Shown piece after piece: positions 1 through 64,000 of a stretch of 64,000 nucleotides of DNA. The notes beneath the pieces are model-generated. The model saw only the letters and a program-made list of their open reading frames with translations, ran no database searches and was not told where the DNA came from. Position numbers and translations under genes: made by a program. Origin of the DNA: Vineibacter terrae (GTDB taxonomy: Bacteria > Pseudomonadota > Alphaproteobacteria > Reyranellales > Reyranellaceae). The first letter of the stretch is position 1. Each line of letters starts with the position of its first letter. The stretch is taken from assembly GCF_008039615.1 (NCBI RefSeq), contig NZ_VDUZ01000005.1:62001-126000 (forward strand), given 5' to 3'.

Positions 1-477
1 GGCGACCGGCCCTGGCAGCACCGCGAGGAGACGTCGAAGTACACCGACCTGATGCCCGACGGCAAGGCACGCCAGTTCACCTTCGTGCTCGACGCCAACT
101 CCGTGGTGACCTTTCCCTGCCCGGAGAAGCCGCTGAAGTTCGGCAAGGGCTTCTACGAGATCCGCGGCCTGGCGTGGAGCGGTCGTGGCCGCATCAAGCG
201 CGTGGACGTCTCGCTCGACGGCGGCGACAACTGGCAGAGCGCGCAGCTGCAGGAGCCGGTGCTGAGCCAGGCGTTGACGCGCTTCCGCCTGCCCTGGACC
301 TGGGATGGCGCGCCGGCCCTGGTGCAAAGCCGCGCCATCGACGAGTCGGGCTATGTGCAGCCGACCATCGACCAGCTGCGCGCCGTGCGCGGCGTCAACT
401 CGATCTATCACAAGAACGCGCAGCAGACCTGGCGGGTGAACCCCGACGGCACGGTGAACAATGTCCAGATTCTTTGA
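1..477 (+). CDS. soxC: SoxC sulfane dehydrogenase molybdopterin subunit, C-terminal part
   Basis: Partial at the window edge: the frame is open from base 1 and ends at TGA 475-477, giving about 158 residues. It matches the C-terminal dimerisation domain of the SoxC/sulfite-oxidase molybdoprotein family: an immunoglobulin-like fold with a segment reading GFYEIRGLAWSGRGRIKRV, then VDVSLDGGDNW and an AIDESGYVQPT stretch. In the Sox system SoxC pairs with the cytochrome SoxD in the periplasm and oxidises the sulfane sulfur bound to SoxYZ. The next gene is a soxD-like cytochrome and a flavocytochrome c pair follows, which supports the call. The Moco-binding domain lies outside the window and cannot be checked. 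Confidence 0.9.
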   Translation, partial: GDRPWQHREETSKYTDLMPDGKARQFTFVLDANSVVTFPCPEKPLKFGKGFYEIRGLAWSGRGRIKRVDVSLDGGDNWQSAQLQEPVLSQALTRFRLPWTWDGAPALVQSRAIDESGYVQPTIDQLRAVRGVNSIYHKNAQQTWRVNPDGTVNNVQIL

Positions 478-1243
478 TCCCTCCCCAGCGAGGCTGGGGA
501 GGTGCCCCGAAGGGGCGGAGGGGAGCCGACGTGGTCCTAGTAACAAAGACCACGTCGGCTCCCCCTCCGGCCTTCGGCCCCCTCCCCCACTGCGTGGGGG
601 AGGGAAGCTTCTCTGCGTTTCTGTGTCTCTGTGGTTGGCTTTCGCTACGGGCGAAGGTTATGCCCAGGTCTACGGCATCGGCCAACCCGCGACGATGGCG
701 CAGATCCAGGGCTGGGACATCGACGTGCGAGGCGATGACGGGCTGGGCCTGCCGCCGGGCAAGGGCACCGTGAAGCAGGGCGAGGAGATCTACCTGTCGC
801 AATGCGCCAGCTGCCACGGCGAGTTTGGCGAAGGCAACGGCCGCTGGCCTGAGCTGATGGGCGGCAACGGGACGCTGACCTCGGACGACCCGCGCAAGAC
901 CGTAGGCAGCTACTGGCCGTACGCGCCGACCCTGTTCGACTATGTGCGTCGCACGATGCCGTTCACCGCGCCGCAATCGCTGTCCAACGACGAGGTCTAC
1001 GCGGTCACGGCCTATATCCTGCACCTCAACGACCTGCTGCCGGCCGACGCCGAGCTGGATGCGGCCGGGCTCAAGGCCATCCGCCTGCCCAACCGCGACG
1101 GCTTCATCGCCGAGGATCCACGCCCCGACACGAAGAGCGCCTCCGAGCCGTGCATGCGCGGCTGCCGCACGGCACCGCCCAGGATCACCAGCGACCTCGC
1201 CGAGCGCCTGGGCGTCACCCCGACGCGCACGCCGAAGGATTGA
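461..1243 (+). CDS. soxD: SoxD-like sulfane dehydrogenase cytochrome c subunit
   Basis: A c-type cytochrome following soxC directly. Counting from ATG 461 (260 aa) the haem site is CASCH at residues 115-119. After it come GNGRWPELMGG and a long SoxD-like body with WPYAPTLFDYVRRTMPF, ending in an EPCMRGC segment. Only one CxxCH is present, whereas the well-known Paracoccus-type SoxD is longer and dihaem. ATG 461 overlaps the soxC end, but the first roughly 50 codons run through palindromic element 479-604. The export signal then looks like LLCVSVSLWLAFATGEGYA, cut before QVYG. GTG 623 or TTG 635 are alternative starts, with the purine-rich end of the element (597-607) as possible ribosome site. 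Function is secure; the start is not. Confidence 0.8.
   Translation: MSRFFDPSPARLGRCPEGAEGSRRGPSNKDHVGSPSGLRPPPPLRGGGKLLCVSVSLWLAFATGEGYAQVYGIGQPATMAQIQGWDIDVRGDDGLGLPPGKGTVKQGEEIYLSQCASCHGEFGEGNGRWPELMGGNGTLTSDDPRKTVGSYWPYAPTLFDYVRRTMPFTAPQSLSNDEVYAVTAYILHLNDLLPADAELDAAGLKAIRLPNRDGFIAEDPRPDTKSASEPCMRGCRTAPPRITSDLAERLGVTPTRTPKD
479..604. repeat. Palindromic intergenic element, family A copy 1 (soxC-soxD)
   Basis: A GC-rich element built of nested inverted repeats. The central arms are 521-536 and 548-563, a perfect 16-base match (GGGAGCCGACGTGGTC and complement). The outer parts are hairpins of the type CTCCCCAGC/GCTGGGGAG, a GGTGCCCCGAAGGGGC block and CTCCCCCAC/GTGGGGGAG. Near-identical copies lie at 7299-7458, 15861-15988, 38120-38247 and 50101-50225, with a diverged relative at 35265-35463. 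No transposase is nearby, so this is a REP/MITE-like non-autonomous element. Confidence 0.9.
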
Positions 1244-1256
1244 TCCTCGGTAGCGG

Positions 1257-1283
1257 CCATCCCGCCGCTGGGCGGGAGGATGG
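1257..1283. terminator. Weak hairpin between soxD and the small cytochrome gene
   Basis: CCATCCCGCC and a complementary GGCGGG..TGG arm flank a GCTG loop, with a small bulge. It lies 14 bases after the soxD stop. No T-run follows, so it could equally be an RNA-stability or attenuation structure inside the operon. Confidence 0.35.
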
Positions 1284-1338
1284 ATTGAGTGGTACAGTCG
1301 CGCGTTGGGGCAAGCAATGACGTCGGGGGAGGCAGGCA

Positions 1339-1641
1339 ATGGGCATCCGTGTTCCAGCCATGGTGCTGGCCGTGTGGCTTCTGCCGTTGCAGGTATCGGC
1401 GCAGGCGACCGGTCCGTCGGGCCAGGCGATGGCGCAGACCTGCTACGTCTGCCACGGTCCGGCCGGCAAAAGCGACGGGCCGATCGCGTCCCTGGCCGGT
1501 CTGCCCAGGGACCACATCGTGCGCCAGATGGCCGACTTCAAGGCCGACCGGCGGCCCGGCACCATCATGAACCGCATCGCCAAAGGCTATAGCGACGAGC
1601 AGATCGCCGCGATCGCCGACTTCATCGCGACCTTGAAGTGA
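1339..1641 (+). CDS. Small monohaem cytochrome c (SoxE/FccA-like subunit)
   Basis: A 100-residue secreted cytochrome. A signal peptide covers about residues 1-24 (hydrophobic VLAVWLLPLQVSAQA), the haem-binding CYVCH is at 35-39, and a late MNRIAKGYSDEQIAAIADFIA helix fits the class I cytochrome c553 fold with distal Met. The start at 1339 has a good ribosome site (GGGGGAGG, 1324-1331). The gene sits directly before a flavocytochrome c flavoprotein, so it is probably that enzyme's electron-accepting haem subunit. Sox operons encode the equivalent pair as soxE-soxF, but SoxE is normally dihaem and this protein has one site. It might alternatively supply the second haem missing from the soxD product. 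Confidence 0.8.
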   Translation: MGIRVPAMVLAVWLLPLQVSAQATGPSGQAMAQTCYVCHGPAGKSDGPIASLAGLPRDHIVRQMADFKADRRPGTIMNRIAKGYSDEQIAAIADFIATLK

Positions 1642-1652
1642 GGGAGGGGGCC

Positions 1653-2927
1653 ATGACCACGACGCGCCGTTCCCTGCTGAAGACTGCCGGTGCCGCGGCC
1701 GGCCTGGGCGTGATCGGCATGCCGGCCCTGGCGCAAGGCGCTGCCGGCAAGATCGTCATCGTCGGCGCCGGCTTCGGCGGCGCCACGACGGCCCGCTACC
1801 TCAAGCGCGCCAACCCGGCGCTTGATGTGACCGTGGTCGAGCGCGACGACCGCTATGTCACCTGTCCGTTCTCGAACTACGTCATTGCCGGGTTTCGCAA
1901 GCTGGATGACCTGACGCACAGCTTCGACGGCCTGCGCAAGGCAGGCATCAAGGTGGTCAAGGGCGAAGCCACTGCCATCGACACGGCGACGCGGTCCGTG
2001 AGCCTGGGCGACGGCACCAAGCATGCCTACGACAGGCTGGTGGTATCGCCCGGCGTCGATCTCAGCTTCACCGGCGTGCCGGGCTACAGCGAGGCGGCGG
2101 CGGAGAAGATGCCGCATGCCTGGAAGGCAGGGCCGCAGACCCTGCTGCTGCGCCGCCAGCTCGAGGCGATGCCCGACGGCGGCACCTTTATCCTGTGCGC
2201 GCCGGCCAACCCGTTCCGCTGCCCGCCCGGACCCTACGAGCGCGTCAGCGTCGTGGCCTGGTACCTCAAGACCAGCAAGCCGAAATCGAAGATCCTGGTG
2301 CTCGACGCCAAGGATGTCTTTTCGAAGCAGGGCCTGTTCCAGGCAGCCTGGGAGAGCGAGTTCCCGGGCATGGTGACGTGGATCGCCGGCAAGGATGGCG
2401 GCAAGGTCGAGAGCGTCGATCCCGCATCCATGACGGTGAAATCGGGCTTCGGCAGCGAGACCGGCGCCGTGATCAACGTCATCCCGCCGCAGCGCGCCGG
2501 CGCCATTGCGCACGCCGCGGGCCTCGTGGGCGACAACGGCTGGTGTCCGGTCGATCCCATGACCTTCGCCTCGACCAGGGCGGCGAATGTCTATGTCGTC
2601 GGCGATGCCGCCGTGGCCGGCGCCATGCCCAAATCAGGGTCGTCGGCCAACACGCAGGGCAAGGTCGTGGCGGCGGCGATCGTGGCAAGCCTGGCGGGCA
2701 GGACGCCCGGCGCGCCGGCGCTGTTCAACATCTGCTACAGCTTGGTGACGCCCGAATACGGCATCTCGACCACGGACGTGTACCAGGTGAGCGACAAGGG
2801 CATCACCACGACCCCGAACGCCGGTGGTGTCAGCGTCAGGACGCCGACCACGCTCAACGAGCGCAAGCTTGAAGCTGAATACACGGTCAACTGGTACAAG
2901 AGCATCACGGCCGATGTCTGGGCCTAG
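1653..2927 (+). CDS. soxF: Flavocytochrome c sulfide dehydrogenase flavoprotein (SoxF/FccB-like)
   Basis: A 424-residue periplasmic FAD protein. It begins with a twin-arginine signal (TTTRRSLLKTAGAAAG, cleavage after ALA-Q), followed by the FAD dinucleotide motif IVIVGAGFGGATTARYL. Two cysteine segments typical of FccB are visible: YVTCPFSNYVIAG and FILCAPANPFRCPPGPYERV. These carry the redox-active cysteines of sulfide dehydrogenases. A second FAD contact, NVYVVGDAA, lies near residue 320. ATG 1653 is chosen over GTG 1638 because it has an AGGGAGGGGG ribosome site and starts the Tat signal. It follows its cytochrome partner by 11 bases and is the last gene of the sox operon seen here. It should oxidise sulfide or a sulfur intermediate and pass electrons to cytochrome c. 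Confidence 0.9.
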   Translation: MTTTRRSLLKTAGAAAGLGVIGMPALAQGAAGKIVIVGAGFGGATTARYLKRANPALDVTVVERDDRYVTCPFSNYVIAGFRKLDDLTHSFDGLRKAGIKVVKGEATAIDTATRSVSLGDGTKHAYDRLVVSPGVDLSFTGVPGYSEAAAEKMPHAWKAGPQTLLLRRQLEAMPDGGTFILCAPANPFRCPPGPYERVSVVAWYLKTSKPKSKILVLDAKDVFSKQGLFQAAWESEFPGMVTWIAGKDGGKVESVDPASMTVKSGFGSETGAVINVIPPQRAGAIAHAAGLVGDNGWCPVDPMTFASTRAANVYVVGDAAVAGAMPKSGSSANTQGKVVAAAIVASLAGRTPGAPALFNICYSLVTPEYGISTTDVYQVSDKGITTTPNAGGVSVRTPTTLNERKLEAEYTVNWYKSITADVWA

Positions 2928-2950
2928 GTGCCAAATTTGTCACGATCCAT

Positions 2951-2989
2951 CAGAAACGCGTCAGTAAGCAATAAATTGACGTGTTTCTG
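2951..2989. terminator. Inverted repeat after soxF (probable operon terminator)
   Basis: CAGAAACGCGTCA (2951-2963) and TGACGTGTTTCTG (2977-2989) form a 13-bp stem with one mismatch around an AT-rich 13-base loop. It lies 24 bases after the soxF stop, in the gap before an unrelated gene. A clean T-run is lacking, so an operator cannot be excluded. Confidence 0.5.
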
Positions 2990-3145
2990 GCATGTAGACG
3001 CAGCTTCCTCATCTTCTTGACTAAATGCTGCAGCGCGGTGGCGCCAAGTTGGTCACCGCCGGTGGGCAGTGGGTCGTGCTACCCGTTCGAGACGGGGCAA
3101 AGGACGCCGACGTGGCGACCGATGCAGGCGGGGAAGCGTGCGGCC

Positions 3146-4870
3146 ATGGTCGTGCTCAAGGACGGCGGGAGTATCCGGGGAGCTGAAGACACGCCGCCGC
3201 GGCCGCTGATCGCCAACGTCAGCCGCAGCCTGCTGCAGGGCGACACGTCGGCGCCGCACCTGGCATGGCTCCTGGGATTGCCGCTGCTGGGCGGGATCTG
3301 GCTTCTGTTGTCACCGCCGCGGCTGCTGTCGCGGGAAATGACGGTCGACCTGCTGTTCAACCTCACCGGCGCCTGGCGGCTGGTGCAGGGGCATGTGCCG
3401 CATGTCGACTACCATGACCCGGTGGGCGTGCTGAGCTTCCTGCTGACGCGCCTGGGCTTCGACATCGTCGGCCCGCATCCGCAGGCCTTCCTGGTCGGCG
3501 AGACGATCTTTCTGGCGTTCATCTTCGCTGCTGCCGTCATGGCGGCGGCGCGTCGCCTGCCGCCGCTCCCGGCCGGCATCTTCGTGCTCTACGTTGCGCT
3601 GCTGGTGCTGCTGCCGGCGAATATCGGCGATCAGCCCAACGCCTACACATTCGCGATGTCCTACAATCGCTGGTGCTGGAGCGCGATCACCGTGCTGTGC
3701 CTGATCGTGTTCCTGCCGCCGCGGCCAAGCCGGCGGGCGGCATGGCTGGATGCGGTGGTCGCCGGCCTGCTGCTGCTCGCGATGTTCTACTTGAAGATCA
3801 CCTTTGCGGCGGCGGGGCTGGGGGCGCTGGCGTTGGCGCTGCTGGCATCGGATCACGTGCGTGCCCGGCCGCTCCTGTGGGGCGGTGTGCTGGTCCTGGT
3901 GCTCGCCAACGCCGCGGCGCCCTACAACCACGCCTATCTTGCCGACATCTGGGAAGCGGCCCACGCCGGCTATGTTCGCGGCTCCCTGCCCGACCATATC
4001 CGCATCTTCCTCGCCAGCAAGGCGGAGTACGCTCTCTACGGCGGCGGTGTGCTGCTGCTGCTCTGGCTGTGGCAGCGGGGCCGGGCGCCGTTCCAGCGCG
4101 TCATCGCCGCTGCCTTCATCCTCGGCATGGGCATGCTGGTGCTGACGCAGAATGCCCAGGGCGCCGGTGTTCCGGTCGCGATGGTCATCGCCTTCCTGGT
4201 CTACGAAGTGCTCGCGGCCGACCGGCCGGCGATGATGCCGGCGGCGGTGGCGACCCCGCTGCTGGCGGTCCTGGTATTCCCGCTGCTGTCGATCGTCAGC
4301 GCGGCGACCACGCTTGTCGGCTACAACCTCGTCGCGCGCCATGATGCTGCGTTGCTTACGGTCGAAAGCACCAATCTGCGCGGGCTGGCGGTGCCCGCCG
4401 ATGTCGACCTGACGACGATGGTCCTCAATGGCGGTGCCGTTCCCTACCATGTCCGCGATCGGGTGGGCGAGAGCCGGGCCAGCGGGGACGTGTCCCAGTC
4501 CGAATACGTGCAAGGGCTGGTCGACGCTGCGGCCCTGTTCGCAGACCGCCAGCGCGGCGCCGCCAGGATCCTGGTGATGGATCAGGTCAATGCCCTGCCA
4601 TTCATGCTGGGCTATCCGCCGCCGCGCGGCGGCAACCTGTGGCTCTGGCCCGGCGCGCCGGCGCGCTCGGCCGAGAACGTCTTCGACGACGTCGATGTCG
4701 TGCTGATCCCCAAGCGTCCCAGCTTCGCCGCCGCCACCCTGAAGGCCGTGACGCAATACGCGCCATACCTGGCCGACAACTTTCCGGTGCGCGAGGAGAC
4801 GCCGCGCTGGACCATCCTCAGCCGCCACGTCGGCACCGCGGCAGTGCTGCCAGGGCGCCGTCCCGAGTGA
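3146..4870 (+). CDS. Polytopic membrane protein, glycosyltransferase-C-like
   Basis: About 574 residues with roughly ten hydrophobic segments (for example HLAWLLGLPLLGGIWLLL, AWLDAVVAGLLLLAMFYL, YGGGVLLLLWLWQRG) and a soluble C-terminal domain of about 160 residues. After the first membrane segment comes RLVQGHVPHVDYHDPVG, an extracytoplasmic loop with acidic and histidine residues that recalls GT-C fold lipid-linked glycosyltransferases, but no diagnostic motif is certain. The frame is open from 2981. ATG 3146 is preferred because of GGGGAAG at 3130-3136; ATG 3122 is also possible. It stands alone, convergent with the SelW-like gene. Function unknown beyond a membrane enzyme acting on envelope glycans or lipids. 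Confidence 0.7.
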   Translation: MVVLKDGGSIRGAEDTPPRPLIANVSRSLLQGDTSAPHLAWLLGLPLLGGIWLLLSPPRLLSREMTVDLLFNLTGAWRLVQGHVPHVDYHDPVGVLSFLLTRLGFDIVGPHPQAFLVGETIFLAFIFAAAVMAAARRLPPLPAGIFVLYVALLVLLPANIGDQPNAYTFAMSYNRWCWSAITVLCLIVFLPPRPSRRAAWLDAVVAGLLLLAMFYLKITFAAAGLGALALALLASDHVRARPLLWGGVLVLVLANAAAPYNHAYLADIWEAAHAGYVRGSLPDHIRIFLASKAEYALYGGGVLLLLWLWQRGRAPFQRVIAAAFILGMGMLVLTQNAQGAGVPVAMVIAFLVYEVLAADRPAMMPAAVATPLLAVLVFPLLSIVSAATTLVGYNLVARHDAALLTVESTNLRGLAVPADVDLTTMVLNGGAVPYHVRDRVGESRASGDVSQSEYVQGLVDAAALFADRQRGAARILVMDQVNALPFMLGYPPPRGGNLWLWPGAPARSAENVFDDVDVVLIPKRPSFAAATLKAVTQYAPYLADNFPVREETPRWTILSRHVGTAAVLPGRRPE

Positions 4871-4886
4871 TCGACCTTCGCAGGGA

Positions 4887-4906
4887 CCAGCCCCAAAGGG
4901 GGCTGG
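4887..4906. terminator. Hairpin between convergent genes
   Basis: CCAGCCCC-AAAG-GGGGCTGG is a perfect 8-bp stem with a 4-base loop. It sits between the stop of the membrane-protein gene (4870) and the stop of the convergent SelW-like gene (4921), where a bidirectional terminator would be expected. Confidence 0.55.
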
Positions 4907-4920
4907 GCCCGTGCCTGCCG

Positions 4921-5139
4921 TCACGCTTCCACGAGCGCGTCGACCTCATCGTCGGTCGGGAAGCGGCCGGTCTGGTAGCGGGAATAAGCCAGCTTGCCGT
5001 CGACCGTGACGTCGAACTGCCCGGACTTTCCGGGCGCGATGTCGATGTCGCCGATGCCAAGCTGCTCGAGCTTCGCCTTCACACGGAGGGCCTGGGGCTT
5101 GTAGCCTCAACCACTGCAGTAGTCGATGCGCACTTTCAT
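4921..5139 (-). CDS. SelW-like (Rdx family) selenoprotein with in-frame TGA
   Basis: Reading the minus strand from ATG 5139 gives MKVRIDYCSG, then TGA (5107-5109), then GYKPQALRVKAKLEQLGIGD and on to TGA 4921-4923, 72 residues in all. Decoding the internal TGA as selenocysteine gives C8-S-G-U11-G-Y-K, the CxxU redox motif and following GYKP of SelW-type proteins. The protein continues with the thioredoxin-like Rdx fold and its conserved late part (FDVTVDGKLAYSRYQTGRFP). An AGGAG ribosome site lies 6 bases before ATG. The gene is 68 bases downstream of tctA on the same strand. A weak stem-loop can be drawn 20-30 bases after the TGA; a true bacterial SECIS was not confirmed. The alternative is a TGC-to-TGA pseudogene, but the rest of the frame is intact. 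Confidence 0.82.
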
Positions 5140-5207
5140 GGTCGTCTCCTGCGCTGTCGCACGCTGCCGCTATATAGGAAGCGGCGGCGACGCGGGCAAC
5201 CGGGCCG

Positions 5208-6731
5208 TCAGCCGGCCGTGGCGCGGCGCCGGAGCAGGCCCCGCATCCCGCCCCGGATCGCGTTCTGCGCCGCCGGGATCGACCATACGACCGAGAAGAT
5301 CGTGATCGCGGCCAGCACGCCGCTGATCGGCCGCGTGAAGAACGGCGCGATGCTGCCGTCCGACAGCACCAGGGCGCGGGTAAGGTTGCTCTCCAGCAGC
5401 TCGCCCAGCACCAGGCCCAGGATCATCGGCGCCATTGGGAACTTCAGCTCACGCAGCACGAAGCCGATCAGGCCGAAGAACAGCATCACATAGATGTCGA
5501 AGACGCGCGACGTGATGGCGAATGCGCCTACGGTGCACAGCACGAACACGATCGGCATCAGGCGCTCGCGCGGCACCAGCAGGATCCACAGCAGCGGCCG
5601 CACCAGGGTCAGGCCGAACAGCAGCTTGCTCATGTCGGCGATCACCAGCATGGCCACGATCTGGTAGAAGAACTCCGGCGTCTGGATCATCAGCATCGGG
5701 CCGGGGTTGATGTCGTGGATCAGCATCGCCGCCATCAGGGCGGCGGCCGGCGCCGAGCCGGGCACGGCGAGCGTCAGCACCGGGATGATGGCGCCGGGCA
5801 CGCAGGCGCTCTCGCCGGTTTCCGCCGACATCAGGCCCTCGATCGAGCCCTTGCCGTACTTCTCCTTCTCCTTGCTGGCGCGTCGCGCCGCCGCATAGGA
5901 CGACCACGCCGCGGTGTCCTCGCCCAGGCCGGGCAGGATGCCGATGAAGGTGCCGATCGCGCCGGAGCGCAGGATCGTCCTCCAGTACTGCAGGACGTCG
6001 CCGATGCGCGGGATCACCGAGTCGACGGTGTTGGCCACAGCCTTGGCGGCCGGCGCGCGCATCGCCTGCAGCACCTCGGCCACACCGAAGGCGCCGACCA
6101 GCGCCGGCAGCAGGCCGATGCCGCCAGCCAGGTCGGGATAGCCGAAGGCGAAGCGCTGGAAGTTGTAGTGCGGCTCCTGGCCGATGGTGGCGATCCACAG
6201 GCCCAGGAAGCCGGCGAGATAGCCCTTCAGCGCATCACCGCCCGACAGCGTGCCGGCGATCACGATGCCGAACACCGCGATCCAGAAGAACTCGAAGCTC
6301 TGGAATGTCAGCGCCAGCTCGGCCAGCACCGGCGTCAGGGTCGCCACGCACAGGGTGCCGAACAAGGTGCCCAGCCATGAGCCGCTGGTCGAGATGCCCA
6401 TGGCCCGGCCGGCCAGCCCCTGGCGCGCCAGCGGGAAGCCGTCCAGGGTCGAGCAGGCCGAGGCCGGCGTGCCCGGGATGTTGAGCAGGATGGCGCTGCG
6501 GCTGCCGCCATAGATGGCGCCGACATAGATGCACACCAGCACCAGGATGGCCTCGGTGTGCGGCATGGTGAAGGTGAGCGTCGTCATCAGCGCCACGCCC
6601 ATGGTGGCGGTGAGCCCGGGCAGGGCGCCGATCACGATTCCCAGGAAGGTGGCCCACAGGACGGTGACGATCGCACCCGGCGACATGAACGTGCCGAAGG
6701 CGGCGCCGAACTGGCTGAGGCTGTCGAGCAT
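5208..6731 (-). CDS. tctA: TTT transporter large membrane subunit TctA
   Basis: A 507-residue integral membrane protein of the tripartite tricarboxylate transporter family. Typical marks are GIVIGALPGLTATMGVALM near residue 33, YGGSRSAILLNIPGTPASACSTLDGFPLARQG (residues about 75-105) and IGTFIGILPGLGEDTAAW past mid-protein. About twelve hydrophobic segments are visible. TctA forms the secondary transport channel and works with TctB and a periplasmic TctC-type receptor, both encoded just upstream on this strand. The 11-base gap to tctB shows cotranscription. Family substrates are small carboxylates; the shared operator before tctC links uptake to the catabolic operons at 11318 and 35807. Confidence 0.93.
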   Translation of the reverse strand: MLDSLSQFGAAFGTFMSPGAIVTVLWATFLGIVIGALPGLTATMGVALMTTLTFTMPHTEAILVLVCIYVGAIYGGSRSAILLNIPGTPASACSTLDGFPLARQGLAGRAMGISTSGSWLGTLFGTLCVATLTPVLAELALTFQSFEFFWIAVFGIVIAGTLSGGDALKGYLAGFLGLWIATIGQEPHYNFQRFAFGYPDLAGGIGLLPALVGAFGVAEVLQAMRAPAAKAVANTVDSVIPRIGDVLQYWRTILRSGAIGTFIGILPGLGEDTAAWSSYAAARRASKEKEKYGKGSIEGLMSAETGESACVPGAIIPVLTLAVPGSAPAAALMAAMLIHDINPGPMLMIQTPEFFYQIVAMLVIADMSKLLFGLTLVRPLLWILLVPRERLMPIVFVLCTVGAFAITSRVFDIYVMLFFGLIGFVLRELKFPMAPMILGLVLGELLESNLTRALVLSDGSIAPFFTRPISGVLAAITIFSVVWSIPAAQNAIRGGMRGLLRRRATAG

Positions 6732-6742
6732 GGTGTCGGTCC

Positions 6743-7285
6743 TCAGGGCAGGCGCACGAGGAAGACGCGCTCGAACACCAGCACGACGATGCCGCCGGTC
6801 GCGAGGCCCGTCACCGCGGCGATGGCCATCCGCCGCGCACGCTCACGCGGCGCTAGCCCGGGCTGCCACTCGAACAGGGTGGCGAAGGCGAAGACGAAGA
6901 TCGCCGCCGCCAGCCAGAACGGCAGCCGGCCGACCAGGCCGACCGCGAAGGCCAGGCACAGGGTGGCGGCCAGGAACAGGCGGGTGTTGCTGTAGCCCTC
7001 GCGTGGCGCGGCCGCTTCGCGCGGCGCGTGCAGGGCGCCGCGGCCGATGGCGCGAAAGCCCAGCCACAGGCTGAGCACGATGATGATGACGCCATGCAGC
7101 GCCGGCACCAGCCCGGGCGCGGTGTAGATCTCGCCCTGCTCGCGGTAGGTCGGCATCTGCCAGCACAGCCAGAGGATGGCGGTCCCGACGCAGAAGAACA
7201 CCGCCGCCGTCCACAGGTCGTAGCGGGGCGGCAGCGGCTCCTCATGTGGCATCAAGGACGGCGGCGGCGACGGCGTTTGCGGCAT
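6743..7285 (-). CDS. tctB: TTT transporter small membrane subunit TctB
   Basis: A 180-residue protein with four hydrophobic segments, the expected size and topology for TctB. The first is near residues 25-45 (LWTAAVFFCVGTAILWLCW), the second covers LVPALHGVIIIVLSLWLG, and two more lie in the C-terminal half. Sequence conservation in this family is low, so the call rests on size, topology and position between tctC and tctA. Unusually the gap to tctC (about 180 bases) is filled by a palindromic element. Confidence 0.87.
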   Translation of the reverse strand: MPQTPSPPPSLMPHEEPLPPRYDLWTAAVFFCVGTAILWLCWQMPTYREQGEIYTAPGLVPALHGVIIIVLSLWLGFRAIGRGALHAPREAAAPREGYSNTRLFLAATLCLAFAVGLVGRLPFWLAAAIFVFAFATLFEWQPGLAPRERARRMAIAAVTGLATGGIVVLVFERVFLVRLP

Positions 7286-7298
7286 GCGGTGACCTCAA

Positions 7299-7458
7299 TT
7301 CCTCCCCCACGCAGTGGGGGAGGTGGCCGAAGGCCGGAGGGGGAGCTGACGTGGTCCCCGCAACTGAGACCACGTCGGCTCTCCTCCGCCTCCGACGTTT
7401 CGACGCGACAGCGTCGAAACGTCGTTTCGGGGCACCTCCCCAGCAAAGCTGGGGAGGA
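7299..7458. repeat. Palindromic element, family A copy 2, with a nested palindrome
   Basis: Same building blocks as copy 1: CTCCCCCAC/GTGGGGGAG hairpin, GGCCGAAGGCC block, GACGTGGTC/GACCACGTC central arms, GGGGCACCTCCCC end. Between the central arm and the GGGGCACC block lies an extra perfect inverted repeat, GACGTTTCGACGC (7394-7406) against GCGTCGAAACGTC (7411-7423) with a GACA loop, absent from the other copies. It separates tctC from tctB. Confidence 0.88.
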
Positions 7459-7464
7459 TTTCTG

Positions 7465-8478
7465 CTACTGCAGGCGCTGGATGCCCAGCGTGTCGGGCGA
7501 CACCTTGGCCTTGCCGGCGTCGAAATAGAGCCAGGCCGTGTAGCGGATCATCTTGAACGCCTCGGTCTGGGCCTCATCGCCGAACAGCGGCGCGAAGATG
7601 GCGCTGCGGGCATTGGCGTATTTCTGCACCGCCTCCGACTTGGCGATCTTGTTCCTCCACACCGCTTCCATGGTCTGGATCACGGCTGGCGGCGCGTCCT
7701 TGTGCACCCAGATCCCGAAATAGTTCATCGGTGCCGGCATCTTGGGCAGCCATTTGACGGTCGGCGGGATCTCGCCGTAGCCCTCCAGCATCACCGGCTT
7801 CTCGGCCATCACGACCAGCGGCACCAGCCGCTTGCCCTTGATGTGCTCGCTCATCTCGACCAGCAGCTGCGACACCGCCTTGGTCTCGCCGGCCACGGCC
7901 GAGACCACGGCCGGCGCGCCGCCGTTGTAGGTCACGTGCTTGTATTTGATGGGCGTGGCGGCGCGGATCGATTCCATCATGTTGTGGCCGGCCGACGACA
8001 GGCCGGCGGTAGCGACGGGGATGTTGTCGCCGTCGCGCTTGAGCTTCTCCAGGAAGTCGCCGAAATCCTTGAAGCCGGCGGCCGGGTTGGCGGCGATGGC
8101 GCTGACGTTGGCGACCGCGAAGAACGCCCTCCAGTCCTTCAGGTCGGTGTCGAGCAGCCCCAGGACGCGGTATGTGCCGACATCGACCGCTGCGCCCGCG
8201 GCCCAGGTGTATCCGTCCTTGGCTGCCTCCAGCGCGTTCTTGGTGCCGATCGAGCCCGACGCGCCGGGCTGGTTGACGACCACGAATTTCTGCTTCAGCT
8301 CGGCTTCCAGCTCGGCGGCCACGATGCGCGTCATCTGGTCGGTCGAGCCGCCGGCTGCCCACGGCACGATGATCGTGACCGGACGGTCGGGCTTCCACGG
8401 ATAGTCCTGCGCTGACGCGGCGCCGGCGATCAGGCCGAACGCCAGCCCGGCGATCGCCGCCAACACTGTGCGCTTCAT
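7465..8478 (-). CDS. tctC: TctC/Bug-type periplasmic solute receptor
   Basis: 337 residues with a clear signal peptide (MKRTVLAAIAGLAFGLIAGAASA, cut before QDYPW). The mature start PWKPDRPVTIIVPWAAGGSTDQMTR is the standard opening of the Bug/TctC receptor family, and the VVVNQPGASGSIGTKNALEAA stretch around residue 85 shapes the ligand pocket. These receptors deliver small organic acids and related compounds to TctAB. It is first in the tctC-tctB-tctA order. Its promoter region carries one of the three AAGTAAC-N6-GTTACTT palindromes 30 bases before the start, indicating control with the sugar-acid-like catabolic operons. Confidence 0.92.
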   Translation of the reverse strand: MKRTVLAAIAGLAFGLIAGAASAQDYPWKPDRPVTIIVPWAAGGSTDQMTRIVAAELEAELKQKFVVVNQPGASGSIGTKNALEAAKDGYTWAAGAAVDVGTYRVLGLLDTDLKDWRAFFAVANVSAIAANPAAGFKDFGDFLEKLKRDGDNIPVATAGLSSAGHNMMESIRAATPIKYKHVTYNGGAPAVVSAVAGETKAVSQLLVEMSEHIKGKRLVPLVVMAEKPVMLEGYGEIPPTVKWLPKMPAPMNYFGIWVHKDAPPAVIQTMEAVWRNKIAKSEAVQKYANARSAIFAPLFGDEAQTEAFKMIRYTAWLYFDAGKAKVSPDTLGIQRLQ

Positions 8479-8507
8479 CGCTCACCCCTCCCTGCTTCAT
8501 GTCTCTG

Positions 8508-8527
8508 AAGTAACGAACTGGTTACTT
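8508..8527. promoter_or_regulatory. Operator palindrome upstream of tctC
   Basis: AAGTAAC-GAACTG-GTTACTT, a perfect 7-bp inverted repeat with 6-base spacer, centred about 40 bases before the tctC start codon (minus strand). The same arms and spacing occur at 11281-11300, and nearly so at 35773-35790. The form fits a homodimeric repressor such as the TetR protein encoded at 16846. Confidence 0.78.
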
Positions 8528-8575
8528 ATTGGCTTAGACTGAGCGAGCTTGCCGGTCACCGTCAAGGGCAGACCG

Positions 8576-9349
8576 TCAACTACCCGTCAGCGTCCGGAAG
8601 ATCTCCAGCGACAGCTGCCCGAACGCGGCCGACGCCCTTACCTCGACCGTGCGCGGCCGCGGCAGGTCGACGGTGCGCACCGCGGCGATGCGGCCGGGGC
8701 GCGGCGTCATCACCACGATGCGGTCGGACAGGAACACGGCCTCCGAGATCGAATGGGTGACGAACAGCACGGTCTTGCGCGCCGCATTGCCGGTCTCGCC
8801 CCAGATACGCAGCAGCTCCAGGTTCATCTCGTCGCGCGTCATGGCGTCCAGCGCGCCGAACGGCTCGTCCATCAGCAGCAGGGGCGGGTCCAGCAGCAGG
8901 GCCCGGCACAGCGAGGCGCGCTGCTGCATGCCGCCCGACAGCTCGCGCGGCAGCTTGGCCGCGAACTCGCCCAGCCCCACCGTCTGCAGCAGGTGCTGTG
9001 CCCGGTCGCGGTAGCGGCCCGCGTCCTTGCCCGCCAGCTCGGCCGGCAGCAGGACATTGTCCAGGATCGAGCGCCATTTCAGCAGGATCGGCGCCTGGAA
9101 CACCATGCCGACATCGGCGATGGGGCGGGTCACGGGCCGCCCCGCGACGCGCACGCTGCCCCGCGTGGCCGGGCGCAGGCCGGCGATGATGCGCAGCAGT
9201 GTCGACTTGCCGCAGCCGCTGGGCCCGACCAGCGACACGAACTCGCCGCGCCCCACCTTCAGGTCGATGCCCGACAGCGCCTCGACCGGGCCGCTGTCGG
9301 CGGCGTAGGTCATGCCCAGCCCGTCGAGGTCGATCAGCTCGTTGCTCAC
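8576..9349 (-). CDS. ABC transporter ATPase, taurine/nitrate/sulfonate type
   Basis: 257 residues with complete ABC ATPase motifs: Walker A GPSGCGKST at 42-50, signature LSGGMQQR at 137-144, Walker B LLLMDEP at 157-163, then GALDAMTR and the switch histidine in VLFVTHSISEAVFLSDR. The DEPFGALDAMTRD and SISEAVFLSDRIVVM wording is typical of the SsuB/TauB/NrtD group. It is the last gene of the permease-receptor-ATPase operon on the minus strand, 37 bases after the receptor gene. Confidence 0.93.
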   Translation of the reverse strand: MSNELIDLDGLGMTYAADSGPVEALSGIDLKVGRGEFVSLVGPSGCGKSTLLRIIAGLRPATRGSVRVAGRPVTRPIADVGMVFQAPILLKWRSILDNVLLPAELAGKDAGRYRDRAQHLLQTVGLGEFAAKLPRELSGGMQQRASLCRALLLDPPLLLMDEPFGALDAMTRDEMNLELLRIWGETGNAARKTVLFVTHSISEAVFLSDRIVVMTPRPGRIAAVRTVDLPRPRTVEVRASAAFGQLSLEIFRTLTGS

Positions 9350-9386
9350 GGTGCGCAGTTCCTCGACGGGCGATGCGGATTTGCCG

Positions 9387-10391
9387 TCAGCGCGCGGCCG
9401 GCATGTCGACCTTGGTGAAGAACTCGGTGGTGAAGGTCGCCTTGCAGTCGACCTTCTTGGGCAGGCCCATATAGGTGTTCACCAGGTCCACCGAGTCGCA
9501 CATCTTCTTCTCGTCGATCCAGCCGATGCCGTTCTTGGCATAGCGCTCGGTCTTCATCAGCGACAGGCCGATCATCATGTTGGGCTCGATCACCGACAGG
9601 TCGACCTCCGGCACGCGCTTCTTGAGGATGGCGAGCGCCGCCTTGGGATCGGCCATCACGTCGCGCCAGCCCATGTACGACGCCTCGAGAAAGGCCTTCA
9701 GCGCCTTGCCGCGCTCCTTCATGGTCTTGTCGCTGGCCATGATCGACATGCTGTACATGTCGAAGCCGAAATCGGCCCATGACAGCATCACGACATTGCC
9801 GGCGCCCATCGCCTTCTCGTACAGCGGCAGGCCGGTGTTGTAGTCGCCCACCGTGTCGACGCGCTTCTCGGCCAGGGCCGCGATCTTGGCCGCCGGCTCG
9901 ACATTGACCCAGCTCACCTTGCTGGCATCGATGCCATGCAGCTTGGCGAAGGCCGGGAAGATCTGGCGCTGGCTGTCGCCCGGGGGCGCCGCCGCCGTCT
10001 TGCCTTCCAGGTCCTTGGGCTTGGTGATGGGCGCGCTCTTGGCGCTGAAGAAGTTCAGCGGCGTCTTGTCGAACACCATGCCGACGTCCTTGATCGTGGT
10101 GCCGCGCGCGATCGAGGCGATCACCACGGCGGCGTCGGCGAGGCCGGCGTCGGCGCGGCCCGAATCGACCTTGGCGATCGAGTCGCCGGAGCCCTTGGAG
10201 TTCTCCAGCACCACGTCCAGGCCCTTGGCCTTGTAGTAGCCCTTCTCCAGCGCCACCCAGTAGGCGGCATGGTCGCCGACCGCGAACCAGTTGAGCGCGA
10301 AGGTGAACTTCTCCAGCGGCTGCGCCGTTGCCGGCGCGACGACGGCCAGGCCTGCGGCCGCGGCGCTGAGAGCGCGGACCATCCATCTCAT
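9387..10391 (-). CDS. NMT1/THI5-like ABC substrate-binding protein
   Basis: 334 residues with a signal peptide (about 1-23, ending ATAQ) and the mature opening KFTFALNWFAVGDHAAYWVALEKGYYKAKGLDV, the hallmark of the SsuA/TauA/THI5 receptor family. A SGRADAGLADAAVVIASIARG segment near residue 75 is the usual ligand-site loop. Family ligands include sulfonates, nitrate, pyrimidines and aromatic acids, so the substrate cannot be named. The gene sits between its permease and ATPase, and the operon shares a divergent, palindrome-bearing promoter with the catabolic operon at 11318. Confidence 0.92.
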   Translation of the reverse strand: MRWMVRALSAAAAGLAVVAPATAQPLEKFTFALNWFAVGDHAAYWVALEKGYYKAKGLDVVLENSKGSGDSIAKVDSGRADAGLADAAVVIASIARGTTIKDVGMVFDKTPLNFFSAKSAPITKPKDLEGKTAAAPPGDSQRQIFPAFAKLHGIDASKVSWVNVEPAAKIAALAEKRVDTVGDYNTGLPLYEKAMGAGNVVMLSWADFGFDMYSMSIMASDKTMKERGKALKAFLEASYMGWRDVMADPKAALAILKKRVPEVDLSVIEPNMMIGLSLMKTERYAKNGIGWIDEKKMCDSVDLVNTYMGLPKKVDCKATFTTEFFTKVDMPAAR

Positions 10392-10416
10392 GGCAATCTC
10401 CTCATCCCCGATGACA

Positions 10417-11187
10417 TCATTGAGTCGCCTCGGCCCAGGGCGCGGCCCAGCGCGCGATGGCGACGACGGCGCCGTACAGCGCCAGGCCGACGATCGACAC
10501 CCAGACCAGCGCGCCGAACGCCAGCGGCGTGTTCATGCTGCTCTGCGTGGTGATGATGACGTAGCCCAGGCCCTTCTGCGAGGCCACGAACTCGCCCACG
10601 ATGGCGCCGACCACGGCCGACGTGGCGGTGATCTTGAGCGCGCTCAGGATGTAGGGCAGCGCATTGGGCAGCCGGATCTTGGCGAAGATCTTCCATTTCG
10701 GCGCGGAGAAGACGCGGCCCAGGTCGAGCATCTCGGGGTCGACCTGCGACAGGCCCACGGCCGTGTTGATCACGACCGGGAAGAAGCCGATCAGCGCCCC
10801 GATCAGCATGTTGGGCACGATGCCGTAGCCCAGCCACAGCAGGAACAGCGGCGCCACCGCGACCTTGGGCAGCGTGTTGACGAGCACCAGGAACGGCACC
10901 AGGGCGCTGGCCAGCCGCGGCGACCAGGCGATGGCGACGCCCAGCGCCACGCCCACGCCGCCGGCCAGCACGAAGGCGCCGATGATCTCCAGGGTCGTCA
11001 CCCATAGATGCGGCCACCACTGCGTCTCGGGCTCGATGAACGCGCGCAGCACCGCCATCGGGCTGGGCAGCAGGTATTCACGGATGTTCAGCAGGCTGAC
11101 CGCGAGCTGCCAGACGACGATCAGCCCGACGAACAGCGCCATCGCCGGCCAATTGTCGCCAAACCATCGCAGGATCTTGCTACCCAC
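10417..11187 (-). CDS. ABC transporter permease, SsuC/TauC type
   Basis: 256 residues with six hydrophobic segments and the inner-membrane permease EAA loop (residues about 150-185, GLSQVDPEMLDLGRVFSAPK onward into IRLPNALPYILSALKI). It opens with a short cytoplasmic stretch and a first membrane helix, NWPAMALFVGLIVVWQLAVSLL. It is the first gene of the minus-strand operon, and its start faces the Gfo/Idh gene across a 130-base intergenic region holding the shared operator. Confidence 0.92.
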   Translation of the reverse strand: MGSKILRWFGDNWPAMALFVGLIVVWQLAVSLLNIREYLLPSPMAVLRAFIEPETQWWPHLWVTTLEIIGAFVLAGGVGVALGVAIAWSPRLASALVPFLVLVNTLPKVAVAPLFLLWLGYGIVPNMLIGALIGFFPVVINTAVGLSQVDPEMLDLGRVFSAPKWKIFAKIRLPNALPYILSALKITATSAVVGAIVGEFVASQKGLGYVIITTQSSMNTPLAFGALVWVSIVGLALYGAVVAIARWAAPWAEATQ

Positions 11188-11280
11188 CGCTGTCGCCCCG
11201 AGTGTGCGTGGATTCTAGGAGGACGGAAGTCGTGCCTGCGTCAGACCTTTCACCGCTTCCCCCTTTGACGTAGATTCGCT

Positions 11281-11300
11281 AAGTAACGGTTTGGTTACTT
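11281..11300. promoter_or_regulatory. Operator palindrome in the divergent ABC / catabolic promoter
   Basis: AAGTAAC-GGTTTG-GTTACTT, identical in both 7-base arms and in spacing to the site before tctC. It ends 17 bases before ATG 11318 and lies 94 bases upstream of the permease start, so one bound dimer could control both directions. Its position over the plus-strand leader suggests repression. Confidence 0.8.
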
Positions 11301-11317
11301 GTGACAGACTGGCGAGA

Positions 11318-12364
11318 ATGGCGACCGGCGTCAAGAGAGACACGTTGCGGGTGCTGCTGGCGGGCCACGGCGCGTTCGGCGCCGTGCATGCGCAGGCCTG
11401 GGCAACGCTGGGCTTCGCCGAGCGCCTGGTGATCGCCGATCCCGATCCGCATGCCCGCGCCCAGGCGCAGGCGGCGCTGCCGCAGGCCCGTGTCGTGGCC
11501 GACTGGCGCATGGCGCTCCCCGATGTCGACGTGGTCGATCTCGTCACGCCCAGCAATACGCATGCCGCGGTGGCCCTGGCCGCACTCGATGCAGGCTGCG
11601 ACCTGCTGATCGAGAAGCCGATGACGATGAACCGGGCCGAGGCCGCGGCGATGGCGGCGCGGGCGCGGCAGGCGGAGCGCATCGTGCAGGTGGGCTACGT
11701 GCTGCGCACCCATCCCGCGGCGCGCCGGCTGCGCGACATCGTGCGCGCCGGCGACGTCGGCGCGCCGGTCTGGATCGATGCTGCGTTCCTGTCCCTGAAA
11801 CGGCCGCGGCGCGATGCCGGCGTCGTGCTCAACGACGCGGTGCACGTGATCGACCTCGTGCTGTGGACGGTCGGCCGGACGCCCGACGCGGTGTCGGCGG
11901 TGCTGGTCGAGCATCTGGGCCGCGGCGTCGAGGACATCGCTTCGATCACGCTGCATTGGCAGGACGGACCGACGGCGCGGGTCGATGCGTCGTGCATCGT
12001 GGCCGGCGAGCATCTCGACCCCTACGTGGCTGGCGGCATCTCGCGCAAGCACCTGTCGGTGACCGGCGACGCCGGCCAGGCCGTGGCCGACTTCATGACC
12101 GGCAGCGTGCGCTGGCGATCGTGCCGCCAGCAGCGCATCGCCGGCGGCGGCCATGAGCCGGTGTCAGGGCCCGAGCAGACCACGACGTTCGCGGCGCCGT
12201 CGCCGCGCGACGCCGTTGCTGCCGAGCTCGAAAGCTTCGTCGAGGCCGTGATCGCGCGCCGGTCGCCCGAAGCCGATGCCGGCAGCGGCCTCGCCATGGC
12301 GGCGGTCTGCGATGCCGTCTTCGCCGCCGCCCGCGAGCGTCGCACCGTCGAGGTCCGGGCATGA
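11318..12364 (+). CDS. Gfo/Idh/MocA family NAD(P)-dependent oxidoreductase
   Basis: 348 residues. The N-terminal Rossmann fold starts VLLAGHGAFGAVHAQAW with the GxGxxG-type loop at 16-21, and the family signature EKP (E99-K100-P101) carries the catalytic-region lysine. The C-terminal half is the usual alpha/beta dimerisation and substrate domain. Members oxidise sugars, sugar acids or inositols at a ring carbon. An upstream TTG at 11291 is in frame, but it lies inside the operator, so ATG 11318 is preferred. It is the first gene of a tightly coupled operon: the next ATG overlaps its stop. Substrate unknown. Confidence 0.88.
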   Translation: MATGVKRDTLRVLLAGHGAFGAVHAQAWATLGFAERLVIADPDPHARAQAQAALPQARVVADWRMALPDVDVVDLVTPSNTHAAVALAALDAGCDLLIEKPMTMNRAEAAAMAARARQAERIVQVGYVLRTHPAARRLRDIVRAGDVGAPVWIDAAFLSLKRPRRDAGVVLNDAVHVIDLVLWTVGRTPDAVSAVLVEHLGRGVEDIASITLHWQDGPTARVDASCIVAGEHLDPYVAGGISRKHLSVTGDAGQAVADFMTGSVRWRSCRQQRIAGGGHEPVSGPEQTTTFAAPSPRDAVAAELESFVEAVIARRSPEADAGSGLAMAAVCDAVFAAARERRTVEVRA

Positions 12365-13221
12365 AGACACCAGAGCAAGTGGGATATCCGATGCGCCTGT
12401 CGTTGTGCAACGAAGTGATCCGCGACCTGCCGTTCGAGCGGCAATGTGCGCTGGCGGCGGCGCTGGGCTATGCCGGCCTCGAGGTCGCGCCCTTCACCCT
12501 GGGCGAGACGGCGTGGACGGCGCCGGCCGGCGAGCGTGCCGCCTGGCGTCGGGCGCTGGCCGATTCGGGCGTGGCGGTCAGCGGCCTGCACTGGCTGCTG
12601 GTGAGTCCGGCCGGCCTGTCGATCACGTCGGGCGACAAGGCGACCTGGGATCGCACCGTCGACATCCTGCGGCGGCTGATCGACCTGTGCGCCGAGCTGG
12701 GCGGCGACTATCTCGTGCACGGCTCGCCGGCGCAGCGCCGCATCGGCGACCAGGCCGACCCGGCCGCCGCCGCGGCGCGCGGCGAGGCGGCATGGGCCGC
12801 GATCGCCGACGATGCGCGCCGCGCCGGCGTGGTCTATTGCATCGAGCCGCTGTCGCGGCCGGAGGCGGATTTCGTGAACACCCTGGGCGAGGCGGCGGCG
12901 ATCGTGCAGCGCATCGGCAGCCCGGCCCTGCGCACCATGATCGACACCCTGGCCGCCGGCAGCATGGAGCCGGAGCCGGTCGCCGATGCGCTGCGCCGCT
13001 GGCTGCCGACCGGCATGGTGGCGCATATCCAGCTCAACGACCGCAACCGCCGCGGCCCCGGCCAGGGCGACGACAGGTTCGCGCCCGTGCTGCGGGCGCT
13101 GAAGGATGGCGGCTACGGCGGCTGGGTGGCGATGGAGCCTTTCGACTATCACCCCGACGGCCCGACCTGCGCCGCCCGCGCGATCGGCTACGTCCAAGGC
13201 ATCCTGGAGACGCTGGCATGA
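12361..13221 (+). CDS. Sugar phosphate isomerase/epimerase family TIM-barrel protein
   Basis: 286 residues of the xylose-isomerase-like TIM barrel (AP endonuclease 2 superfamily). Metal and substrate strand motifs are in order: GYAGLEVAPF, SGLHWLL, YLVHGSP, VYCIEPLSR with the glutamate ligand, MIDTLAAG where many relatives have a D-x-x-H type motif, MVAHIQLNDRNRRGPGQGD with the histidine ligand, and WVAMEPFDY with the last glutamate. Such proteins act as isomerases, epimerases or 3-keto-sugar lyases. ATG 12361 overlaps the preceding stop; ATG 12391 would remove ten residues. The overlap at 13218 couples it to the enolase-type gene. Confidence 0.87.
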   Translation: MKTPEQVGYPMRLSLCNEVIRDLPFERQCALAAALGYAGLEVAPFTLGETAWTAPAGERAAWRRALADSGVAVSGLHWLLVSPAGLSITSGDKATWDRTVDILRRLIDLCAELGGDYLVHGSPAQRRIGDQADPAAAAARGEAAWAAIADDARRAGVVYCIEPLSRPEADFVNTLGEAAAIVQRIGSPALRTMIDTLAAGSMEPEPVADALRRWLPTGMVAHIQLNDRNRRGPGQGDDRFAPVLRALKDGGYGGWVAMEPFDYHPDGPTCAARAIGYVQGILETLA

Positions 13222-14681
13222 CTGACGCCCCCAAGCTGAAGCTCGAGTCCGTCGAGCGCTACGAGCGCGACGTCACGCTGCGCCTGCCGTTCCGCTTCGG
13301 CGTGATCACGGTGACGCAATCCACGCAGGCGGTGGTCCGCGCCACTATCGCGCTGCCCGACGGGCGCACCGCCACCGGCATCGCGGCCGAGAGCCTGGGC
13401 GCCAAGTGGTTCGACAAGAACCTCGCCTACAGCGATGCGCAGAACCTGGACCAGCTGCGCCAGGCGCTGGACATCGCCATCGATCTCTACCGCGGCCGTG
13501 GCTGGAGCACCGCCTTCGGCCTCTACGCCGGCACCTATCGCGAGCAGCTGGCGCGCGGCGCGGCGCTCGACCTCGTGCCCCTGGTGGCGTCCTATGGGCC
13601 GGCCCTGCTCGACCGTGCCGTCCTCGACGCGCTGGGCCGCGCCAACGGCTGGTCCTTCGCCGACATGATCCGGCGCAACATCCCCGGCCTGGCGATCACC
13701 GATCTCACGCCCGACCTCGCCGGGCTAGATCTGCCCGCCTTCCTCGCCGGCCTTGCGCCCGGCAGCGGCATCGACGTGCGCCACACTGTCGGGCTGGTCG
13801 ATCCCATCGTGGCTGCCGACCAGAAGCCGGGCGAGCGGGTGGACGACGGCCTGCCGGAGACCCTGGAGGAGGTGGTGCGCCACTATCGCGGCCGCTACTA
13901 CAAGCTCAAGGTCGGCGGCGATGTGCGTGCCGATCTCGACCGCCTGTCGCGCATCGCCGCCGTGCTCGACCGCGATGCCGGCGACTACCGCGCCACGCTC
14001 GACGGCAACGAGCAGTACGACGATGTCGAGGGCATCGGCGAGCTGTGGCGGCACATGGAGGAGACGCCGGCGCTGCAGCGCCTGGTGTCCTCGATCATGT
14101 TCATCGAGCAGCCGATCAAGCGCGCCGTGGCGCTGGCCCGGCCGGTCGAGGCGCTGGCGCGTCGCAAGAAGCTCATCATCGACGAGTCGGACGGCGAGCT
14201 GGGCACGTTCCCGGCGGCGCTGGCGCTGGGCTATTCCGGCGTGTCGAGCAAGAACTGCAAGGGGTTCTACAAATCGATCCTCAATGCGGCGCGCGTGGCG
14301 CGGCTCAACGCCCGGGCCGGCACGGCGCAGTATTTCATGTCGGCCGAGGACCTGACGACCCTGGCTGGCGTCAGCGTGCAGCAGGACCTGGCGCTGGTAT
14401 CGCTGCTGGGGCTCACCCATGTCGAGCGCAACGGCCATCACTTCATCGACGGCATGTCGTTCGCGCCCGCGGCCGAGCAGGCGTCGTTCGCGGCCGCGCA
14501 TCCCGACCTCTATGACCGCGCCGGCGGCCCGGCCCGCCTGCGCATCGAGCAGGGCCGCCTGCGCCTGGGCTCGCTCGCCTGTCCCGGCTTCGCCGTCGCC
14601 GGTGAGACCGACATCGCGGCGCTGCGCCCCATGCCCGCCGCGCCCAAGGCCCGCATCGTGCCTGCGAATGCGGGAGGCTAG
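13218..14681 (+). CDS. Enolase-superfamily (mandelate racemase/muconate lactonizing-like) enzyme
   Basis: 487 residues. The start ATGA overlaps the isomerase stop; the frame is open further upstream but only as an artefact of GC-rich coding. Enolase-superfamily residues can be placed: K229-L-K231 in YYKLKVGGD, metal ligands D262 (LDGNEQY), E297 (FIEQP) and D322 (IIDESDGE), and K345/K348 in SSKNCKG on the opposite barrel side. The N-terminal capping domain is about 170 residues. Length exceeds the usual 350-400 residues because of a longer cap and C-terminal tail. Members abstract an alpha-proton from a carboxylate to dehydrate, racemise or cyclise it, so the substrate is probably a sugar acid or similar carboxylate. 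Confidence 0.83.
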   Translation: MTDAPKLKLESVERYERDVTLRLPFRFGVITVTQSTQAVVRATIALPDGRTATGIAAESLGAKWFDKNLAYSDAQNLDQLRQALDIAIDLYRGRGWSTAFGLYAGTYREQLARGAALDLVPLVASYGPALLDRAVLDALGRANGWSFADMIRRNIPGLAITDLTPDLAGLDLPAFLAGLAPGSGIDVRHTVGLVDPIVAADQKPGERVDDGLPETLEEVVRHYRGRYYKLKVGGDVRADLDRLSRIAAVLDRDAGDYRATLDGNEQYDDVEGIGELWRHMEETPALQRLVSSIMFIEQPIKRAVALARPVEALARRKKLIIDESDGELGTFPAALALGYSGVSSKNCKGFYKSILNAARVARLNARAGTAQYFMSAEDLTTLAGVSVQQDLALVSLLGLTHVERNGHHFIDGMSFAPAAEQASFAAAHPDLYDRAGGPARLRIEQGRLRLGSLACPGFAVAGETDIAALRPMPAAPKARIVPANAGG

Positions 14682-14703
14682 GCGATGGCCGATTCTGTTG
14701 AAA

Positions 14704-14782
14704 GGTCGGGCCGCGCCGCTCCAGCGGCGCTCATGATCCGGCGCTGCGCGTCGGTGCGTCGCTGGAGCGACGCGGCCCGACC
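14704..14782. repeat. Cruciform-like inverted repeat, family E copy 1
   Basis: Outer arms GGTCGGGCCGCG (14704-14715) and CGCGGCCCGACC (14771-14782) are perfect complements. Inside are two small hairpins, CGCCGC-TCCA-GCGGCG (14714-14729) and CGTCGC-TGGA-GCGACG (14757-14772). It fills the gap between the enolase-type and SDR-like genes. Elements of similar design, with different bases, lie at 46989-47072 and 57783-57855. Confidence 0.75.
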
Positions 14783-14818
14783 TCTCGTTCCTTCATCCCA
14801 GGGCGACCGACCCACACC

Positions 14819-15856
14819 ATGACAACAGATCCCACCCTGCCCACGCGCTTCGCCGATGTCGCGGCGCTGGAAGATTTCATGACCGAGCCGACGCCGGCGC
14901 TGGTGGCCGACCTGGCGCGGGCGCCGGGTGACATCCTGGTGCTGGGCGTGGGCGGCAAGATGGGCCCGACCCTGGCGCGGCTGGCCAGGCGCGCCGACCC
15001 GCGGCGGCGCGTCATCGGCGTGGCGCGCTTCAGCAAGCCCGGCCTGCGCGAGGCGCTGCAGGCGCACGGCATCGAGACCATCGCCTGCGACCTGCTCGAC
15101 CGCAGCGCGATCGGGCGCCTGCCGCAGGCGCCCAACGTCGTGTTCATGGCCGGCCACAAGTTCGGCGCCACCGGCAACGAGCCGCTCACCTGGGCGATGA
15201 ACGTGCTGGTGCCGGCCCATGTCGCCGAGACCTTCGCCGCGGCGCGTATCGTCGCGTTCTCGACCGGCTGCGTCTATCCCTTCGTCGATGTCGACGGTGG
15301 CGGCGCGACGGAGGATGTGCCGCCGGTGCCGCCCTCGGGCGACTATGCCTGGTCCTGCGTCGGGCGCGAGCGCATGTTCCAGCAGGCGTCGCGGGTCCAC
15401 GGCACGGCCGGCCGACTGGTCCGGCTGAACTACGCCATCGACATGCGCTACGGCGTGCTGCACGACGTGGCGCGCAAGGTGCGCGATGGCGAGGTGATCG
15501 ATCTCGCCATGGGCCATGTCAACGTGATCTGGCAAGGCGACGCCAACAGCATCGCGCTGCGCTGCCTGGCGCACGCCACGGCGCCGACCACGCCGATCAA
15601 CGTCACCGGTCCGCAGACCGTCAGCGTGCGCTGGCTGGCCGGCGAGTTCGCGCGCCTGCTGGGCAGGAAGGCGCAATTTTCCGGCACCGAGGCACCCGCC
15701 GGCTGGATCAACAACGCCGCCGCCATGACGGCCGCGTTCGGCCCGCCGCGTGTGCCGCTGGCGGCCATGATCGACTGGACCGCCGACTGGTTGACACGCG
15801 CCATGCCTTCGCTCGACAAGCCCACCCACTATGAGGTGCGCGATGGGCGGTATTGA
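14819..15856 (+). CDS. NAD-dependent epimerase/dehydratase (extended SDR-like)
   Basis: 345 residues with a Rossmann start ILVLGVGGKMGPTLARLARR (the glycine-rich loop of extended SDRs) and the later VAFSTGCVYPF strand with the catalytic-region serine or threonine. Where family members have YxxxK, this protein reads YAWSC, so the lysine of the classical triad is missing or displaced. It is in the same operon as the Gfo, isomerase and enolase-like genes, but separated from the latter by the inverted repeat 14704-14782. It probably acts on a sugar or sugar acid; atypical chemistry or a purely binding role should be considered. Confidence 0.8.
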   Translation: MTTDPTLPTRFADVAALEDFMTEPTPALVADLARAPGDILVLGVGGKMGPTLARLARRADPRRRVIGVARFSKPGLREALQAHGIETIACDLLDRSAIGRLPQAPNVVFMAGHKFGATGNEPLTWAMNVLVPAHVAETFAAARIVAFSTGCVYPFVDVDGGGATEDVPPVPPSGDYAWSCVGRERMFQQASRVHGTAGRLVRLNYAIDMRYGVLHDVARKVRDGEVIDLAMGHVNVIWQGDANSIALRCLAHATAPTTPINVTGPQTVSVRWLAGEFARLLGRKAQFSGTEAPAGWINNAAAMTAAFGPPRVPLAAMIDWTADWLTRAMPSLDKPTHYEVRDGRY

Positions 15857-15860
15857 GCTT

Positions 15861-15988
15861 CCTCCCCAACGAAGTTGGGGAGGTGCCCCGAAGGGGCGGA
15901 GGGGAGCCAACGTGGTTTTCGTAATGACCACCACGTCGGTTCCCCATCCGGCCCTTCGGGCCACCTTCCCCGCAAGCGGGGAAGGGAG
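15861..15988. repeat. Palindromic element, family A copy 3
   Basis: CTCCCCAAC/GTTGGGGAG hairpin, GGTGCCCCGAAGGGGC block, central arms around TTTCGTAATGA, and a terminal CTTCCCCGC/GCGGGGAAG hairpin. It lies between the SDR-like gene and the GNAT gene; its last purine-rich bases (GAAGGGAGAGAAGG) form the ribosome site of the GNAT gene. Confidence 0.9.
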
Positions 15989-15994
15989 AGAAGG

Positions 15995-16849
15995 ATGACT
16001 CCCCTCATCGAACGCGACCTGCGGCCACAGGACGCCGAGGCGGCATGGACGCTGTCGATCGAAGCCGGCTGGAACCAGAACGTCGCCGACTGGCGCTTCA
16101 TGCTGACCCACGGCAAGGCATTGGGCGTCGTCGACGACACCGGGACCTGGGTCGCCAGCGCGCTGGCGCTGCCGCTGGGGGCCAGGCTGTCGTGGCTCAG
16201 CATGGTGCTGGTGACCCAGGCCCAGCGTCGCCGCGGCCTGGGCACGGCGCTGCTGAAGCGCTGCCTGGCGCATGTCGAGGCGCGGGGGGCGGCGGCCGGC
16301 CTGGATGCTACCGAGCTGGGCCGTCCCGTCTACCTGCCGCTGGGCTTCCGCGATCTGTACCGCATTCCGCGCTGGCACATCGACCGCGCCGGCGATCCGG
16401 TGCCGCCGCCGGCCGACGTGCTGCTGCGACCCATGCTCGAGGCCGACCTCGTGCGCGTCTCCACCTTCGACGTCGCGCGCAGCGCCATGGAGCGCGGCTA
16501 CATCCTGGCCCATCTGCGGACGCGCCGCCCCGATCTGGCATGGATCGCCGAGCGCGATGGTCGCGTCGCGGGCTATGCCGTGGGCCGCGAAGGCCGGGCT
16601 GCGACCTCGATCGGCCCGATCGTGGCTGATGAGGAGGGTATCGGCCTGGCGCTCGCCAGCCGGGCGCTGGCGGCGGCGCCGGGGCCGTTCCTGATGGACG
16701 TGCCCGATACCCATGACGAGGTGGCGCGCTGGCTGCGCGCCGCCGGCGCCACGTCGCCCCGCGCCTTCGTGCGCATGCTGCGCGGCGCGCTGCCCGGGCT
16801 GGAGCGCGACCGTCATATCATCGCGCTGGCCGGGGCGGAGCTGGCATGA
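15995..16849 (+). CDS. GNAT family N-acetyltransferase
   Basis: 284 residues, longer than a single GNAT domain; two GNAT-like halves are likely. The first has the acetyl-CoA loop QRRRGLGTALLKRCL (residues about 72-86) after the strand LSMVLV. The second half (from about residue 135, LLRPMLEADL) resembles a degenerate copy, with GYAVGREG and IVADEEGIGLALASRAL. ATG 15995 follows AGAAGG supplied by the repeat element. The stop overlaps the TetR start. Its acetyl acceptor is unknown. Confidence 0.85.
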   Translation: MTPLIERDLRPQDAEAAWTLSIEAGWNQNVADWRFMLTHGKALGVVDDTGTWVASALALPLGARLSWLSMVLVTQAQRRRGLGTALLKRCLAHVEARGAAAGLDATELGRPVYLPLGFRDLYRIPRWHIDRAGDPVPPPADVLLRPMLEADLVRVSTFDVARSAMERGYILAHLRTRRPDLAWIAERDGRVAGYAVGREGRAATSIGPIVADEEGIGLALASRALAAAPGPFLMDVPDTHDEVARWLRAAGATSPRAFVRMLRGALPGLERDRHIIALAGAELA

Positions 16850-17532
16850 CCGCCGTCAAGCGTGGCGAGCGCTCCAACCGCAAGCGAAAGGTCGCGGTCG
16901 ATGACATCGGCGCCGCGCGCACGCGCGATCCCGAGCGCACGCGCGCGCGCATCCTGGAGGCGGCCACCGACGAGTTCTCGCAGCGCGGCCTGGGCGGCGC
17001 CCGCGTCGACGCCATCGCGCGCCGGGCCGGCGCCAACAAGCGCATGCTCTACCACTACTTCGGCAACAAGGAGGGCCTGTTCCTGGCGGTGATGGAGCAC
17101 ACCTATGCCCATATCCGCACCCAGGAGGAGGCGCTGCACCTGGACGACCTGGCGCCGGTGCAGGCGATGCGGCGCCTGATGCGCTTCACCTTCCGCTATT
17201 TCCTGGGCAATCCGCATTTCATCGTGCTGCTCAACAGCGAGAACCTGCACCGCGCCCGGCATATCCGCCGCTCGCCGCGCGTGAAGGCGATCAACAGCCC
17301 GCTGATCGAGGCCCTGGGCCGCGTGCTGCGCCGCGGCCGCGCCGCCGGCCTGTTCCGCAGCGGCGTCGATCCGCTGCAGCTCTACATGTCGATCGCCGGC
17401 GTCTGCTACTTCTACTTCTCCAACATCCATACGCTGTCGACCATCTTCGACCGCGACCTGATGTCGTCGTCGGCGCTGGCCGCGCGCGAGCGCCACGTCA
17501 TCGACGTGATCATGGGCTACCTGCGGGCGTGA
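16846..17532 (+). CDS. TetR family transcriptional regulator
   Basis: 228 residues. A basic N-terminal tail is followed by the TetR helix-turn-helix at about residues 27-75 (TRARILEAATDEFSQRGLGG, then RRAGANKRMLYHYFGNKEGLF). The rest is the helical ligand-binding domain with MRFTFRYFLGNPHFIVLLNSE. Its ATG overlaps the GNAT stop, so it is the last gene of the catabolic operon it probably controls. The AAGTAAC-N6-GTTACTT palindromes before this operon, before tctC and before the operon at 35807 are of the size and symmetry expected for a TetR dimer. That assignment is inference from proximity. Confidence 0.92.
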   Translation: MTAVKRGERSNRKRKVAVDDIGAARTRDPERTRARILEAATDEFSQRGLGGARVDAIARRAGANKRMLYHYFGNKEGLFLAVMEHTYAHIRTQEEALHLDDLAPVQAMRRLMRFTFRYFLGNPHFIVLLNSENLHRARHIRRSPRVKAINSPLIEALGRVLRRGRAAGLFRSGVDPLQLYMSIAGVCYFYFSNIHTLSTIFDRDLMSSSALAARERHVIDVIMGYLRA

Positions 17533-17564
17533 GCCGGCGCGTCCGGCACACGTGTAGCCCTCCT

Positions 17565-17650
17565 GTCATCCCGAGCGCAGCGAGGGATCTCCCGCGGCAA
17601 GGCGCACGGTGCGCCATTCGCGGGGGATCCCTCGCTGCGCTCGGGATGAC
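17565..17650. repeat. Inverted repeat, family C copy 1
   Basis: Perfect 25-bp arms: GTCATCCCGAGCGCAGCGAG(GGATC) at 17565-17589 and its complement at 17626-17650, around a 36-base GC-rich centre that itself pairs (GGCGCACGGTGCGCC). Related copies: 35619-35704 (diverged) and 36905-36931 (short). It follows the TetR stop by 33 bases and could also end that transcript. Confidence 0.88.
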
Positions 17651-17665
17651 GGCAGCGCCTACGGG

Positions 17666-17977
17666 ATGGTCCATGTCGTGCGCGGCCATCCCCAGATGTT
17701 CAACAACCTGGTAAGCAATCCGCCGGTCGCGCCGGCCACGTTCGATCTGACGAACCTTCGAGACAATCTGCGCGCCGTCACGGCGCAGCCGGGCGTCGGC
17801 GTGCGGTGGGTGGCGAAGCAGATCAACAATGGCCGCTATGTCATCCACGGCGTCTCGGCCAGCACCCACCAGCACGCCATGCTGGTCGTGGACAACACCT
17901 ACAAGCTGATCACCGGCTATCCGGGACAGAACATGGGCGGCCTGGGCCAGGCGCCGGTCAAGATCCGCGAGTGGTGA
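17666..17977 (+). CDS. Hypothetical protein, possibly truncated at its 5' end
   Basis: 103 residues from ATG 17666, with no recognised motif. The sequence (LRDNLRAVTAQPGVGVRWV, YVIHGVSASTHQHAMLVVD, YKLITGYPGQNMGG) looks like a real folded small domain. The frame continues upstream into the family C inverted repeat, so an original N-terminus may have been replaced by the element. There is no clear ribosome site. A remnant of a larger protein is as likely as a functional small gene. Confidence 0.4.
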   Translation: MVHVVRGHPQMFNNLVSNPPVAPATFDLTNLRDNLRAVTAQPGVGVRWVAKQINNGRYVIHGVSASTHQHAMLVVDNTYKLITGYPGQNMGGLGQAPVKIREW

Positions 17978-18064
17978 TGGTCGCGATGCTGTGAACGCCG
18001 CGCCCTGGAATCGGGCCCGTGAACCTGGGAAGCTGTGCCGACGAAGCTTGATCGCGAGGTCGGC

Positions 18065-18883
18065 ATGCGCGCGCATCGGTCGTCCATCGGTCTTGTGCTG
18101 GCGGCGCTGGCCGCCGCCGGCTTGGTTGCGTCAGGCGCGATGGCGCAGACTGTCGACCGGCTCTATGTCATGGATTGCGGCCACAACGCCGCCAGCGACC
18201 AGTCGCGCTGGTCGCCGGGCGTCAATGTCGGCAAGCCGATCGAGCTCTCGGACAATTGCTATCTGATCCGGCACGGCGTCGACTGGCTGTTGTGGGATAC
18301 CGGCTATCCCGATGCCGTGGCCGAGAAGCCGCTGGTGACGCCCGTCGGCACGGCGACGCGCGCCAAGACCCTGGCGGCGCAGCTTGCCGAAGCAGGCGTC
18401 AAGCCGGCCGATATCCGCTTCGTGGCCGTCTCGCATACCCATGGCGATCATGTCGGCAATGTCGACATGTTCCCGCAATCGACAGTGCTGATCCAGAAGG
18501 CCGAAGTCGATTGGGCCTTCGCGCCCGACAAGAAGCCGCCTTTCATCATCGAGCGGCCGATTCGCAAGCTGGAAGGCGACCTCGACGTCTTCGGCGACGG
18601 CAGCGTCACCATCATCGCCACGCCGGGCCATACGCCCGGCCACCAGTCGCTGCTGGTGCACCTCGCGAAGACGGGCTGGCTGGTGCTCAGCGGCGATGCT
18701 GCCCATTTCAAGGACAACTGGGACAACCGCCGCGTGGCCTCGATGAACACCAGCGCCGAGCAGACCCAGGCATCGTTCAAGCGCATCGCCGACCTGCTGG
18801 CGGAGAAGAAGGCCCAGCTCTGGATCAACCACGACAAGCCGCAAAGCCTGAGCCAGAAGCACGCGCCTGCGTTCTACGATTGA
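18065..18883 (+). CDS. Secreted metallo-beta-lactamase fold hydrolase (lactonase-like)
   Basis: 272 residues with a signal peptide (residues about 1-28, LVLAALAAAGLVASGAMA before QTVDRLY). The metal motif SHTHGDHVG places HxHxDH at residues 124-129; further ligands lie in TPGHTPGHQSLL and SGDAAHF, with a final histidine in WINHDKP. The arrangement and the DCGHN and DTGYPD segments resemble N-acyl-homoserine-lactonase-type MBL enzymes exported to the periplasm. ATG 18065 is chosen because the signal peptide starts there; an ATG 30 bases upstream adds a non-signal extension. It stands alone. Confidence 0.87.
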   Translation: MRAHRSSIGLVLAALAAAGLVASGAMAQTVDRLYVMDCGHNAASDQSRWSPGVNVGKPIELSDNCYLIRHGVDWLLWDTGYPDAVAEKPLVTPVGTATRAKTLAAQLAEAGVKPADIRFVAVSHTHGDHVGNVDMFPQSTVLIQKAEVDWAFAPDKKPPFIIERPIRKLEGDLDVFGDGSVTIIATPGHTPGHQSLLVHLAKTGWLVLSGDAAHFKDNWDNRRVASMNTSAEQTQASFKRIADLLAEKKAQLWINHDKPQSLSQKHAPAFYD

Positions 18884-19262
18884 GATTCTGATCCTGAGCA
18901 CGGTGAAGGGCCAGTGACGGGTCCGCAACCGGACGCTGCTGCTTCCAGTGTTTCCTTCAGTCTGCTGCAACTTGAAGTAGGTGCCAGATCCCTGGCGCGG
19001 TTCCCGAAGGGTGTCCGTCGAGTTGGTAGCAGTACCCGCCAGGCATCTGCCGCCACTGGCACGTCTCGCGCGCCAGTCCAAACACCGATGTGACCGAGTC
19101 TTGGCATTCCAGGACGACGGAAATATCCATGGAACAATACTACTGCTGGTGCTATAATTGAATTCTTATCCGACTATGAATTTTAAAAGTAGTCGTTTCA
19201 ATGGGTCAGTATACCGTGCCTTCTCGTGACCGCTGGAACTTCAGGCTCGGGAGGAACGACCA
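18884..19262. other. Intergenic region without a gene; AT-rich promoter end
   Basis: No open frame here has convincing protein-like composition. The first 230 bases hold no clear repeat. The last 150 become AT-rich, matching the lower GC of the next three genes, and contain a good -10 box (see 19130-19158). This is the left boundary of the composition shift. Confidence 0.6.
19130..19158 (+). promoter_or_regulatory. Candidate sigma70-type promoter for the GMC cassette
   Basis: TATAAT at 19153-19158 is a perfect -10 hexamer in AT-rich DNA, with a weak -35 (TGGAAC, 19130-19135) 17 bases before it. It lies about 105 bases upstream of ATG 19263. The long leader contains another AT-rich run (TTTTAAAAG). 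Confidence 0.45.
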
Positions 19263-19700
19263 ATGGATGACATCACGGCATTCATGGAGCTGTCTGCTCT
19301 ACTGACAGGTCACGACAACATTGTGATCGACCCTGAAGACAAGGCTTTCAGCGAGCCCATTGCCAAGGAATATCAGCGCCGGCTTATGGCGGTCTTCTCG
19401 ACACGGCTGCCGGCGCTCCAGGACGCATACAAGGCCATCGGATCCGCAACACCGAAGCCGCCAATCAACGATGCGCTGCTGGCCCAGTTGCGCGCAACGC
19501 CGGAGTTCGCCGCCCACGAGTTCGTGGCCAAGCAAATCGTGAACATTTGGTACTTCTCCCAGTTCAAGGCCGAGGACACACCGGCCGCGCCGTTCCTGGA
19601 CGGCGGTTTCTACGAGGAGGGTTTGGTCTGGCCCTTGATCAAGGCGCATCCAATCGGCTTTTCGCACCAGCCGCACGGTTATTGGATGAGGCAACCGTGA
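19263..19700 (+). CDS. Small subunit of an FAD-dependent sugar/alcohol dehydrogenase (sorbitol dehydrogenase-like)
   Basis: 145 residues: FMELSALLTGHDNIVIDP at the start, a helical middle, then VNIWYFSQFKAED and the tail HPIGFSHQPHGYWMRQP. This resembles the small subunit of membrane-bound FAD-type sorbitol or gluconate dehydrogenases, which chaperones and exports the large GMC subunit. Unlike usual examples there is no Tat signal: the protein begins directly with MDDITAFMELS. The large subunit follows after 37 bases; no cytochrome c subunit is seen. Codon use and GC are lower than in the surrounding genes, hinting at transfer. Confidence 0.72.
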   Translation: MDDITAFMELSALLTGHDNIVIDPEDKAFSEPIAKEYQRRLMAVFSTRLPALQDAYKAIGSATPKPPINDALLAQLRATPEFAAHEFVAKQIVNIWYFSQFKAEDTPAAPFLDGGFYEEGLVWPLIKAHPIGFSHQPHGYWMRQP

Positions 19701-19737
19701 GCGCGGATTAGCCCAACGCGTGTGACAGGGGGCGATC

Positions 19738-21435
19738 ATGACAAACCAACACGATATCATCATTGTCGGGTCAGGAGTCGCGGGCGCCTTGTGCGCATGG
19801 AAGCTCAGTCAATATGGCCGCTACAGAATCTTGATCCTTGAGGCCGGCGATAACGGGGTCACCCATGGGCAGCGGATCGAATTCCATCACACGATGGATG
19901 TTCAGGGTAATCGGGGCGACATGTATGCTCCGTACATGGATCTCGAAAGCCGGATCTTCGCACCCGTAGCCGAGAAAGCCCAGCGGGAGCTCGTGGATCA
20001 GAGGAACGACCCGAAGAACTACTACGACTATACCAACGCGACCAAGGATCCGTTCAAGGCCGGGTACAATCGGATGGTCGGCGGAAGCACATGGTCGTGG
20101 CGAGGAAACACACCGCGGTTCATCCCGAGCGACTTCAAGCTGAAGAGCAATTTCGGGGTCGGCCGCGATTGGCCGATCGACTACCACGAACTCGAACCCT
20201 GGTATTGCCAGGCCGAAGACGAACTCGGGGTTTCCGGGAACCACGAAGAGTGGGATGGATTGCACGGCGGATATCGGAGCCGGCCGTTTCCGATGCGCGG
20301 GATTCCGCTGGGCTACGCCGATCAGCAGGTCAAGCAACGCATCGAGGGAAAGATAGCGCGGGGAATGAAGATCCGCGTCGTGACCACGCCGCAGGCTCGA
20401 AATTCCATCGACTACGATGGCCGACCGGCCTGCGAGGGTCATTCGAATTGCATCCCCCTGTGTCCGATCCAGGCCAAGTATGACGCCACGGTGCACCTGC
20501 GACGGGTGCTCAAGGATCCGCGCGTGGAACTCAGGAAGGCGGCCGTCGTGACCCGTCTCGAGACGGGTGGGGACGGGCGAGTATCCGAGGTGTACTACAA
20601 GAACTGGCGCTCTGACGATCCACAGAAGGAACATTCCGTTAGCGCCGACATGGTCGTGCTGGCTGCGCACGCGATCGAGACCCCGAAAATCCTGCTCATG
20701 TCCAACGATCTCGCCAACAAGAGCGGACAGGTTGGACGGAACCTGATGGATCACGTCCAGTTCGAGGTAATCGCGTCGTTTCCGGTGCCTCTCTATCCCT
20801 TCCGCGGGCCGCAAAGCATCGCCAGCATCGAGGAATTCCGCGATGGCGCCTTCCGCGACACGCGCAGTGCCTTTCGCATGACCATCGGCAATGACGGCTG
20901 GGGGCGTACCGGCTCTCCGGCAACCGTCATCGACAAATTGTTGAGGAGCGGGAACTACGGGTCAGCACTGCCGCCGGCGATCGGCGATCAGATTCCGAAA
21001 ATGCTGCGCCTGAGCTTCTCCACGGAGATGCTCGCCGAGCGGGGCAATCGCGTTGAGCTGTCGACGAACAAGGACGTTCTGGGGATTCCGCGGCCGCTCT
21101 TCACGTTCGACGTCGGCGACTACACGCGGTTGGCGTTACGAGAGGGCTTCGAAACCGCGAAAGAGTTGTTCGGTATGATGGGGGCGACGGTTGTCGGTGA
21201 GCAAACGATGCCGGAAGGAAAATGGAACACCGCGGCGCATATCATGGGAACGTGCATCATGGGAGACGACCCGACGAACTCGGTCGTTGACCGGTGGGGT
21301 CGGGCCCACGACGTGCCGAATCTCTGGGTCGTCGGCTCGAGCGTGTTTCCGACCAGCGCGACGGCGAACCCGACTCTGACGCTCGCGGCGCTGTCCTTGC
21401 GCACGGCGGCGGCGATCAGTCGGCAGATGCCGTAG
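19738..21435 (+). CDS. GMC family FAD oxidoreductase (large dehydrogenase subunit)
   Basis: 565 residues. The FAD-binding GSGVAGAL is near residues 10-18, a GMC segment GGSTWSWRGNTPRF near 117, and the C-terminal signature NPTLTLAALSLRTA near 545. The catalytic region reads AAHIMGTCIMG. Three cysteines, C232-x5-C238-x3-C242 in CEGHSNCIPLCP, resemble the Fe-S cluster site of bacterial FAD glucose dehydrogenase-type enzymes, which pass electrons onward instead of to oxygen. With the preceding small subunit it should form a two-subunit sugar or polyol dehydrogenase. Lack of an export signal on either subunit is unusual. GC is lower than in neighbours. Confidence 0.88.
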   Translation: MTNQHDIIIVGSGVAGALCAWKLSQYGRYRILILEAGDNGVTHGQRIEFHHTMDVQGNRGDMYAPYMDLESRIFAPVAEKAQRELVDQRNDPKNYYDYTNATKDPFKAGYNRMVGGSTWSWRGNTPRFIPSDFKLKSNFGVGRDWPIDYHELEPWYCQAEDELGVSGNHEEWDGLHGGYRSRPFPMRGIPLGYADQQVKQRIEGKIARGMKIRVVTTPQARNSIDYDGRPACEGHSNCIPLCPIQAKYDATVHLRRVLKDPRVELRKAAVVTRLETGGDGRVSEVYYKNWRSDDPQKEHSVSADMVVLAAHAIETPKILLMSNDLANKSGQVGRNLMDHVQFEVIASFPVPLYPFRGPQSIASIEEFRDGAFRDTRSAFRMTIGNDGWGRTGSPATVIDKLLRSGNYGSALPPAIGDQIPKMLRLSFSTEMLAERGNRVELSTNKDVLGIPRPLFTFDVGDYTRLALREGFETAKELFGMMGATVVGEQTMPEGKWNTAAHIMGTCIMGDDPTNSVVDRWGRAHDVPNLWVVGSSVFPTSATANPTLTLAALSLRTAAAISRQMP

Positions 21436-21502
21436 CGCGCCAGAACAATCGGTGGCGCGCGCGAGAACACGTTGTCAGACAACTGGGCTTGGGGGATTGA
21501 CC

Positions 21503-22609
21503 ATGGCCAAACCGGGTTTGCTGACCATCGATGGTGTCATTCGACTCGATCAATTCTGGCCGAAGGGGAAGTCGGATGGAGACACGGTCAAGATAACAAT
21601 TGCCAAGGGCGTCACCGACGCGTTCAAGTTCGCCCGTAGTCCGACCGCCAAGCCCAAGGTCACTCATAAGTTCGACGACGCCCTGAGCTACGACAAGGAG
21701 ACCTTACCGCCGGCATCCATAAAATACGCCAACAAGGTTGTCACCCAGCCGCGCGGCAAAACGAATGCCGGTGTGCGCCAGGTCACGATCCGGATGCAGG
21801 GCATCGACACGCCGGAGCTCCACTACAAGATCTACGATGGCCGTACGGTCGTCCTGATCCCGAAAGCGAACCGCAAGGTCAATGTTGAATACTACCAGCC
21901 GCTCAGTGGGTCTGCCGCACTGGTTCTGCATCGTCTAGTCCAGGCCGTTGGCACGGGCGCTGAGGTTCCCTGCCAGTTCCGCACGCGCGTGAATACCCCC
22001 AGCGAAGCCATCGACAAATACGGACGCTTCGTAGGAGACATCTTCGTGACGGTCGGTGGCACCGATGTAAACTTGAACAACGCAATGCTCGAACAGGGGC
22101 TGGCGGTGCCCGCATTCTATGAGAGCATGTTGAGTCCCGAGATCATCGAGAAGATTTCGGCCGCCAGGACCGGTGCCCAGGTGCCGGATCGACTGGTAAC
22201 GCATTATCATGCCAAGGTCGGGAAACTGAACAAGGGTCTGAAATATGACCTGTTCACAGCGCGCGCCAAGGCAAACCTGCCGCCGATCGGCAGCGACCGT
22301 GGCCTCATCGTCCACCCGAAGCTCTATCGGCGGCTGTGCACGTGGACGATTCTCCGGGACGGCAAGGCCCAGCGACCCAGCAAACCGATACCGTCCACCT
22401 ATGAGGGCTATTTGCGCGAGGATGAGAGCCTCAAGGTCATCTTTCTCACACGTGATTTCCTGAAGCACGCCAGGGCAGCGCCCAAGATCAACTTCTTTCA
22501 GTTCTTCAAGGGCAATACTCTGAAGCTCAGGCCCGAGGACATCGTGTTCCAGGAAGCTCGGTCGAATCTGTTCACCAGCAACGGCACTCCCATCAAAGGG
22601 GGCTGGTGA
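21503..22609 (+). CDS. Staphylococcal-nuclease-like (SNase/TNase) domain protein
   Basis: 368 residues, not exported. The SNase core can be aligned: GDTVKITIAKG, then R97-MQ-G-I-D102-T-P-E105 (catalytic Arg and Glu with the metal Asp of the RxxxxDTPE motif), then D171-K-Y-G-R175 (second catalytic Arg) and LNNAMLEQGLA. Between strands are insertions much longer than in the approximately 150-residue secreted nucleases, and the last 130 residues have no recognised domain. Lack of a signal peptide argues against a scavenging nuclease. It is 67 bases downstream of the GMC gene with similar low GC, so the three form one cassette. ATG 21503 has GGGGGA as ribosome site. Confidence 0.75.
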   Translation: MAKPGLLTIDGVIRLDQFWPKGKSDGDTVKITIAKGVTDAFKFARSPTAKPKVTHKFDDALSYDKETLPPASIKYANKVVTQPRGKTNAGVRQVTIRMQGIDTPELHYKIYDGRTVVLIPKANRKVNVEYYQPLSGSAALVLHRLVQAVGTGAEVPCQFRTRVNTPSEAIDKYGRFVGDIFVTVGGTDVNLNNAMLEQGLAVPAFYESMLSPEIIEKISAARTGAQVPDRLVTHYHAKVGKLNKGLKYDLFTARAKANLPPIGSDRGLIVHPKLYRRLCTWTILRDGKAQRPSKPIPSTYEGYLREDESLKVIFLTRDFLKHARAAPKINFFQFFKGNTLKLRPEDIVFQEARSNLFTSNGTPIKGGW

Positions 22610-22669
22610 CATCCGGCCGGCAAACGATCCTGGCAGCCTTCGGCTCGTTGCGGAGGCACCTTATGATGC

Positions 22670-23893
22670 CTACGACGCCTGCGGCACCGCCCTGCGCAGC
22701 CCGGCACCGCCGGCGGCCGGCGGGCGGAAGGTGAGCGCGATGCCGACGGCGGCGACGCCGAAGATCAGCGAGCCGATATAGAGCCAGCGATAGGCGCCGA
22801 AGGTGTCGAACACCCAGCCGCCCATCCATGGACCCAGCGCCATGCCCAGGCTCGACACCATGGACACGGCGCCGAACGTCGTGCCCATGATGCGGGCGCC
22901 GAAATAGGTGCGCACCAGGATGGCGTAGAGCGGCATGACGCTGCCATAGGCCGTGCCGAACAGGATCGAGAGCGCGTAGAAGCTCGCCAGGTTGTCGACG
23001 ACGAGGTAGAGCGACACCGCCACCGCCTGCAGCGCCAGCCCGAACACGATCGTGGGCTTGGTGCCGATGCGGTCGGCGATCAGCCCGCCGCCGATACGCC
23101 CGCCCAGCCCGGCAAGCCCGGCCGCGCTCAGCACCGTCGTGGCCGCCATCGCCGCGATGCCGCAGCCCATGGCATAGCTCACCATATGGAAGATCGGGCC
23201 CGAATGCGTGGCGCAGCAGGCGAAGAACGTGAGCGCGATGATGGCGAACTGCGGTGTGCGCAGCGCCTGGCCCACGGTCAGGCCTGGATCGTCGGGATCA
23301 GCGGCGATGCTGCCTCCGGCATGCACGGTGCCAGGCGCCGGACGCAGCAGCAGCGCCGTTGGCAGGATCACGCACCAGACCAGGCCGCCCAGGACCAGCA
23401 TGGCGATGCGCCAGTCATAGTCGGTGATCAGCCAGCGCGTGAGTGGCGCCACGGTCATCGACCCCATGCCCATGCCGGCCGATACCAGCGCCGCCGCGAG
23501 GTTGCGGTTCCGCACGATCCAGGCCATCGCCAGGGCGGTCAGCGGCGCGAAGAAGGCGCCGTTGGCCGCGCCGACGATCATGCCGAACAGGATCTGGAAC
23601 GCCGGCAGCGATGTCGTCTGGCTGGCCAGCACCAGGCCGATGCCCAGCAGCGTGGCACCCGCCAGCACCACGATGCGCGTGCCGTAGCGGTCCGACAGCG
23701 CGCCCCAGCCGAGCGATGCCACGCCCATGCACAGGAAGTTGAGCGTGGCGGCCGCCGAGACGCCGCTGCGCGACCAGCCCGTCGCGGTCGAGATCGGCTC
23801 CAGGAAGACTGCGAGCGAGAACATCGCGCCAAAGCCGATGCAGCTCACCACCATGCCGACGGCGACGACGATCCAGCCGTACGAGACCTTCAT
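22670..23893 (-). CDS. MFS transporter (OFA/monocarboxylate-like)
   Basis: 407 residues with twelve predicted membrane segments. It starts MKVSYGWIVVAVGMVVSCIGFG, typical of the oxalate/formate antiporter and monocarboxylate groups. The MFS loop motif between segments 2 and 3 appears as GWGALSDRYGTR, and the second half has GLGGRIGGGLIADRIGTK. ATG 23893 has GGGAGG 4 bases upstream; the open frame extends further but without a ribosome site. It is likely monocistronic. Substrate unknown, probably a small carboxylate. Confidence 0.88.
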   Translation of the reverse strand: MKVSYGWIVVAVGMVVSCIGFGAMFSLAVFLEPISTATGWSRSGVSAAATLNFLCMGVASLGWGALSDRYGTRIVVLAGATLLGIGLVLASQTTSLPAFQILFGMIVGAANGAFFAPLTALAMAWIVRNRNLAAALVSAGMGMGSMTVAPLTRWLITDYDWRIAMLVLGGLVWCVILPTALLLRPAPGTVHAGGSIAADPDDPGLTVGQALRTPQFAIIALTFFACCATHSGPIFHMVSYAMGCGIAAMAATTVLSAAGLAGLGGRIGGGLIADRIGTKPTIVFGLALQAVAVSLYLVVDNLASFYALSILFGTAYGSVMPLYAILVRTYFGARIMGTTFGAVSMVSSLGMALGPWMGGWVFDTFGAYRWLYIGSLIFGVAAVGIALTFRPPAAGGAGLRRAVPQAS

Positions 23894-24282
23894 GTTTCCT
23901 CCCGCGCCCCGTATCCCGGCTGTCGTGTTCCGACATGCCGGCCCGGCGGCGTCGAAAGGATTGAACCAGCTTTCCCTCGCGTTGTCGCCCATGCCGCAAG
24001 CAGGGCTGGCTTCCGACAAAGCCGCGGTCGGGGAGGTGCGATTAAGAGTCAAGGGTATCGCATGTGGCCGCAGCCCGACGCTGCTGTCATCCCTCTGTAC
24101 TGCTGACCTCAAGCATCTTCGCAAGCCGCAGTGATTTTTGTAGCCTTCATGGTGAGCACAGGTGAATGCGAAGCATTCACCTGCTCACCATGAAGCACTC
24201 CTCCGCCATTTGGTTGCGGCCAACGGCTGCGCTGTGCTCAGGGTGCGAGCCGGCTATGCGACCCCAACGGCCGTGGTGAGCA
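23894..24282. other. Intergenic region with a strong hairpin, no gene
   Basis: 389 bases between the MFS start and the cupin stop. The half nearest the MFS gene has only the ribosome site and leader. The half nearest the cupin holds the hairpin at 24145-24195 and a second GGTGAGCAC word at about 24275, so the region may carry a degenerate repeat pair. Confidence 0.6.
24145..24195. repeat. Long near-perfect hairpin
   Basis: Left arm 24145-24169 (CTTCATGGTGAGCA, then CAGGTGAATGC) pairs with right arm 24173-24195 across a GAA loop; the only flaw is a 2-base bulge. It is unlike the other repeat families here. It lies 88 bases beyond the cupin stop, where it could end or protect that transcript, but a T-run is missing. 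Confidence 0.75.
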
Positions 24283-24708
24283 CTATTTTTCAAACGTCGT
24301 GAGGTTGGCGCCGTCGCTGGCGACGATCACCGCCAGGATGCGGGCCGGCTCCGTGGTGCTGGCATTGGCGCTGACGCTGTGGCGCGCGCCGGGCGGCTCG
24401 TACCAGAACTGGCCGGCCTTGTAGACCGTCTCCGGCCCGTCATTCACCTTCGAGCGCACCGCGCCTTGCACGACATAGGCGAAGATCTCCGCCGAATCGG
24501 CATGTCGGTGGGCGGCGGAACTGCCGCCGGGGGCGTAGTCGACCGTGATGGCGGTCATGGTCTTGCCCGGCATCGTCGCCAGCTTCTGGGCGAAGATCGG
24601 CTTGACGGTGTCGCCGCCGGCCTTGGCTTGGCCCAGGGCATAGCCGCCGGCCAGCAGCAGGCCGGCGCAGGCCGCCGCCGCGAAACTACGTCCGATCGGG
24701 AAGCGCAT
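24283..24708 (-). CDS. Exported cupin-domain protein
   Basis: 141 residues with an N-terminal signal or anchor (SFAAAACAGLLLAGGYALG). Cupin motif 1 reads GGSSAAHRHADSAEIFAYVVQG (two histidines and a glutamate as metal ligands), and motif 2 includes GQFWYEPPGARHSVSANAS with the last histidine. A single-domain, metal-binding cupin facing the periplasm; ligand unknown. AGGAGG precedes ATG 24708. Its neighbour upstream on the strand is the AhpD-like gene, 44 bases away, so the two may be cotranscribed. Confidence 0.85.
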   Translation of the reverse strand: MRFPIGRSFAAAACAGLLLAGGYALGQAKAGGDTVKPIFAQKLATMPGKTMTAITVDYAPGGSSAAHRHADSAEIFAYVVQGAVRSKVNDGPETVYKAGQFWYEPPGARHSVSANASTTEPARILAVIVASDGANLTTFEK

Positions 24709-24752
24709 GAGGTTCCTCCTGTGGCCACGGTTGGGACGACAACAGCCGATTG

Positions 24753-25217
24753 CTATGATGCCGCGGCCGCCTTCACCTGGACCGGATGGACCATGCGGAA
24801 GCCGACGCCGAAGCGGTTCAGCAGGTTGATGGTGCCGATCAGCGCCGTGAGCTTCACGGTCTCCTCCTCGGAGAAGTGCCGTCGCACCTCGTCATAGACA
24901 TCGTCGGGCGCCCGCGTCTGGGCGAGCAGGGTCAGCGCCTCGGTCCATGCCAGCGCCGCGCGCTCGCGGTCAGTGTACAGCGGCGATTCCTGCCATGTCA
25001 CCAGCAGCTGCACGCGATCCTCGCTCTCGCCCTTGGCGCGCGCATCGCGGCTGTGCAGGTGGACGCAATAGGCGCAGCCGTTGATCTGCGAGGCGCGCAG
25101 CTTCACCAGCTCGATCAGTGACGGCTCCAGGCCGCTTTTGTTGACGTGGCCGGCGAGCGTTATGACGGCCTTCATCGTCTCGGGCGCTACCTTGTGTGCA
25201 TCGAGCCTTGCCTTCAT
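24753..25217 (-). CDS. AhpD-like / carboxymuconolactone decarboxylase family protein
   Basis: 154 residues from ATG 25217, chosen over an upstream ATG because TGGAGG lies 5 bases before it. The alkylhydroperoxidase-D signature is clear: INGCAYCVHLHSRDARAKGES, with the CxxC pair and histidine relay, and ALAWTEALT preceding the second half. Such proteins reduce peroxides or act as redox partners. It is divergent from a MocR-type regulator starting 51 bases away, a common arrangement for regulated redox genes, so the MocR protein may control it. Confidence 0.9.
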   Translation of the reverse strand: MKARLDAHKVAPETMKAVITLAGHVNKSGLEPSLIELVKLRASQINGCAYCVHLHSRDARAKGESEDRVQLLVTWQESPLYTDRERAALAWTEALTLLAQTRAPDDVYDEVRRHFSEEETVKLTALIGTINLLNRFGVGFRMVHPVQVKAAAAS

Positions 25218-25267
25218 CGTAGCCTCCATTGAATGTCTGGCGTCTGCAGGCGAAGAGGTAGCCATCG

Positions 25268-26746
25268 GTGCCGAGCGGCGACAGGGCCAAGACCGGAGCG
25301 AACGAGCAGGCCATGACCGGGGGCCTTGCGGCGCTGCACGGCATGCGGCTGGACCGCGGCGATGCCATGCCGATCTACCGCCAGATCGAGGCCCGCATCC
25401 GGGCCGCGATCCTGGATGACCGGCTGGCGCCGGGCACGCGCCTGCCGTCCTCGCGCAGCCTCGCCAGCCAGCTCGCCGTGGCGCGCGCCACCGTGGAGCT
25501 GGCCTACAACGTGCTGGCCGGCGACGGCTTGATCGAGGGGCATGCTGCGGCCGGCACCATCGTGGCGCCGCGTCTGCAGGCCGATCACCTGCGGGCCGCG
25601 CGCCGGCGCGAGGCGGCGCAGCGGCCGGTGATCCAGCCCAGCCTGATCTGGTCGGCCACGACCCGGCCGCTGCAGATGGGCGTGCCGGCCTTCGATGCCT
25701 TTCCGCGCAAGCTGTGGACGCGGCTGGCGGCGCGCACGGCGCGTGGCCTGTCGACGGCGCAGATGACCTACCAGGACACGTCGGGCTACGAGCCGCTGCG
25801 CCGCGAGCTGGTGCGTTATCTCGCGATCGCGCGCGGCGTGGTCTGCAGCATCGATCAGGTGTTCATCACCGCAGGCTTCCAGGGTGCGCTGGGCCTCATT
25901 GCCCGCATCCTGCTGAAACCAGATGACGAGGTCTGGGTCGAGGATCCCGGTTATTTCTTCGGGCGCGATGCGCTGGCGCTGGCCGGTGGCCGGCCAGTGC
26001 CGGTGCCGGTCGACGGCGACGGCCTGGATATCGCCGCCGGCATGGCCCGCGCACCCGAGGCGCGCTTCGTTGTCGTGACGCCCACCAACCAGTTCCCGCT
26101 GGGCGCCAGCCTGACGACCGCGCGCCGCGCCGACCTGCTGGCCTGGGCTGGCGCCAACGGCACCTGGATCATCGAGGACGACTACGACAGCGAGTTCCGC
26201 TATCGCGGACCCAAGATGCCGGCGCTCAAGAGCATCGATGCGCCGGGCCGCGTGCTCTATGTCGGTACCTTCAGCAAGGTGCTGTTTCCAGCCTTGCGGC
26301 TGGGCTACCTCGTGGTGCCCGAGCCGCTGATCGAGCGTTTCGCCACAAGCGCAGCGCTGCTGCAGCCGCAGCCGTCGCTTGCCGATCAGATCACCGCCAC
26401 CGCGTTCATGGCCGAAGGCCACTTCGCGCGCCATGTCGCGCGCATGCGCGGGCTCTACGCCGAGCGTCGCGAGGCGCTGCTGCAGGCGCTCGCAGCATTG
26501 CCCAAGCCCCACTGGGCGGTCGAGGCCGCCGCCGGCGGCATGCATGTGATCGTGCGCTTGCCGGCGGGCGCAGACGATGCCGCCGCCGTCATGCGCGCGC
26601 ACGCTGTCGGCCTCTCGCCCGAGCCGCTGTCGCGCTTCGCGATGGAGGCCGAGACAGGCCCTGGGCTGCTGCTGAGCTTCACCAACCTGCCGGCCGAGAC
26701 GGCTGCGCGCACGATGCGCAAGCTGCACCGTGCCCTGCAGGCATAG
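25268..26746 (+). CDS. MocR-family (GntR-HTH plus aminotransferase) regulator
   Basis: 492 residues. A winged HTH of the GntR type occupies about residues 35-100 (PIYRQIEARIRAAILDDRLA, then LPSSRSLASQLAVARATVELAY), followed by a fold-type I aminotransferase domain with PLP-binding lysine K337 in TFSKVLFPALRLGY and PTNQFPLG. MocR/PdxR-like proteins use PLP as an effector to control vitamin B6, GABA or amino acid genes. GTG 25268 has GAGG at about 9 bases; ATG 25313 is an alternative. It is divergent from the AhpD-like gene. Confidence 0.9.
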   Translation: MPSGDRAKTGANEQAMTGGLAALHGMRLDRGDAMPIYRQIEARIRAAILDDRLAPGTRLPSSRSLASQLAVARATVELAYNVLAGDGLIEGHAAAGTIVAPRLQADHLRAARRREAAQRPVIQPSLIWSATTRPLQMGVPAFDAFPRKLWTRLAARTARGLSTAQMTYQDTSGYEPLRRELVRYLAIARGVVCSIDQVFITAGFQGALGLIARILLKPDDEVWVEDPGYFFGRDALALAGGRPVPVPVDGDGLDIAAGMARAPEARFVVVTPTNQFPLGASLTTARRADLLAWAGANGTWIIEDDYDSEFRYRGPKMPALKSIDAPGRVLYVGTFSKVLFPALRLGYLVVPEPLIERFATSAALLQPQPSLADQITATAFMAEGHFARHVARMRGLYAERREALLQALAALPKPHWAVEAAAGGMHVIVRLPAGADDAAAVMRAHAVGLSPEPLSRFAMEAETGPGLLLSFTNLPAETAARTMRKLHRALQA

Positions 26747-26971
26747 GCATTCGCCTGCGCCGCGCCGGTTCTATCCATTTCGATCATAGTTGTGGTCGAC
26801 ACCGCCGGCGCTACCGCGTAAGGCGTTGAGCAACGCAGGCATGTTCATTAGGAAGCCGTATCTGGATTTCATCCAGCGCTTTGTTTCATGTCCATTACAG
26901 AAAACTGAATTTTCAACTCAAGTACTTTCAGAAATACGCAATAATTTACACCAGGAAATACAGATTACATT
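26747..26971. promoter_or_regulatory. AT-rich leader of the type I secretion operon
   Basis: The last 130 bases are markedly AT-rich compared with the surroundings (TTTCAACTCAAG, ATACGCAATAATTTACA). This is consistent with a promoter and long 5' leader for the RTX gene. AGGAAA at about 26953 is a weak, distant ribosome site for ATG 26972. No clear -35/-10 pair was assigned. Confidence 0.4.
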
Positions 26972-29900
26972 ATGGCTACGACGACGAACGCCGACTTCGG
27001 CGCGACCCTCAATGCTGCCATCCAGGGCGGCTATGTCGCCCATCTCTCGGGCCAGACCTATACGATCGACCAGCCGATCGTCATCCACGTCACCAGCACG
27101 ACGCAGGGCGCGCTCGGCATCGACGGCGGTGGCGCCACGCTGGTCTCGCAGGTGACCAACGGCGCGCCCCTGATCCAGATCGTCGTCGATCCGGGTGTCG
27201 ACCTCCGTTACCTGACGTTGTCGAACTTCACGATTGCCGGCAATGGCCTGGAGGGTGCCGGCATCCGGATCGTGGCCGACGGCAATGACCGCTGGGTCTA
27301 CAACTGGACCATCGACAACGTGACCGTCCAGCATGTCGGCGGCTATGGCCTGGACGTGCAGGGCAGCGTGTTCGAAGGCAGCGTCCGCGATTCGTGGATG
27401 ATCGACAACGCCAAGGGCGGGGCCGTCTTCGCGCACAGCGCCGGCGGCGGCCAGGTGAGCGCCCTGCGCTGGTTCGGCGGCGGGCTCAAGGACAATGGCG
27501 GCGCCGGCCTGGTCCTCGACAACGGTGCGCGTGACCTGACCGTCGACGGTGCCGCCTTCGTCAACAATGCCGATGTCGGCATCAGCGCGGCGTGGGGCAT
27601 CTCCGCCGTGAGCGCGAGCACGTTCCAGGACAATCACGGGCCTGGCGTGTGGTTCCAGAACTACGGCAATTTCAACAACAACACGTTCACGACGTCGGGC
27701 GTGCAGGGCGTCGGCATCCAGGGCTATCTGGCGGGCAGCGCCACCCTGGTCGGCAACACCAGCACGTACACGGGTGCCGGATCCGACCCGACGGCCCTGG
27801 CCGACCTTCAAGGCAATGGCGGGGCATTCCTCGTCGGCGACAGCGGCAGGATCGTCACCGGTTCGAGCGTGGCGGTGAGCGGGGTCGGCGGCGGCAACGA
27901 GGCGCACGTCGTGGTCGACTCGCAGGGCGTCGCGCTGCCGACCCTGGCCGCCGTGAGCGCCGCGACGACGGCCAGCGTGGCGAGCAGCACCGGCACGGAC
28001 GCTGTGGAGAGCGCGCTGCGGTCGGCCATCGCGAGCGGCACGGTCACGCATCTGACGGACACCACCACGTATACCGTCACCGCGCCGATCGTCATCAACA
28101 TCACCAGCTCGATCCAGGCCGAAACCGGCATCGACCTGGGCGGTGCCAAGATCATTTCGCACATCGCGGGCGGCGGGCCCGTCATCGAAATCATCGTCGC
28201 GCCCGGCGTGGACGTAGGCCACCTCACGCTGTCGAACTTCTCGGTGCTGGGCAATGGCGGCGAGGGTGATGGCATCAAGATCGTGGCCGACGGCAAGGAT
28301 CGCGTGATCCGCGACCTCAGCATCAACAATGTCAACGTCGAGCATGTCGGCGGCATCGGGCTCGACGTGCTGGGCAACGTGTCGCACGGCACCGTGCTCG
28401 AGTCGTGGATGCACGGCAACGGCGAGGGTGGCGCGCGCTTCGCCAACAGCGCCGGCGGCGGCACGGCGAGCGGGCTGGAATGGATGGGCGGCGGCTTTCG
28501 CAAGAACGGGGGCGCCGGCCTGATCCTCGACAACGGCGCTCATGACATGACTGTCAGAGGTGCCTACTTCGTGGACAACTACGGTCCCGGCCTCTACGCC
28601 ACGTCGGGCATCACACTGGTGCGCGACAGCGGCTTTGAGAACAATGAGGGCGTCGGCGCCCTTGTCGGGAGCAGCGCCAATTTCGTCGATGTCGGGTTCG
28701 CGACCTACGGCGTGCAGAAGACCGGGGTCGGTGGCTATCTGGCGGGCGGCCAGGTGACGCTGACCGGCGTCGGCAGCGAATACTACGGCTGGGGTGCGAA
28801 CCCGACGGTGCTGGCCAACCTGCAGGGCAGCGGCACGCTCGCGATGGTGGGCGGCGGCGAGGTCGTGGCCGGGCCGAATGTGACGATGAGCGGCGGCAAT
28901 CCCGTGATCAACCCGCCCGCCGACACGACGGCACCGGCCGTGACCGAGCGTCTGGCCAGCGACACCGGCGCCTCGGCCAGCGACAAGATCACCGCCGATC
29001 CGGCACTGACCGGAACCGGTGATCCCGGCGCCGTGGTGCATTTCACGGTCGACGGCAAGGCGATTGCCGCCACCGCGATGGCCACCGCCAGCGGCGTCTG
29101 GTCGTACACGCCCGTGGGCCTGGCCGACGGCCAGCACACGGTCGTCGCCAGCCAGACCGATGCCGCCGGCAATACGGGCACGGCGTCGCTGATCTTCAAG
29201 CTCGACACGACGGCGCCTGTCGTGACGGAGCGGCTCGCCGGCGGCACGGCGACGTCCAGCCCGGTGCTGACCGGCACCGGCGACCCCGACACGCTGGTGC
29301 ACTTCACCATCGACGGTCGAGCGATCGCCGCCACCACGACCGCCGATGCCAGCGGCGTCTGGTCGTACACCCCGGTGGGCCTGGCGGACGGCCAGCACAC
29401 GATCGTCGCGAGCCAGACCGATGCCGCCGGCAACACCGGCTCGGCCGCGTTCACCTTCACGCTGGCCACTGCGCAGTCCGCCGTGCAGCCTGGGCCGGCG
29501 CCAGTGGTCACGCAGAAGCTGGTCAGTGACACCGGCGCTTCGTCGACCGACAACATCACGTGGGACCCGACGCTCGCCGGAACCGCCGATGCCGGCGCCG
29601 TCCTGCACTTCACGGTCGACGGCAAGGCGATCACCGCCACCGCAACGGCGGATGCCAAAGGCGCCTGGTCGTTCACCCCGGTCGGGCTGACCGATGGTGC
29701 GCACACCATCGTGGCGAGCGAGACCAATGCGGCCGGCGTCACGGGCACGGCTTCGCTCGCCTTCACCCTCGACACCCACACACCGATCCCCATCTTCACC
29801 AGCGTGGTGCAGTCCAACGGACAGGCGACGGTGAGCGGCACCACCGGCACGGCCAACGATACGATATCGATCTACGACGGCCCTACTTGGGCGGGCTTCG

Positions 29901-30496
29901 CGACCACCGGCAGCGATGGCCATTTCAGCTTCACCACGGCGGCCGCATCCAGCGCGGTCCATTTCTACGGCGCCAACGCCACCGATCTCGCCGGCAGCGA
30001 GGGCCACGGCATCGGCAAGGCCATCCTGGGCAGCTACAAGTCCGACACGCTCAGCGGCACCTCGGGCGGCGATGTCATCAACGGCGGTGGCGGTGACGAC
30101 AAGATCACCGGTGGCGCGGGTGCCGACACGCTGAGCGGCGCCGCCGGCAAGGACAGGTTTGTCTACAACGCCGCCGCGCAGTCGACGCCGGCTGCCGCCG
30201 ATACGATCACCGACTTCCAGCACGGCAGCGACAAGATCGATTTCACCACCATTGCCGGCATCACGGCCGCCGCGGGCGTGCCGCTGTTCCAGGGCAATAT
30301 CACCGGCAGCGGCAACCTCACGCTCAATCCGCACAGCGTGGCCTACGTCGAAGCAGGCGGCGCCACACACGTGCTCGTCAACACGTCGAACGCGCCCGAG
30401 ACCGTGACGGCGACCGACACCCACGCGGCCAACATGGAAATCGTGCTGCTGGGCGTCAATCTCGGGCTCACAGCCAGCGACTTCTCACACTCATGA
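26972..30496 (+). CDS. Giant RTX secreted protein with duplicated beta-helix and Ig-like repeats
   Basis: 1174 residues, no signal peptide. Layout: a right-handed beta-helix module at about 20-320 and a homologous copy at about 355-645 (shared TLSNF..GNG.EG.GI.IVADG.DR, QHVGG/EHVGG..LDV and NGGAGL.LDNGA). Then about 300 residues of bacterial Ig-like repeats, three copies built on GTGDPGAVVHFTVDGKAI..VWSYTPVGLADGQHT. An RTX calcium-binding block follows at about 1028-1065 (GGDVINGGGGDDKITGGAGAD, then TLSG), ending in a C-terminal type I secretion signal region with DTITDFQHGSDKIDF. The module plan recalls secreted alginate epimerase or pectate-lyase-like enzymes. The transporter genes follow with a 4-base overlap. 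Confidence 0.88.
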   Translation: MATTTNADFGATLNAAIQGGYVAHLSGQTYTIDQPIVIHVTSTTQGALGIDGGGATLVSQVTNGAPLIQIVVDPGVDLRYLTLSNFTIAGNGLEGAGIRIVADGNDRWVYNWTIDNVTVQHVGGYGLDVQGSVFEGSVRDSWMIDNAKGGAVFAHSAGGGQVSALRWFGGGLKDNGGAGLVLDNGARDLTVDGAAFVNNADVGISAAWGISAVSASTFQDNHGPGVWFQNYGNFNNNTFTTSGVQGVGIQGYLAGSATLVGNTSTYTGAGSDPTALADLQGNGGAFLVGDSGRIVTGSSVAVSGVGGGNEAHVVVDSQGVALPTLAAVSAATTASVASSTGTDAVESALRSAIASGTVTHLTDTTTYTVTAPIVINITSSIQAETGIDLGGAKIISHIAGGGPVIEIIVAPGVDVGHLTLSNFSVLGNGGEGDGIKIVADGKDRVIRDLSINNVNVEHVGGIGLDVLGNVSHGTVLESWMHGNGEGGARFANSAGGGTASGLEWMGGGFRKNGGAGLILDNGAHDMTVRGAYFVDNYGPGLYATSGITLVRDSGFENNEGVGALVGSSANFVDVGFATYGVQKTGVGGYLAGGQVTLTGVGSEYYGWGANPTVLANLQGSGTLAMVGGGEVVAGPNVTMSGGNPVINPPADTTAPAVTERLASDTGASASDKITADPALTGTGDPGAVVHFTVDGKAIAATAMATASGVWSYTPVGLADGQHTVVASQTDAAGNTGTASLIFKLDTTAPVVTERLAGGTATSSPVLTGTGDPDTLVHFTIDGRAIAATTTADASGVWSYTPVGLADGQHTIVASQTDAAGNTGSAAFTFTLATAQSAVQPGPAPVVTQKLVSDTGASSTDNITWDPTLAGTADAGAVLHFTVDGKAITATATADAKGAWSFTPVGLTDGAHTIVASETNAAGVTGTASLAFTLDTHTPIPIFTSVVQSNGQATVSGTTGTANDTISIYDGPTWAGFATTGSDGHFSFTTAAASSAVHFYGANATDLAGSEGHGIGKAILGSYKSDTLSGTSGGDVINGGGGDDKITGGAGADTLSGAAGKDRFVYNAAAQSTPAAADTITDFQHGSDKIDFTTIAGITAAAGVPLFQGNITGSGNLTLNPHSVAYVEAGGATHVLVNTSNAPETVTATDTHAANMEIVLLGVNLGLTASDFSHS
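27040..28895 (+). repeat. Tandem in-gene duplication of the beta-helix module
   Basis: Protein-level duplication inside the RTX gene: copy 1 about 27040-27890 and copy 2 about 28045-28895. They align over roughly 280 residues with the same landmarks in the same order (IVADG, HVGG, SAGGG, NGGAGL, TSGVQ/TYGVQ, GYLAG). DNA identity is moderate, so the duplication is old. Confidence 0.75.
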
Positions 30497-32181
30497 AGTC
30501 CGAGCTCGCACGGCTGGTACGCTTCAGCGGCTCCTATCTGGGCACCGCTGCCGCCTTCAGCCTCGCCATCAACCTGCTCTATCTGGCAGGCCCGCTCTAC
30601 ATGCTGCAGGTCTATGACCGGGTGGTGCCCAGCGGCAGCGAGCTCACGCTGCTGATGCTGACGCTGGCGCTGCTGATGGCCTATTTGGCGCTGGCCGGCC
30701 TCGACACCGTGCGCGCCCGCTTGCTCACGCGCGCCAGCGTCCGGCTGGACCAGCGTGCGGCGCCGCGCGTCATGAAAGCGATCGTCGATCACCCGGCCAG
30801 CGCCGGCGGCGCGCGCAGCCAGCTGCTGCGCGACTTCGATCATCTGCGCCAGTTCATCGGTGGTGCCGGCATCCATGCCCTGTTCGATCTGCCCTGGGCG
30901 CCGGTCTACATTGTCGTGATCGGTATGCTGCACTGGACGCTGGGCGTCTTCGCGCTGGGCTGCGGCGTGCTGCTGATCCTGACGGCGCTGGTCAACGAAC
31001 GGCTGGTGCGCGCGCCGCTGGCCGATGCCAATGCAGCGGCGGCGCGCAACTACAGCTTCACCGAGATGAGCCTGCGCAATGCCGAGGCGATCCGCGCCAT
31101 GGGCATGATGGACGGGTTGCTGCAGCGCTGGTCGCACGATCGCCACCGCACGCTGGAACGCCAGGTCGTGGCCTCCGACCGCGCTGCGACCGTGCAAGGC
31201 GCCATGAAGTTCCTGCGCCTGTCGATGCAGTCGGTGATCCTGGGGCTGGGCGCCTGGCTGGTGATCGAGCGCAACGTGACGGGCGGCGCCATGTTTGCCG
31301 CCAGCCTTCTGCTGGGGCGTGCCCTGCAGCCGGTCGAGCAGATCGTCGGCAGCTGGCGCACCCTGGTCTCGGTGCGCGGCGCTTGGCGGCGGCTGGATGA
31401 GCTCTTCCGGGTAAGCGTCGCGGGCGCGCCGACCGTGACGCTGCCGCGGCCGGCCGGTCACCTTGCCGTCGAGGAGCTGACCTTCGTCGCGCCCGGCAGC
31501 ACCAGGCCGCTGCTGCGCGGGGTGTCCTTCGATCTGCAACCGGGTGAGGTGCTGGGCGTGATCGGCCCGTCCGGCGCCGGCAAGTCCACCCTGGCACGCC
31601 AGCTGGTGGGTGTGCTGGCGCCCAGCGCCGGCGCGGTGCGGCTCGATGGCGCTGACATCGGCCCCTGGGCGCGCGGCACGCTGGGCCAGCATGTCGGCTA
31701 TCTGCCGCAGGATATCGAGCTGTTCGCCGACACCGCCGCGGCCAATATCAGCCGCTTCCGGCCGGGCGATGACGCGGCGATCATCCGGGCCGCCCGGATG
31801 GCAGGCGTGCACGACCTGATCCTGCGCCTGCGCCACGGCTACGACACGCAGGTGGGCGAGGGTGGCGAGGTCCTGTCCGGCGGCTATCGCCAGCGCCTGG
31901 CGCTGGCGCGCGCCGTCTACGGTGATCCCAGCCTGGTTGTTCTCGACGAGCCGAGCTCGAACCTCGATGCCGACGGTGACGCGGCGCTGGCCGACTGCAT
32001 TCGGGGGCTCAAGCAGCGCGGCGCTACGGTCGTCCTGATCTCCCACTGCCCTGGCACGATCGGCCTGGCCGACAAGCTGCTGGTGCTGCGGGAGGGCACG
32101 GTCGTGCTGTTCGGGCCGCGCGCCGACGTCATGCGGCGGCTCTCGCCCGGCCCCAAGCTGCAGCCGGTGAGGTTGGCATGA
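30493..32181 (+). CDS. Type I secretion ABC transporter (PrtD/HlyB-like permease-ATPase)
   Basis: 562 residues. An N-terminal membrane domain of six segments contains the AINLLYLAGPLYMLQVYDRVVPS opening of the PrtD/AprD group (no C39 peptidase-like domain). The ATPase domain follows: Walker A GPSGAGKST at 358-366, signature LSGGYRQR at 461-468, Walker B LVVLDEP at 481-487, with the switch histidine in VVLISHCPG. Its ATG overlaps the RTX gene stop, and its own stop overlaps the adaptor start, so the three are translationally coupled. It should export the RTX protein in one step with the adaptor and an outer-membrane TolC-type protein encoded elsewhere. Confidence 0.94.
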   Translation: MKSELARLVRFSGSYLGTAAAFSLAINLLYLAGPLYMLQVYDRVVPSGSELTLLMLTLALLMAYLALAGLDTVRARLLTRASVRLDQRAAPRVMKAIVDHPASAGGARSQLLRDFDHLRQFIGGAGIHALFDLPWAPVYIVVIGMLHWTLGVFALGCGVLLILTALVNERLVRAPLADANAAAARNYSFTEMSLRNAEAIRAMGMMDGLLQRWSHDRHRTLERQVVASDRAATVQGAMKFLRLSMQSVILGLGAWLVIERNVTGGAMFAASLLLGRALQPVEQIVGSWRTLVSVRGAWRRLDELFRVSVAGAPTVTLPRPAGHLAVEELTFVAPGSTRPLLRGVSFDLQPGEVLGVIGPSGAGKSTLARQLVGVLAPSAGAVRLDGADIGPWARGTLGQHVGYLPQDIELFADTAAANISRFRPGDDAAIIRAARMAGVHDLILRLRHGYDTQVGEGGEVLSGGYRQRLALARAVYGDPSLVVLDEPSSNLDADGDAALADCIRGLKQRGATVVLISHCPGTIGLADKLLVLREGTVVLFGPRADVMRRLSPGPKLQPVRLA

Positions 32182-33482
32182 CCGACATCAGCCAGGCACC
32201 CAGCGATTCCGGATTCTGGTCGGCGGCCGCCGGCTGGCTGATCATCGCCGTGCTGTTCGGCGGCCTGGGCAGCTGGTCGGTCATTGCGCCGCTCAACGGA
32301 GCTGTCGTCGCCAACGGCGTGGTCAAGGTCGAGGGCAACCGCAAGAGCGTGCAGCATCTTGATGGCGGCATCGTCAAGGAGCTGCGGGTGAAGGAGGGCG
32401 ATCGCGTCAGTGCCGGCGACGTGCTGATCGTGCTCGACGACACCCAGGCCAAGGCGGAGCTCGAGATCCTGTCCCAGCAATACGTCGTGCTGCACGCCGG
32501 CGAGGTCCGCCTGCTGGCCGAGCTGGCCGGGGAAGCAGCCATGGTCATGCCGCCGGAGCTCGCAGCCAGGACATCCGATGCCTACGCGAGAAACATCTGG
32601 GCCGGCCAGGTCCGGCAGTTCGAGGCCCGCCGCGCTGCAATCGAGGGCCAGCGCAAGGTCATCACCGAGAAGATCCACCAGCTCCAGTCACAGATCGCCG
32701 GTGCCGAAGCGCAGGTGAAGGCTTATGCCGAGCAGAGCGACTCGGTACGTGCCGAAGCCCAGAGCATCGCGCCGCTGGTGGAGAAGGCGCTGCTGCCGCG
32801 TGCCCGGCTGCTGCAGCTGGAGCGCGCGGCGTATGGCCTCGACGGCCAGATCGCCGATGCGCGCGCCAGCGTCGCGCGGTTCCGCCAGGCCATCGCCGAG
32901 CAGGAGCTGCAGATCACCCAGCTGAGCAACGACCGCATGGCGGAGGTCACCAAGGATCTGCGCGAGGTCCATGCGCGGCTGGTCGAAGTACTACCCAAGC
33001 GCACCAACGCCGAGGCGGTGCTGGGCCGCATGGAGATCCGCTCGCCCTATGCCGGCCGCGTCGTGGGCTTGAGCATGTTCTCCATTGGCGGCGTGATCCA
33101 GCGCGGCGAGCGGATCCTCGACATCGTGCCCGACGAGGGGCTGACGATCGATGTGCAGGTCGCCGTTGACGACATCAGCGACGTGCATCCTGGCGCCAAG
33201 GCCGAGCTGCACCTGACGGCCTACAAGCAGCGCATCGTGCCCACCGTCCAGGGCGGCGTGATCAACGTGTCGGCCGATCGGCTCACCGACCCCAAGACCG
33301 GCAATGCGTATTTCGTCGCCTCGATCCGGCCGGACCCCGCCGCGCTCGCCGCGCTGCCCGGCATCCACCTCCAGCCCGGCATGCCGGTGACGGCGATGAT
33401 CCCGACCGAGGCCCGCACCGCGTTCGACTACATCGTGGGCCCCCTGACGGCGTCCTTCAGCCAGGCGTTCCGGCAGAGATAG
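32178..33482 (+). CDS. HlyD/PrtE-family type I secretion periplasmic adaptor
   Basis: 434 residues: short cytoplasmic start, one membrane segment (GWLIIAVLFGGLGSWSVIAPL), then a biotinyl-lipoyl-like half (VVKVEGNRKSVQHLDGGIV and LRVKEGDRVSAGDVL). A long helical hairpin spans residues about 90-280 with many Gln and Glu. The second lipoyl half and beta-barrel read MEIRSPYAGRVVGLSMF, ending in GMPVTAMI. This is the standard type I adaptor connecting the ABC transporter to TolC. No TolC-like gene follows in this window. Confidence 0.93.
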   Translation: MTDISQAPSDSGFWSAAAGWLIIAVLFGGLGSWSVIAPLNGAVVANGVVKVEGNRKSVQHLDGGIVKELRVKEGDRVSAGDVLIVLDDTQAKAELEILSQQYVVLHAGEVRLLAELAGEAAMVMPPELAARTSDAYARNIWAGQVRQFEARRAAIEGQRKVITEKIHQLQSQIAGAEAQVKAYAEQSDSVRAEAQSIAPLVEKALLPRARLLQLERAAYGLDGQIADARASVARFRQAIAEQELQITQLSNDRMAEVTKDLREVHARLVEVLPKRTNAEAVLGRMEIRSPYAGRVVGLSMFSIGGVIQRGERILDIVPDEGLTIDVQVAVDDISDVHPGAKAELHLTAYKQRIVPTVQGGVINVSADRLTDPKTGNAYFVASIRPDPAALAALPGIHLQPGMPVTAMIPTEARTAFDYIVGPLTASFSQAFRQR

Positions 33483-33930
33483 CCACCGCTTCCCTATGGC
33501 GCTTTATTTGTCGTCCTTATATGAGCGATTGGAAGTCTCAGCGGCGGAGGTGTCAGCGTGTTGCGAAGACTTCATCTCTCTTCCTCCGTAGGCTCGATCC
33601 AAAACTCAAAGCCTACCTCCTGACCTCTCGTCGCTACATGGAATCTGAGCGAAGGAGCTTGCGGTGACTGGTGCCAACGACTGGCGGCTCTGGGGCCGGC
33701 TGGGACCGCGCCTGCCCTGGGCGAAACCCAAGGGTCGCTCCGGATGACGGTGGGGCGGAGCCTTCCAGACGTGTCTGCAAAACGTGTGGGAGGCCGGGCA
33801 GCAGCCCAAAACACTTGGATGCTATGGCCGCCGTCGCAACATCTGGTTTGTGCTGACCGCAACGTCCTCTCGCCACAATGGCTTTTCGAGGCTAGACTTG
33901 GTGCCGATGCGGAGGGGAGGTGGTCAGGCG
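33483..33930. other. Intergenic stretch with repeat remnants, no gene
   Basis: 448 bases after the secretion operon. There are no convincing codons, and no T-rich terminator stem was clear. Around 33695-33750 is a segment (GGGACCGCGCCTGCCCTGGG, CGGATGACGG) that looks like a worn family C or similar element. The final 60 bases include GGAGGGGAGG, the ribosome-site region of the next gene. Confidence 0.5.
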
Positions 33931-34335
33931 ATGCAAGCTGACTTTGCCCTGCTCAAGAAGCGTGTTCGTGACGTGATCGAACGGTCCAAGGTCGGCGAAC
34001 GCGTGAATGATGTGTTGCTGGAAGCCGATCGGGATGATGAGGGGGCGGATTTCCTGCGCGTGCTTCTCAAGGTGGAATTTCTTGAGAGTGTGAGCGACGC
34101 TGATATGGAATCGCTGGTCGAGGCCATCGAAGCCGCCATAAGCGCTGTGGATGAGCGATTTCCGAGTGTTCGCTTTCGGGTAGGTCGTATTGCCGGTTGC
34201 AACCTCAGCAATTCGGCCGCCGTTTTCACCAAAATAGGCGGCGATGTCGTGTTGTTTGTCGCCACGCAAGAGCATGCCCTTGATGATCTGTGTTTCTCGA
34301 TAGTTGAAAGTCGCCATGTCGTCGTCGCCCCCTGA
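33931..34335 (+). CDS. Hypothetical small acidic protein
   Basis: 134 residues from ATG 33931, with GGAGGGGAGG about 10 bases upstream. The frame extends upstream, but in repeat-like DNA. The protein reads FALLKKRVRDVIERSKVGER, then LEADRDDEGADFLRVLLKVE, an acidic central helix pair (ESVSDADMESLVEAIEAAIS) and a beta-rich end (VVLFVATQEHALDDLCFS). I do not recognise a family. GC is lower than average here and the gene sits in a repeat-rich zone with a primase fragment, so mobile origin is plausible. A perfect hairpin follows the stop directly. Confidence 0.65.
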   Translation: MQADFALLKKRVRDVIERSKVGERVNDVLLEADRDDEGADFLRVLLKVEFLESVSDADMESLVEAIEAAISAVDERFPSVRFRVGRIAGCNLSNSAAVFTKIGGDVVLFVATQEHALDDLCFSIVESRHVVVAP

Positions 34336-34357
34336 CCATGCCGATTCTTCGGCATGG
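34336..34357 (+). terminator. Hairpin terminator after the hypothetical gene
   Basis: CCATGCCGA-TTCT-TCGGCATGG, a perfect 9-bp stem with 4-base loop, starting at the base after the TGA stop (34333-34335). The following TGGTTGGG is only partly T-rich, so termination strength is uncertain. Confidence 0.6.
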
Positions 34358-34742
34358 TGGTTGGGCAGATGGTGGCACAACGCATCAGATTGTTGAATGG
34401 ACGCTTTACCTGTCGGCCTGCCGGGGATCGGGGTGCTTGGTCCTTCGCCGCCTCCCGGAATCGCGTACATCGAACCTGTTCTGGCCTGCCGCGGCATGCA
34501 CGCTCGCGGTGGGCGCAATGTCTGGTTTTGTACCGATTGCAGGTGAGTCGCCGGCAACATATAATAGTCGAACTTGGTAAGCGTTCCCGTCGCCGGGGCA
34601 TGTCCTGAGGGTTTCCGAGGGACGAACGGGCGCCACGCCTGCCCGGCAGTCAAAGGGCAAGCCGCCGCCGGGCTTCATGCGGGCGTCTTCGCCGGTTGCT
34701 GACGTCAAGCAACACCCTCCTCACCATCATCGGGTGGCGCCC
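34358..34742. other. Intergenic stretch, nothing recognised
   Basis: No frame on either strand here looks like protein, and no repeat of the named families was found apart from the hairpin at its left edge. It may be degraded sequence between the hypothetical gene and the primase fragment. Confidence 0.5.
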
Positions 34743-35268
34743 ATGAGTGCGCGCAATTTCGCGGATCTGACGCATGCCGGCCACGGCGCACCGCTGCGCT
34801 GGTGGCATTACACCGACACCTTCGCCATCGCCGCCTTCCGCGGCCGCACCGGCCGCAAGATCATCGCCATGGCGGTGCGCAACGGCGCGCCCTGCTGCTG
34901 GCACGAGCCGCCGGCGCCGCTGCCGCTCTACGGCGCCGCGGCGCTGCAGGCGCGACCCGAGGCGCCGGTGCTGGTGGTACAAAGCGAGGCGGTCGCCGAT
35001 GCCGCCCGGCGGCTGTTCCCGGACCACGTCTGCCTTGCCTGGGCGGGCGGCTGCGCCGCCGTCGACAAGGCCGACATCAAACCGCTGCGCGGCCGCGACG
35101 TGGTGCTGTGGCCGGACGACGACGCGGGCGGCACGGCGATGGTGCGGTTCCAGGTGCGGCTGCAAGGTTGGGCGCGCACGACCGTGCGCATCGCCGCGCG
35201 GCGCGCCTGGCCGGTGCCCTGGGATGGCGGTGAACCGCCGGCGCTGCCCGACGCCACCGCTCACCTTT
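34743..35268 (+). pseudogene. Toprim/primase-like fragment, truncated by a repeat
   Basis: The readable part begins MSARNFADLTHAGHGAPLRWW and contains a Toprim-like core: APVLVVQSEAVADAARRLFP, then WAGGCAAVDKADIKPLRGRD and VVLWPDDDAGGTAM. This resembles the small Toprim domain of phage or integrative-element DNA primases that act with a helicase. Two key acidic positions fit (the DDD cluster), but the first conserved Glu is a serine-glutamate pair (QSEAV). The frame then runs into a palindromic element at 35265 and ends soon after in unrelated sequence (35555). The helicase part is absent. Probably a remnant of a mobile element. Confidence 0.6.
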
Positions 35269-35463
35269 CCCCGGAGGGGGGAGGTGCCCCGAAGGGGCGG
35301 AAGGGGGATGTTGGATCGGATTCGGCGTCTCCTCGTGAAGAAGCGACTTCTCTCACCGAAGAGGTATCGCCTGACAATGAAGCGATCTGCCCCGGCGACA
35401 TCGATCTTGCAGCAACATCCCCCTTCCGGCGCTGCGCGCCACCTTCCCCCCTCCGGGGGAAGG
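35265..35463. repeat. Diverged palindromic element, family A/B variant
   Basis: Flanking blocks resemble family A (CCGGAGGGGG, GGTGCCCCGAAGGGGC on the left, GCGCCACCTTCCCCC on the right). The central arms differ: AAGGGGGATGTTG (left) and CAACATCCCCCTT (right) are perfect complements around about 110 bases unrelated to the other copies. It interrupts the primase-like fragment. Confidence 0.7.
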
Positions 35464-35618
35464 ACTGGATCATGGCAGGCCCGCCGGTGGATTGGCGCAA
35501 ATCGCGCTACTGCCGCGGTCCGATTCGGTGCCGTGGAAGTCCTTGTCACTGCTGACGAATTCCAGTTCCGCAATCAGCGCAAATAGCGCAGACGGTTTCG
35601 CCGAGGCTGTCCCCCATC

Positions 35619-35704
35619 TGTCATTCCGAGCGCAGCGAGGAATCTTTGGCGACAGGGGCAATGATGCGTCGTTCAGAAAGATCCCTGGCCACGCGCGGGA
35701 TGAC
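35619..35704. repeat. Inverted repeat, family C copy 2 (diverged)
   Basis: Starts TGTCATTCCGAGCGCAGCG and ends with a GGGATGACGGG arm, about the same length as the copy at 17565, but the arms have several mismatches. It marks the upstream side of the operon at 35807. Confidence 0.7.
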
Positions 35705-35772
35705 GGGTGTGCATCAGGGCAACAGTACCCATTGGCACCCGTTGACAGTGCGGCGCCGGATGCGCCACGGTT

Positions 35773-35790
35773 GTAACCGGATGGTTACTT
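35773..35790. promoter_or_regulatory. Operator palindrome upstream of the DapA-like operon
   Basis: GTAAC-CGGATG-GTTAC followed by TT, preceded by TT. The same core and 6-base spacing occur at 8508-8527 and 11281-11300; only the outer left bases differ (TT instead of AA). It ends 17 bases before ATG 35807, the same position relative to the gene as at 11281, pointing to one common regulator. Confidence 0.75.
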
Positions 35791-35806
35791 GACCTGGAGA
35801 GGCATC

Positions 35807-36880
35807 ATGGCGGCCAACGGCGGCCTGCATTGGTCCGATATCCCGGCCCCGGTCCTGGCGGTGCTGCGGCAGGGCGCCGTGCTGCCGGCCCATCCGCTGG
35901 CGCTGGACGAGAATCGCGCCTTCGACCGCGACTCGCAACGCGCCCTGTCGCGCTACTACATCGATGCCGGCTCGGGTGGCCTGGCCGTGGGTGTGCACGC
36001 GACGCAATTCCAGATCCGCGATGTCGGCCTCTACCGGCCGGTGCTCGAGCTGGCGCAGCAGACCGCCGACGCCTGGACCGACCGGCCGCTGGTGATGATC
36101 GCCGGTGTCATCGGCAAGACCGCGCAGGCCGTCGAGGAGGCGCGGCTGGCGCGCGCCCTGGGCTATCACGCCGTGCTGCTGGGGCTGGGCGCATTGAAGG
36201 GCGCCGGCGAGGACGAGCTGGTGGCGCACTGCGCCGCGGTGGCGCGCGAGATGCCGCTGGTCGGCTTCTACCTGCAGACGGCGGTCGGCGGCATCCCGCT
36301 GTCGCGCGCCTTCTGGGCGCGCTTCGCGGCCATCGAGAACGTCATCGCCATCAAGGTGGCGCCGTTCAACCGCTACAAGACCCTCGACGTCGCCGTCGGC
36401 GTCGCCATGGCCGGCGCCGAGGACCGCGTCACGCTGTACACCGGCAACGACGACCACATCGTCGCCGACCTGCTGATGCCGTGGCGGGTGCGCGCCGGCA
36501 ACCGCGAGGTGACGCTGCGTTTCCGCGGCGGGTTGCTGGGGCACTGGAGCGTGTGGACCAAGGCCGCGGTCGGGCTGCTGGGGCAGGCGCACGCCGCCGT
36601 CGACAGCGGCTCGGTACCGCTGGACGTGCTGGCGCTGGACTCCAAGGTGACCGACTGCAACGCCGTGGTGTTCGATGTCGCCAACGAATTCCGCGGCTGC
36701 ATCCCCGGCTGCCATGAGATTCTCCGCCGCCAGGGCCTGCTGCGCACGGTGCATTGCCTGGATCCGCACGAGGTTCTGAGCCCGGGGCAGTCGGACGAGA
36801 TCGACCGCCTCTACGCCACCTACCCCGAGCTCACCGACGATGCCTTCGTCGCCGCCAACCTCGCGCGCTGGCGCGGGTAG
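35807..36880 (+). CDS. DHDPS/NAL family (DapA-like) aldolase or dehydratase
   Basis: 357 residues, a TIM barrel of the dihydrodipicolinate synthase family. The Schiff-base lysine is K183 in VIAIKVAPFNRY, following LVGFYLQTAVGG; the latter takes the place of the usual tyrosine strand. Standard members are about 300 residues, so there is extra sequence, mainly C-terminal. In catabolic operons such enzymes cleave or dehydrate 2-keto-3-deoxy sugar acids. ATG 35807 has GGAGAGG upstream; an in-frame TTG at 35789 lies in the operator and is rejected. It is first of four genes with a shared operator. Confidence 0.85.
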   Translation: MAANGGLHWSDIPAPVLAVLRQGAVLPAHPLALDENRAFDRDSQRALSRYYIDAGSGGLAVGVHATQFQIRDVGLYRPVLELAQQTADAWTDRPLVMIAGVIGKTAQAVEEARLARALGYHAVLLGLGALKGAGEDELVAHCAAVAREMPLVGFYLQTAVGGIPLSRAFWARFAAIENVIAIKVAPFNRYKTLDVAVGVAMAGAEDRVTLYTGNDDHIVADLLMPWRVRAGNREVTLRFRGGLLGHWSVWTKAAVGLLGQAHAAVDSGSVPLDVLALDSKVTDCNAVVFDVANEFRGCIPGCHEILRRQGLLRTVHCLDPHEVLSPGQSDEIDRLYATYPELTDDAFVAANLARWRG

Positions 36881-36904
36881 CGCGTGGCGGCCGTCCATCC
36901 AGTC

Positions 36905-36931
36905 AGTCATCCCTCGCTACGCTCGGGATGA
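36905..36931. repeat. Short family C hairpin
   Basis: GTCATCCCTCGCTACGCTCG(GGATGAC) is a compact version of the family C arms closing on each other (GTCATCC/GGATGAC ends). It lies in the 80-base gap between the DapA-like and Gfo/Idh genes. Confidence 0.7.
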
Positions 36932-36960
36932 CGCGTTGATCGACAAGGGGACCTGCAACA

Positions 36961-38112
36961 ATGCCAACACGTCGCCTCGGCATCATCATGAACGGCGTGA
37001 CCGGGCGCATGGGGACCAACCAGCACCTGGTGCGTTCCATCGTCGCCATCCGTCAGCAGGGCGGGGTGGCGCTGGCCAACGGCGATCGCGTCATGCCCGA
37101 TCCCATCCTGGTGGGCCGCGGCGCCGACAAGGTCGAGCGCCTGGCCAAGGCCTATGGCATCGAGCGCTGGACCACCGACCTCGACACGGCGCTGCACAAC
37201 CGCAACGACGAGGTCTTCTTCGACGCCGCCACTACCCAGGCGCGCGCCGGCCTGCTGGCGCAGGCGATCGACGCCGGCAAGCACGTCTATTGCGAGAAGC
37301 CGGTGGCCGACACGCTGCATCATGCGCTGGCCGTGGCCAAGAAGGCCAAGGCCGCCGGCATCAAGCACGGCGTCGTGCAGGACAAGCTGTTCCTGCCGGG
37401 CCTGCTGAAGCTGAAGATGTTGCGCGACTCGGGCTTCTTCGGCCGTATCCTCTCGGTGCGCGGCGAGTTCGGCTACTGGGTGTTCGAGGGCGACTGGCAG
37501 CCGGCGCAGCGGCCGTCATGGAACTACAAGAAGGCCGAGGGCGGCGGCATCATCCTCGACATGGTCTGCCATTGGCGCTACGTGATGGACAACCTGTTCG
37601 GCGCCGTGAAGTCGGTGAGCTGCCTGGGCGCCACCCATATCCCCGAGCGCTGGGACGAGGCCGATCGCAGGTACGCGGCCGACACCGACGATGCCTGCTA
37701 CGCTACCTTCCAGCTCGAGGGCGGCGTGATCTGCCACATCAACAGCTCCTGGTGCACGCGCGTGCGCCGCGACGATCTGGTGACGTTCCATGTCGACGGC
37801 ACGCTGGGCTCGGCCGTCGCCGGTCTGCAGAGCTGCCGCACCCAGGCGCGCGTGAGCACGCCGCGCCCGGTATGGAACCCCGACGTCAAGCAGAGCATCG
37901 ACTTCTTCGCCGGCTGGCAGGAGGTGCCTGACAACGTCGCCTACGACAACGGCTTCAAGGCCGAGTGGGAGATGTTCATCCGCCATGTCTGCGAGGACGC
38001 GCCGTTCAAATGGACCCTGTTCGAAGGCGCCAAGGGTGTGCAGCTGGCCGAGCTGGCGATGCGGAGCTGGAAGGAGCGCCGCTGGATCGACGTCCCGCCG
38101 CTGGAGGTTTGA
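36961..38112 (+). CDS. Gfo/Idh/MocA family oxidoreductase (second)
   Basis: 383 residues. The Rossmann start LGIIMNGVTGRMGTNQHLVRS has a GxxGxxG-type loop, and the family signature EKP lies at 112-114 (HVYCEKPVADT). The second domain contains GGGIILDMVCHWRYVMDN, with the conserved Asp and His near 200. It is not closely similar to the Gfo protein at 11318, so the two probably oxidise different intermediates. It follows the DapA-like gene by 80 bases and is separated from the DUF993 gene by a palindromic element. ATG 36961 follows AAGGGG. Confidence 0.88.
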   Translation: MPTRRLGIIMNGVTGRMGTNQHLVRSIVAIRQQGGVALANGDRVMPDPILVGRGADKVERLAKAYGIERWTTDLDTALHNRNDEVFFDAATTQARAGLLAQAIDAGKHVYCEKPVADTLHHALAVAKKAKAAGIKHGVVQDKLFLPGLLKLKMLRDSGFFGRILSVRGEFGYWVFEGDWQPAQRPSWNYKKAEGGGIILDMVCHWRYVMDNLFGAVKSVSCLGATHIPERWDEADRRYAADTDDACYATFQLEGGVICHINSSWCTRVRRDDLVTFHVDGTLGSAVAGLQSCRTQARVSTPRPVWNPDVKQSIDFFAGWQEVPDNVAYDNGFKAEWEMFIRHVCEDAPFKWTLFEGAKGVQLAELAMRSWKERRWIDVPPLEV

Positions 38113-38119
38113 TAGTTAT

Positions 38120-38247
38120 CCTCCCCAGCTTCGCTGGGGAGGTGCCCCGAAGGGGCGGAGGGGAGCCGACGTGGTCTTGGCAACTGAGACCACGTCGGCT
38201 CCCCCTCCGGCCTTCGGCCACCTCCCCCAGCGAAGCTGGGGGAGGGA
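38120..38247. repeat. Palindromic element, family A copy 4
   Basis: CTCCCCAGC/GCTGGGGAG hairpin, GGTGCCCCGAAGGGGC block, GGAGCCGACGTGGTC and complement around TTGGCAACTGA, then GGCCTTCGGCC and a terminal CTCCCCCAGC/GCTGGGGGAG hairpin. Almost base-for-base copy 1 except the centre. Lies between Gfo/Idh and DUF993 genes. Confidence 0.92.
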
Positions 38248-38270
38248 AGACATCGAACGAGGAAACAACC

Positions 38271-39431
38271 ATGCCCACCATCCATCTCCCCACCCGTGAC
38301 GGCCGCACCGAAGCCTTCGCCACCCGCACGCCGCGTGTCTTCCCCAAGGCCGACCGGCCGTTCACCCGCATCGCCTATTCGGCGGTGCATGTCGTCGCCG
38401 ATCCCTTCGCCGATCACGACCCGTGGCTGACGCCGGCGATCGACTGGGAGACCACGCTGAAGTTCCGCCGCCATGTGTGGTCGCTGGGGCTGGGCGTGGC
38501 CGAGTCGATGGACACGGCGCAGCGCGGCATGGGGCTCGACTGGCCGACCAGCCTGGAGCTCATCCGCCGCAGCACGGCGCTGGCCAAGGCCGAGGGCGGC
38601 CTGATCCGCTCCGGCGCCGGCACCGATCACCTGGCGCCGTCGCCAGACCTCACGATCGACGACGTGATCCGCGCCTACGAGGAGCAGTGCGAGGCCGTCG
38701 AGCAGGCCGGCGGCCAGATCATCCTGATGGCCTCGCGGGCGCTGGCCGCCTGCGCCAGGTCGCCCGACGACTACCTGAAGGTCTACGACCGCATCCTGCG
38801 CCAGGTGGCGGCGCCGGCGCTGATCCACTGGCTGGGCGAGATGTTCGATCCGGCGCTCGATGGCTACTGGGGCCACAAGGATCACTGGCAGGCCATGGAG
38901 ACCTGCCTGGCGGCGATTACGGCCAACGCCGGCAAGGTCGACGGCATCAAGATCTCGCTGCTCGACAAGGACAAGGAGATCGTGATGCGCCGCCGCCTGC
39001 CGGAAGGCGTGCGCATGTACACCGGCGACGACTTCAACTACGCCGAGCTGATCGCGGGCGACGCGCAGGGCCATTCCGACGCGCTGCTGGGCATTTTCGA
39101 TGCCATCGCGCCGGCGGCCTCGGCGGCGCTGGGGGCGCTGGCGCGCGGCGAGTCGGGCACGTTCCACGACATCCTGGCGCCGACGGTGCCGCTGTCGCGC
39201 CACATCTTCCGCGCGCCCACGCGCTTCTACAAGACCGGCGTCGTGTTCATGGCCTATCTCAACGGCCTGCAGGAGCATTTCGTGATGGTGGGCGGCCAGC
39301 AGAGCGCGCGCTCGCTGCTGCACCTCGCCGACCTGTTCCGCCTCGCCGATGCCGCCGGCCTGCTGAAGGACCCCGACGACGCGGTCGCGCGCATGCGCCG
39401 CGTGCTCGCGGTGCACGGGCTGGCGAATTAA
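38271..39431 (+). CDS. DUF993 family protein (dihydrodipicolinate synthase-related)
   Basis: 386 residues. I recognise the family by TRIAYSAVHVVADPF near residue 38, ESMDTAQRGMGLDWPTSLELI near 83, and LIRSGAGTDHL. A TIM-barrel fold is expected: PALIHWLGEMFDPALDGYWG, then KVDGIKISLLDKDKE with a lysine on a strand like the Schiff-base lysine of DapA-type enzymes, and VRMYTGDDFNY. The function of DUF993 is not established. Its place between two dehydrogenase/isomerase genes suggests an aldolase or hydrolase step. GAGGAAAC precedes ATG 38271. Confidence 0.85.
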   Translation: MPTIHLPTRDGRTEAFATRTPRVFPKADRPFTRIAYSAVHVVADPFADHDPWLTPAIDWETTLKFRRHVWSLGLGVAESMDTAQRGMGLDWPTSLELIRRSTALAKAEGGLIRSGAGTDHLAPSPDLTIDDVIRAYEEQCEAVEQAGGQIILMASRALAACARSPDDYLKVYDRILRQVAAPALIHWLGEMFDPALDGYWGHKDHWQAMETCLAAITANAGKVDGIKISLLDKDKEIVMRRRLPEGVRMYTGDDFNYAELIAGDAQGHSDALLGIFDAIAPAASAALGALARGESGTFHDILAPTVPLSRHIFRAPTRFYKTGVVFMAYLNGLQEHFVMVGGQQSARSLLHLADLFRLADAAGLLKDPDDAVARMRRVLAVHGLAN

Positions 39432-39433
39432 TT

Positions 39434-39485
39434 CCCTCTCCCGTTCGCGGGAGAGGGAGGGGCCCATGGCGCGTAGCGTCATGGG
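39434..39485. repeat. Paired-hairpin intergenic element, family D
   Basis: Two hairpins in tandem: CCCTCTCCCG-TTCG-CGGGAGAGGG (39434-39457, perfect 10-bp stem) and CCCATG...CATGGG (39463-39485). It lies between the DUF993 stop and the isomerase start within the operon; mRNA processing or stabilisation is possible. Confidence 0.75.
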
Positions 39486-39512
39486 AGGGTGAGGGATCAA
39501 GGAGAAGATGCC

Positions 39513-40346
39513 ATGCGCGACCTCGCCGCCCATCCCGACCTGCTGTCGCTGAACACCGCCACGGTGCGCGAGCGCTGGACCTTGCCGCAGATCATCGAAG
39601 GGTGTGCCCGGCACGGCATCCGCGCCATCGCGCCGTGGCGCGACCAGGTCGCGGCCTGCGGGCTGGAGGCCGCGGCCAGGCTGATCCGCACGCATGGCCT
39701 GCGGGTCAACGGCTATTGTCGCGGCGGCATGTTTCCCGCCGCCGACGCCGCCGGCCGCGCTGCGGCGATCGCGGACAACCGCCGTGCGGTCGACGAGGCG
39801 CTGGCGCTGGGGGCCGAGTGCCTGATCCTGGTGGTGGGCGGCCTGCCGGCCGGCTCCAGGGATATCGCCGGCGCGCGCCGGCAGGTGCAGGATGGCATCG
39901 CCGCGGTGCTCGATCATGCCCGCCCGCAGGGATTGAAGCTCGCGATCGAGCCGCTGCATCCGATGTACGCCGCCGACCGGGCCTGCGTGAACACGCTGGC
40001 GCAGGCCAACGACCTCTGCGATGCGCTGGGCGACGGGGTGGGCGTCGCGGTCGACGTCTATCATGTCTGGTGGGATCCGGCGCTCGAGCGCGAGATCGCG
40101 CGGGCCGGGCGCCGCATCCTGGGCTTCCATGTCTGCGACTGGCTGGTGCCGACGACCGACATGCTGCTGGACCGCGGGATGATGGGCGATGGCGTCATCG
40201 ACATCCCCAGGATCCGCGGCTGGGTCGAGGCGGCCGGCTACGCCGACTGCGTCGAGGTCGAGATCTTCTCGGCCCGGAACTGGTGGCAGCGCGACCCCGA
40301 CGAGGTGCTGCAGACCGTCCGCGAGCGCTACGCCAGCGTGTGCTGA
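39513..40346 (+). CDS. Sugar phosphate isomerase/epimerase family TIM-barrel protein (second)
   Basis: 277 residues of the xylose-isomerase-like barrel. Strand-end motifs in order: IRAIAPWRDQVA, RVNGYCRGGMF, CLILVVGGLPAGS, LKLAIEPLHPMYAADRACVN with the metal glutamate and histidine, VGVAVDVYHVWWDP with the DxxH pair, ILGFHVCDWLVP with a histidine, and CVEVEIFS with the last glutamate. All metal ligands appear present. It is only distantly similar to the one at 12361. ATG 39513 with AAGGAGAAG upstream is better than GTG 39489. Last gene of the four-gene operon. Confidence 0.88.
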   Translation: MRDLAAHPDLLSLNTATVRERWTLPQIIEGCARHGIRAIAPWRDQVAACGLEAAARLIRTHGLRVNGYCRGGMFPAADAAGRAAAIADNRRAVDEALALGAECLILVVGGLPAGSRDIAGARRQVQDGIAAVLDHARPQGLKLAIEPLHPMYAADRACVNTLAQANDLCDALGDGVGVAVDVYHVWWDPALEREIARAGRRILGFHVCDWLVPTTDMLLDRGMMGDGVIDIPRIRGWVEAAGYADCVEVEIFSARNWWQRDPDEVLQTVRERYASVC

Positions 40347-40349
40347 GCT

Positions 40350-40383
40350 GTCCCTTCTCCCCGCCTTCGCGGGGAGAAGGGAC
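40350..40383. terminator. Bidirectional terminator hairpin
   Basis: GTCCCTTCTCCCCGC-CTTC-GCGGGGAGAAGGGAC is a perfect 15-bp stem with a stable CTTC loop, lying exactly between two convergent stops (40346 and 40387). This is the strongest terminator-like structure in the window. Confidence 0.8.
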
Positions 40384-40386
40384 ATG

Positions 40387-40746
40387 CTACAGGCTCCGCC
40401 CGTCGAACGGCGCGGCCTTGACCGTGCCGAGGTCGAGGCCTTCGAGGCAGCGCACGTTGATGGCGATGACCGGCGTGCCGTCCGGCTTGGCGCCGCGCGC
40501 GAAGGACTCGACGCCGCAGGCCGGGCAGAACTGGTGGTGGATCCGCTTCTTGTTGAACTGGTAGTCGGCCACGGCGTCCTCGCCGGCCAGCAGCTTGAAG
40601 GCCGTTGCCGGCACGAAGGTCAGCATCAGGCCGTGCTTGGTGCAGATCGAGCAGTTGCAGGCGATCACCTGCGCCAGGTCGGTCGTGACCTCGTAACGGA
40701 CCTGGCCGCAGTGGCAGCCACCCGAATAGGTCTGAGGTTCCGGCAT
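40387..40746 (-). CDS. GFA (glutathione-dependent formaldehyde-activating-like)/CENP-V zinc protein
   Basis: 119 residues from ATG 40746, which has GGAGGG upstream. The zinc-binding cysteines of the GFA fold are all present: GGCHCGQVRYEV, ACNCSICTKHG, and HHQFCPACGVESFARG. GFA proteins bind a structural and a glutathione-linked zinc; many have no known substrate. It is followed upstream on the same strand by the cyclotransferase-like gene 17 bases away, suggesting cotranscription and a glutathione-related context. Confidence 0.9.
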   Translation of the reverse strand: MPEPQTYSGGCHCGQVRYEVTTDLAQVIACNCSICTKHGLMLTFVPATAFKLLAGEDAVADYQFNKKRIHHQFCPACGVESFARGAKPDGTPVIAINVRCLEGLDLGTVKAAPFDGRSL

Positions 40747-40762
40747 GACATCCCTCCGTCCG

Positions 40763-41236
40763 TCAATCGACCACCGGCGTCGCGGCCAGCGATGCGTGGT
40801 ACGCCGCCGACAGCAGGTCGCGGCCGGCCAGCAGGTGCTCGAGATACCAGCGCGGCGGGCGCAGGCCGCCGGCCACGACCGCCGGCAGCGCCACATACAT
40901 CACCGCGTCGAGCGGCTGGCGCGTGTCGAGCCGCATCACCTGCACGGCGCGCCTTGCGTACTGCCCGCTGCTGACGCCCTCGTCGACATCCAGCAGGTCG
41001 AGGCCCGCCGGCGGCATGCGGTTCAGCGTGCCCTCGACCAGCCCCGCCGGGTCGGGCATCACGTTGGCGGCGCCTTCGCCCGGCCGGTCCCGGCGCTGCT
41101 TGTTGAACGCCAGGCGCCAGCCGTGCAGGTGCCCCGCGACCCGCTCCAGCACCGGCACGCCCTTGTCCGTGCAACGCAGCTTGAGCCGGTTCGGATCCAT
41201 GTTGGAGCCATAGGCGAAGTACCACACGTCAGTCAT
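40763..41236 (-). CDS. Gamma-glutamylcyclotransferase-like (AIG2 fold) protein
   Basis: 157 residues. The YGSNM motif at residues 9-13 (YFAYGSNMDPNRL) is the substrate-binding signature; the usual catalytic glutamate is probably in the DVDEGV segment. The fold is that of GGCT/AIG2 enzymes that release 5-oxoproline from gamma-glutamyl peptides. Together with the neighbouring GFA protein it may act in glutathione turnover. Upstream on the strand lie the two methyltransferase genes, 15 bases away. Confidence 0.87.
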   Translation of the reverse strand: MTDVWYFAYGSNMDPNRLKLRCTDKGVPVLERVAGHLHGWRLAFNKQRRDRPGEGAANVMPDPAGLVEGTLNRMPPAGLDLLDVDEGVSSGQYARRAVQVMRLDTRQPLDAVMYVALPAVVAGGLRPPRWYLEHLLAGRDLLSAAYHASLAATPVVD

Positions 41237-41251
41237 GCGGCTGCTCCCGGC

Positions 41252-42856
41252 TCACGACGCCTCCAGCAGTGCCGTGGCCTCCAGCGACCGCAGCGTGCTC
41301 TCGATCAGCTCCAGCGCCGCCGCGTGGCGCTCCGCCTCGCCGGCCACGGCCTGGCCGTCGCGCTGCAGGTGCGTGCCGGCGCTGGCCAGCGCCTGCAGCA
41401 GCGCATCGCGCAGCGCGACGCGGTCGCGCGTGCCGTCCAGCAGCGGCAGCAGCAGGCGCGACGCGGCGTCGATCAGGACGGGCTCGTGGCGCAGGCTGGT
41501 GGTGGCCGCCGCGCCCTGGGACGCATCGTGGCGTGCCAGCGGCGTCGCCCGCGGCCGCTCGGCGCCGGCAGCCCCGATGCGGACAGGCGTGATGCGGAAG
41601 TCGAGCATGCCGGCGTTCAGCAGCCGGTAGAGCGCATCCATCACCGCGGCCTCCTGCGCCGCCGGTGCCGACGACCAGCGTCCGGCGACGGCAGTCAGCT
41701 CGGCGGCCGTCACGGTCGCGGGGTAGCGGGCGCTCATCAGGTCCATGGCGATGCCGACGCCGGTGCTGCCGGTCGACAGCGTGCGCCCGGCATTGTCGCG
41801 AAACACGCGTGCGCCGTCCTGGCCGGCATCGGCCTCGGCCGTGAAGCGACCGGCGACATGCAGGGCCAGCAGCCGGTGCGGGTCGAGCGCCCGCTGCGCC
41901 CGCGCCGCGGTGGCGGCTTTGGCGAGGATCGACTGCCGGAACGTGCGGCCGGTCAGGATGTCGATGTACTGCTCCAGCGGCAGCAGGCGGTTGTCCGACA
42001 GCTGGCGCAGCGCGCCCGCGACCTCGGCGCCGTAGGTCTCGGCGATCATGGTATGCAGCTCGGTCTCGCCGAGATAGCCCAGCCCCAGCTTCTCGGCGCC
42101 GAGCACGAACTCGGTGACGGTGCAGGGGCTGTTCTCGTCCTCCAGGAACTCGTGCAGCACGTAGTCGTCGCGCTGGTTGGCGAGGAAGGCCGCCTCGGTG
42201 CGCAGCGCGGCGCCGTAGGGCGTCTGCTGCGGCACGCGGTCCTTCAGGAACTCGATGAACCAGCGCGCCTGCGCGATCTTCTGCGACGGGTCGGCGATAT
42301 GGGCGGCGTGCGCGACCATCGAGTCGCGCACCACCCGCTTCATGTGCCAGCCCGGCATCACGTTGTACGAGATGATGGCGATGCCGTCGTCGCTCAGCCG
42401 CTCGGCGCAGACGCGCAGGATCGCCTCGCGCACGCCGGACGGCACCCAGCTGTAGACGCCGTGGCAGATCACATAGTCGAACGGCCCGTCGGCGGCACCG
42501 ATCTCCGTCACGCTCTGGCGCCGCAGCTCGAGGTTGCCCAGCCCCAGCCCCTGGGCGCGGCGCTGCGCCTGCTCGATCTGCACGCCCGAGAGGTCGATGC
42601 CCAGGCACGTTGCCCCGGGCAGGTGCGCGGCCAGGGGGATGATGTTGCCGCCGGCGGCGCAGCCGATCTCCAGGATGCGCGCGGTGGCGACGTCGGGCGG
42701 CGCCAGGCCGAACAGCGTGGCGATGGCCGCCAGCCGCGCCGGGTGCGTCAGCGGAAAGGCATGCGACTGATAGGGCACCTCGTCATACTGCGCCGCCGTC
42801 CGCGCCAGCGCCGGCGCGACCTCGGGCAGGTTGGCGGGTGTATCGGCGGACGTCAT
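41252..42856 (-). CDS. SAM-dependent methyltransferase with regulatory domain (copy 2)
   Basis: 534 residues. The N-terminal class I methyltransferase has motif I ILEIGCAAGGN at 61-71, the acidic CLGIDLSG strand and GPFDYVICHGVYSWVP. From about residue 220 follows the regulatory region seen in this family (QRDDYVLHEFLEDENSPC, then LSDNRLLPLEQYIDILTGRTFR). The adjacent gene 42889-44493 is a paralogue of the same length. ATG 42856 matches the paralogue's start (MTSADTP versus MTSSDAP). A 12-residue longer ATG at 42892 overlaps the paralogue's stop and may be a coupling start. Substrate unknown. Confidence 0.87.
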   Translation of the reverse strand: MTSADTPANLPEVAPALARTAAQYDEVPYQSHAFPLTHPARLAAIATLFGLAPPDVATARILEIGCAAGGNIIPLAAHLPGATCLGIDLSGVQIEQAQRRAQGLGLGNLELRRQSVTEIGAADGPFDYVICHGVYSWVPSGVREAILRVCAERLSDDGIAIISYNVMPGWHMKRVVRDSMVAHAAHIADPSQKIAQARWFIEFLKDRVPQQTPYGAALRTEAAFLANQRDDYVLHEFLEDENSPCTVTEFVLGAEKLGLGYLGETELHTMIAETYGAEVAGALRQLSDNRLLPLEQYIDILTGRTFRQSILAKAATAARAQRALDPHRLLALHVAGRFTAEADAGQDGARVFRDNAGRTLSTGSTGVGIAMDLMSARYPATVTAAELTAVAGRWSSAPAAQEAAVMDALYRLLNAGMLDFRITPVRIGAAGAERPRATPLARHDASQGAAATTSLRHEPVLIDAASRLLLPLLDGTRDRVALRDALLQALASAGTHLQRDGQAVAGEAERHAAALELIESTLRSLEATALLEAS

Positions 42857-42888
42857 GGCGGTGCGAGCTCTCGTTTCTTCATGGCATC

Positions 42889-44493
42889 TCATGCCGAGTC
42901 GGCCTGCAGCAGCGCCCGGGACTCCAGCGACTTTAGCAGCGACTCGATCAGTTGCAATGCGGCCGCGCGCTGCTCATCGTGCCGGCTGATCGGCTCGCCG
43001 TCCCGCTTGAGCTGCATGCCCCGGTCGGCGATGGCTTGCAGCAGGCCGGTGCACAGGGCCTCGCGGTCCCGCGTGCCGTCGAGCAGCGGCACCAGCAGCT
43101 GCCCGCCGATGTCGAGCGACACCTGCTCGTGCCGCAGGCTGGCGGTCGAGGCGGCACCCTGCGCGACGTCGGCGCGGGCCAGCGCGATGGCGGTCGGACG
43201 CGGGGCGCTGGCCAACCCGACGCGCAGGGGCTCGATATAGAAATCCAGCATGCCGGCATTCATCATCTCGCCCAGCGCATCGATCACGATTGCGCGTCGC
43301 GGGGCCGGCTCATCGAGGCCGGCGGTATGGATCAGCTCGGCCGGTGTGACCGTGCCCGGGTAGCGGGCAGCCAGCCGCTCCAGCGCGACGTGCACGTTGG
43401 GGCTGGCGGTCGTCAGCATGCGGCCGGCGCGGTGGCGGAACGTTCGCGCACCGCTCACTTCCGGCTCCGGGGCTTCCGTGAACTGGCCGGCGATATGCAG
43501 GTCCATCAGCCGGGCCGGGTTGAGGGCACGCTGCACGGGGCCCATCGTGGCCGTCCGGATCAGGATCGATCGCCGGAAGGTGCGGCCGGTAAGGATGTCG
43601 AGGTACTGCTCGTGCGCCAGCAGGCGATTGTCCGACAGGAGCTGCAGCGCCGACGCGATCTCCTCGCCGTAGCTTTCGGCGATCATGGAGTGCAGCAGGG
43701 TATCGCCGAGATAGCTCAACCCGGCCCGCGCCGCGGCCTGCACGAACTCGGTGAAGGTGCAGGGGGTGTTCTCGTCCTCGAGGAACTCGTGCATCACGTA
43801 GTCGTCGCGCTGCTCGGCGAGCTCCTCGAGCTCGGTGCGCAGCGCGTTGCCATAGGGCGCCTGCTTGGACACGCTGTCCTTCACGAGGTTGATGAACCGG
43901 CGCGTCTCGGCGGTCTTCTGCGACGGGTCCTGGATGTGCGCCGCGTGCGCGATCAGCGAGTCGCGCACCACCAGCTTCACATGCCAGCCCGGCATGACGT
44001 TGTAGCTGACGACGGCCATGCCGTTGTCGCTCAGGCACTCGGCGCACACCCGCAGGATCGCCTCGCGCACGGTGGCCGGCACCCAGCTGTAGACGCCGTG
44101 GCAGATGATGTAATCGAACGGCCCATCGCGGGAGCCGATCTCGGTGACGCTCTGGCGGCGCAGCGTGATGTTGCGCAGGTCCATGCCGGCGGCGCGCCGT
44201 TGTCCCTGCTCGACCTGAACGCCCGAGAGGTCGATGCCCAGGCATGTGGCGTCGGGCAGCTGGGCCGCCAAGGGAATGATGTTGCCGCCGGCGGCGCAGC
44301 CGATTTCCAGGATGCGCGCGGTGCGAATCGGCGGCGGCGTCAGGTCGAACAGCCGGCCGATCGCGGCCAGCCGGGCTGGATGGGTGAGCGGGAAGGGATA
44401 TGATTCGTAGGGTACCGCGTCGTAGTGCGACGCCGTGCGCGCCAACGCCGGTGCGATTTCCGGCAGGGTGGCGGGAGCGTCGGACGATGTCAT
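42889..44493 (-). CDS. SAM-dependent methyltransferase with regulatory domain (copy 1)
   Basis: 534 residues with the same layout as its downstream paralogue: motif I RILEIGCAAGGN, CLGIDLSGVQVEQGQ, DYIICHGVYSWVPATVREAIL, and the regulatory part ending with LVPLLDGTRDREALC. The last 100 residues (tri-helical, ERGM/DRGMQLKRDG) are more divergent between copies. It is first of the pair, 32 bases from the aldo/keto reductase gene upstream on the strand. Methylated acceptor unknown; this family is often found with surface-polysaccharide or secondary-metabolite genes, not seen here. Confidence 0.87.
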   Translation of the reverse strand: MTSSDAPATLPEIAPALARTASHYDAVPYESYPFPLTHPARLAAIGRLFDLTPPPIRTARILEIGCAAGGNIIPLAAQLPDATCLGIDLSGVQVEQGQRRAAGMDLRNITLRRQSVTEIGSRDGPFDYIICHGVYSWVPATVREAILRVCAECLSDNGMAVVSYNVMPGWHVKLVVRDSLIAHAAHIQDPSQKTAETRRFINLVKDSVSKQAPYGNALRTELEELAEQRDDYVMHEFLEDENTPCTFTEFVQAAARAGLSYLGDTLLHSMIAESYGEEIASALQLLSDNRLLAHEQYLDILTGRTFRRSILIRTATMGPVQRALNPARLMDLHIAGQFTEAPEPEVSGARTFRHRAGRMLTTASPNVHVALERLAARYPGTVTPAELIHTAGLDEPAPRRAIVIDALGEMMNAGMLDFYIEPLRVGLASAPRPTAIALARADVAQGAASTASLRHEQVSLDIGGQLLVPLLDGTRDREALCTGLLQAIADRGMQLKRDGEPISRHDEQRAAALQLIESLLKSLESRALLQADSA

Positions 44494-44525
44494 GGCGCGG
44501 CGTCGCCACGCTCAGGGGCGGACGG

Positions 44526-45503
44526 TCACTCCGGCACCCGGAACTGATACGGCTCCTCCAGCGATTTCACCTCGTCGGCCGCCAGCGGCGCCAGCTCGGT
44601 CGCCTTGGCCGCGTCGTCGAGCTGATCGAGGCTGGTGGCACCGATGATGGGTGCCGCCATGTAGCTCTTCGACCACAGCCACATCAGCGCCGCCTGCGTC
44701 GGCTTGATGCCGCGCGCTGCGGCCACCGCCTTCAGCCGTTCGACGACGGTCCAGTCGCAGTCGCGGTAGGTGCCGGCCTTGACGATCGTGTCGCTCTTGG
44801 AGCGCTCGGTCTCGCCGCCGCCTGCGCGATCGCGGTTGCCGGCCAGGAAGCCACGTGCCAGCGGACTGTAGGGGATCAGCCCCACGCCCTGCTCGGCGCA
44901 GAGCCGGTTCATCTCGCGCTCTTCCTCGCGCTGGATCAGGTTGTAGAGGTTCTGCATCGCGATCGGCCGCGCATAGCCCTTCCAGTCGGCGATCATCAGC
45001 ATCTGCGCGAACTTGTAGGCCGGCATGGTCGAGCCGCCGATGTAGCGCACCTTGCCCGAGCGCACGATCTGGTCGAGCGACCACATGGTCTCCTCGATCG
45101 GCGTGTGCGGGTCCAGGCGGTGCACCTGGTAGACGTCGACGTAGTCGGTGCCCAGCCGCTTGAGCTGCGCGTCCAGCGAGCTCATCAGGTGCTTGCGCCC
45201 GGTGCCGACATCGTTGGGCCGGTCGCTCATGCGGATGCCGACCTTGGTCGAGATCACGATGTCGTCGCGCCGCGCCATCTTCAGCAGCGTGGCGCCCATG
45301 ATCTCCTCGCTACGGCCGGCATTGTAGGTGTCGGCGGTGTCGAAGAAGGTGATGCCGACATCGAGCGCGCGCTTGAAGTAGGCCGGCGCCTCGTCGGCAT
45401 CGAACTTGCCCCAGCCGCGCCGCCCCTTGGCGCCCCAGGAGTTGCCGCCCAGGCAGACGCGGCTGACCATCAGGCCCGAGCGGCCCAGCGGAACGTGCTT
45501 CAT
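44526..45503 (-). CDS. Aldo/keto reductase
   Basis: 325 residues. An (alpha/beta)8 NADPH enzyme with LGRSGLMVSRVCLGG at the start, the catalytic Asp and Tyr in TFFDTADTYNAGRSE, the active lysine in VISTKVGIRMS, and the histidine in DVYQVHRLDPHTPIEET. The cofactor end appears as IIGATSLDQLDD. It is of the YajO/general stress AKR type. ATG 45503 has AGAGGG upstream. It is divergent from the PrpD-like gene with a perfect 10-bp palindrome between them. The frame is open far upstream on the minus strand, but only as a shadow of the PrpD gene. Confidence 0.92.
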   Translation of the reverse strand: MKHVPLGRSGLMVSRVCLGGNSWGAKGRRGWGKFDADEAPAYFKRALDVGITFFDTADTYNAGRSEEIMGATLLKMARRDDIVISTKVGIRMSDRPNDVGTGRKHLMSSLDAQLKRLGTDYVDVYQVHRLDPHTPIEETMWSLDQIVRSGKVRYIGGSTMPAYKFAQMLMIADWKGYARPIAMQNLYNLIQREEEREMNRLCAEQGVGLIPYSPLARGFLAGNRDRAGGGETERSKSDTIVKAGTYRDCDWTVVERLKAVAAARGIKPTQAALMWLWSKSYMAAPIIGATSLDQLDDAAKATELAPLAADEVKSLEEPYQFRVPE

Positions 45504-45528
45504 GAGACCCTCTTCGCATCGACCCTTT

Positions 45529-45560
45529 GACCACGATGACACCTGCATGCCATCGTGGTC
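45529..45560. promoter_or_regulatory. Palindrome in the divergent AKR/PrpD promoter
   Basis: GACCACGATG (45529-45538) and CATCGTGGTC (45551-45560) are perfect 10-base arms with a 12-base spacer, in the 90-base gap between two divergent starts. An IclR-type regulator encoded downstream at 46981 is a candidate binder. Confidence 0.55.
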
Positions 45561-45593
45561 CATCACCGATATCCCGCGCCGAGAGGAATTTCC

Positions 45594-46973
45594 ATGAGTG
45601 GACCGGCAGCCACCGCGCGATCGGCGACGCCCATGACGCCGCCCACCGCCACCCTCGCCCAGCAGGCGCTGGGCTACGACTTCGACGGCCTGCCTGCCGA
45701 CGTGGTCACGCTGGCCAAGCAATGCCTGCTTGACTGGCTCGCCGTCACGCTGGCCGCCTGGGACGATCCCCTGGTCGGCATCCTGGTGTCCGATGCCGAG
45801 GAGGAGGGCGGCAATCCGCATGCCACGCTGATCGGCCGCGGCAGGCGCGTGGCGCGGGCGCAGGCGGCCCTGATCAACGGCGCCGCCAGCCATGCGCTGG
45901 ACTATGACGACGTCAACATGTGGATGAGCGGACACCCGACGGTGACGTTCACGCCGGCCCTGCTGGCCCAGGCGGAGGGTCGGCAGGTCAGCGGCCGCGC
46001 CTTCATCGAGGCTTTCGTGTCGGGCTATGAGACGGCCTCGCGGGTCGGCTGGCTGGTGCAGCCCTCGCACTACGCCCGCGGCTTCCACGCCACCGCCACG
46101 ATCGGCGCCTTCGCGGCGGCGGCGGCCTGCGGCCGCCTGCTGCGGCTGGATGCGGCCACCATGGCCACCGCTTTCGGCATCGCGGGCACCCAGGCCGCCG
46201 GCCTGAAATCCGTGTTCGGCACCATGTGCAAGCCGCTGCATGCAGGCCTGGCGGCGCGGGCGGGGTTGCAGGCGGCGCGCTGGGCGGCCCGCGGCTTCAC
46301 CTCGCGCGGCGATATCCTGGAATGCGCCCAGGGCTTCGCCGCCACCCACAGCCAGGACTTCAACGCCGACAAGGCGCTGGGCCCGGCGCCGCAGGGCTTC
46401 CATATCCGCAACAACCTCTTCAAGTACCATGCCGCCTGCTACCTGACGCACGCGCCGATCGAGTGCGTGAAGCAGCTGCGGCTGAACCACGCCATCCAGC
46501 CGCAGGATGTGCGCGCCATCACGCTCAAGATCGACCAGGAGACCGACAAGGTCTGCAACATCCAGCAGCCGGCCAGCGGCCTGGAGGCAAAGTTCTCGCT
46601 CAAGCTCACCACGGCCTTCGCGCTGGCTGGCATCGATACGGCGGCGATGTCCAGCTACAGCGCCGCCAACGCCAATGATCCGCGATTGGCACGGCTGCGC
46701 GACAAGGTCGCGATCGATTTCCAGAACGGCTGGCCCCACACCCTGGCCGAGGTGAGGGTCGAGCTGGCCAACGGGCGCCATGTCGAGGCGCGCTTCGATT
46801 CGGGCGTGCCCGAAGGCGACGTGGCGCGGCAGGGCGACAAGCTCGTCGCCAAGTACCGGGCGCTGGCGACGCCGGTGCTAGGCGAAGCCAAGGCCGAGGC
46901 GCTGCTGGAGCTGGTGCAACGGCTGGAGACCTTGGACAGCATCGATCCGCTGCTGTCCGCGACCGGGCGCTGA
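45594..46973 (+). CDS. MmgE/PrpD family protein (2-methylcitrate dehydratase/aconitate decarboxylase-like)
   Basis: 459 residues. Family marks: CLLDWLAVTLAAWDDPL, INGAASHALDYDDVN, the HPTVTFTPALLA active-site region, FHATATIGAFAAAAA and AGLKSVFGTMCKPLHAGLAARAGL. The MmgE/PrpD fold includes 2-methylcitrate dehydratase and cis-aconitate decarboxylase, but most members are uncharacterised. It leads a cluster whose other genes match itaconate/mesaconyl-type breakdown; the Pseudomonas aeruginosa ich-ict-ccl locus also includes a PrpD-like gene. A role with a C5 or C6 carboxylate is therefore likely. GAGAGG precedes ATG 45594. Confidence 0.88.
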   Translation: MSGPAATARSATPMTPPTATLAQQALGYDFDGLPADVVTLAKQCLLDWLAVTLAAWDDPLVGILVSDAEEEGGNPHATLIGRGRRVARAQAALINGAASHALDYDDVNMWMSGHPTVTFTPALLAQAEGRQVSGRAFIEAFVSGYETASRVGWLVQPSHYARGFHATATIGAFAAAAACGRLLRLDAATMATAFGIAGTQAAGLKSVFGTMCKPLHAGLAARAGLQAARWAARGFTSRGDILECAQGFAATHSQDFNADKALGPAPQGFHIRNNLFKYHAACYLTHAPIECVKQLRLNHAIQPQDVRAITLKIDQETDKVCNIQQPASGLEAKFSLKLTTAFALAGIDTAAMSSYSAANANDPRLARLRDKVAIDFQNGWPHTLAEVRVELANGRHVEARFDSGVPEGDVARQGDKLVAKYRALATPVLGEAKAEALLELVQRLETLDSIDPLLSATGR

Positions 46974-46980
46974 CGCGCCC

Positions 46981-47850
46981 ATGGCGCTGCGATCGGACCG
47001 CGCGCCGTCTGGCGTGCTCATGTCTCGCCAGCAGGCACGAAGAGCACGGCAGGAGCCGCGCGGTCCGATCGCGCTGACAGAAGCCTCCCCCGGCACACCG
47101 CTGGCCGAGCGCACGGTGAAGTCGGCGCGCCGCGTGCTGGAGGTGCTGGAGCTGTTCGCCGAGCGCCGCGGACCGCTGACGGTGGGCGAGGTCGCGGCGG
47201 CGCTCGCCTATCCCCAGTCCAGCGCCTCGGTGCTGCTGCAGAGCCTGGTGGCGCTGGGCTACCTCGTGCACGATCGCGGCCAACGTACGTTCCTGCCCAC
47301 CTTGCGCGTGGCCTTCCTTGGCGACTGGCTCGAAGGCAAGGAGGTGGCCACCGATGCCATCGCGCGGCTGATGCGCCGCCTGCACGGCGCCACCGGCGAG
47401 ACCATCATCCTGGGCCAGCGCCAGGGCGTGCACGTGCTCTACATCCGCATCCTGGAAGCGGCGAATCCGGTGCGCTTCGTGCTCCATCGCGGCATGCGCC
47501 GGCCGATCCACCAGGCGGCGACCGGCGTGGCGCTGCTCGCCGGCCTGCCGGACCGCGAGATCCTGGCCATCCTGCGCCGCTGCAATGCCGAGGCGCGTGA
47601 TCCGGCGCAGCGCGTCAAGGCAGCGGTCCTGATGGCGGGGATCGCCCAGTGCCGCCGCGACGGCTATGCGATGTCGGAGGGCAGCGTCACGCCCGGTGCC
47701 GGCGTCATCGCAATGGCTCTGCCCGGCCTCGAGCCCGTGCCGGCAACGGCGCTGGGCATTGGCGCGCCGGTCGAGCGCCTGAAGCCCCATGCCGACGCCA
47801 TCGCCGCGCGCCTGCGGGCCGAGATCGCCCGCTGGCAGGTCGAAGGATAA
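46981..47850 (+). CDS. IclR family transcriptional regulator
   Basis: Up to 289 residues. A winged HTH lies at about 45-105 (TVKSARRVLEVLELFAERRG, then PQSSASVLLQSLVALGYL), followed by an effector domain at about 120-285 (GETIILGQRQGVHVLYI, RPIHQAATGVALLAGL, and a late GVIAMALPG). The true start is unclear: ATG 46981 and ATG 47020 lie in or next to the inverted repeat 46989-47072 and neither has a good ribosome site; GTG 47116 would begin right at the HTH. It sits between the PrpD-like gene and the MaoC-ACAD operon and probably controls both. Confidence 0.88.
   Translation: MALRSDRAPSGVLMSRQQARRARQEPRGPIALTEASPGTPLAERTVKSARRVLEVLELFAERRGPLTVGEVAAALAYPQSSASVLLQSLVALGYLVHDRGQRTFLPTLRVAFLGDWLEGKEVATDAIARLMRRLHGATGETIILGQRQGVHVLYIRILEAANPVRFVLHRGMRRPIHQAATGVALLAGLPDREILAILRRCNAEARDPAQRVKAAVLMAGIAQCRRDGYAMSEGSVTPGAGVIAMALPGLEPVPATALGIGAPVERLKPHADAIAARLRAEIARWQVEG
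46989..47072. repeat. Inverted repeat, family E-like copy 2
   Basis: Outer arms GCGATCGGACCGCGCG (46989-47004) and its perfect 16-base complement (47057-47072). Inside, CTGGCG/CGCCAG and GTGCTC/GAGCAC pair. It overlaps the first 30 codons of the IclR-like reading frame. Confidence 0.75.
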
Positions 47851-47866
47851 GCCCGCGTCGCGGCTA

Positions 47867-47878
47867 TCACATATGTGA
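47867..47878. promoter_or_regulatory. Perfect 12-bp palindrome before the MaoC-ACAD operon
   Basis: TCACATATGTGA lies 17 bases after the IclR stop and 84 bases before ATG 47962. AT-rich surroundings (CTATCACATATGTGAAATAT) suggest a promoter/operator for the following four to six genes. Confidence 0.5.
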
Positions 47879-47961
47879 AATATCGCGCCGACCCCTTTGT
47901 CTGCGCCGCAGGTTCGCATAATCCCTTGCCCGAAGAACAGCGGTCGACGGAGGGCCAGCGC

Positions 47962-48459
47962 ATGACGCAGGCGGCGGAAGACTTCCGGGCGCGAGCCCGG
48001 CTGGTGCCCAAGGGGCATACCTACGACGACTTCACACCCGGCCGCGTGTTCTCCCATCACTGGGGGCGCACCATCACCGAGTCGGAGTCGACGACGTTCA
48101 CGACCCTGACCCTGCATTTCAACCCGCACTACTACAATGCCGAGTACGCCCGCGCGCACGGCCATCCCGGCCTCGTCGTCAATCCGCTGCTGGTCTTCAC
48201 CACCGTGTTCGGCCTGTCGGTGGAGGACCTGAGCGAAGGCGGCGGCCCGTTCCTCGGCGTCAACGAGCTGTCGTTCCACAGCCCGGTCTATCCCGGCGAC
48301 ACGCTGACGGCGCGCTCGCTCGTGCTCGACCGGCGGCTCAGCGACTCGATGAAGGATTTCGGCATCGTCACCTGGCACACCGAAGGCTTCAACCAGGCCG
48401 ATGAACGCGTGATCGATTTCAAGCGCACCAACCTGGTGCGGCTGCGGAGGGTATCGTGA
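47962..48459 (+). CDS. MaoC-like acyl-CoA hydratase (first)
   Basis: 165 residues, single hot-dog fold. It has YDDFTPGRVFSHHWGRTITESE near the start, FNPHYYNAEYARAHGHPGLVVNP with the catalytic Asp/His-like hydratase region, and LGVNELSFHSPVYPGDTLTARS, the usual MaoC late motif. Usual MaoC hydratases have D-x4-H; here N-P-H-Y is present, so mechanism may differ. It probably hydrates an unsaturated acyl-CoA such as mesaconyl- or itaconyl-CoA. GAGGG precedes ATG 47962; a GTGA overlap joins it to the acyl-CoA dehydrogenase. Confidence 0.88.
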   Translation: MTQAAEDFRARARLVPKGHTYDDFTPGRVFSHHWGRTITESESTTFTTLTLHFNPHYYNAEYARAHGHPGLVVNPLLVFTTVFGLSVEDLSEGGGPFLGVNELSFHSPVYPGDTLTARSLVLDRRLSDSMKDFGIVTWHTEGFNQADERVIDFKRTNLVRLRRVS

Positions 48460-49610
48460 GCTACATGACCGAAGAGCGCCGCATGATGCAGGAAGCGGCG
48501 CGCGAGTTCACCATGAACGAGGTGCTGCCGGTCGCCAACAAGCTCGACCCGGAGCAGGGCGACATCCCGATGTCGCTGCGCGACAAGCTCGCCGAGATGG
48601 GCTACTTCGGCATCCTCATTCCCGAGCAGTATGGCGGCGCCGGCCTGGGCAGCTTCGAGTACTGCCTGGTGACGGAGGAGCTGTCGCGCGGCTGGATGAG
48701 CGTGGCCTCCCTGATCGCGCGCGGCAACAGCCTCATCGGCTCGCATGCCATGAACGAGGAGCAGCGCGGGCGCTACCTCTCGCGCATGGCCAAGGGCGAG
48801 TTCCTGGGCGCCTTCTCGATGTCGGAACCCAACACGGGATCGGACGTCGCCAGCCTGAGCTGCCGCGCGAAGAAGGACGGCGACAGCTACCTGATCACCG
48901 GCAACAAGTACTGGTGCACCTTCGCCGACGGCGCCGACTTTCTGATCCTCATGGCGCGCACCTCGGAGATGGATCCCAAGGCACGCCACAAGGGCATCTC
49001 GATGTTCATCATCGAGAAGAAGCGTGGCGAGCTGCCGCCCGGCTGCTCCGGCGCGTCGATTCCCAAGATCGGCTATTTCGGCTGGAAGACCTGGGAGCTG
49101 GCGTTCGACAATTGCCGCGTACCGGCCGAGAACCTGATCGGCGAGGAAGGCCAGGCGTTCTACTACGCCACCCGCGGGCTGGAGACGGCGCGGGCGCATA
49201 CCGCGGCCCGTGCCATCGGCCTGGCGCGCGGCGCGCTGGAGGACGCCACGCAATACGCCCAGGAGCGGCGCCAGTTCGACCGTCCGATCTCCGACTTCCA
49301 GGCGATCCGCTTTAAGCTCGCCGACATGGCGACCGAGATCGAGGCGGCGCGCCAGCTGATGTACTTCGTGTGCGACCAGATCGACACCGGCCAGCGCTGC
49401 GACAAGGAGGCCTCGATGGCGAAGCTGTTCGCTTCCGAGATGGCCGAGCGCGTCACCAGCGAAGGCATCCAGATCTTCGGCGGCGCCGGCTACACCAAGC
49501 TGCATGCCGTCGAGCGCCACTGGCGCGACGCGCGGCTCACCAAGATCTTCGAGGGCACGTCGGAGATCCAGAAGCGCATCATCTCGGACCGCCTGCTGGG
49601 GAGGAACTGA
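48456..49610 (+). CDS. Acyl-CoA dehydrogenase
   Basis: 384 residues, the normal family length. Motifs: LIPEQYGGAGLGSFEYCLVTEEL, the FAD/acyl site GAFSMSEPNTGSDVASLSCRAKKDG, YSQxRxQF-type segment ATQYAQERRQFDRPISDFQAIRFKLADM, and the end GGAGYTKLHAVERHWRDARLTKIFEGTSEIQ, with Glu of YE/FEG region as catalytic base. It starts at GTG overlapping the MaoC stop, and its stop overlaps the next MaoC start. In Pseudomonas itaconate loci an acyl-CoA dehydrogenase of unsettled function sits in the same place. Confidence 0.94.
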   Translation: MSYMTEERRMMQEAAREFTMNEVLPVANKLDPEQGDIPMSLRDKLAEMGYFGILIPEQYGGAGLGSFEYCLVTEELSRGWMSVASLIARGNSLIGSHAMNEEQRGRYLSRMAKGEFLGAFSMSEPNTGSDVASLSCRAKKDGDSYLITGNKYWCTFADGADFLILMARTSEMDPKARHKGISMFIIEKKRGELPPGCSGASIPKIGYFGWKTWELAFDNCRVPAENLIGEEGQAFYYATRGLETARAHTAARAIGLARGALEDATQYAQERRQFDRPISDFQAIRFKLADMATEIEAARQLMYFVCDQIDTGQRCDKEASMAKLFASEMAERVTSEGIQIFGGAGYTKLHAVERHWRDARLTKIFEGTSEIQKRIISDRLLGRN

Positions 49611-50089
49611 TGAAGGCCGCGTCCCTCACCGGCGGCGCCAACTATTTCGAGGACTTCAAGGCCGGCGACGTGCTGCGCCATGCGCGCGGCAAGACGATCG
49701 AGCCGCTCGAGCAGGTGTGGGTGACCAACATCACCATGAACACCGCCGACGCCCATTTCAACGAGCACCTGATGACCGCGAGCCCATGGGGCAAGCGGCT
49801 GGGTTTCGGCGGTGTCACCATCTCGATGGTGATCGGGCTTGCCGCCCAGGACACCGCCGAGAACGCGCTCATGGAGCTGGGCCTGGACAAGATCCGCCTC
49901 AAGGCGCCGGTGTTCCACGGCGATACGCTCTATGCCTACAGCGAGGTGCTGGAGACGCGCGATGCCGATCGGCCCGATGGCGGCGTGGTGCGGTTCAAGC
50001 ACTACGGCGTGAACCAGGACGACAAGGTGGTGTTCGAGGGCGAGCGCACCGTCCTGCTCAAGCGCCGCAGCCACTGGGCGGACAAGTGA
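49610..50089 (+). CDS. MaoC-like acyl-CoA hydratase (second)
   Basis: 159 residues with a hot-dog fold: NYFEDFKAGDVLRHARGKTIEP, NTADAHFNEHLMTASPWGKRLGFGGVTISMVIG, and LKAPVFHGDTLYAYSEVLETRD. Here the hydratase loop has DAHFNEH. It differs clearly from the first MaoC gene, so two sequential or alternative CoA intermediates, or a heterodimer, may be involved. The start ATG overlaps the acyl-CoA dehydrogenase stop. The mesaconyl-CoA C1 or C4 hydratases are possible equivalents. Confidence 0.88.
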   Translation: MKAASLTGGANYFEDFKAGDVLRHARGKTIEPLEQVWVTNITMNTADAHFNEHLMTASPWGKRLGFGGVTISMVIGLAAQDTAENALMELGLDKIRLKAPVFHGDTLYAYSEVLETRDADRPDGGVVRFKHYGVNQDDKVVFEGERTVLLKRRSHWADK

Positions 50090-50100
50090 TGATTGTTTCT

Positions 50101-50225
50101 TTCCCTTCCCCGCTTGCGGGGAAGGTGGCCGAAGGCCGGATGGGGAGCCGACGTGGTCTCCGTTACCAAGACCACGTTGGCTCCCCTCCGCCCCTTCGGG
50201 GCACCTCCCCACTGCGTGGGGAGGA
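50101..50225. repeat. Palindromic element, family A copy 5 (inverted)
   Basis: Begins CTTCCCCGC/GCGGGGAAG then GGTGGCCGAAGGCCGGA, central GGGGAGCCGACGTGGTC and complement, and ends GCCCCTTCGGGGCACC with CTCCCCAC/GTGGGGAG. Orientation is opposite to copies 1, 3 and 4. It lies between the second MaoC and the CoA-transferase gene; GGGGAGG at its end is the ribosome site for ATG 50229. Confidence 0.9.
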
Positions 50226-50228
50226 ATC

Positions 50229-51449
50229 ATGACCACCACCGTCGGCGCGCTCGAAGGTGTGCGCGTCATCGACCTGACTCAGATGCTGGCCGGGCCGTTC
50301 TGCACCCAGATGCTGGCCGACCAGGGCGCCGAGGTCATCAAGGTCGAGCCGCCGGAGGGCGATCAGACGCGCATCGTCGGACCGTATCGCGTCGACGACA
50401 CGCTGCGTGCCTATGGTGGCTACTTCGCGTCGGTGAACCGCAACAAGCTGTCGGTCGCCATCGACCTGAAGAAGCCGGAAGGGCGTGCCCTGCTGCTGCG
50501 CCTCACGGACAGTGCCGACGCCGTGGTGGAGAACTACCGCACCGGCGTGATGGATCGGCTGGGCCTGTCCTACGAGACCATGCGTGCGCGCAACCCGAAG
50601 CTTGTCTATGCCGCGATCCGCGGCTTCGGCGATCCGCGCACCGGCCGCAGCCCCTATGTCGACTGGCCGGCCTATGATGTGGTGGCCCAGGCGATGGGTG
50701 GGGTGATGGGCATCACCGGCCCGGACCAGGACACGCCCATGAAGGTCGGTCCCGGCATCGGAGACCTGATGCCGGCGGCGATGTGCGCCTTCGGCATCGT
50801 CAGCGCCATCCTGCACGCCGGCCGCAGCGGCCAGGGCCAGTTCGTCGATGTCGCGATGGTCGACTCGGTGCTGTCGCTGTGCGAGCGCATCGTGCACCAG
50901 CATGCCTTCCTCGACGCCGTCGCGGTGCCCGAGGGCAACCATCATCCGTTCCTGTGCCCCTTCGGCATGTTTCCGGCCAAGGACGGCTACGTGACTATCG
51001 CGGCGCATTCCGATGTGCATTGGCCGATCTTTTGCCGCCTGATCGGTCTGGACGGGATGATCGGAGATGCGCGCTTCGCCAGCGTGCAGGACCGCCGGGC
51101 CCATCAGGCGCTGATCCTTGAGGCGGTGTCGTCCTTCACGCGCCGCCACACGAAGCAGGAGCTGCTGGCCATCCTGGGTGGCAGGATCCCGTTCGGGCCG
51201 GTCTATCACGTGGGCGAGATCGTGGCCGATCCGCATTTCAAGGCGCGCGACATGGTGGTCGAGGTGGAGCATCCCGGCTGCGCCGCGCCGGTGCGCATCG
51301 CCGGCATTCCCATCAAGATGGGCGATACTCCCGGCAGCGTGCGCCGCCGCGCGCCGCTTCTGGGCGAGCACACCGACCACGTGCTGGCGGCCGCCGGCCT
51401 GTCGGCGGCCGAGATCGCGCAGCATCGCGACAGCAGGACCATCAGCTGA
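50229..51449 (+). CDS. CaiB/BaiF family CoA-transferase (class III)
   Basis: 406 residues. Opening LEGVRVIDLTQMLAGPFCTQMLADQGAEVIKVE with VNRNKLSVAIDLK and the active-site region after it, where class III enzymes carry the catalytic Asp (VGPGIGDLMPAAMCAFGI). End region VEHPGCAAPVRIAGIPIKM and LGEHTDHVLAAAGLS. Relatives include itaconate:CoA and mesaconate CoA-transferases. With the MaoC hydratases and CitE-like lyase it completes an activation-hydration-cleavage pathway for a C5 dicarboxylate. The identity of the donor is not determinable. Confidence 0.93.
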   Translation: MTTTVGALEGVRVIDLTQMLAGPFCTQMLADQGAEVIKVEPPEGDQTRIVGPYRVDDTLRAYGGYFASVNRNKLSVAIDLKKPEGRALLLRLTDSADAVVENYRTGVMDRLGLSYETMRARNPKLVYAAIRGFGDPRTGRSPYVDWPAYDVVAQAMGGVMGITGPDQDTPMKVGPGIGDLMPAAMCAFGIVSAILHAGRSGQGQFVDVAMVDSVLSLCERIVHQHAFLDAVAVPEGNHHPFLCPFGMFPAKDGYVTIAAHSDVHWPIFCRLIGLDGMIGDARFASVQDRRAHQALILEAVSSFTRRHTKQELLAILGGRIPFGPVYHVGEIVADPHFKARDMVVEVEHPGCAAPVRIAGIPIKMGDTPGSVRRRAPLLGEHTDHVLAAAGLSAAEIAQHRDSRTIS

Positions 51450-51465
51450 AAGGCAAGGCAGCACC

Positions 51466-52377
51466 ATGACCGACCGTCCCCGCCGCGCGCGCCGCGTGCA
51501 GCTCTCCACCCCCGGCTCGAGCGAGAAGATGATGCAGAAGGCGGCCGCCTCGGCTGCCGACCACGTGTTCCTCGACCTGGAGGATGCCGTGGCGCCCAGC
51601 CAGAAGCGTGGCGCGCGCCAGAAGATCGTGACCGCGCTCAAGGAGCTCGACTGGAGCGGCAAGACGCGCTGCGTGCGGATCAACGACCTGACAACGGAAT
51701 ATGCCTTCGAGGACATCATCGAGATGGTCGAGGGCGCCGGCGAGCATCTCGACACCATCATGATGACCAAGGTCATGACGGCGGCCGACGTTCTGTTCGC
51801 CGATAAGCTGCTGCACCAGCTCGAGAAGAAGCTGAAGCTCAAGCGGCGCATCGGCCTGGAGGCGCTGATCGAGGAGGTCGAGGGCATGCAGAACATCGAC
51901 GAGATCGCACGTTGCACGCCGCGGCTGGAATGTCTGGTGTTCGGCATGGGCGATTTCTCGGCGTCGATGGGCGTCGCCAACCATGCCATCGGCGGCGACT
52001 CGGCCTACCCCGGAGACATCTGGCACCACGCCCGCTTCCGGCTCGTGATGGCCTGCCGTGCCGCCGGCATCGATCCGGTCGATGGCCCCTATGCCGATTT
52101 CAAGAACCCCGACGGCTACCGCCAGGAATGCACGCGCGCCATGCTGCTGGGCTGCGTCGGCAAATGGGCGATCCATCCGTCGCAGATCGACATCGCACGC
52201 GACGTCTACTCGCCACGGGCCGAGGACGTGGCGCGGGCGCGCAAGCTGGAGAAGGCCTACGCCGAAGCCGAAGCACAGGGGCTGGGCGCCATCAATGTCG
52301 ATGGCGTCATGATCGACGTGGCATCGATCCGCATCCTGCGCAACACCATCAGGAAAGCCGAGCTCTACGGCATGTAG
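51466..52377 (+). CDS. HpcH/HpaI aldolase/citrate lyase beta-like (CitE-like) CoA lyase
   Basis: 303 residues. TIM barrel with RVQLSTPGSSEKMMQKAAASAADHVFLDLEDAVAP near the start (Asp-Glu metal/CoA site), CVRINDLTTEYAFEDI, IGLEALIEEVEGMQNIDEI and CLVFGMGDFSASMG. It matches malyl-CoA/citramalyl-CoA lyases that cut a beta-hydroxyacyl-CoA into acetyl-CoA plus glyoxylate or pyruvate. It is the last gene of the operon, 16 bases after the CoA-transferase. The itaconate reading would give acetyl-CoA and pyruvate; a methylmalyl reading would give glyoxylate and propionyl-CoA. Confidence 0.9.
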   Translation: MTDRPRRARRVQLSTPGSSEKMMQKAAASAADHVFLDLEDAVAPSQKRGARQKIVTALKELDWSGKTRCVRINDLTTEYAFEDIIEMVEGAGEHLDTIMMTKVMTAADVLFADKLLHQLEKKLKLKRRIGLEALIEEVEGMQNIDEIARCTPRLECLVFGMGDFSASMGVANHAIGGDSAYPGDIWHHARFRLVMACRAAGIDPVDGPYADFKNPDGYRQECTRAMLLGCVGKWAIHPSQIDIARDVYSPRAEDVARARKLEKAYAEAEAQGLGAINVDGVMIDVASIRILRNTIRKAELYGM

Positions 52378-52451
52378 AAGGCATGAGGCGGGCCATGCGC
52401 AGACGGACATTCATGACGGCCGCGGCGAAGGAGCCGTGATTCGCGCTAGGC

Positions 52452-54290
52452 TTATTCTTGTGCCGCAAGCCAGGCGCGCCAGCCGCCGAAGCGGGTGATG
52501 TCCTCGGCCTGCGCTGTGGCCACGGCCTCGCACAGGAAGCCCTTGAGCCGGCGGCCGTCGCTCAGAACGACATCGCCCAGGCCCAGCGGCTGCGGGATGC
52601 CGGCCAGCAGGGCGGCGACGGATTCCGCAGGCAGGCGCCAGACCTCGCCGGCGATCGCCGCGCCGTCCTCGGCCACGCGCACCATGCCGGGCCGGGCCAC
52701 CGCGCCGCCCGGCAAGCGGAACAGGCGATAAAGAGGCGCCGTGCGGCATTCGCTCACGTAGCGGCCGCCCAGCGCCGCAAGATCGCGGTTCAGCGGCAGG
52801 CCACGCATATGCGCGCCCAGCACGACGATATCCAATGTCGGCCACGCCGGGTTCGATGCCGGCGGCGTGATGTCGGGCATTGCCACGCCGGTGGCGCCCA
52901 GCGTCACGCTGCTGGCGACGTGGAACGCATGGCCGACGGCAGCGAGCTGAGGTTCGCGGAAGGCGGGCGCGATCAGCGTGATGCCGGCAGGCATGCCGTC
53001 GTCGCGGAAGCCGCCGGGCACCGCCAGCGCGCTGAGGTCGAGCTGGTTCACGAAGTTGGTGTAGTGGCCGAGATTGCTGTTCAGCTGGACCGGGTCGGCA
53101 AGGACGTCGTCGATGCGATAGATCGTGCCGCTGGTCGGCACCACCAGCATGTCGGTATCGGCGAACAGGGCTTCGGCATGGCGGCGCAGCGCACGCAAGC
53201 GATCTCGCGCCTTGTAGACGTCGACGGCATGGGCCGAGCGGCCGCTCTCGACGATCTGCCGGGTGATCGGATGCAGGGCGTCAGGCTGCCGGACCAGGAA
53301 GTCGTCCAGCGCCGCGGTGCGTTCGGCGACACCCGTTGGGCTGTAAAGGACCGCCGCGGCCTCCGCCAGCGGCGCGTAGTCGATCTCGACCAGGGTGGCG
53401 CCCAGCGACGCCAGCCGGGCCAGGGCCACATCGAACAGGCGCTCGGCCTGGGCATCGCCGAAGAACTGGCGCTGGTCAGGTCGTGGCACGGCGATGCGCG
53501 GCGCCGGTGGCGCCGCCGACAGCGATGCTGTGTAGCCTGCCGGGGCGCAGCGGGCATAGATGTCGTCGGAATCGAAGCCCATCGCGGCCGCCAGCACCGC
53601 CAGGCTGTCGCCGACGGTGAGCGCGAAGATGGACACCACGTCCAGCGACCGGCAGGCGGGCACGACACCGCTTGCCGGGATCAGGCCGATGCTGGGCTTC
53701 AGGCCGACGATGTTGTTGAAGCCGGCAGGCACCCGGCCGGAGCCTGCGGTGTCGGTGCCGAGCGCGAAGGTGACGAGGCCGGCCGCCACCGCCACCGCCG
53801 ATCCCGAGCTCGAGCCGCCGGGGATGTATGCTGCGTCAAACGGATTGCGGGCCACGCCATAGGGAGAGCGCACCCCGACCAGTCCGGTGGCGAACTGGTC
53901 GAGGTTGGTCTTGCCGACGGGGATCGCCCCGGCAGCACATAGCCGTTCGACCGCGATCGCCGAGCGCGACGGCGTGTAGGCGAAAGCCGGGCAGGCCGCC
54001 GTGGTCGGCAGGCCGGCCAGGTCGATGTTGTCCTTGATCGCGAACGGCACGCCGAACAGCGTCTCGCGGTCGAGCACGCCGGGGTCGGCGCGCAGGCGCT
54101 CCTCGAGAGCCGAAGCCTGACGGCGCAGCGCGTCATCGGGCACGCGCGAGATCCAGACGCCATCATCGCCTCGGGCGGCAAGGCGCTGCAGGAGCATGTC
54201 GATGACCATCGACGGCGTGCGGTGGCCGGCACGGTAGTCCGCCCGCAGGCGCGTGAGGTCCAGGCTGTCAACGGCACCGTTCTTGCTCAT
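52452..54290 (-). CDS. atzF: Allophanate hydrolase (AtzF-like amidase)
   Basis: 612 residues from ATG 54290, which has GGAG 6 bases upstream. The N-terminal amidase-signature domain (about 1-440) has the Ser-cisSer-Lys set: K86 in PFAIKDNID, the serine run in IPGGSSSGSA (about 160-163), and nucleophile S184 in GTDTAGSGRVPAG. The C-terminal domain from about 460 (LDIVVLGAHMRGLPLNRDL) is the allophanate-specific end that processes the decarboxylation step. Allophanate becomes two ammonia and two CO2. It is divergent from the atzG/atzE-like pair, so the two operons together would finish s-triazine- or urea-derived breakdown. Confidence 0.93.
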   Translation of the reverse strand: MSKNGAVDSLDLTRLRADYRAGHRTPSMVIDMLLQRLAARGDDGVWISRVPDDALRRQASALEERLRADPGVLDRETLFGVPFAIKDNIDLAGLPTTAACPAFAYTPSRSAIAVERLCAAGAIPVGKTNLDQFATGLVGVRSPYGVARNPFDAAYIPGGSSSGSAVAVAAGLVTFALGTDTAGSGRVPAGFNNIVGLKPSIGLIPASGVVPACRSLDVVSIFALTVGDSLAVLAAAMGFDSDDIYARCAPAGYTASLSAAPPAPRIAVPRPDQRQFFGDAQAERLFDVALARLASLGATLVEIDYAPLAEAAAVLYSPTGVAERTAALDDFLVRQPDALHPITRQIVESGRSAHAVDVYKARDRLRALRRHAEALFADTDMLVVPTSGTIYRIDDVLADPVQLNSNLGHYTNFVNQLDLSALAVPGGFRDDGMPAGITLIAPAFREPQLAAVGHAFHVASSVTLGATGVAMPDITPPASNPAWPTLDIVVLGAHMRGLPLNRDLAALGGRYVSECRTAPLYRLFRLPGGAVARPGMVRVAEDGAAIAGEVWRLPAESVAALLAGIPQPLGLGDVVLSDGRRLKGFLCEAVATAQAEDITRFGGWRAWLAAQE

Positions 54291-54362
54291 ATCATGCTCC
54301 GTTCGGACCTCAGGTCGGATTGCGTTCAAACATCATGCCAGCGGCCAGGGAGAGGAAGGCAC

Positions 54363-54560
54363 ATGAGCGACCCGAAGGAAAAGGAACCGGATGTGGGCGC
54401 CTATGTCGATGCGATGGCGGAGATGGTGGGCCTGCCGATCGCGCCACAGTATCGCGACGCCGTGATCGCCAACATGGCCCGCACGGCCCAGGTGGCCGCC
54501 CTCGCCCTGGCCGAGCCGCTGGCCGACGACCTGGTGGCCGCGCCGGTGTTCCGGCCGTGA
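54363..54560 (+). CDS. atzG: DUF4089 small amidase partner (AtzG/HpxX-like)
   Basis: 65 residues: VGAYVDAMAEMVGLPIAPQYRDAVIANMARTAQVAALALAEPL is the DUF4089 helical pair. AtzG-like proteins wrap around the AtzE amidase as GatC does around GatA. The stop overlaps the GTG start of the amidase gene, as expected for an obligate pair. AGGGAGAGGAAGG upstream is a strong ribosome site. The upstream extension of the frame is a shadow of the intergenic region. Confidence 0.87.
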   Translation: MSDPKEKEPDVGAYVDAMAEMVGLPIAPQYRDAVIANMARTAQVAALALAEPLADDLVAAPVFRP

Positions 54561-55951
54561 GCGCCGTCGCCGGCAAGGATGCGACCGCCGCTGAGATCGC
54601 GGCGGCCGTGTCGACGGGCAAGGCGACGGCCGCATCGGTGGTCGCGGCGGCGCTGGCCCGTGTCGCGACCCTGGACAAGACCTGCAACGCCTTCACATCC
54701 GTGGTGGCCGAGCGTGCCCGCGCCACGGCCGCCGCCGTCGATGCGGCCATCGCCGCCGGCAGGCCGGCCGGACCGCTGGCCGGGGTGCCGTTCGCGGTGA
54801 AGAACCTGATCGACATCCAGGGCATCCCGACCCTGGCCGGCTCGAAGATCAACGCCGAGCATGCGCCGGCGGCGCAGGACGCGACCCTGGTGCAGCGCCT
54901 GGAGGCAGCGGGCGCGATCCTGGTCGGCGCGCTGAACATGGGCGAGTACGCCTATGATTTCACCGGCCGTAATGCCCATGCCGGCCCGTCACGCAACCCC
55001 CGCGATCCGGCGCACATGACCGGCGGCTCGTCCGGCGGCTCCGGCGCGGCGGTGGCAGGCGGGCTGGTGCCGCTGTCGCTGGGCTCCGACACCAACGGCT
55101 CGATCCGCGTGCCGGCGTCGCTGTGCGGCATCTTCGGTCTCAAGCCGACCTACGGCCGGCTGAGTCGCGCCGGCAGCTTCCTGTTCTGCGACAGCCTTGA
55201 CCATCTCGGGCCGATGGCCCGGTCGGTGCGCGATCTGGCGCTGGCGTTCGACGTCATGCAGGGGCCCGACCCTCGGGATCCGGTCTGCACCGAGCGGCCG
55301 CCGGCGCCGACCCTGCCGGGGCTCGACGCGGGTATCGCCGGGCTGCGCATCGCCGTTGCCGGCGATTATTTCGAGCGCCAGCTCGAGCCGGTGGCCGCGG
55401 ACGCTGTCGCGGCTGTGGCCAGGGCGCTGGGCGCCAGCCGCAAGGTCGTGGTGCCCGATGCCGCCCGCGCCCGCGGCTGCGCCTACCTGATCACGGCGGC
55501 GGAAGCCGGCGCCCTGCACCTGCCGCGCCTGCGCACGCGCGCCGACGACTTCGACCCGGAGACGCGCGAGCGCTTCATGGCCGGCGCGCTGACGCCGGCC
55601 GCCTGGTACATCCAGGCCCAGCGCTTCCGTCGCGCCTATCGCCAGCTTGTGCTCGAAACGCTGCAGGATGTCGACGTGCTGATCGCGCCCGCGACGCCCG
55701 TGACGGCGCCCCGGATCGACCAGACGATGATGACCGTATCAGGCGTGGCGATGCCGGTGCGTGCCAATCTCGGCATCTTCACCCAGCCGATCTCGTTCAT
55801 CGGCCTGCCTGTGGTGGCAGCGCCGCTGCAGCGGCCGGGCGGCCTGCCGATCGCCGTGCAGCTCATCGCCAAGCCGTTCGACGAGCAGGCCGCGCTGCGT
55901 GTCGCGCACTGGCTGGAGGGCGAAGGTGTCTGCGCCGCGCCGACGGCATGA
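54557..55951 (+). CDS. atzE: AtzE/HpxY-like amidase (1-carboxybiuret hydrolase family)
   Basis: 464 residues from GTG 54557, coupled to atzG by overlap. Amidase-signature residues: K82 in PFAVKNLID, the cis-serine in MTGGSSGGSGAA (about 158), and the nucleophile S182 in SDTNGSIRVPAS. The clear DUF4089 partner just upstream places it with AtzE (1-carboxybiuret) or HpxY (oxalurate) enzymes, not with general amidases. No cyanuric acid hydrolase (AtzD) is visible in the window, so the route feeding it may be purine/urea- or triazine-derived. Confidence 0.87.
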   Translation: MSAVAGKDATAAEIAAAVSTGKATAASVVAAALARVATLDKTCNAFTSVVAERARATAAAVDAAIAAGRPAGPLAGVPFAVKNLIDIQGIPTLAGSKINAEHAPAAQDATLVQRLEAAGAILVGALNMGEYAYDFTGRNAHAGPSRNPRDPAHMTGGSSGGSGAAVAGGLVPLSLGSDTNGSIRVPASLCGIFGLKPTYGRLSRAGSFLFCDSLDHLGPMARSVRDLALAFDVMQGPDPRDPVCTERPPAPTLPGLDAGIAGLRIAVAGDYFERQLEPVAADAVAAVARALGASRKVVVPDAARARGCAYLITAAEAGALHLPRLRTRADDFDPETRERFMAGALTPAAWYIQAQRFRRAYRQLVLETLQDVDVLIAPATPVTAPRIDQTMMTVSGVAMPVRANLGIFTQPISFIGLPVVAAPLQRPGGLPIAVQLIAKPFDEQAALRVAHWLEGEGVCAAPTA

Positions 55952-56084
55952 TCCGGTGTGAATGGATCAGCTGAGACATCTCGCGGACCAATACTGCAAC
56001 GGGCCTGTGATTTCTCGTTGATTGAAGTTCCTATCCTGCCCGCTATGCTGGCTGCAGGCAGTCGCCACGAGGTAGGAGGACGTC

Positions 56085-56789
56085 ATGCAGTTCCGTCCCT
56101 TCGATACCCTGAGCGAAGCGTTTGTGAGAGTGAGATCACGCCCGCCGCGAACCATCTATCTCATCCTCGGCCTGGAGGGGGCTCGCTACTATGTGTTCTT
56201 CAGTCAGCCCGACCTGGGCCAGCTGATGAATCGGCTTGCGACTCAAAAGGTCGGGATCAACATGGAGATCGAGGAGTTGAAACGGCTCCAGCCCGATGAC
56301 GATCATGTGCTCCTTCCCTCGCAGGTTGCTCAGCGGCTCGCCGGATTCAATGCGAACCATAATGCACGTCGTGCACGTACCGAAGGACTGACGCCGCATT
56401 TGCTCGAGCAGGCTCAGGCGCTGGGAGTCCAGCAGGATGCCGGGCACGCGGAAATGTTCATGATCGAAAGCTGGCGACGGTGTGTCGACGATTTCATGAT
56501 GCATCGGCATCGGTATCCGAAGCGAGGAGAGATATTTCTCTCCCATACGCCATGCCGGACGAGTGATGATCAGCCGAGTCCGGCGATGCTCGTCGATGGC
56601 CGCAACTATCCGACGTCCTGTCGGGCCAAGCTGTATACCTTCTTCAAGGCCAATCCGGGTATCAGATGGAAGATCTGGTATGAGCTGCGATTCGGGTCAG
56701 CCGAGCAGCTGAACGATACGGAGTTGGCGAGCGATTTCCCCGGCATCGAGATCGCACGGATGACGCCTGACGTGCTGCACCTGATCTGA
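56085..56789 (+). CDS. Putative cytidine-deaminase-fold protein (unassigned)
   Basis: 234 residues of lower GC than its neighbours. No overall family is recognised. Visible are H121-A-E123 in GHAEMFMIESW and P156-C157 with a second cysteine C179 (TPCRTSDD, then YPTSCRAKLYTFF). An HAE followed by PC and C is the zinc signature of the deaminase superfamily, though the cysteine spacing (21 residues) is longer than in classic members. The N-terminal 110 residues (PRTIYLILGLEGARYYVFF) may be a separate domain. AGGAGG precedes ATG 56085. It separates atzE from the atzH-like gene. It may be a toxin-type deaminase, or the match may be chance. Confidence 0.6.
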   Translation: MQFRPFDTLSEAFVRVRSRPPRTIYLILGLEGARYYVFFSQPDLGQLMNRLATQKVGINMEIEELKRLQPDDDHVLLPSQVAQRLAGFNANHNARRARTEGLTPHLLEQAQALGVQQDAGHAEMFMIESWRRCVDDFMMHRHRYPKRGEIFLSHTPCRTSDDQPSPAMLVDGRNYPTSCRAKLYTFFKANPGIRWKIWYELRFGSAEQLNDTELASDFPGIEIARMTPDVLHLI

Positions 56790-56892
56790 TCCCTGCCATC
56801 GGAAGGCTTGCTTCTTGCTTCTTGCTTGATGACTCTTGACCTGTCCATTCAGGGGCAGGGCGGCATGTGACGAGAAGCATGGAGCCATAAGT

Positions 56893-57297
56893 ATGACCCT
56901 GGAGATCAACATTCCGGAGATCGTGCAGGAGGTCACCACGGCCTTCCATCGCTACGAGGCGGCGCTGAACAGCAATGACGTGGCGACGCTCGATGCGCTG
57001 TTCTGGGACAGCCCGCACACCCTGCGCTACGGCATCGGCGAGCAGCTGTATGGCCACGACCAGATCGCGGCCTTCCGCTCCGGGCGCGATCCCAAATTCG
57101 TGGTCGACCGTGAGCTGCTGAGGCTGTGGGTCGTCACCTATGGCCGCGACTTCGGTACCGCCAACTGCGAATTCCGGCGCCACGGCAGCCAGCGCCTCGG
57201 ACGGCAGAGCCATACCTGGATGCGCACGGCGAATGGCTGGCGGATCGTCGCGGCGCACGTCTCCTTCCAGGGGGATGCAACGCCGATGAAGGCGTAG
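56893..57297 (+). CDS. DUF3225 family protein (AtzH/HpxZ-like)
   Basis: 134 residues of the SnoaL/NTF2-like fold: EVTTAFHRYEAALNSNDVATLDALFW, LRYGIGEQLYGHDQIAAFRS, VVTYGRDFGTANCEF, and SHTWMRTANGWRIVAAHVSFQ. DUF3225 proteins accompany AtzE-type (AtzH) and oxalurate (HpxZ) amidases. With atzE, atzG and atzF nearby it completes the usual set, though the deaminase-like gene now lies between. GGAG at 56881 precedes ATG 56893. Confidence 0.85.
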   Translation: MTLEINIPEIVQEVTTAFHRYEAALNSNDVATLDALFWDSPHTLRYGIGEQLYGHDQIAAFRSGRDPKFVVDRELLRLWVVTYGRDFGTANCEFRRHGSQRLGRQSHTWMRTANGWRIVAAHVSFQGDATPMKA

Positions 57298-57351
57298 GGC
57301 GCGGCTCCCGGTGCCATTGCATTTGCGCCGGGGGAGGGCCATATCGTCGCG

Positions 57352-57831
57352 ATGCTCGCCGCCACGCCGCCCGTGATGGACCGACCCGGCAGCGCCCTGG
57401 CGCGCTCGGGGAAGGTCGTCCAGGCCGCCGCCCTTGCCTTGCTGACGCTGGTCCTGACCCTGGCCGGCCAGGCGTCGATCGCGCGTGGCGCGTTGCAGAT
57501 GTCGGCGCCGCTGGACGGCGTCGTCGATCGCGTCGTGGCCGGCGATCGCGGCATCCTGCCGGCGAAGCCGGGCCTGCGGACGCCGGGCGAGGCCCAGGGA
57601 CCGCGCAGCACGGCCGACCAGGACCCGCCGGTCTTCATCATAGCCGAGCCGGGCCCGGCGCCGGCACGGCCGCCGCTGGCCGACCCGGAGCGGGTAGCCG
57701 ACCGCGCGGTAGCGCCGCAAGCGGCCGGATGGGTGCATCGGGCGCGGGGCCCGCCGATGGAGCGTGGTGTTCCGTCTCTCACACCGCGCCTGTCGTCCTG
57801 GCAAGCCACGCCGTCACGCCTGATGGCGTGA
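57352..57831 (+). CDS. Hypothetical small protein with one hydrophobic segment
   Basis: 159 residues, weakly supported. A hydrophobic segment (VVQAAALALLTLVLTLAGQASIA) at about 24-46 is the only feature; the rest is Pro- and Ala-rich. GGGGGAGGG about 18 bases upstream could be a ribosome site. Its 3' end overlaps the inverted repeat 57783-57855. It may not be a real gene. Confidence 0.35.
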   Translation: MLAATPPVMDRPGSALARSGKVVQAAALALLTLVLTLAGQASIARGALQMSAPLDGVVDRVVAGDRGILPAKPGLRTPGEAQGPRSTADQDPPVFIIAEPGPAPARPPLADPERVADRAVAPQAAGWVHRARGPPMERGVPSLTPRLSSWQATPSRLMA

Positions 57832-57855
57832 GCCTGTGTGGCATGCGGGCGCGGT
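57783..57855. repeat. Inverted repeat, family E-like copy 3
   Basis: Outer arms ACCGCGCC (57783-57790) and GGCGCGGT (57848-57855); a central hairpin TCACGCC-TGAT-GGCGTGA (57814-57831) is perfect. Design (outer arms plus inner hairpin, about 75-85 bases) resembles the elements at 14704 and 46989. It lies just before secDF. Confidence 0.6.
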
Positions 57856-57892
57856 CAAATCGCCCCGCTCATGTCTGCCAGGACTTCACGCC

Positions 57893-60427
57893 ATGCGTCA
57901 GTCTCCGTGGAAGGTGACGGCTTACGCCCTCATCGTCCTGTTCGGCGTTCTCGCCGCCCTGCCCAATCTTCTCACCCGCGAACAGCTCGCGCTTCTCCCG
58001 GACTGGCTGCCCAAGCAGCAGGTCACGCTCGGGCTGGACCTGCGCGGCGGCTCGCAGCTTCTGCTGGAAATCGACGGCGATGCCGTGCGCAGCGACCGCC
58101 TCTCCAGCCTTTCCGATTCCGCCGCCGCCGCGCTGCAGGGTGCCGGCATCCGCCATAGCGGCGTGCGCGTCGCCGACAACGCGGTGACGGTGCGGCCGCT
58201 CGATGCGGCCCAGGGCCGCGACGCTCTGCGCGTGCTGACCGGGCTGAACACGCCGGTCGAGACCCGGTTCGGCACCTCGGGCCCACCGTCGCTGGAGGTC
58301 AATGCAGGCACCGACGGCACGATCACCCTGCGGCCGACGGAGGCCGACCTGACGGCGCGCCTCAATGCCGCGGCCGATCACAGCCTGGAGATCGTGCGCC
58401 GCCGTATCGACCAGGCCGGCATTGCCGAGCCCACCGTGATGCGCCAGGGCGCCAGCCGGATCCTGGTGCAGCTGCCCGGCGTGCAGGACCCGACCCGCAT
58501 CAAGGAGCTGCTGGGCAGCACCGCACGGCTCAGCTTCCACATGGTCGACGAGACGGCCGGCGATGGCCGCGTGCCCGGCACGACGCTGCTGCCGCTGGAA
58601 GGCAGCTCGGGGCAGATCCGCATCAGGTCGCGGGTGATGCTCGAGGGTGACCGTCTGGTCGACGCCACCGCCGGGTTCGATCAGCGGTCCGGCCAGCCGA
58701 TCGTGCAGTTCCGCTTCGATTCGCAGGGCGCCAAGCGCTTTGCCGATATCACGCAGAAGAATGTCGGCAAGCCGTTCGCGATCGTGCTCGACGGCCGCGT
58801 GCTCAGCGCGCCGGTGATCCAGGAGCCGATCCTCGGCGGCTCCGGTCAGATCAGCGGCCATTTCACGACGGAAAGCGCCAAGGATCTCGCCGTTCTGCTG
58901 CGGGCCGGCGCCCTGCCGGCGCCGATGAAGGTGATCGAGGAACGCACCGTGGGCGCCGACCTCGGCGCCGACGCGATCGAGCAGGGTGTCACGACGGGCC
59001 TGATCGGCTTCGCCCTGGTCTTCATCTTCATGGTCGTGCTGTACGGCCGCTGGGGCCTGGTCGCCAACCTGGCGCTGGCGTCCAACGTGGTGCTGACCTT
59101 CGCGGCGCTGAGCCTGCTGGGCGCGACACTGACCTTGCCCGGCATCGCCGGCATCATCCTGGGGGTGGGCCTGGCGGTCGACGCCAACGTGCTGATCAAC
59201 GAGCGCATCCGCGAGGAGACGGCACGCGGGCGCAGCGCGATCGCGGCGCTCGACGCCGGGTTCAAGCGGGCCTACAGCACCATCGTCGACTCCAACGTCA
59301 CCACCCTGATCGCGACCACCATGCTGTTCGCGCTCGGCTCGGGCCCGGTGCGCGGCTTTGCGATCACGATGGGCCTGGGCATCATGATCTCGATGTTCAC
59401 GGCCGTGTCGATCGTGCGCATGATCATGGCCCTGTGGGTCGTCTGGCGCCGGCCCAGGCAGTTCATCATCCGGCCGCTGTTGGGGATGCGCCTGATCCCG
59501 GACAACACCGCCTTCCGCTTCATGCGCGGGCGCTTCATCGGCATCGCGGTGTCGGCCGTGCTGTCGGTGTCGTCGCTGGCGCTGTTCGTTCATCCCGGCC
59601 TGAACTACGGCATCGATTTCGTCGGCGGCACGCTGGTCGAGGTCAAGACGCAGGAGCCGGCCAGGCTCGACGAGCTGCGGCGGGCGCTGAACGGCCTGGA
59701 TCTCGGCGAGGTCGCGCTGCAGGAGGCCGGCTCTCCCAACAACGTGCTGGTGCGCATCGAACGCCAGCCGGGTGACGACCAGGCTCAGGCCGCCGCGACC
59801 GACAAGGTGAAGGCGAAGCTGGCGGAGATCGCGCCGGGCTCGGCGATCGAGCGCGTCGAGGTTGTCGGGCCCAAGGTCAGCGGCGAGCTGATGGAGGCGG
59901 GCGTGCTGGCCGTGGCGCTGGCGTGCCTGGCGATGCTCATCTACATCTGGGTGCGTTTCGAATGGCAGTTCGCCGTCGGCGCCATCGTCACCCTGGTGCT
60001 GGATGTCACCAAGGCAGTAGGCCTGTTCGCGATCACGGGCCTGGACTTCAACCTGACCGCGATCGCTGCCCTGCTGACCCTGATCGGCTACTCGGTCAAC
60101 GACAAGGTGGTCGTCTATGACCGCATGCGCGAGAACCTGCGGCTCTACAAGAAGATGCCGTTGCGCGAGCTGATCGACCTCAGCATCAACGCCACGCTGG
60201 CGCGCAGCATCTACACGTCGGCGACCGCCTTCCTGTCGATGCTGCCCATGGCCCTGGCCGGCGGCAGCGCGGTCGACAACTTCGCCATCCCGATGGTGTT
60301 CGGCATCGTCGTCGGCGCCAGCTCGTCGGTGTTCATCGCAGCGCCGATCCTGCTGTTCCTCGGTGAGGGACGGTTGCGCCGAGGCGGCCGTTTGCCGGCG
60401 CCAGTGCCCGCCGCGTCGGCCGGCTGA
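57893..60427 (+). CDS. secDF: Fused SecDF protein translocase subunit
   Basis: 844 residues joining SecD (about 1-540) and SecF (about 550-844). The SecD start has a membrane helix, then TLGLDLRGGSQLLLEID (D1 motif), the long periplasmic domain, and SQGAKRFADIT. The last SecD segments include IAGIILGVGLAVDANVLINERIREE with the DxxxxN motif. The SecF start is LNYGIDFVGGTLVEVK, with the late AALLTLIGYSVNDKVVVYDRMRENL (GYSxNDxVVxxDR). Both proton-relay regions are present. SecDF drives late protein export with proton motive force. YajC is not adjacent here. ATG 57893 chosen by homology; the ribosome site is weak. Confidence 0.94.
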   Translation: MRQSPWKVTAYALIVLFGVLAALPNLLTREQLALLPDWLPKQQVTLGLDLRGGSQLLLEIDGDAVRSDRLSSLSDSAAAALQGAGIRHSGVRVADNAVTVRPLDAAQGRDALRVLTGLNTPVETRFGTSGPPSLEVNAGTDGTITLRPTEADLTARLNAAADHSLEIVRRRIDQAGIAEPTVMRQGASRILVQLPGVQDPTRIKELLGSTARLSFHMVDETAGDGRVPGTTLLPLEGSSGQIRIRSRVMLEGDRLVDATAGFDQRSGQPIVQFRFDSQGAKRFADITQKNVGKPFAIVLDGRVLSAPVIQEPILGGSGQISGHFTTESAKDLAVLLRAGALPAPMKVIEERTVGADLGADAIEQGVTTGLIGFALVFIFMVVLYGRWGLVANLALASNVVLTFAALSLLGATLTLPGIAGIILGVGLAVDANVLINERIREETARGRSAIAALDAGFKRAYSTIVDSNVTTLIATTMLFALGSGPVRGFAITMGLGIMISMFTAVSIVRMIMALWVVWRRPRQFIIRPLLGMRLIPDNTAFRFMRGRFIGIAVSAVLSVSSLALFVHPGLNYGIDFVGGTLVEVKTQEPARLDELRRALNGLDLGEVALQEAGSPNNVLVRIERQPGDDQAQAAATDKVKAKLAEIAPGSAIERVEVVGPKVSGELMEAGVLAVALACLAMLIYIWVRFEWQFAVGAIVTLVLDVTKAVGLFAITGLDFNLTAIAALLTLIGYSVNDKVVVYDRMRENLRLYKKMPLRELIDLSINATLARSIYTSATAFLSMLPMALAGGSAVDNFAIPMVFGIVVGASSSVFIAAPILLFLGEGRLRRGGRLPAPVPAASAG

Positions 60428-60443
60428 GCAGTCATCTGACGCC

Positions 60444-60473
60444 GAACGGCGCGCCGTGGCAGGCGCGCCGTTC
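60444..60473. terminator. Bidirectional terminator hairpin
   Basis: GAACGGCGCGCC-GTGGCA-GGCGCGCCGTTC: a perfect 12-bp stem, 6-base loop, midway between the convergent stops of secDF (60427) and the secreted-protein gene (60485). Confidence 0.75.
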
Positions 60474-60484
60474 GTGCAAGGCCA

Positions 60485-61021
60485 CTACCACGTGAACGCC
60501 AGGTACTGATGGCGGCCCGGCGTGATGTTCACCGTCCGGGTTTTCAGGCTGCCTTCGCTGGCGGCGCGCACGGTGTACTGGCCGGCCGGCAGGTCCGCGA
60601 GCAGGAACGGCCCCTCGGCGACCGTGTGCAATACCGGCTGGCCGCGCATGTCGGTCACGCTGACCTCGACATAGGCCAGGAAGTCGCCGCGCACTCCGTT
60701 GGCACGGGCGAACTCGAGGCCGAGCGCATAGCGAGGCATCGCTGCCCGGAATGCCTCGGCTTCGTCCTTGGTGACACCGCCGGTCGTGAATATGACATTT
60801 CCCTGACGGCGCTCGACCGGCCCCGTGCGCATGCCCTGATACACGTCATCCCGTGGGCGACGGTCATCAAACCGGTCATACGGCCGTTCATAGCGATCGT
60901 ATGGCCGGTCATAGGCAGAGGGGCGATCGGGCGGCGGGTACCTGTCCATCTGGGCCGCAGCCGGTGCCAGTGCGGCTGCCAGCACACCGGCAGCCACGGT
61001 GAACGGGAGCATCCTGGTCAT
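60485..61021 (-). CDS. Secreted protein with carboxypeptidase-regulatory-like beta domain
   Basis: 178 residues from ATG 61021, which has GAAGGAGATAAGG directly upstream. Signal peptide about 1-24 (FTVAAGVLAAALAPAAA). It continues with a low-complexity Tyr/Asp/Arg/Pro region (residues about 25-55, PYDRYERPYDRF repeats). The C-terminal half, SVTDMRGQPVLHTVAEGPFLLADLPAGQYTVRAASEG, is like the small beta-sandwich of transthyretin/carboxypeptidase-regulatory domains. Probably periplasmic or surface-located; role unknown. The frame is open much further upstream, but without a ribosome site. Confidence 0.8.
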   Translation of the reverse strand: MTRMLPFTVAAGVLAAALAPAAAQMDRYPPPDRPSAYDRPYDRYERPYDRFDDRRPRDDVYQGMRTGPVERRQGNVIFTTGGVTKDEAEAFRAAMPRYALGLEFARANGVRGDFLAYVEVSVTDMRGQPVLHTVAEGPFLLADLPAGQYTVRAASEGSLKTRTVNITPGRHQYLAFTW

Positions 61022-61160
61022 CCTTATCTCCTTCGCTTCCACGGCCTGCGCGCATGGTGGCGCGCTCACGCTTGGCGGCGGGACAAGGTGAAAACGTCCT
61101 GTTGAAATCGGAGGTTCCGCGAAAACCCGGTGCCGGCGCGGTGGCGCCACTTTCTTGCCA

Positions 61161-62543
61161 CTATACGTCGCCGCTGAAGCGGGCCAGCCGCATGGTGCTT
61201 GTGAACACCGCCACGCCGGCGAAGCCGGCACTGATCAGCAGCGCCACGGTCGGCCCTGCAGCTTGTGTGACCACCAGCCCGAAGACCAGCGCCACCAGCG
61301 CCGCGCCCAGCGTCTGCCCCATGACACGGGCCGTCGAAAGAACGCCGCCGGCGGCGCCGCTGCGCTCGCGCGGCACGCTGCCGATCAGGATGCGGTTGTT
61401 GGGCGATTGGAAGAGGCCGAAGCCGGCGCCACAGATCGCCATGCGCCAGGCGATATCGATGTGGCTGGGCTGCGGCGGCAGGAAAGCCATCAGAAGCAGC
61501 CCGGCGCATAGCAGGGTCAGGCCCAGGCCGCCCAGCAGGCCGGCGGGATAGCGGTCGGACAGCCGGCCGGCAAGCGGCGCCATTACGCCCACGGCCACCG
61601 GCCAGGGTGTCATCAGCAGCCCGGTGTCGACCTGCGTCAGGCCGAGCACGTCCTGCAGGTAGAACGGCAACGCCACGAAGGCCGCCCCTTGCGCGGTGAA
61701 GGAGCAGACCGAGCTCACCACCGACAGCGAGAAGACGGGGCGCCGGAAGATATCGACCGGCAGCATGGGCGCGGGCAGCGCCTTCTGCCGCACGACGAAG
61801 ACTGTGCCTAGTATGACTGCGAGAGCCAGCTCGGCGGTCACGACAAGGGCGCCGTGACCGTGTCCGATGCCGTCGATGCCGCCGATCAGCAGGCCGAAGG
61901 ACAGGGCCGACAGCAGCGCGCTGGGCAGGTCGAACGGATGCGGCGTAGGCTCGGTGACGGGCAGTGCCCGCGCCGACAGCGCGAACGACACCACACCCAT
62001 GGGCACGGCGATCGCGAACAGCCACTGCCATGGCCCCAGGGCCAGGATCGCCGCCGCCGCGGTCGGCCCCAGCGCTGCCGAGGTGGCGACGATAAGCGCG
62101 TTGATGCCCATGCCGTGTCCCAGCGCGGCGCGCGGATACGTAAAGCGGATCAGCGCCGGGTTCACGCTCATGATCCCGGCGGCGCCCAGGCCCTGCACGG
62201 TACGTGCGATCACAAGCATGGTGAGCGAGTCCGAAAGCGCGCAGATCAGCGATGCCAGGGTGAACACCACCACGCCGGCGCGGAACACGCGGCGGTAGCC
62301 GAGCACGTCTCCCAGCGACGACAGCGGCAGCAGCGAAACCATGACCGCGATCTGGAAGGCATTGACGATCCAGATCGAGCGGGCGGCCGTCGTATCGAGG
62401 TCGCGTGCGATCACAGGCAGGGCGATGTTGGCGAGCGAGCCGTTGAGCACCGTCATCGACAGGCCAAACGCCATGGCAGCGACGGCCCAGTGGCGTCGCG
62501 GCACCGGCAGACCATCGCCGGCATCGATCGGTAGAGCCACCAT
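61161..62543 (-). CDS. MFS drug exporter, DHA2/EmrB-like
   Basis: 460 residues with about fourteen hydrophobic segments. Markers of the 14-segment family: WIVNAFQIAVMVSLLPLSSLGDVLGYRRVF (motif A), TVQGLGAAGIMSVNPALIRFTYPR, and GICGAGFGLFQSPN-type segment. No EmrA-type adaptor or TetR regulator is adjacent. It lies 4 bases downstream of the TauD-type gene on the same strand, so they may be cotranscribed. Confidence 0.93.
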   Translation of the reverse strand: MVALPIDAGDGLPVPRRHWAVAAMAFGLSMTVLNGSLANIALPVIARDLDTTAARSIWIVNAFQIAVMVSLLPLSSLGDVLGYRRVFRAGVVVFTLASLICALSDSLTMLVIARTVQGLGAAGIMSVNPALIRFTYPRAALGHGMGINALIVATSAALGPTAAAAILALGPWQWLFAIAVPMGVVSFALSARALPVTEPTPHPFDLPSALLSALSFGLLIGGIDGIGHGHGALVVTAELALAVILGTVFVVRQKALPAPMLPVDIFRRPVFSLSVVSSVCSFTAQGAAFVALPFYLQDVLGLTQVDTGLLMTPWPVAVGVMAPLAGRLSDRYPAGLLGGLGLTLLCAGLLLMAFLPPQPSHIDIAWRMAICGAGFGLFQSPNNRILIGSVPRERSGAAGGVLSTARVMGQTLGAALVALVFGLVVTQAAGPTVALLISAGFAGVAVFTSTMRLARFSGDV

Positions 62544-62547
62544 CGCT

Positions 62548-63411
62548 TTACTGGGCCACAGTAGGTGCGTCGCCCGCCACTGTGGTGCGCTGCATCAGGC
62601 GCCTGTGCCTCACCGCATCGTACGGCGTGGCGCGGTGCAGGACGGCCCGGTTGTCCCAGATGATCAGGTCGCCTGCGCGCCAGTGATGCGAGAAGCAGAA
62701 GGCGGGCTGTGTCGCGTGCGCCGTCAGGGAGTCCAGCAGCGCGCGGCCCTCGGCGAACGGCCAGCCCAATATGTGCGAGGCATGCGAGCTCACGTACAGG
62801 GCCTTGCGGCCGTTGATCGGATTGACCCGGACCAGGCGCTGCTTCACGGGCGGCACCTCAGCCTTCTGCGCCTCGGTCAGCACGGTCGGGTCGACCAGGC
62901 CGCGCGAATAGGCCAGCGAATGCTCGGCCACCAGCGTCTCGATCTGCTGCTGCATCGCCTCGGACAGGCTTGCATGGGCGGCGCGCAGGCTGGCGAATTC
63001 GGTGTTGCCGCCCTCCGGCGGGCAGATACGCGCCGACAGCAGCGAGCACAGCGCCGGCACCCGCTTGAAGGAGCTGTCGGTGTGCCAGAAGTAGTTGGCC
63101 TTCTGGTAGACCATGCGGCGGTCGTCCGGAGGGATCGTGGCGCCGGTATCGATGTCGAGGTTGGATTGGCGCGCGAACGGCGTGCCGCCGGCCGGGTTGG
63201 CGCTGACGGTTGTTTCCAAGGGGCCGAACAGCTTGCTGAACGCGATCTGCTGCGCATCGTCGATCGGCTGGTCGCGCAGCAGCACGACGGAGTGCTCCTC
63301 GAAGGCAGCGCGGATCTCGCCGAAAGCCACGGCATCGACCGGGTGCGTCAGGTCGATGCCGCCGATCTCGACGCCGAACAGGGGATGCAGCTTGCGGAAC
63401 GTCAGGGCCAT
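62548..63411 (-). CDS. TauD/TfdA-family Fe(II)/2-oxoglutarate dioxygenase
   Basis: 287 residues. Facial triad: H110 and D112 in NYFWHTDSSFK, and distal H259 in VLHRATPYD; the 2-oxoglutarate-binding arginine is probably R270 (AVRHRRLMQRTTV). The start GVEIGGIDLTHPVD is the family opening. Members hydroxylate taurine, 2,4-D, alkylsulfates or similar. ATG 63411 is preferred to GTG 63417 because both give the same body; no strong ribosome site distinguishes them. The MFS exporter follows. Confidence 0.92.
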   Translation of the reverse strand: MALTFRKLHPLFGVEIGGIDLTHPVDAVAFGEIRAAFEEHSVVLLRDQPIDDAQQIAFSKLFGPLETTVSANPAGGTPFARQSNLDIDTGATIPPDDRRMVYQKANYFWHTDSSFKRVPALCSLLSARICPPEGGNTEFASLRAAHASLSEAMQQQIETLVAEHSLAYSRGLVDPTVLTEAQKAEVPPVKQRLVRVNPINGRKALYVSSHASHILGWPFAEGRALLDSLTAHATQPAFCFSHHWRAGDLIIWDNRAVLHRATPYDAVRHRRLMQRTTVAGDAPTVAQ

Positions 63412-63650
63412 GGTCACGGGCTTGTAACACGTGAAGGCACTCTAGCGCGACCGGACAGCGTTGGCCGTGCAAGTGCTGCAAGGCAGGCATATGGCGCTTT
63501 TTTCATCGCCCTGGGGCGCAGCGAAGCACCCTGCGATCGCGCCAACGATTTTTCCCCATGATGCAGGCCGTCGTCATGGAATTGTCGCGCGGCCGTCATC
63601 GCGTGTTTATCGCCGCACCCTAGGCATCGCTGCGCAAGACAGGAGCGCGC

Positions 63651-64000
63651 GTGACGGTCGATGCCATCATCACGGCCGACGTCCTGGACGTCGACACCAA
63701 GCCGGTGCGGGCGGATCGCCGTCGGCGTCCCCGGCCGTGGCGTCTGGCCTGGCTGCTGCTGCTGCTGCCGTCGCTGCTGTGCCTGGCGGCTTTCACCTAC
63801 CTGCCGGTGCTGCGGGTGGTGCTCGATGCGCTGTACGCCGCGCCGCACGGTACCGGCAGCGCAGCGCGCTTCGTCGGGCTGGAGAACTTCGCACGGGTCC
63901 TGGGTGATCCCGCCTTCCGTCAGGCGGCACAGAACAACCTCCTGTACGCCATCGGCACCGTCGTTCCCAGCGTGGTGCTGGCGCTTCTCTTCGCGCTCGC
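63651..64000 (+). CDS. Sugar ABC transporter permease (MalF/UgpA-like), 5' part
   Basis: Runs off the window end. From GTG 63651, with AGGAG 8 bases upstream, the frame gives VTVDAIITADVLDVDTKPVR, a basic stretch, then the first membrane segment (LAWLLLLLPSLLCLAAFTYLPVL) and RFVGLENFARVLGDPAFRQA with NNLLYAIGTVVPSVVLALLFAL. The GLENFxxxLxDPxFxxAxxNxL segment is characteristic of MalF/UgpA-type permeases. About 116 residues are visible. The solute-binding protein and ATPase are outside the window. Confidence 0.87.
   Translation, partial: MTVDAIITADVLDVDTKPVRADRRRRPRPWRLAWLLLLLPSLLCLAAFTYLPVLRVVLDALYAAPHGTGSAARFVGLENFARVLGDPAFRQAAQNNLLYAIGTVVPSVVLALLFAL

Follow-up and report, generated by a model that had tools for sequence, protein, structure and literature searches.

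TetR-family repressors are characterised by a helix-turn-helix, a palindromic operator at the promoter and a gene situated inside or beside the operon controlled. Local TetR repressors of catabolic operons follow this pattern, with a palindromic promoter operator and the regulator gene inside or beside the putative target operon, and the TetR protein analysed here is arranged likewise. RutR, BetI and AcuR are among the named NCBIfam models that score on this protein, the resemblance residing in the TetR_N helix-turn-helix; unlike the subfamilies bearing those names, it has TetR_C_29, a putative TAACC-N4-GGTTA operator and other predicted target genes.

A related gene set is represented by the SMc04132-SMc04139 region of Sinorhizobium meliloti, which was likened to the present locus via published gene listings and two other Sinorhizobium species. 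The Sinorhizobium region has a sugar-type ABC transporter, whereas the source genome has Tct and a taurine-type ABC transporter instead. PDB entry 4dnh is presumably SMc04132, which is thus matched to DUF993. SMc04133 is listed as an oxidoreductase in one report (PMC12542648). Another (PMC11387232) lists SMc04134 among transcription factors, assigns it solely to a predicted network, and in its passages on this gene gives neither motif nor substrate. No relevant description of DUF993, of a TetR with this motif or of the gene combination was found in the open-licence literature, and an earlier description elsewhere is possible; the regulon proposed below is of a well-known kind and apparently new, not previously described.

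Predicted operators and neighbouring genes

The window, i.e. the whole 64-kb stretch of DNA analysed, contains three exact GTAAC-N6-GTTAC sites, at 8510-8525, 11283-11298 and 35773-35788, and the other three matches of the same search carry two mismatches each. Predicted operator 1 (AAGTAACGAACTGGTTACTT, 8508-8527) lies 29 bp before tctC (ATG 8478, minus strand), operator 2 (AAGTAACGGTTTGGTTACTT, 11281-11300) has the ABC operon on its left and gfo1 17 bp to its right (ATG 11318), and operator 3 (TTGTAACCGGATGGTTACTT, 35771-35790) lies 16 bp before dapA (ATG 35807). The preliminary description had reported palindromes of one 6-base spacing at the first two positions and at 35772-35790; the spacing and the first two coordinates were reproduced, and the third site is real but starts one base earlier.

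The genome-wide scan proposed there found the palindrome to be rare rather than scattered over many positions: GTAAC-N6-GTTAC has five exact matches in the 8.76 Mb, and the reversed control has none. With up to one mismatch allowed, the longer motif AGTAACC-N4-GGTTACT is found four times in the genome, at the three window sites and at one on contig C76, so that the same operator-like site stands at each member promoter and is rare elsewhere. Genome scans also returned a two-mismatch match on contig C31 and a core match on contig C39. The fifth exact match, C11:127874, was set aside: the motif's inner C/G is missing from its spacer, TTATAT, making it a probable chance match, and the gene set is absent beside it.

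Leftward of operator 1, on the minus strand, lie tctA (5208-6731; Pfam TctA, 453.6 bits), tctB (6743-7285; Pfam TctB) and tctC, encoding the solute-binding protein (7465-8478; Pfam TctC). The predicted ABC operon, on the same strand, comprises a taurine/nitrate-type ATPase (8576-9349), an NMT1/SsuA-type solute-binding protein (9387-10391) and a permease (10417-11187). The plus strand carries the predicted gfo1 operon, with gfo1 (Gfo/Idh/MocA oxidoreductase, 11318-12364), a first xylose-isomerase-like TIM barrel (12361-13221), a 487-aa enolase-like protein (13218-14681), an NAD-dependent epimerase/SDR (14819-15856), a GNAT acetyltransferase (15875-16849) and, as its last gene, tetR, the proposed repressor of 228 aa (16846-17532). 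The enolase-like label comes from the preliminary description and from inspection by eye; a Pfam search gave this protein no match of its own, and it shares 50% identity with a gene from the Sinorhizobium version of the cluster.

The second catabolic set, also on the plus strand, consists of a DapA-like aldolase/lyase (35807-36880; Pfam DHDPS, 29.3 bits), gfo2 (Gfo/Idh/MocA oxidoreductase, 36961-38112), a DUF993 protein (open frame 37965-39431, homology from about 38271) and, downstream of it, a second xylose-isomerase-like TIM barrel (39489-40346; AP_endonuc_2, 130.9 bits) that has 67% identity to its counterpart in the Sinorhizobium and Mesorhizobium clusters. The nearest solved relatives, both very close, are 4dnh for DUF993, an uncharacterised protein, and 3oqb for gfo2, an oxidoreductase with no named substrate; a substrate sought via these solved structures was accordingly not named.

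The TetR protein and its recognition helix

The tetR product matches TetR_N (PF00440) at 60.4 bits against a cut-off of 24 (residues 36-82), which places it in the family, and the ligand-binding C-terminal domain TetR_C_29 (PF17938) at 162.6 bits against 26.2; a palindromic operator-like site (operator 2) stands at the promoter of its own predicted operon. It falls in no subfamily named in NCBIfam, every NCBIfam equivalog model remaining far under its cut-off, with ScbR_bind_reg the best (55.3 bits against 150) and RutR at 48.7 against 368.

Residues N64, K65, R66, Y69 and K75 of the recognition helix are invariant in 92 TetR homologues. At the sites of this set the TAACC core is invariant apart from rare exceptions, a conservation that is partly by construction because sites were selected with at most one core mismatch. 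The outer operator base, mostly G or T, was not used for site selection; residue 70 (His or Tyr) is the best of 147 positions at predicting it (R2 0.49, F 63.5), with exceptions such as L135, and the link is suggestive only, since no more than about three changes at that residue are required on the tree.

Conservation of the sites within the genus

G072, G073 and G074, the three further genomes of the genus examined, each have the TetR orthologue (83-90% identity in one comparison, 84-89% in another) and the operator, and sites are kept at the orthologous promoters, giving four genomes in all; the palindrome that the preliminary description suggested seeking near orthologous operons is therefore there. 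The operator 1 16-mer before tctC is identical in the three, the operator 2 16-mer is identical in G073, and operator 3 before dapA is conserved in G072, G073 and G074.

A single locus is found in G072 and G074, running from tctCBA through an operator, gfo1 to tetR and a further operator to dapA-gfo2-DUF993. G073 resembles the window, with dapA-gfo2-DUF993 about 20 kb off, its site kept, and the ABC cassette between two sites. Because G072 and G074 hold one locus with the same operators, the 24-kb split in the window is read as a rearrangement of a linked set. A REP-like repeat, TCATCCCGAGCGCAGCGAGG, occurs in four copies on both strands (17566-17585, 17630-17649, 35621-35640 and 36912-36931; 0.04 expected by chance), and as the copies are found directly downstream of tetR and on either side of dapA, it could have had a role in the rearrangement.

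In G073 the sequence immediately upstream of the tctC operator can be aligned with the gfo1 start of G074 (0 of 500 shuffles as good), and the corresponding window region, 8527-8590, resembles the window's own gfo1 start (0/500). The window region aligns more weakly with the gfo1 start of G072 (8/500), and its alignment with that of G074 is not significant (210/500). The gfo1-like DNA at 8527-8590 is apparently what remains of an ancestral divergent gfo1-tctC promoter after insertion of the ABC cassette, and the alignment suggests that the cassette arrived with a duplicated operator.

Co-occurrence and enrichment in the family and beyond

Across 75 family genomes, a TetR orthologue (taken as E below about 1e-63) and TAACC-N4-GGTTACTT occurred together in 11, the TetR only in 2, the site only in 1 and neither in 61 (Fisher p = 1.9e-10); the operator is both conserved at orthologous promoters and associated with the TetR. 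Within the same family, genus g4 has TetRs of 50-53% identity adjoining gfo2-DUF993, with the variant site TTAACC-N4-GGTTACTT at the tetR-gfo2 junction.

Scanning the collection with the TetR alignment returned 80 loci, mostly from Alpha- and Betaproteobacteria and a few from MAGs that carry a Gammaproteobacteria label; most have the same gene kit in varied order. With the three genus members left out, the remaining 77 loci contain 53 motif occurrences at no more than two mismatches. Wrong spacings yield 0-2, and 200 permuted palindromes average 1.42 and never exceed 9; close relatives among these loci are not fully independent of each other. Upstream of kit genes, 91 of 558 regions match within three mismatches, and the reversed control gives 1. 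Since the loci were chosen for the TetR and not for the motif, this enrichment is an independent test.

Position of the sites at promoters

In the oriented sites the distance from the end of a TTGAC -35 element to the operator downstream of it is mostly 18-26 bp and peaks at 20-23, a peak that a control word does not show, so that the operator would cover the -10/+1 region in most cases. At dapA, TTGACA lies 23 bp upstream of operator 3; for dapA, tctC and most relatives' sites the operator follows the -35 element by 18-32 bp, the tctC operator lying about ten bases further downstream than usual. This placement is as expected of a promoter-blocking repressor.

The 94 bp between operator 2 and the permease start make control of the ABC operon less sure, though probable. 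A fourth site is flanked by a carbohydrate ABC transporter and an HpcH/HpaI aldolase gene (L057 18912, which is G000 C76:34911, and L071 9134), and here the operator precedes TTGACA instead of covering the -10. It is kept in G073, and examination of the hpcH orthologue of G072 found no site; the C76 site probably controls hpcH, and given this split between the two genomes hpcH counts only halfway as a firm member of the regulon.

Proposed regulon and alternative explanations

The three palindromes are very probably binding sites of one TetR-family repressor. The preferred reading, to which we assign a probability of about 0.88, is that they are putative operators of the TetR encoded at 16846-17532, which would repress, be released by an inducer and co-control uptake and catabolism. 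The proposal of the preliminary description that this protein controls all three promoters gains support from conserved sites, co-occurrence, enrichment and the recognition helix; its joining of two uptake systems and two catabolic sets about 24 kb apart is likewise supported, with ABC uptake as a probable member.

From these comparisons we infer binding, repression, induction and operon structure as follows. Without inducer, a TetR dimer would sit on AAGTAACC-N4-GGTTACTT at the gfo1, tctC and dapA promoters, covering the -10/+1 or immediately beyond it, and probably also at those of the ABC operon and, elsewhere in the genome, of the sugar-ABC/HpcH aldolase pair, where it would block RNA polymerase. 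A pathway compound, at a guess a sugar acid or polyhydroxylated carboxylate, would bind the TetR_C_29 domain and free the repressor from DNA, turning on uptake (TctCBA, ABC) and catabolism (Gfo1-TIM-enolase-like-SDR-GNAT and DapA-Gfo2-DUF993-TIM) together. As the last gene of the gfo1 operon, tetR is proposed to be autoregulated.

A shared operator could be real and yet be bound by another regulator, such as a GntR, a LysR or a paralogous TetR encoded elsewhere, and a GntR/aminotransferase-type (MocR-like) regulator is indeed encoded at 25268-26746, between the two halves of the gene set. This is quite unlikely, however, given that tetR is the sole regulator among the recognised genes of the single locus in G072 and G074, that the motif tracks this TetR subfamily through Alpha- and Betaproteobacteria, and that the source genome has one TetR of the subfamily at E ≤ 1e-40. 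Nor does the TetR itself have to repress everywhere: at some promoters it might activate, or both activate and repress, as the hpcH operator upstream of TTGACA would allow. The odds of this are slim, because operators at dapA, tctC and most relatives' promoters, over or just past the -10, would block initiation.

Three short sites alone would be thin evidence, and matches arising by chance or from a dispersed repeat of no regulatory meaning might be envisaged; this explanation is scarcely credible in view of the conservation at orthologous promoters and the zero or near-zero controls, and a chance origin of the palindromes was rejected on their rarity in the genome together with the permuted and reversed controls. 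Repression by the TetR at 16846-17532 is retained as the preferred reading, and it would bring at least a dozen genes of catabolism and transport into one regulated pathway, among them two whose solved relatives (4dnh and 3oqb) have no known function. The repressor and operator together offer a route to the inducer, and hence to the substrate, via a reporter screen.

Rhizobial clusters and distant relatives

On balance it seems plausible that a TetR-subfamily regulon with operator TAACC-N4-GGTTA extends across Alpha- and Betaproteobacteria and governs an uncharacterised catabolic pathway with interchangeable Tct/ABC uptake, its kit comprising Gfo/Idh dehydrogenases, DUF993, a DapA-like lyase, TIM-barrel isomerases and the enolase-like protein. 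The same regulon could then be annotated in rhizobia, Burkholderiales and relatives.

Two Sinorhizobium species have the order tetR-gfo2-DUF993-enolase-like-TIM, in which gfo2 is preceded by an operator and the divergent ABC gene by a weaker copy. Operators in Sinorhizobium and Mesorhizobium lie before gfo2 and before the sugar-ABC solute-binding gene (L139 10672 and 9799; L114 10674 and 3275), and on account of this the rhizobia probably hold the same regulon. Many betaproteobacterial loci have no close motif match, and the sites there, where seen, are degenerate (ATTCACC type). One further locus, on contig C675 of G042 (L072 2402-2417), has the dapA-site 16-mer and, directly after it, a second, imperfect copy (GTAACCATGTGGCTAC), downstream of a 726-aa frame outside the regulon gene set.
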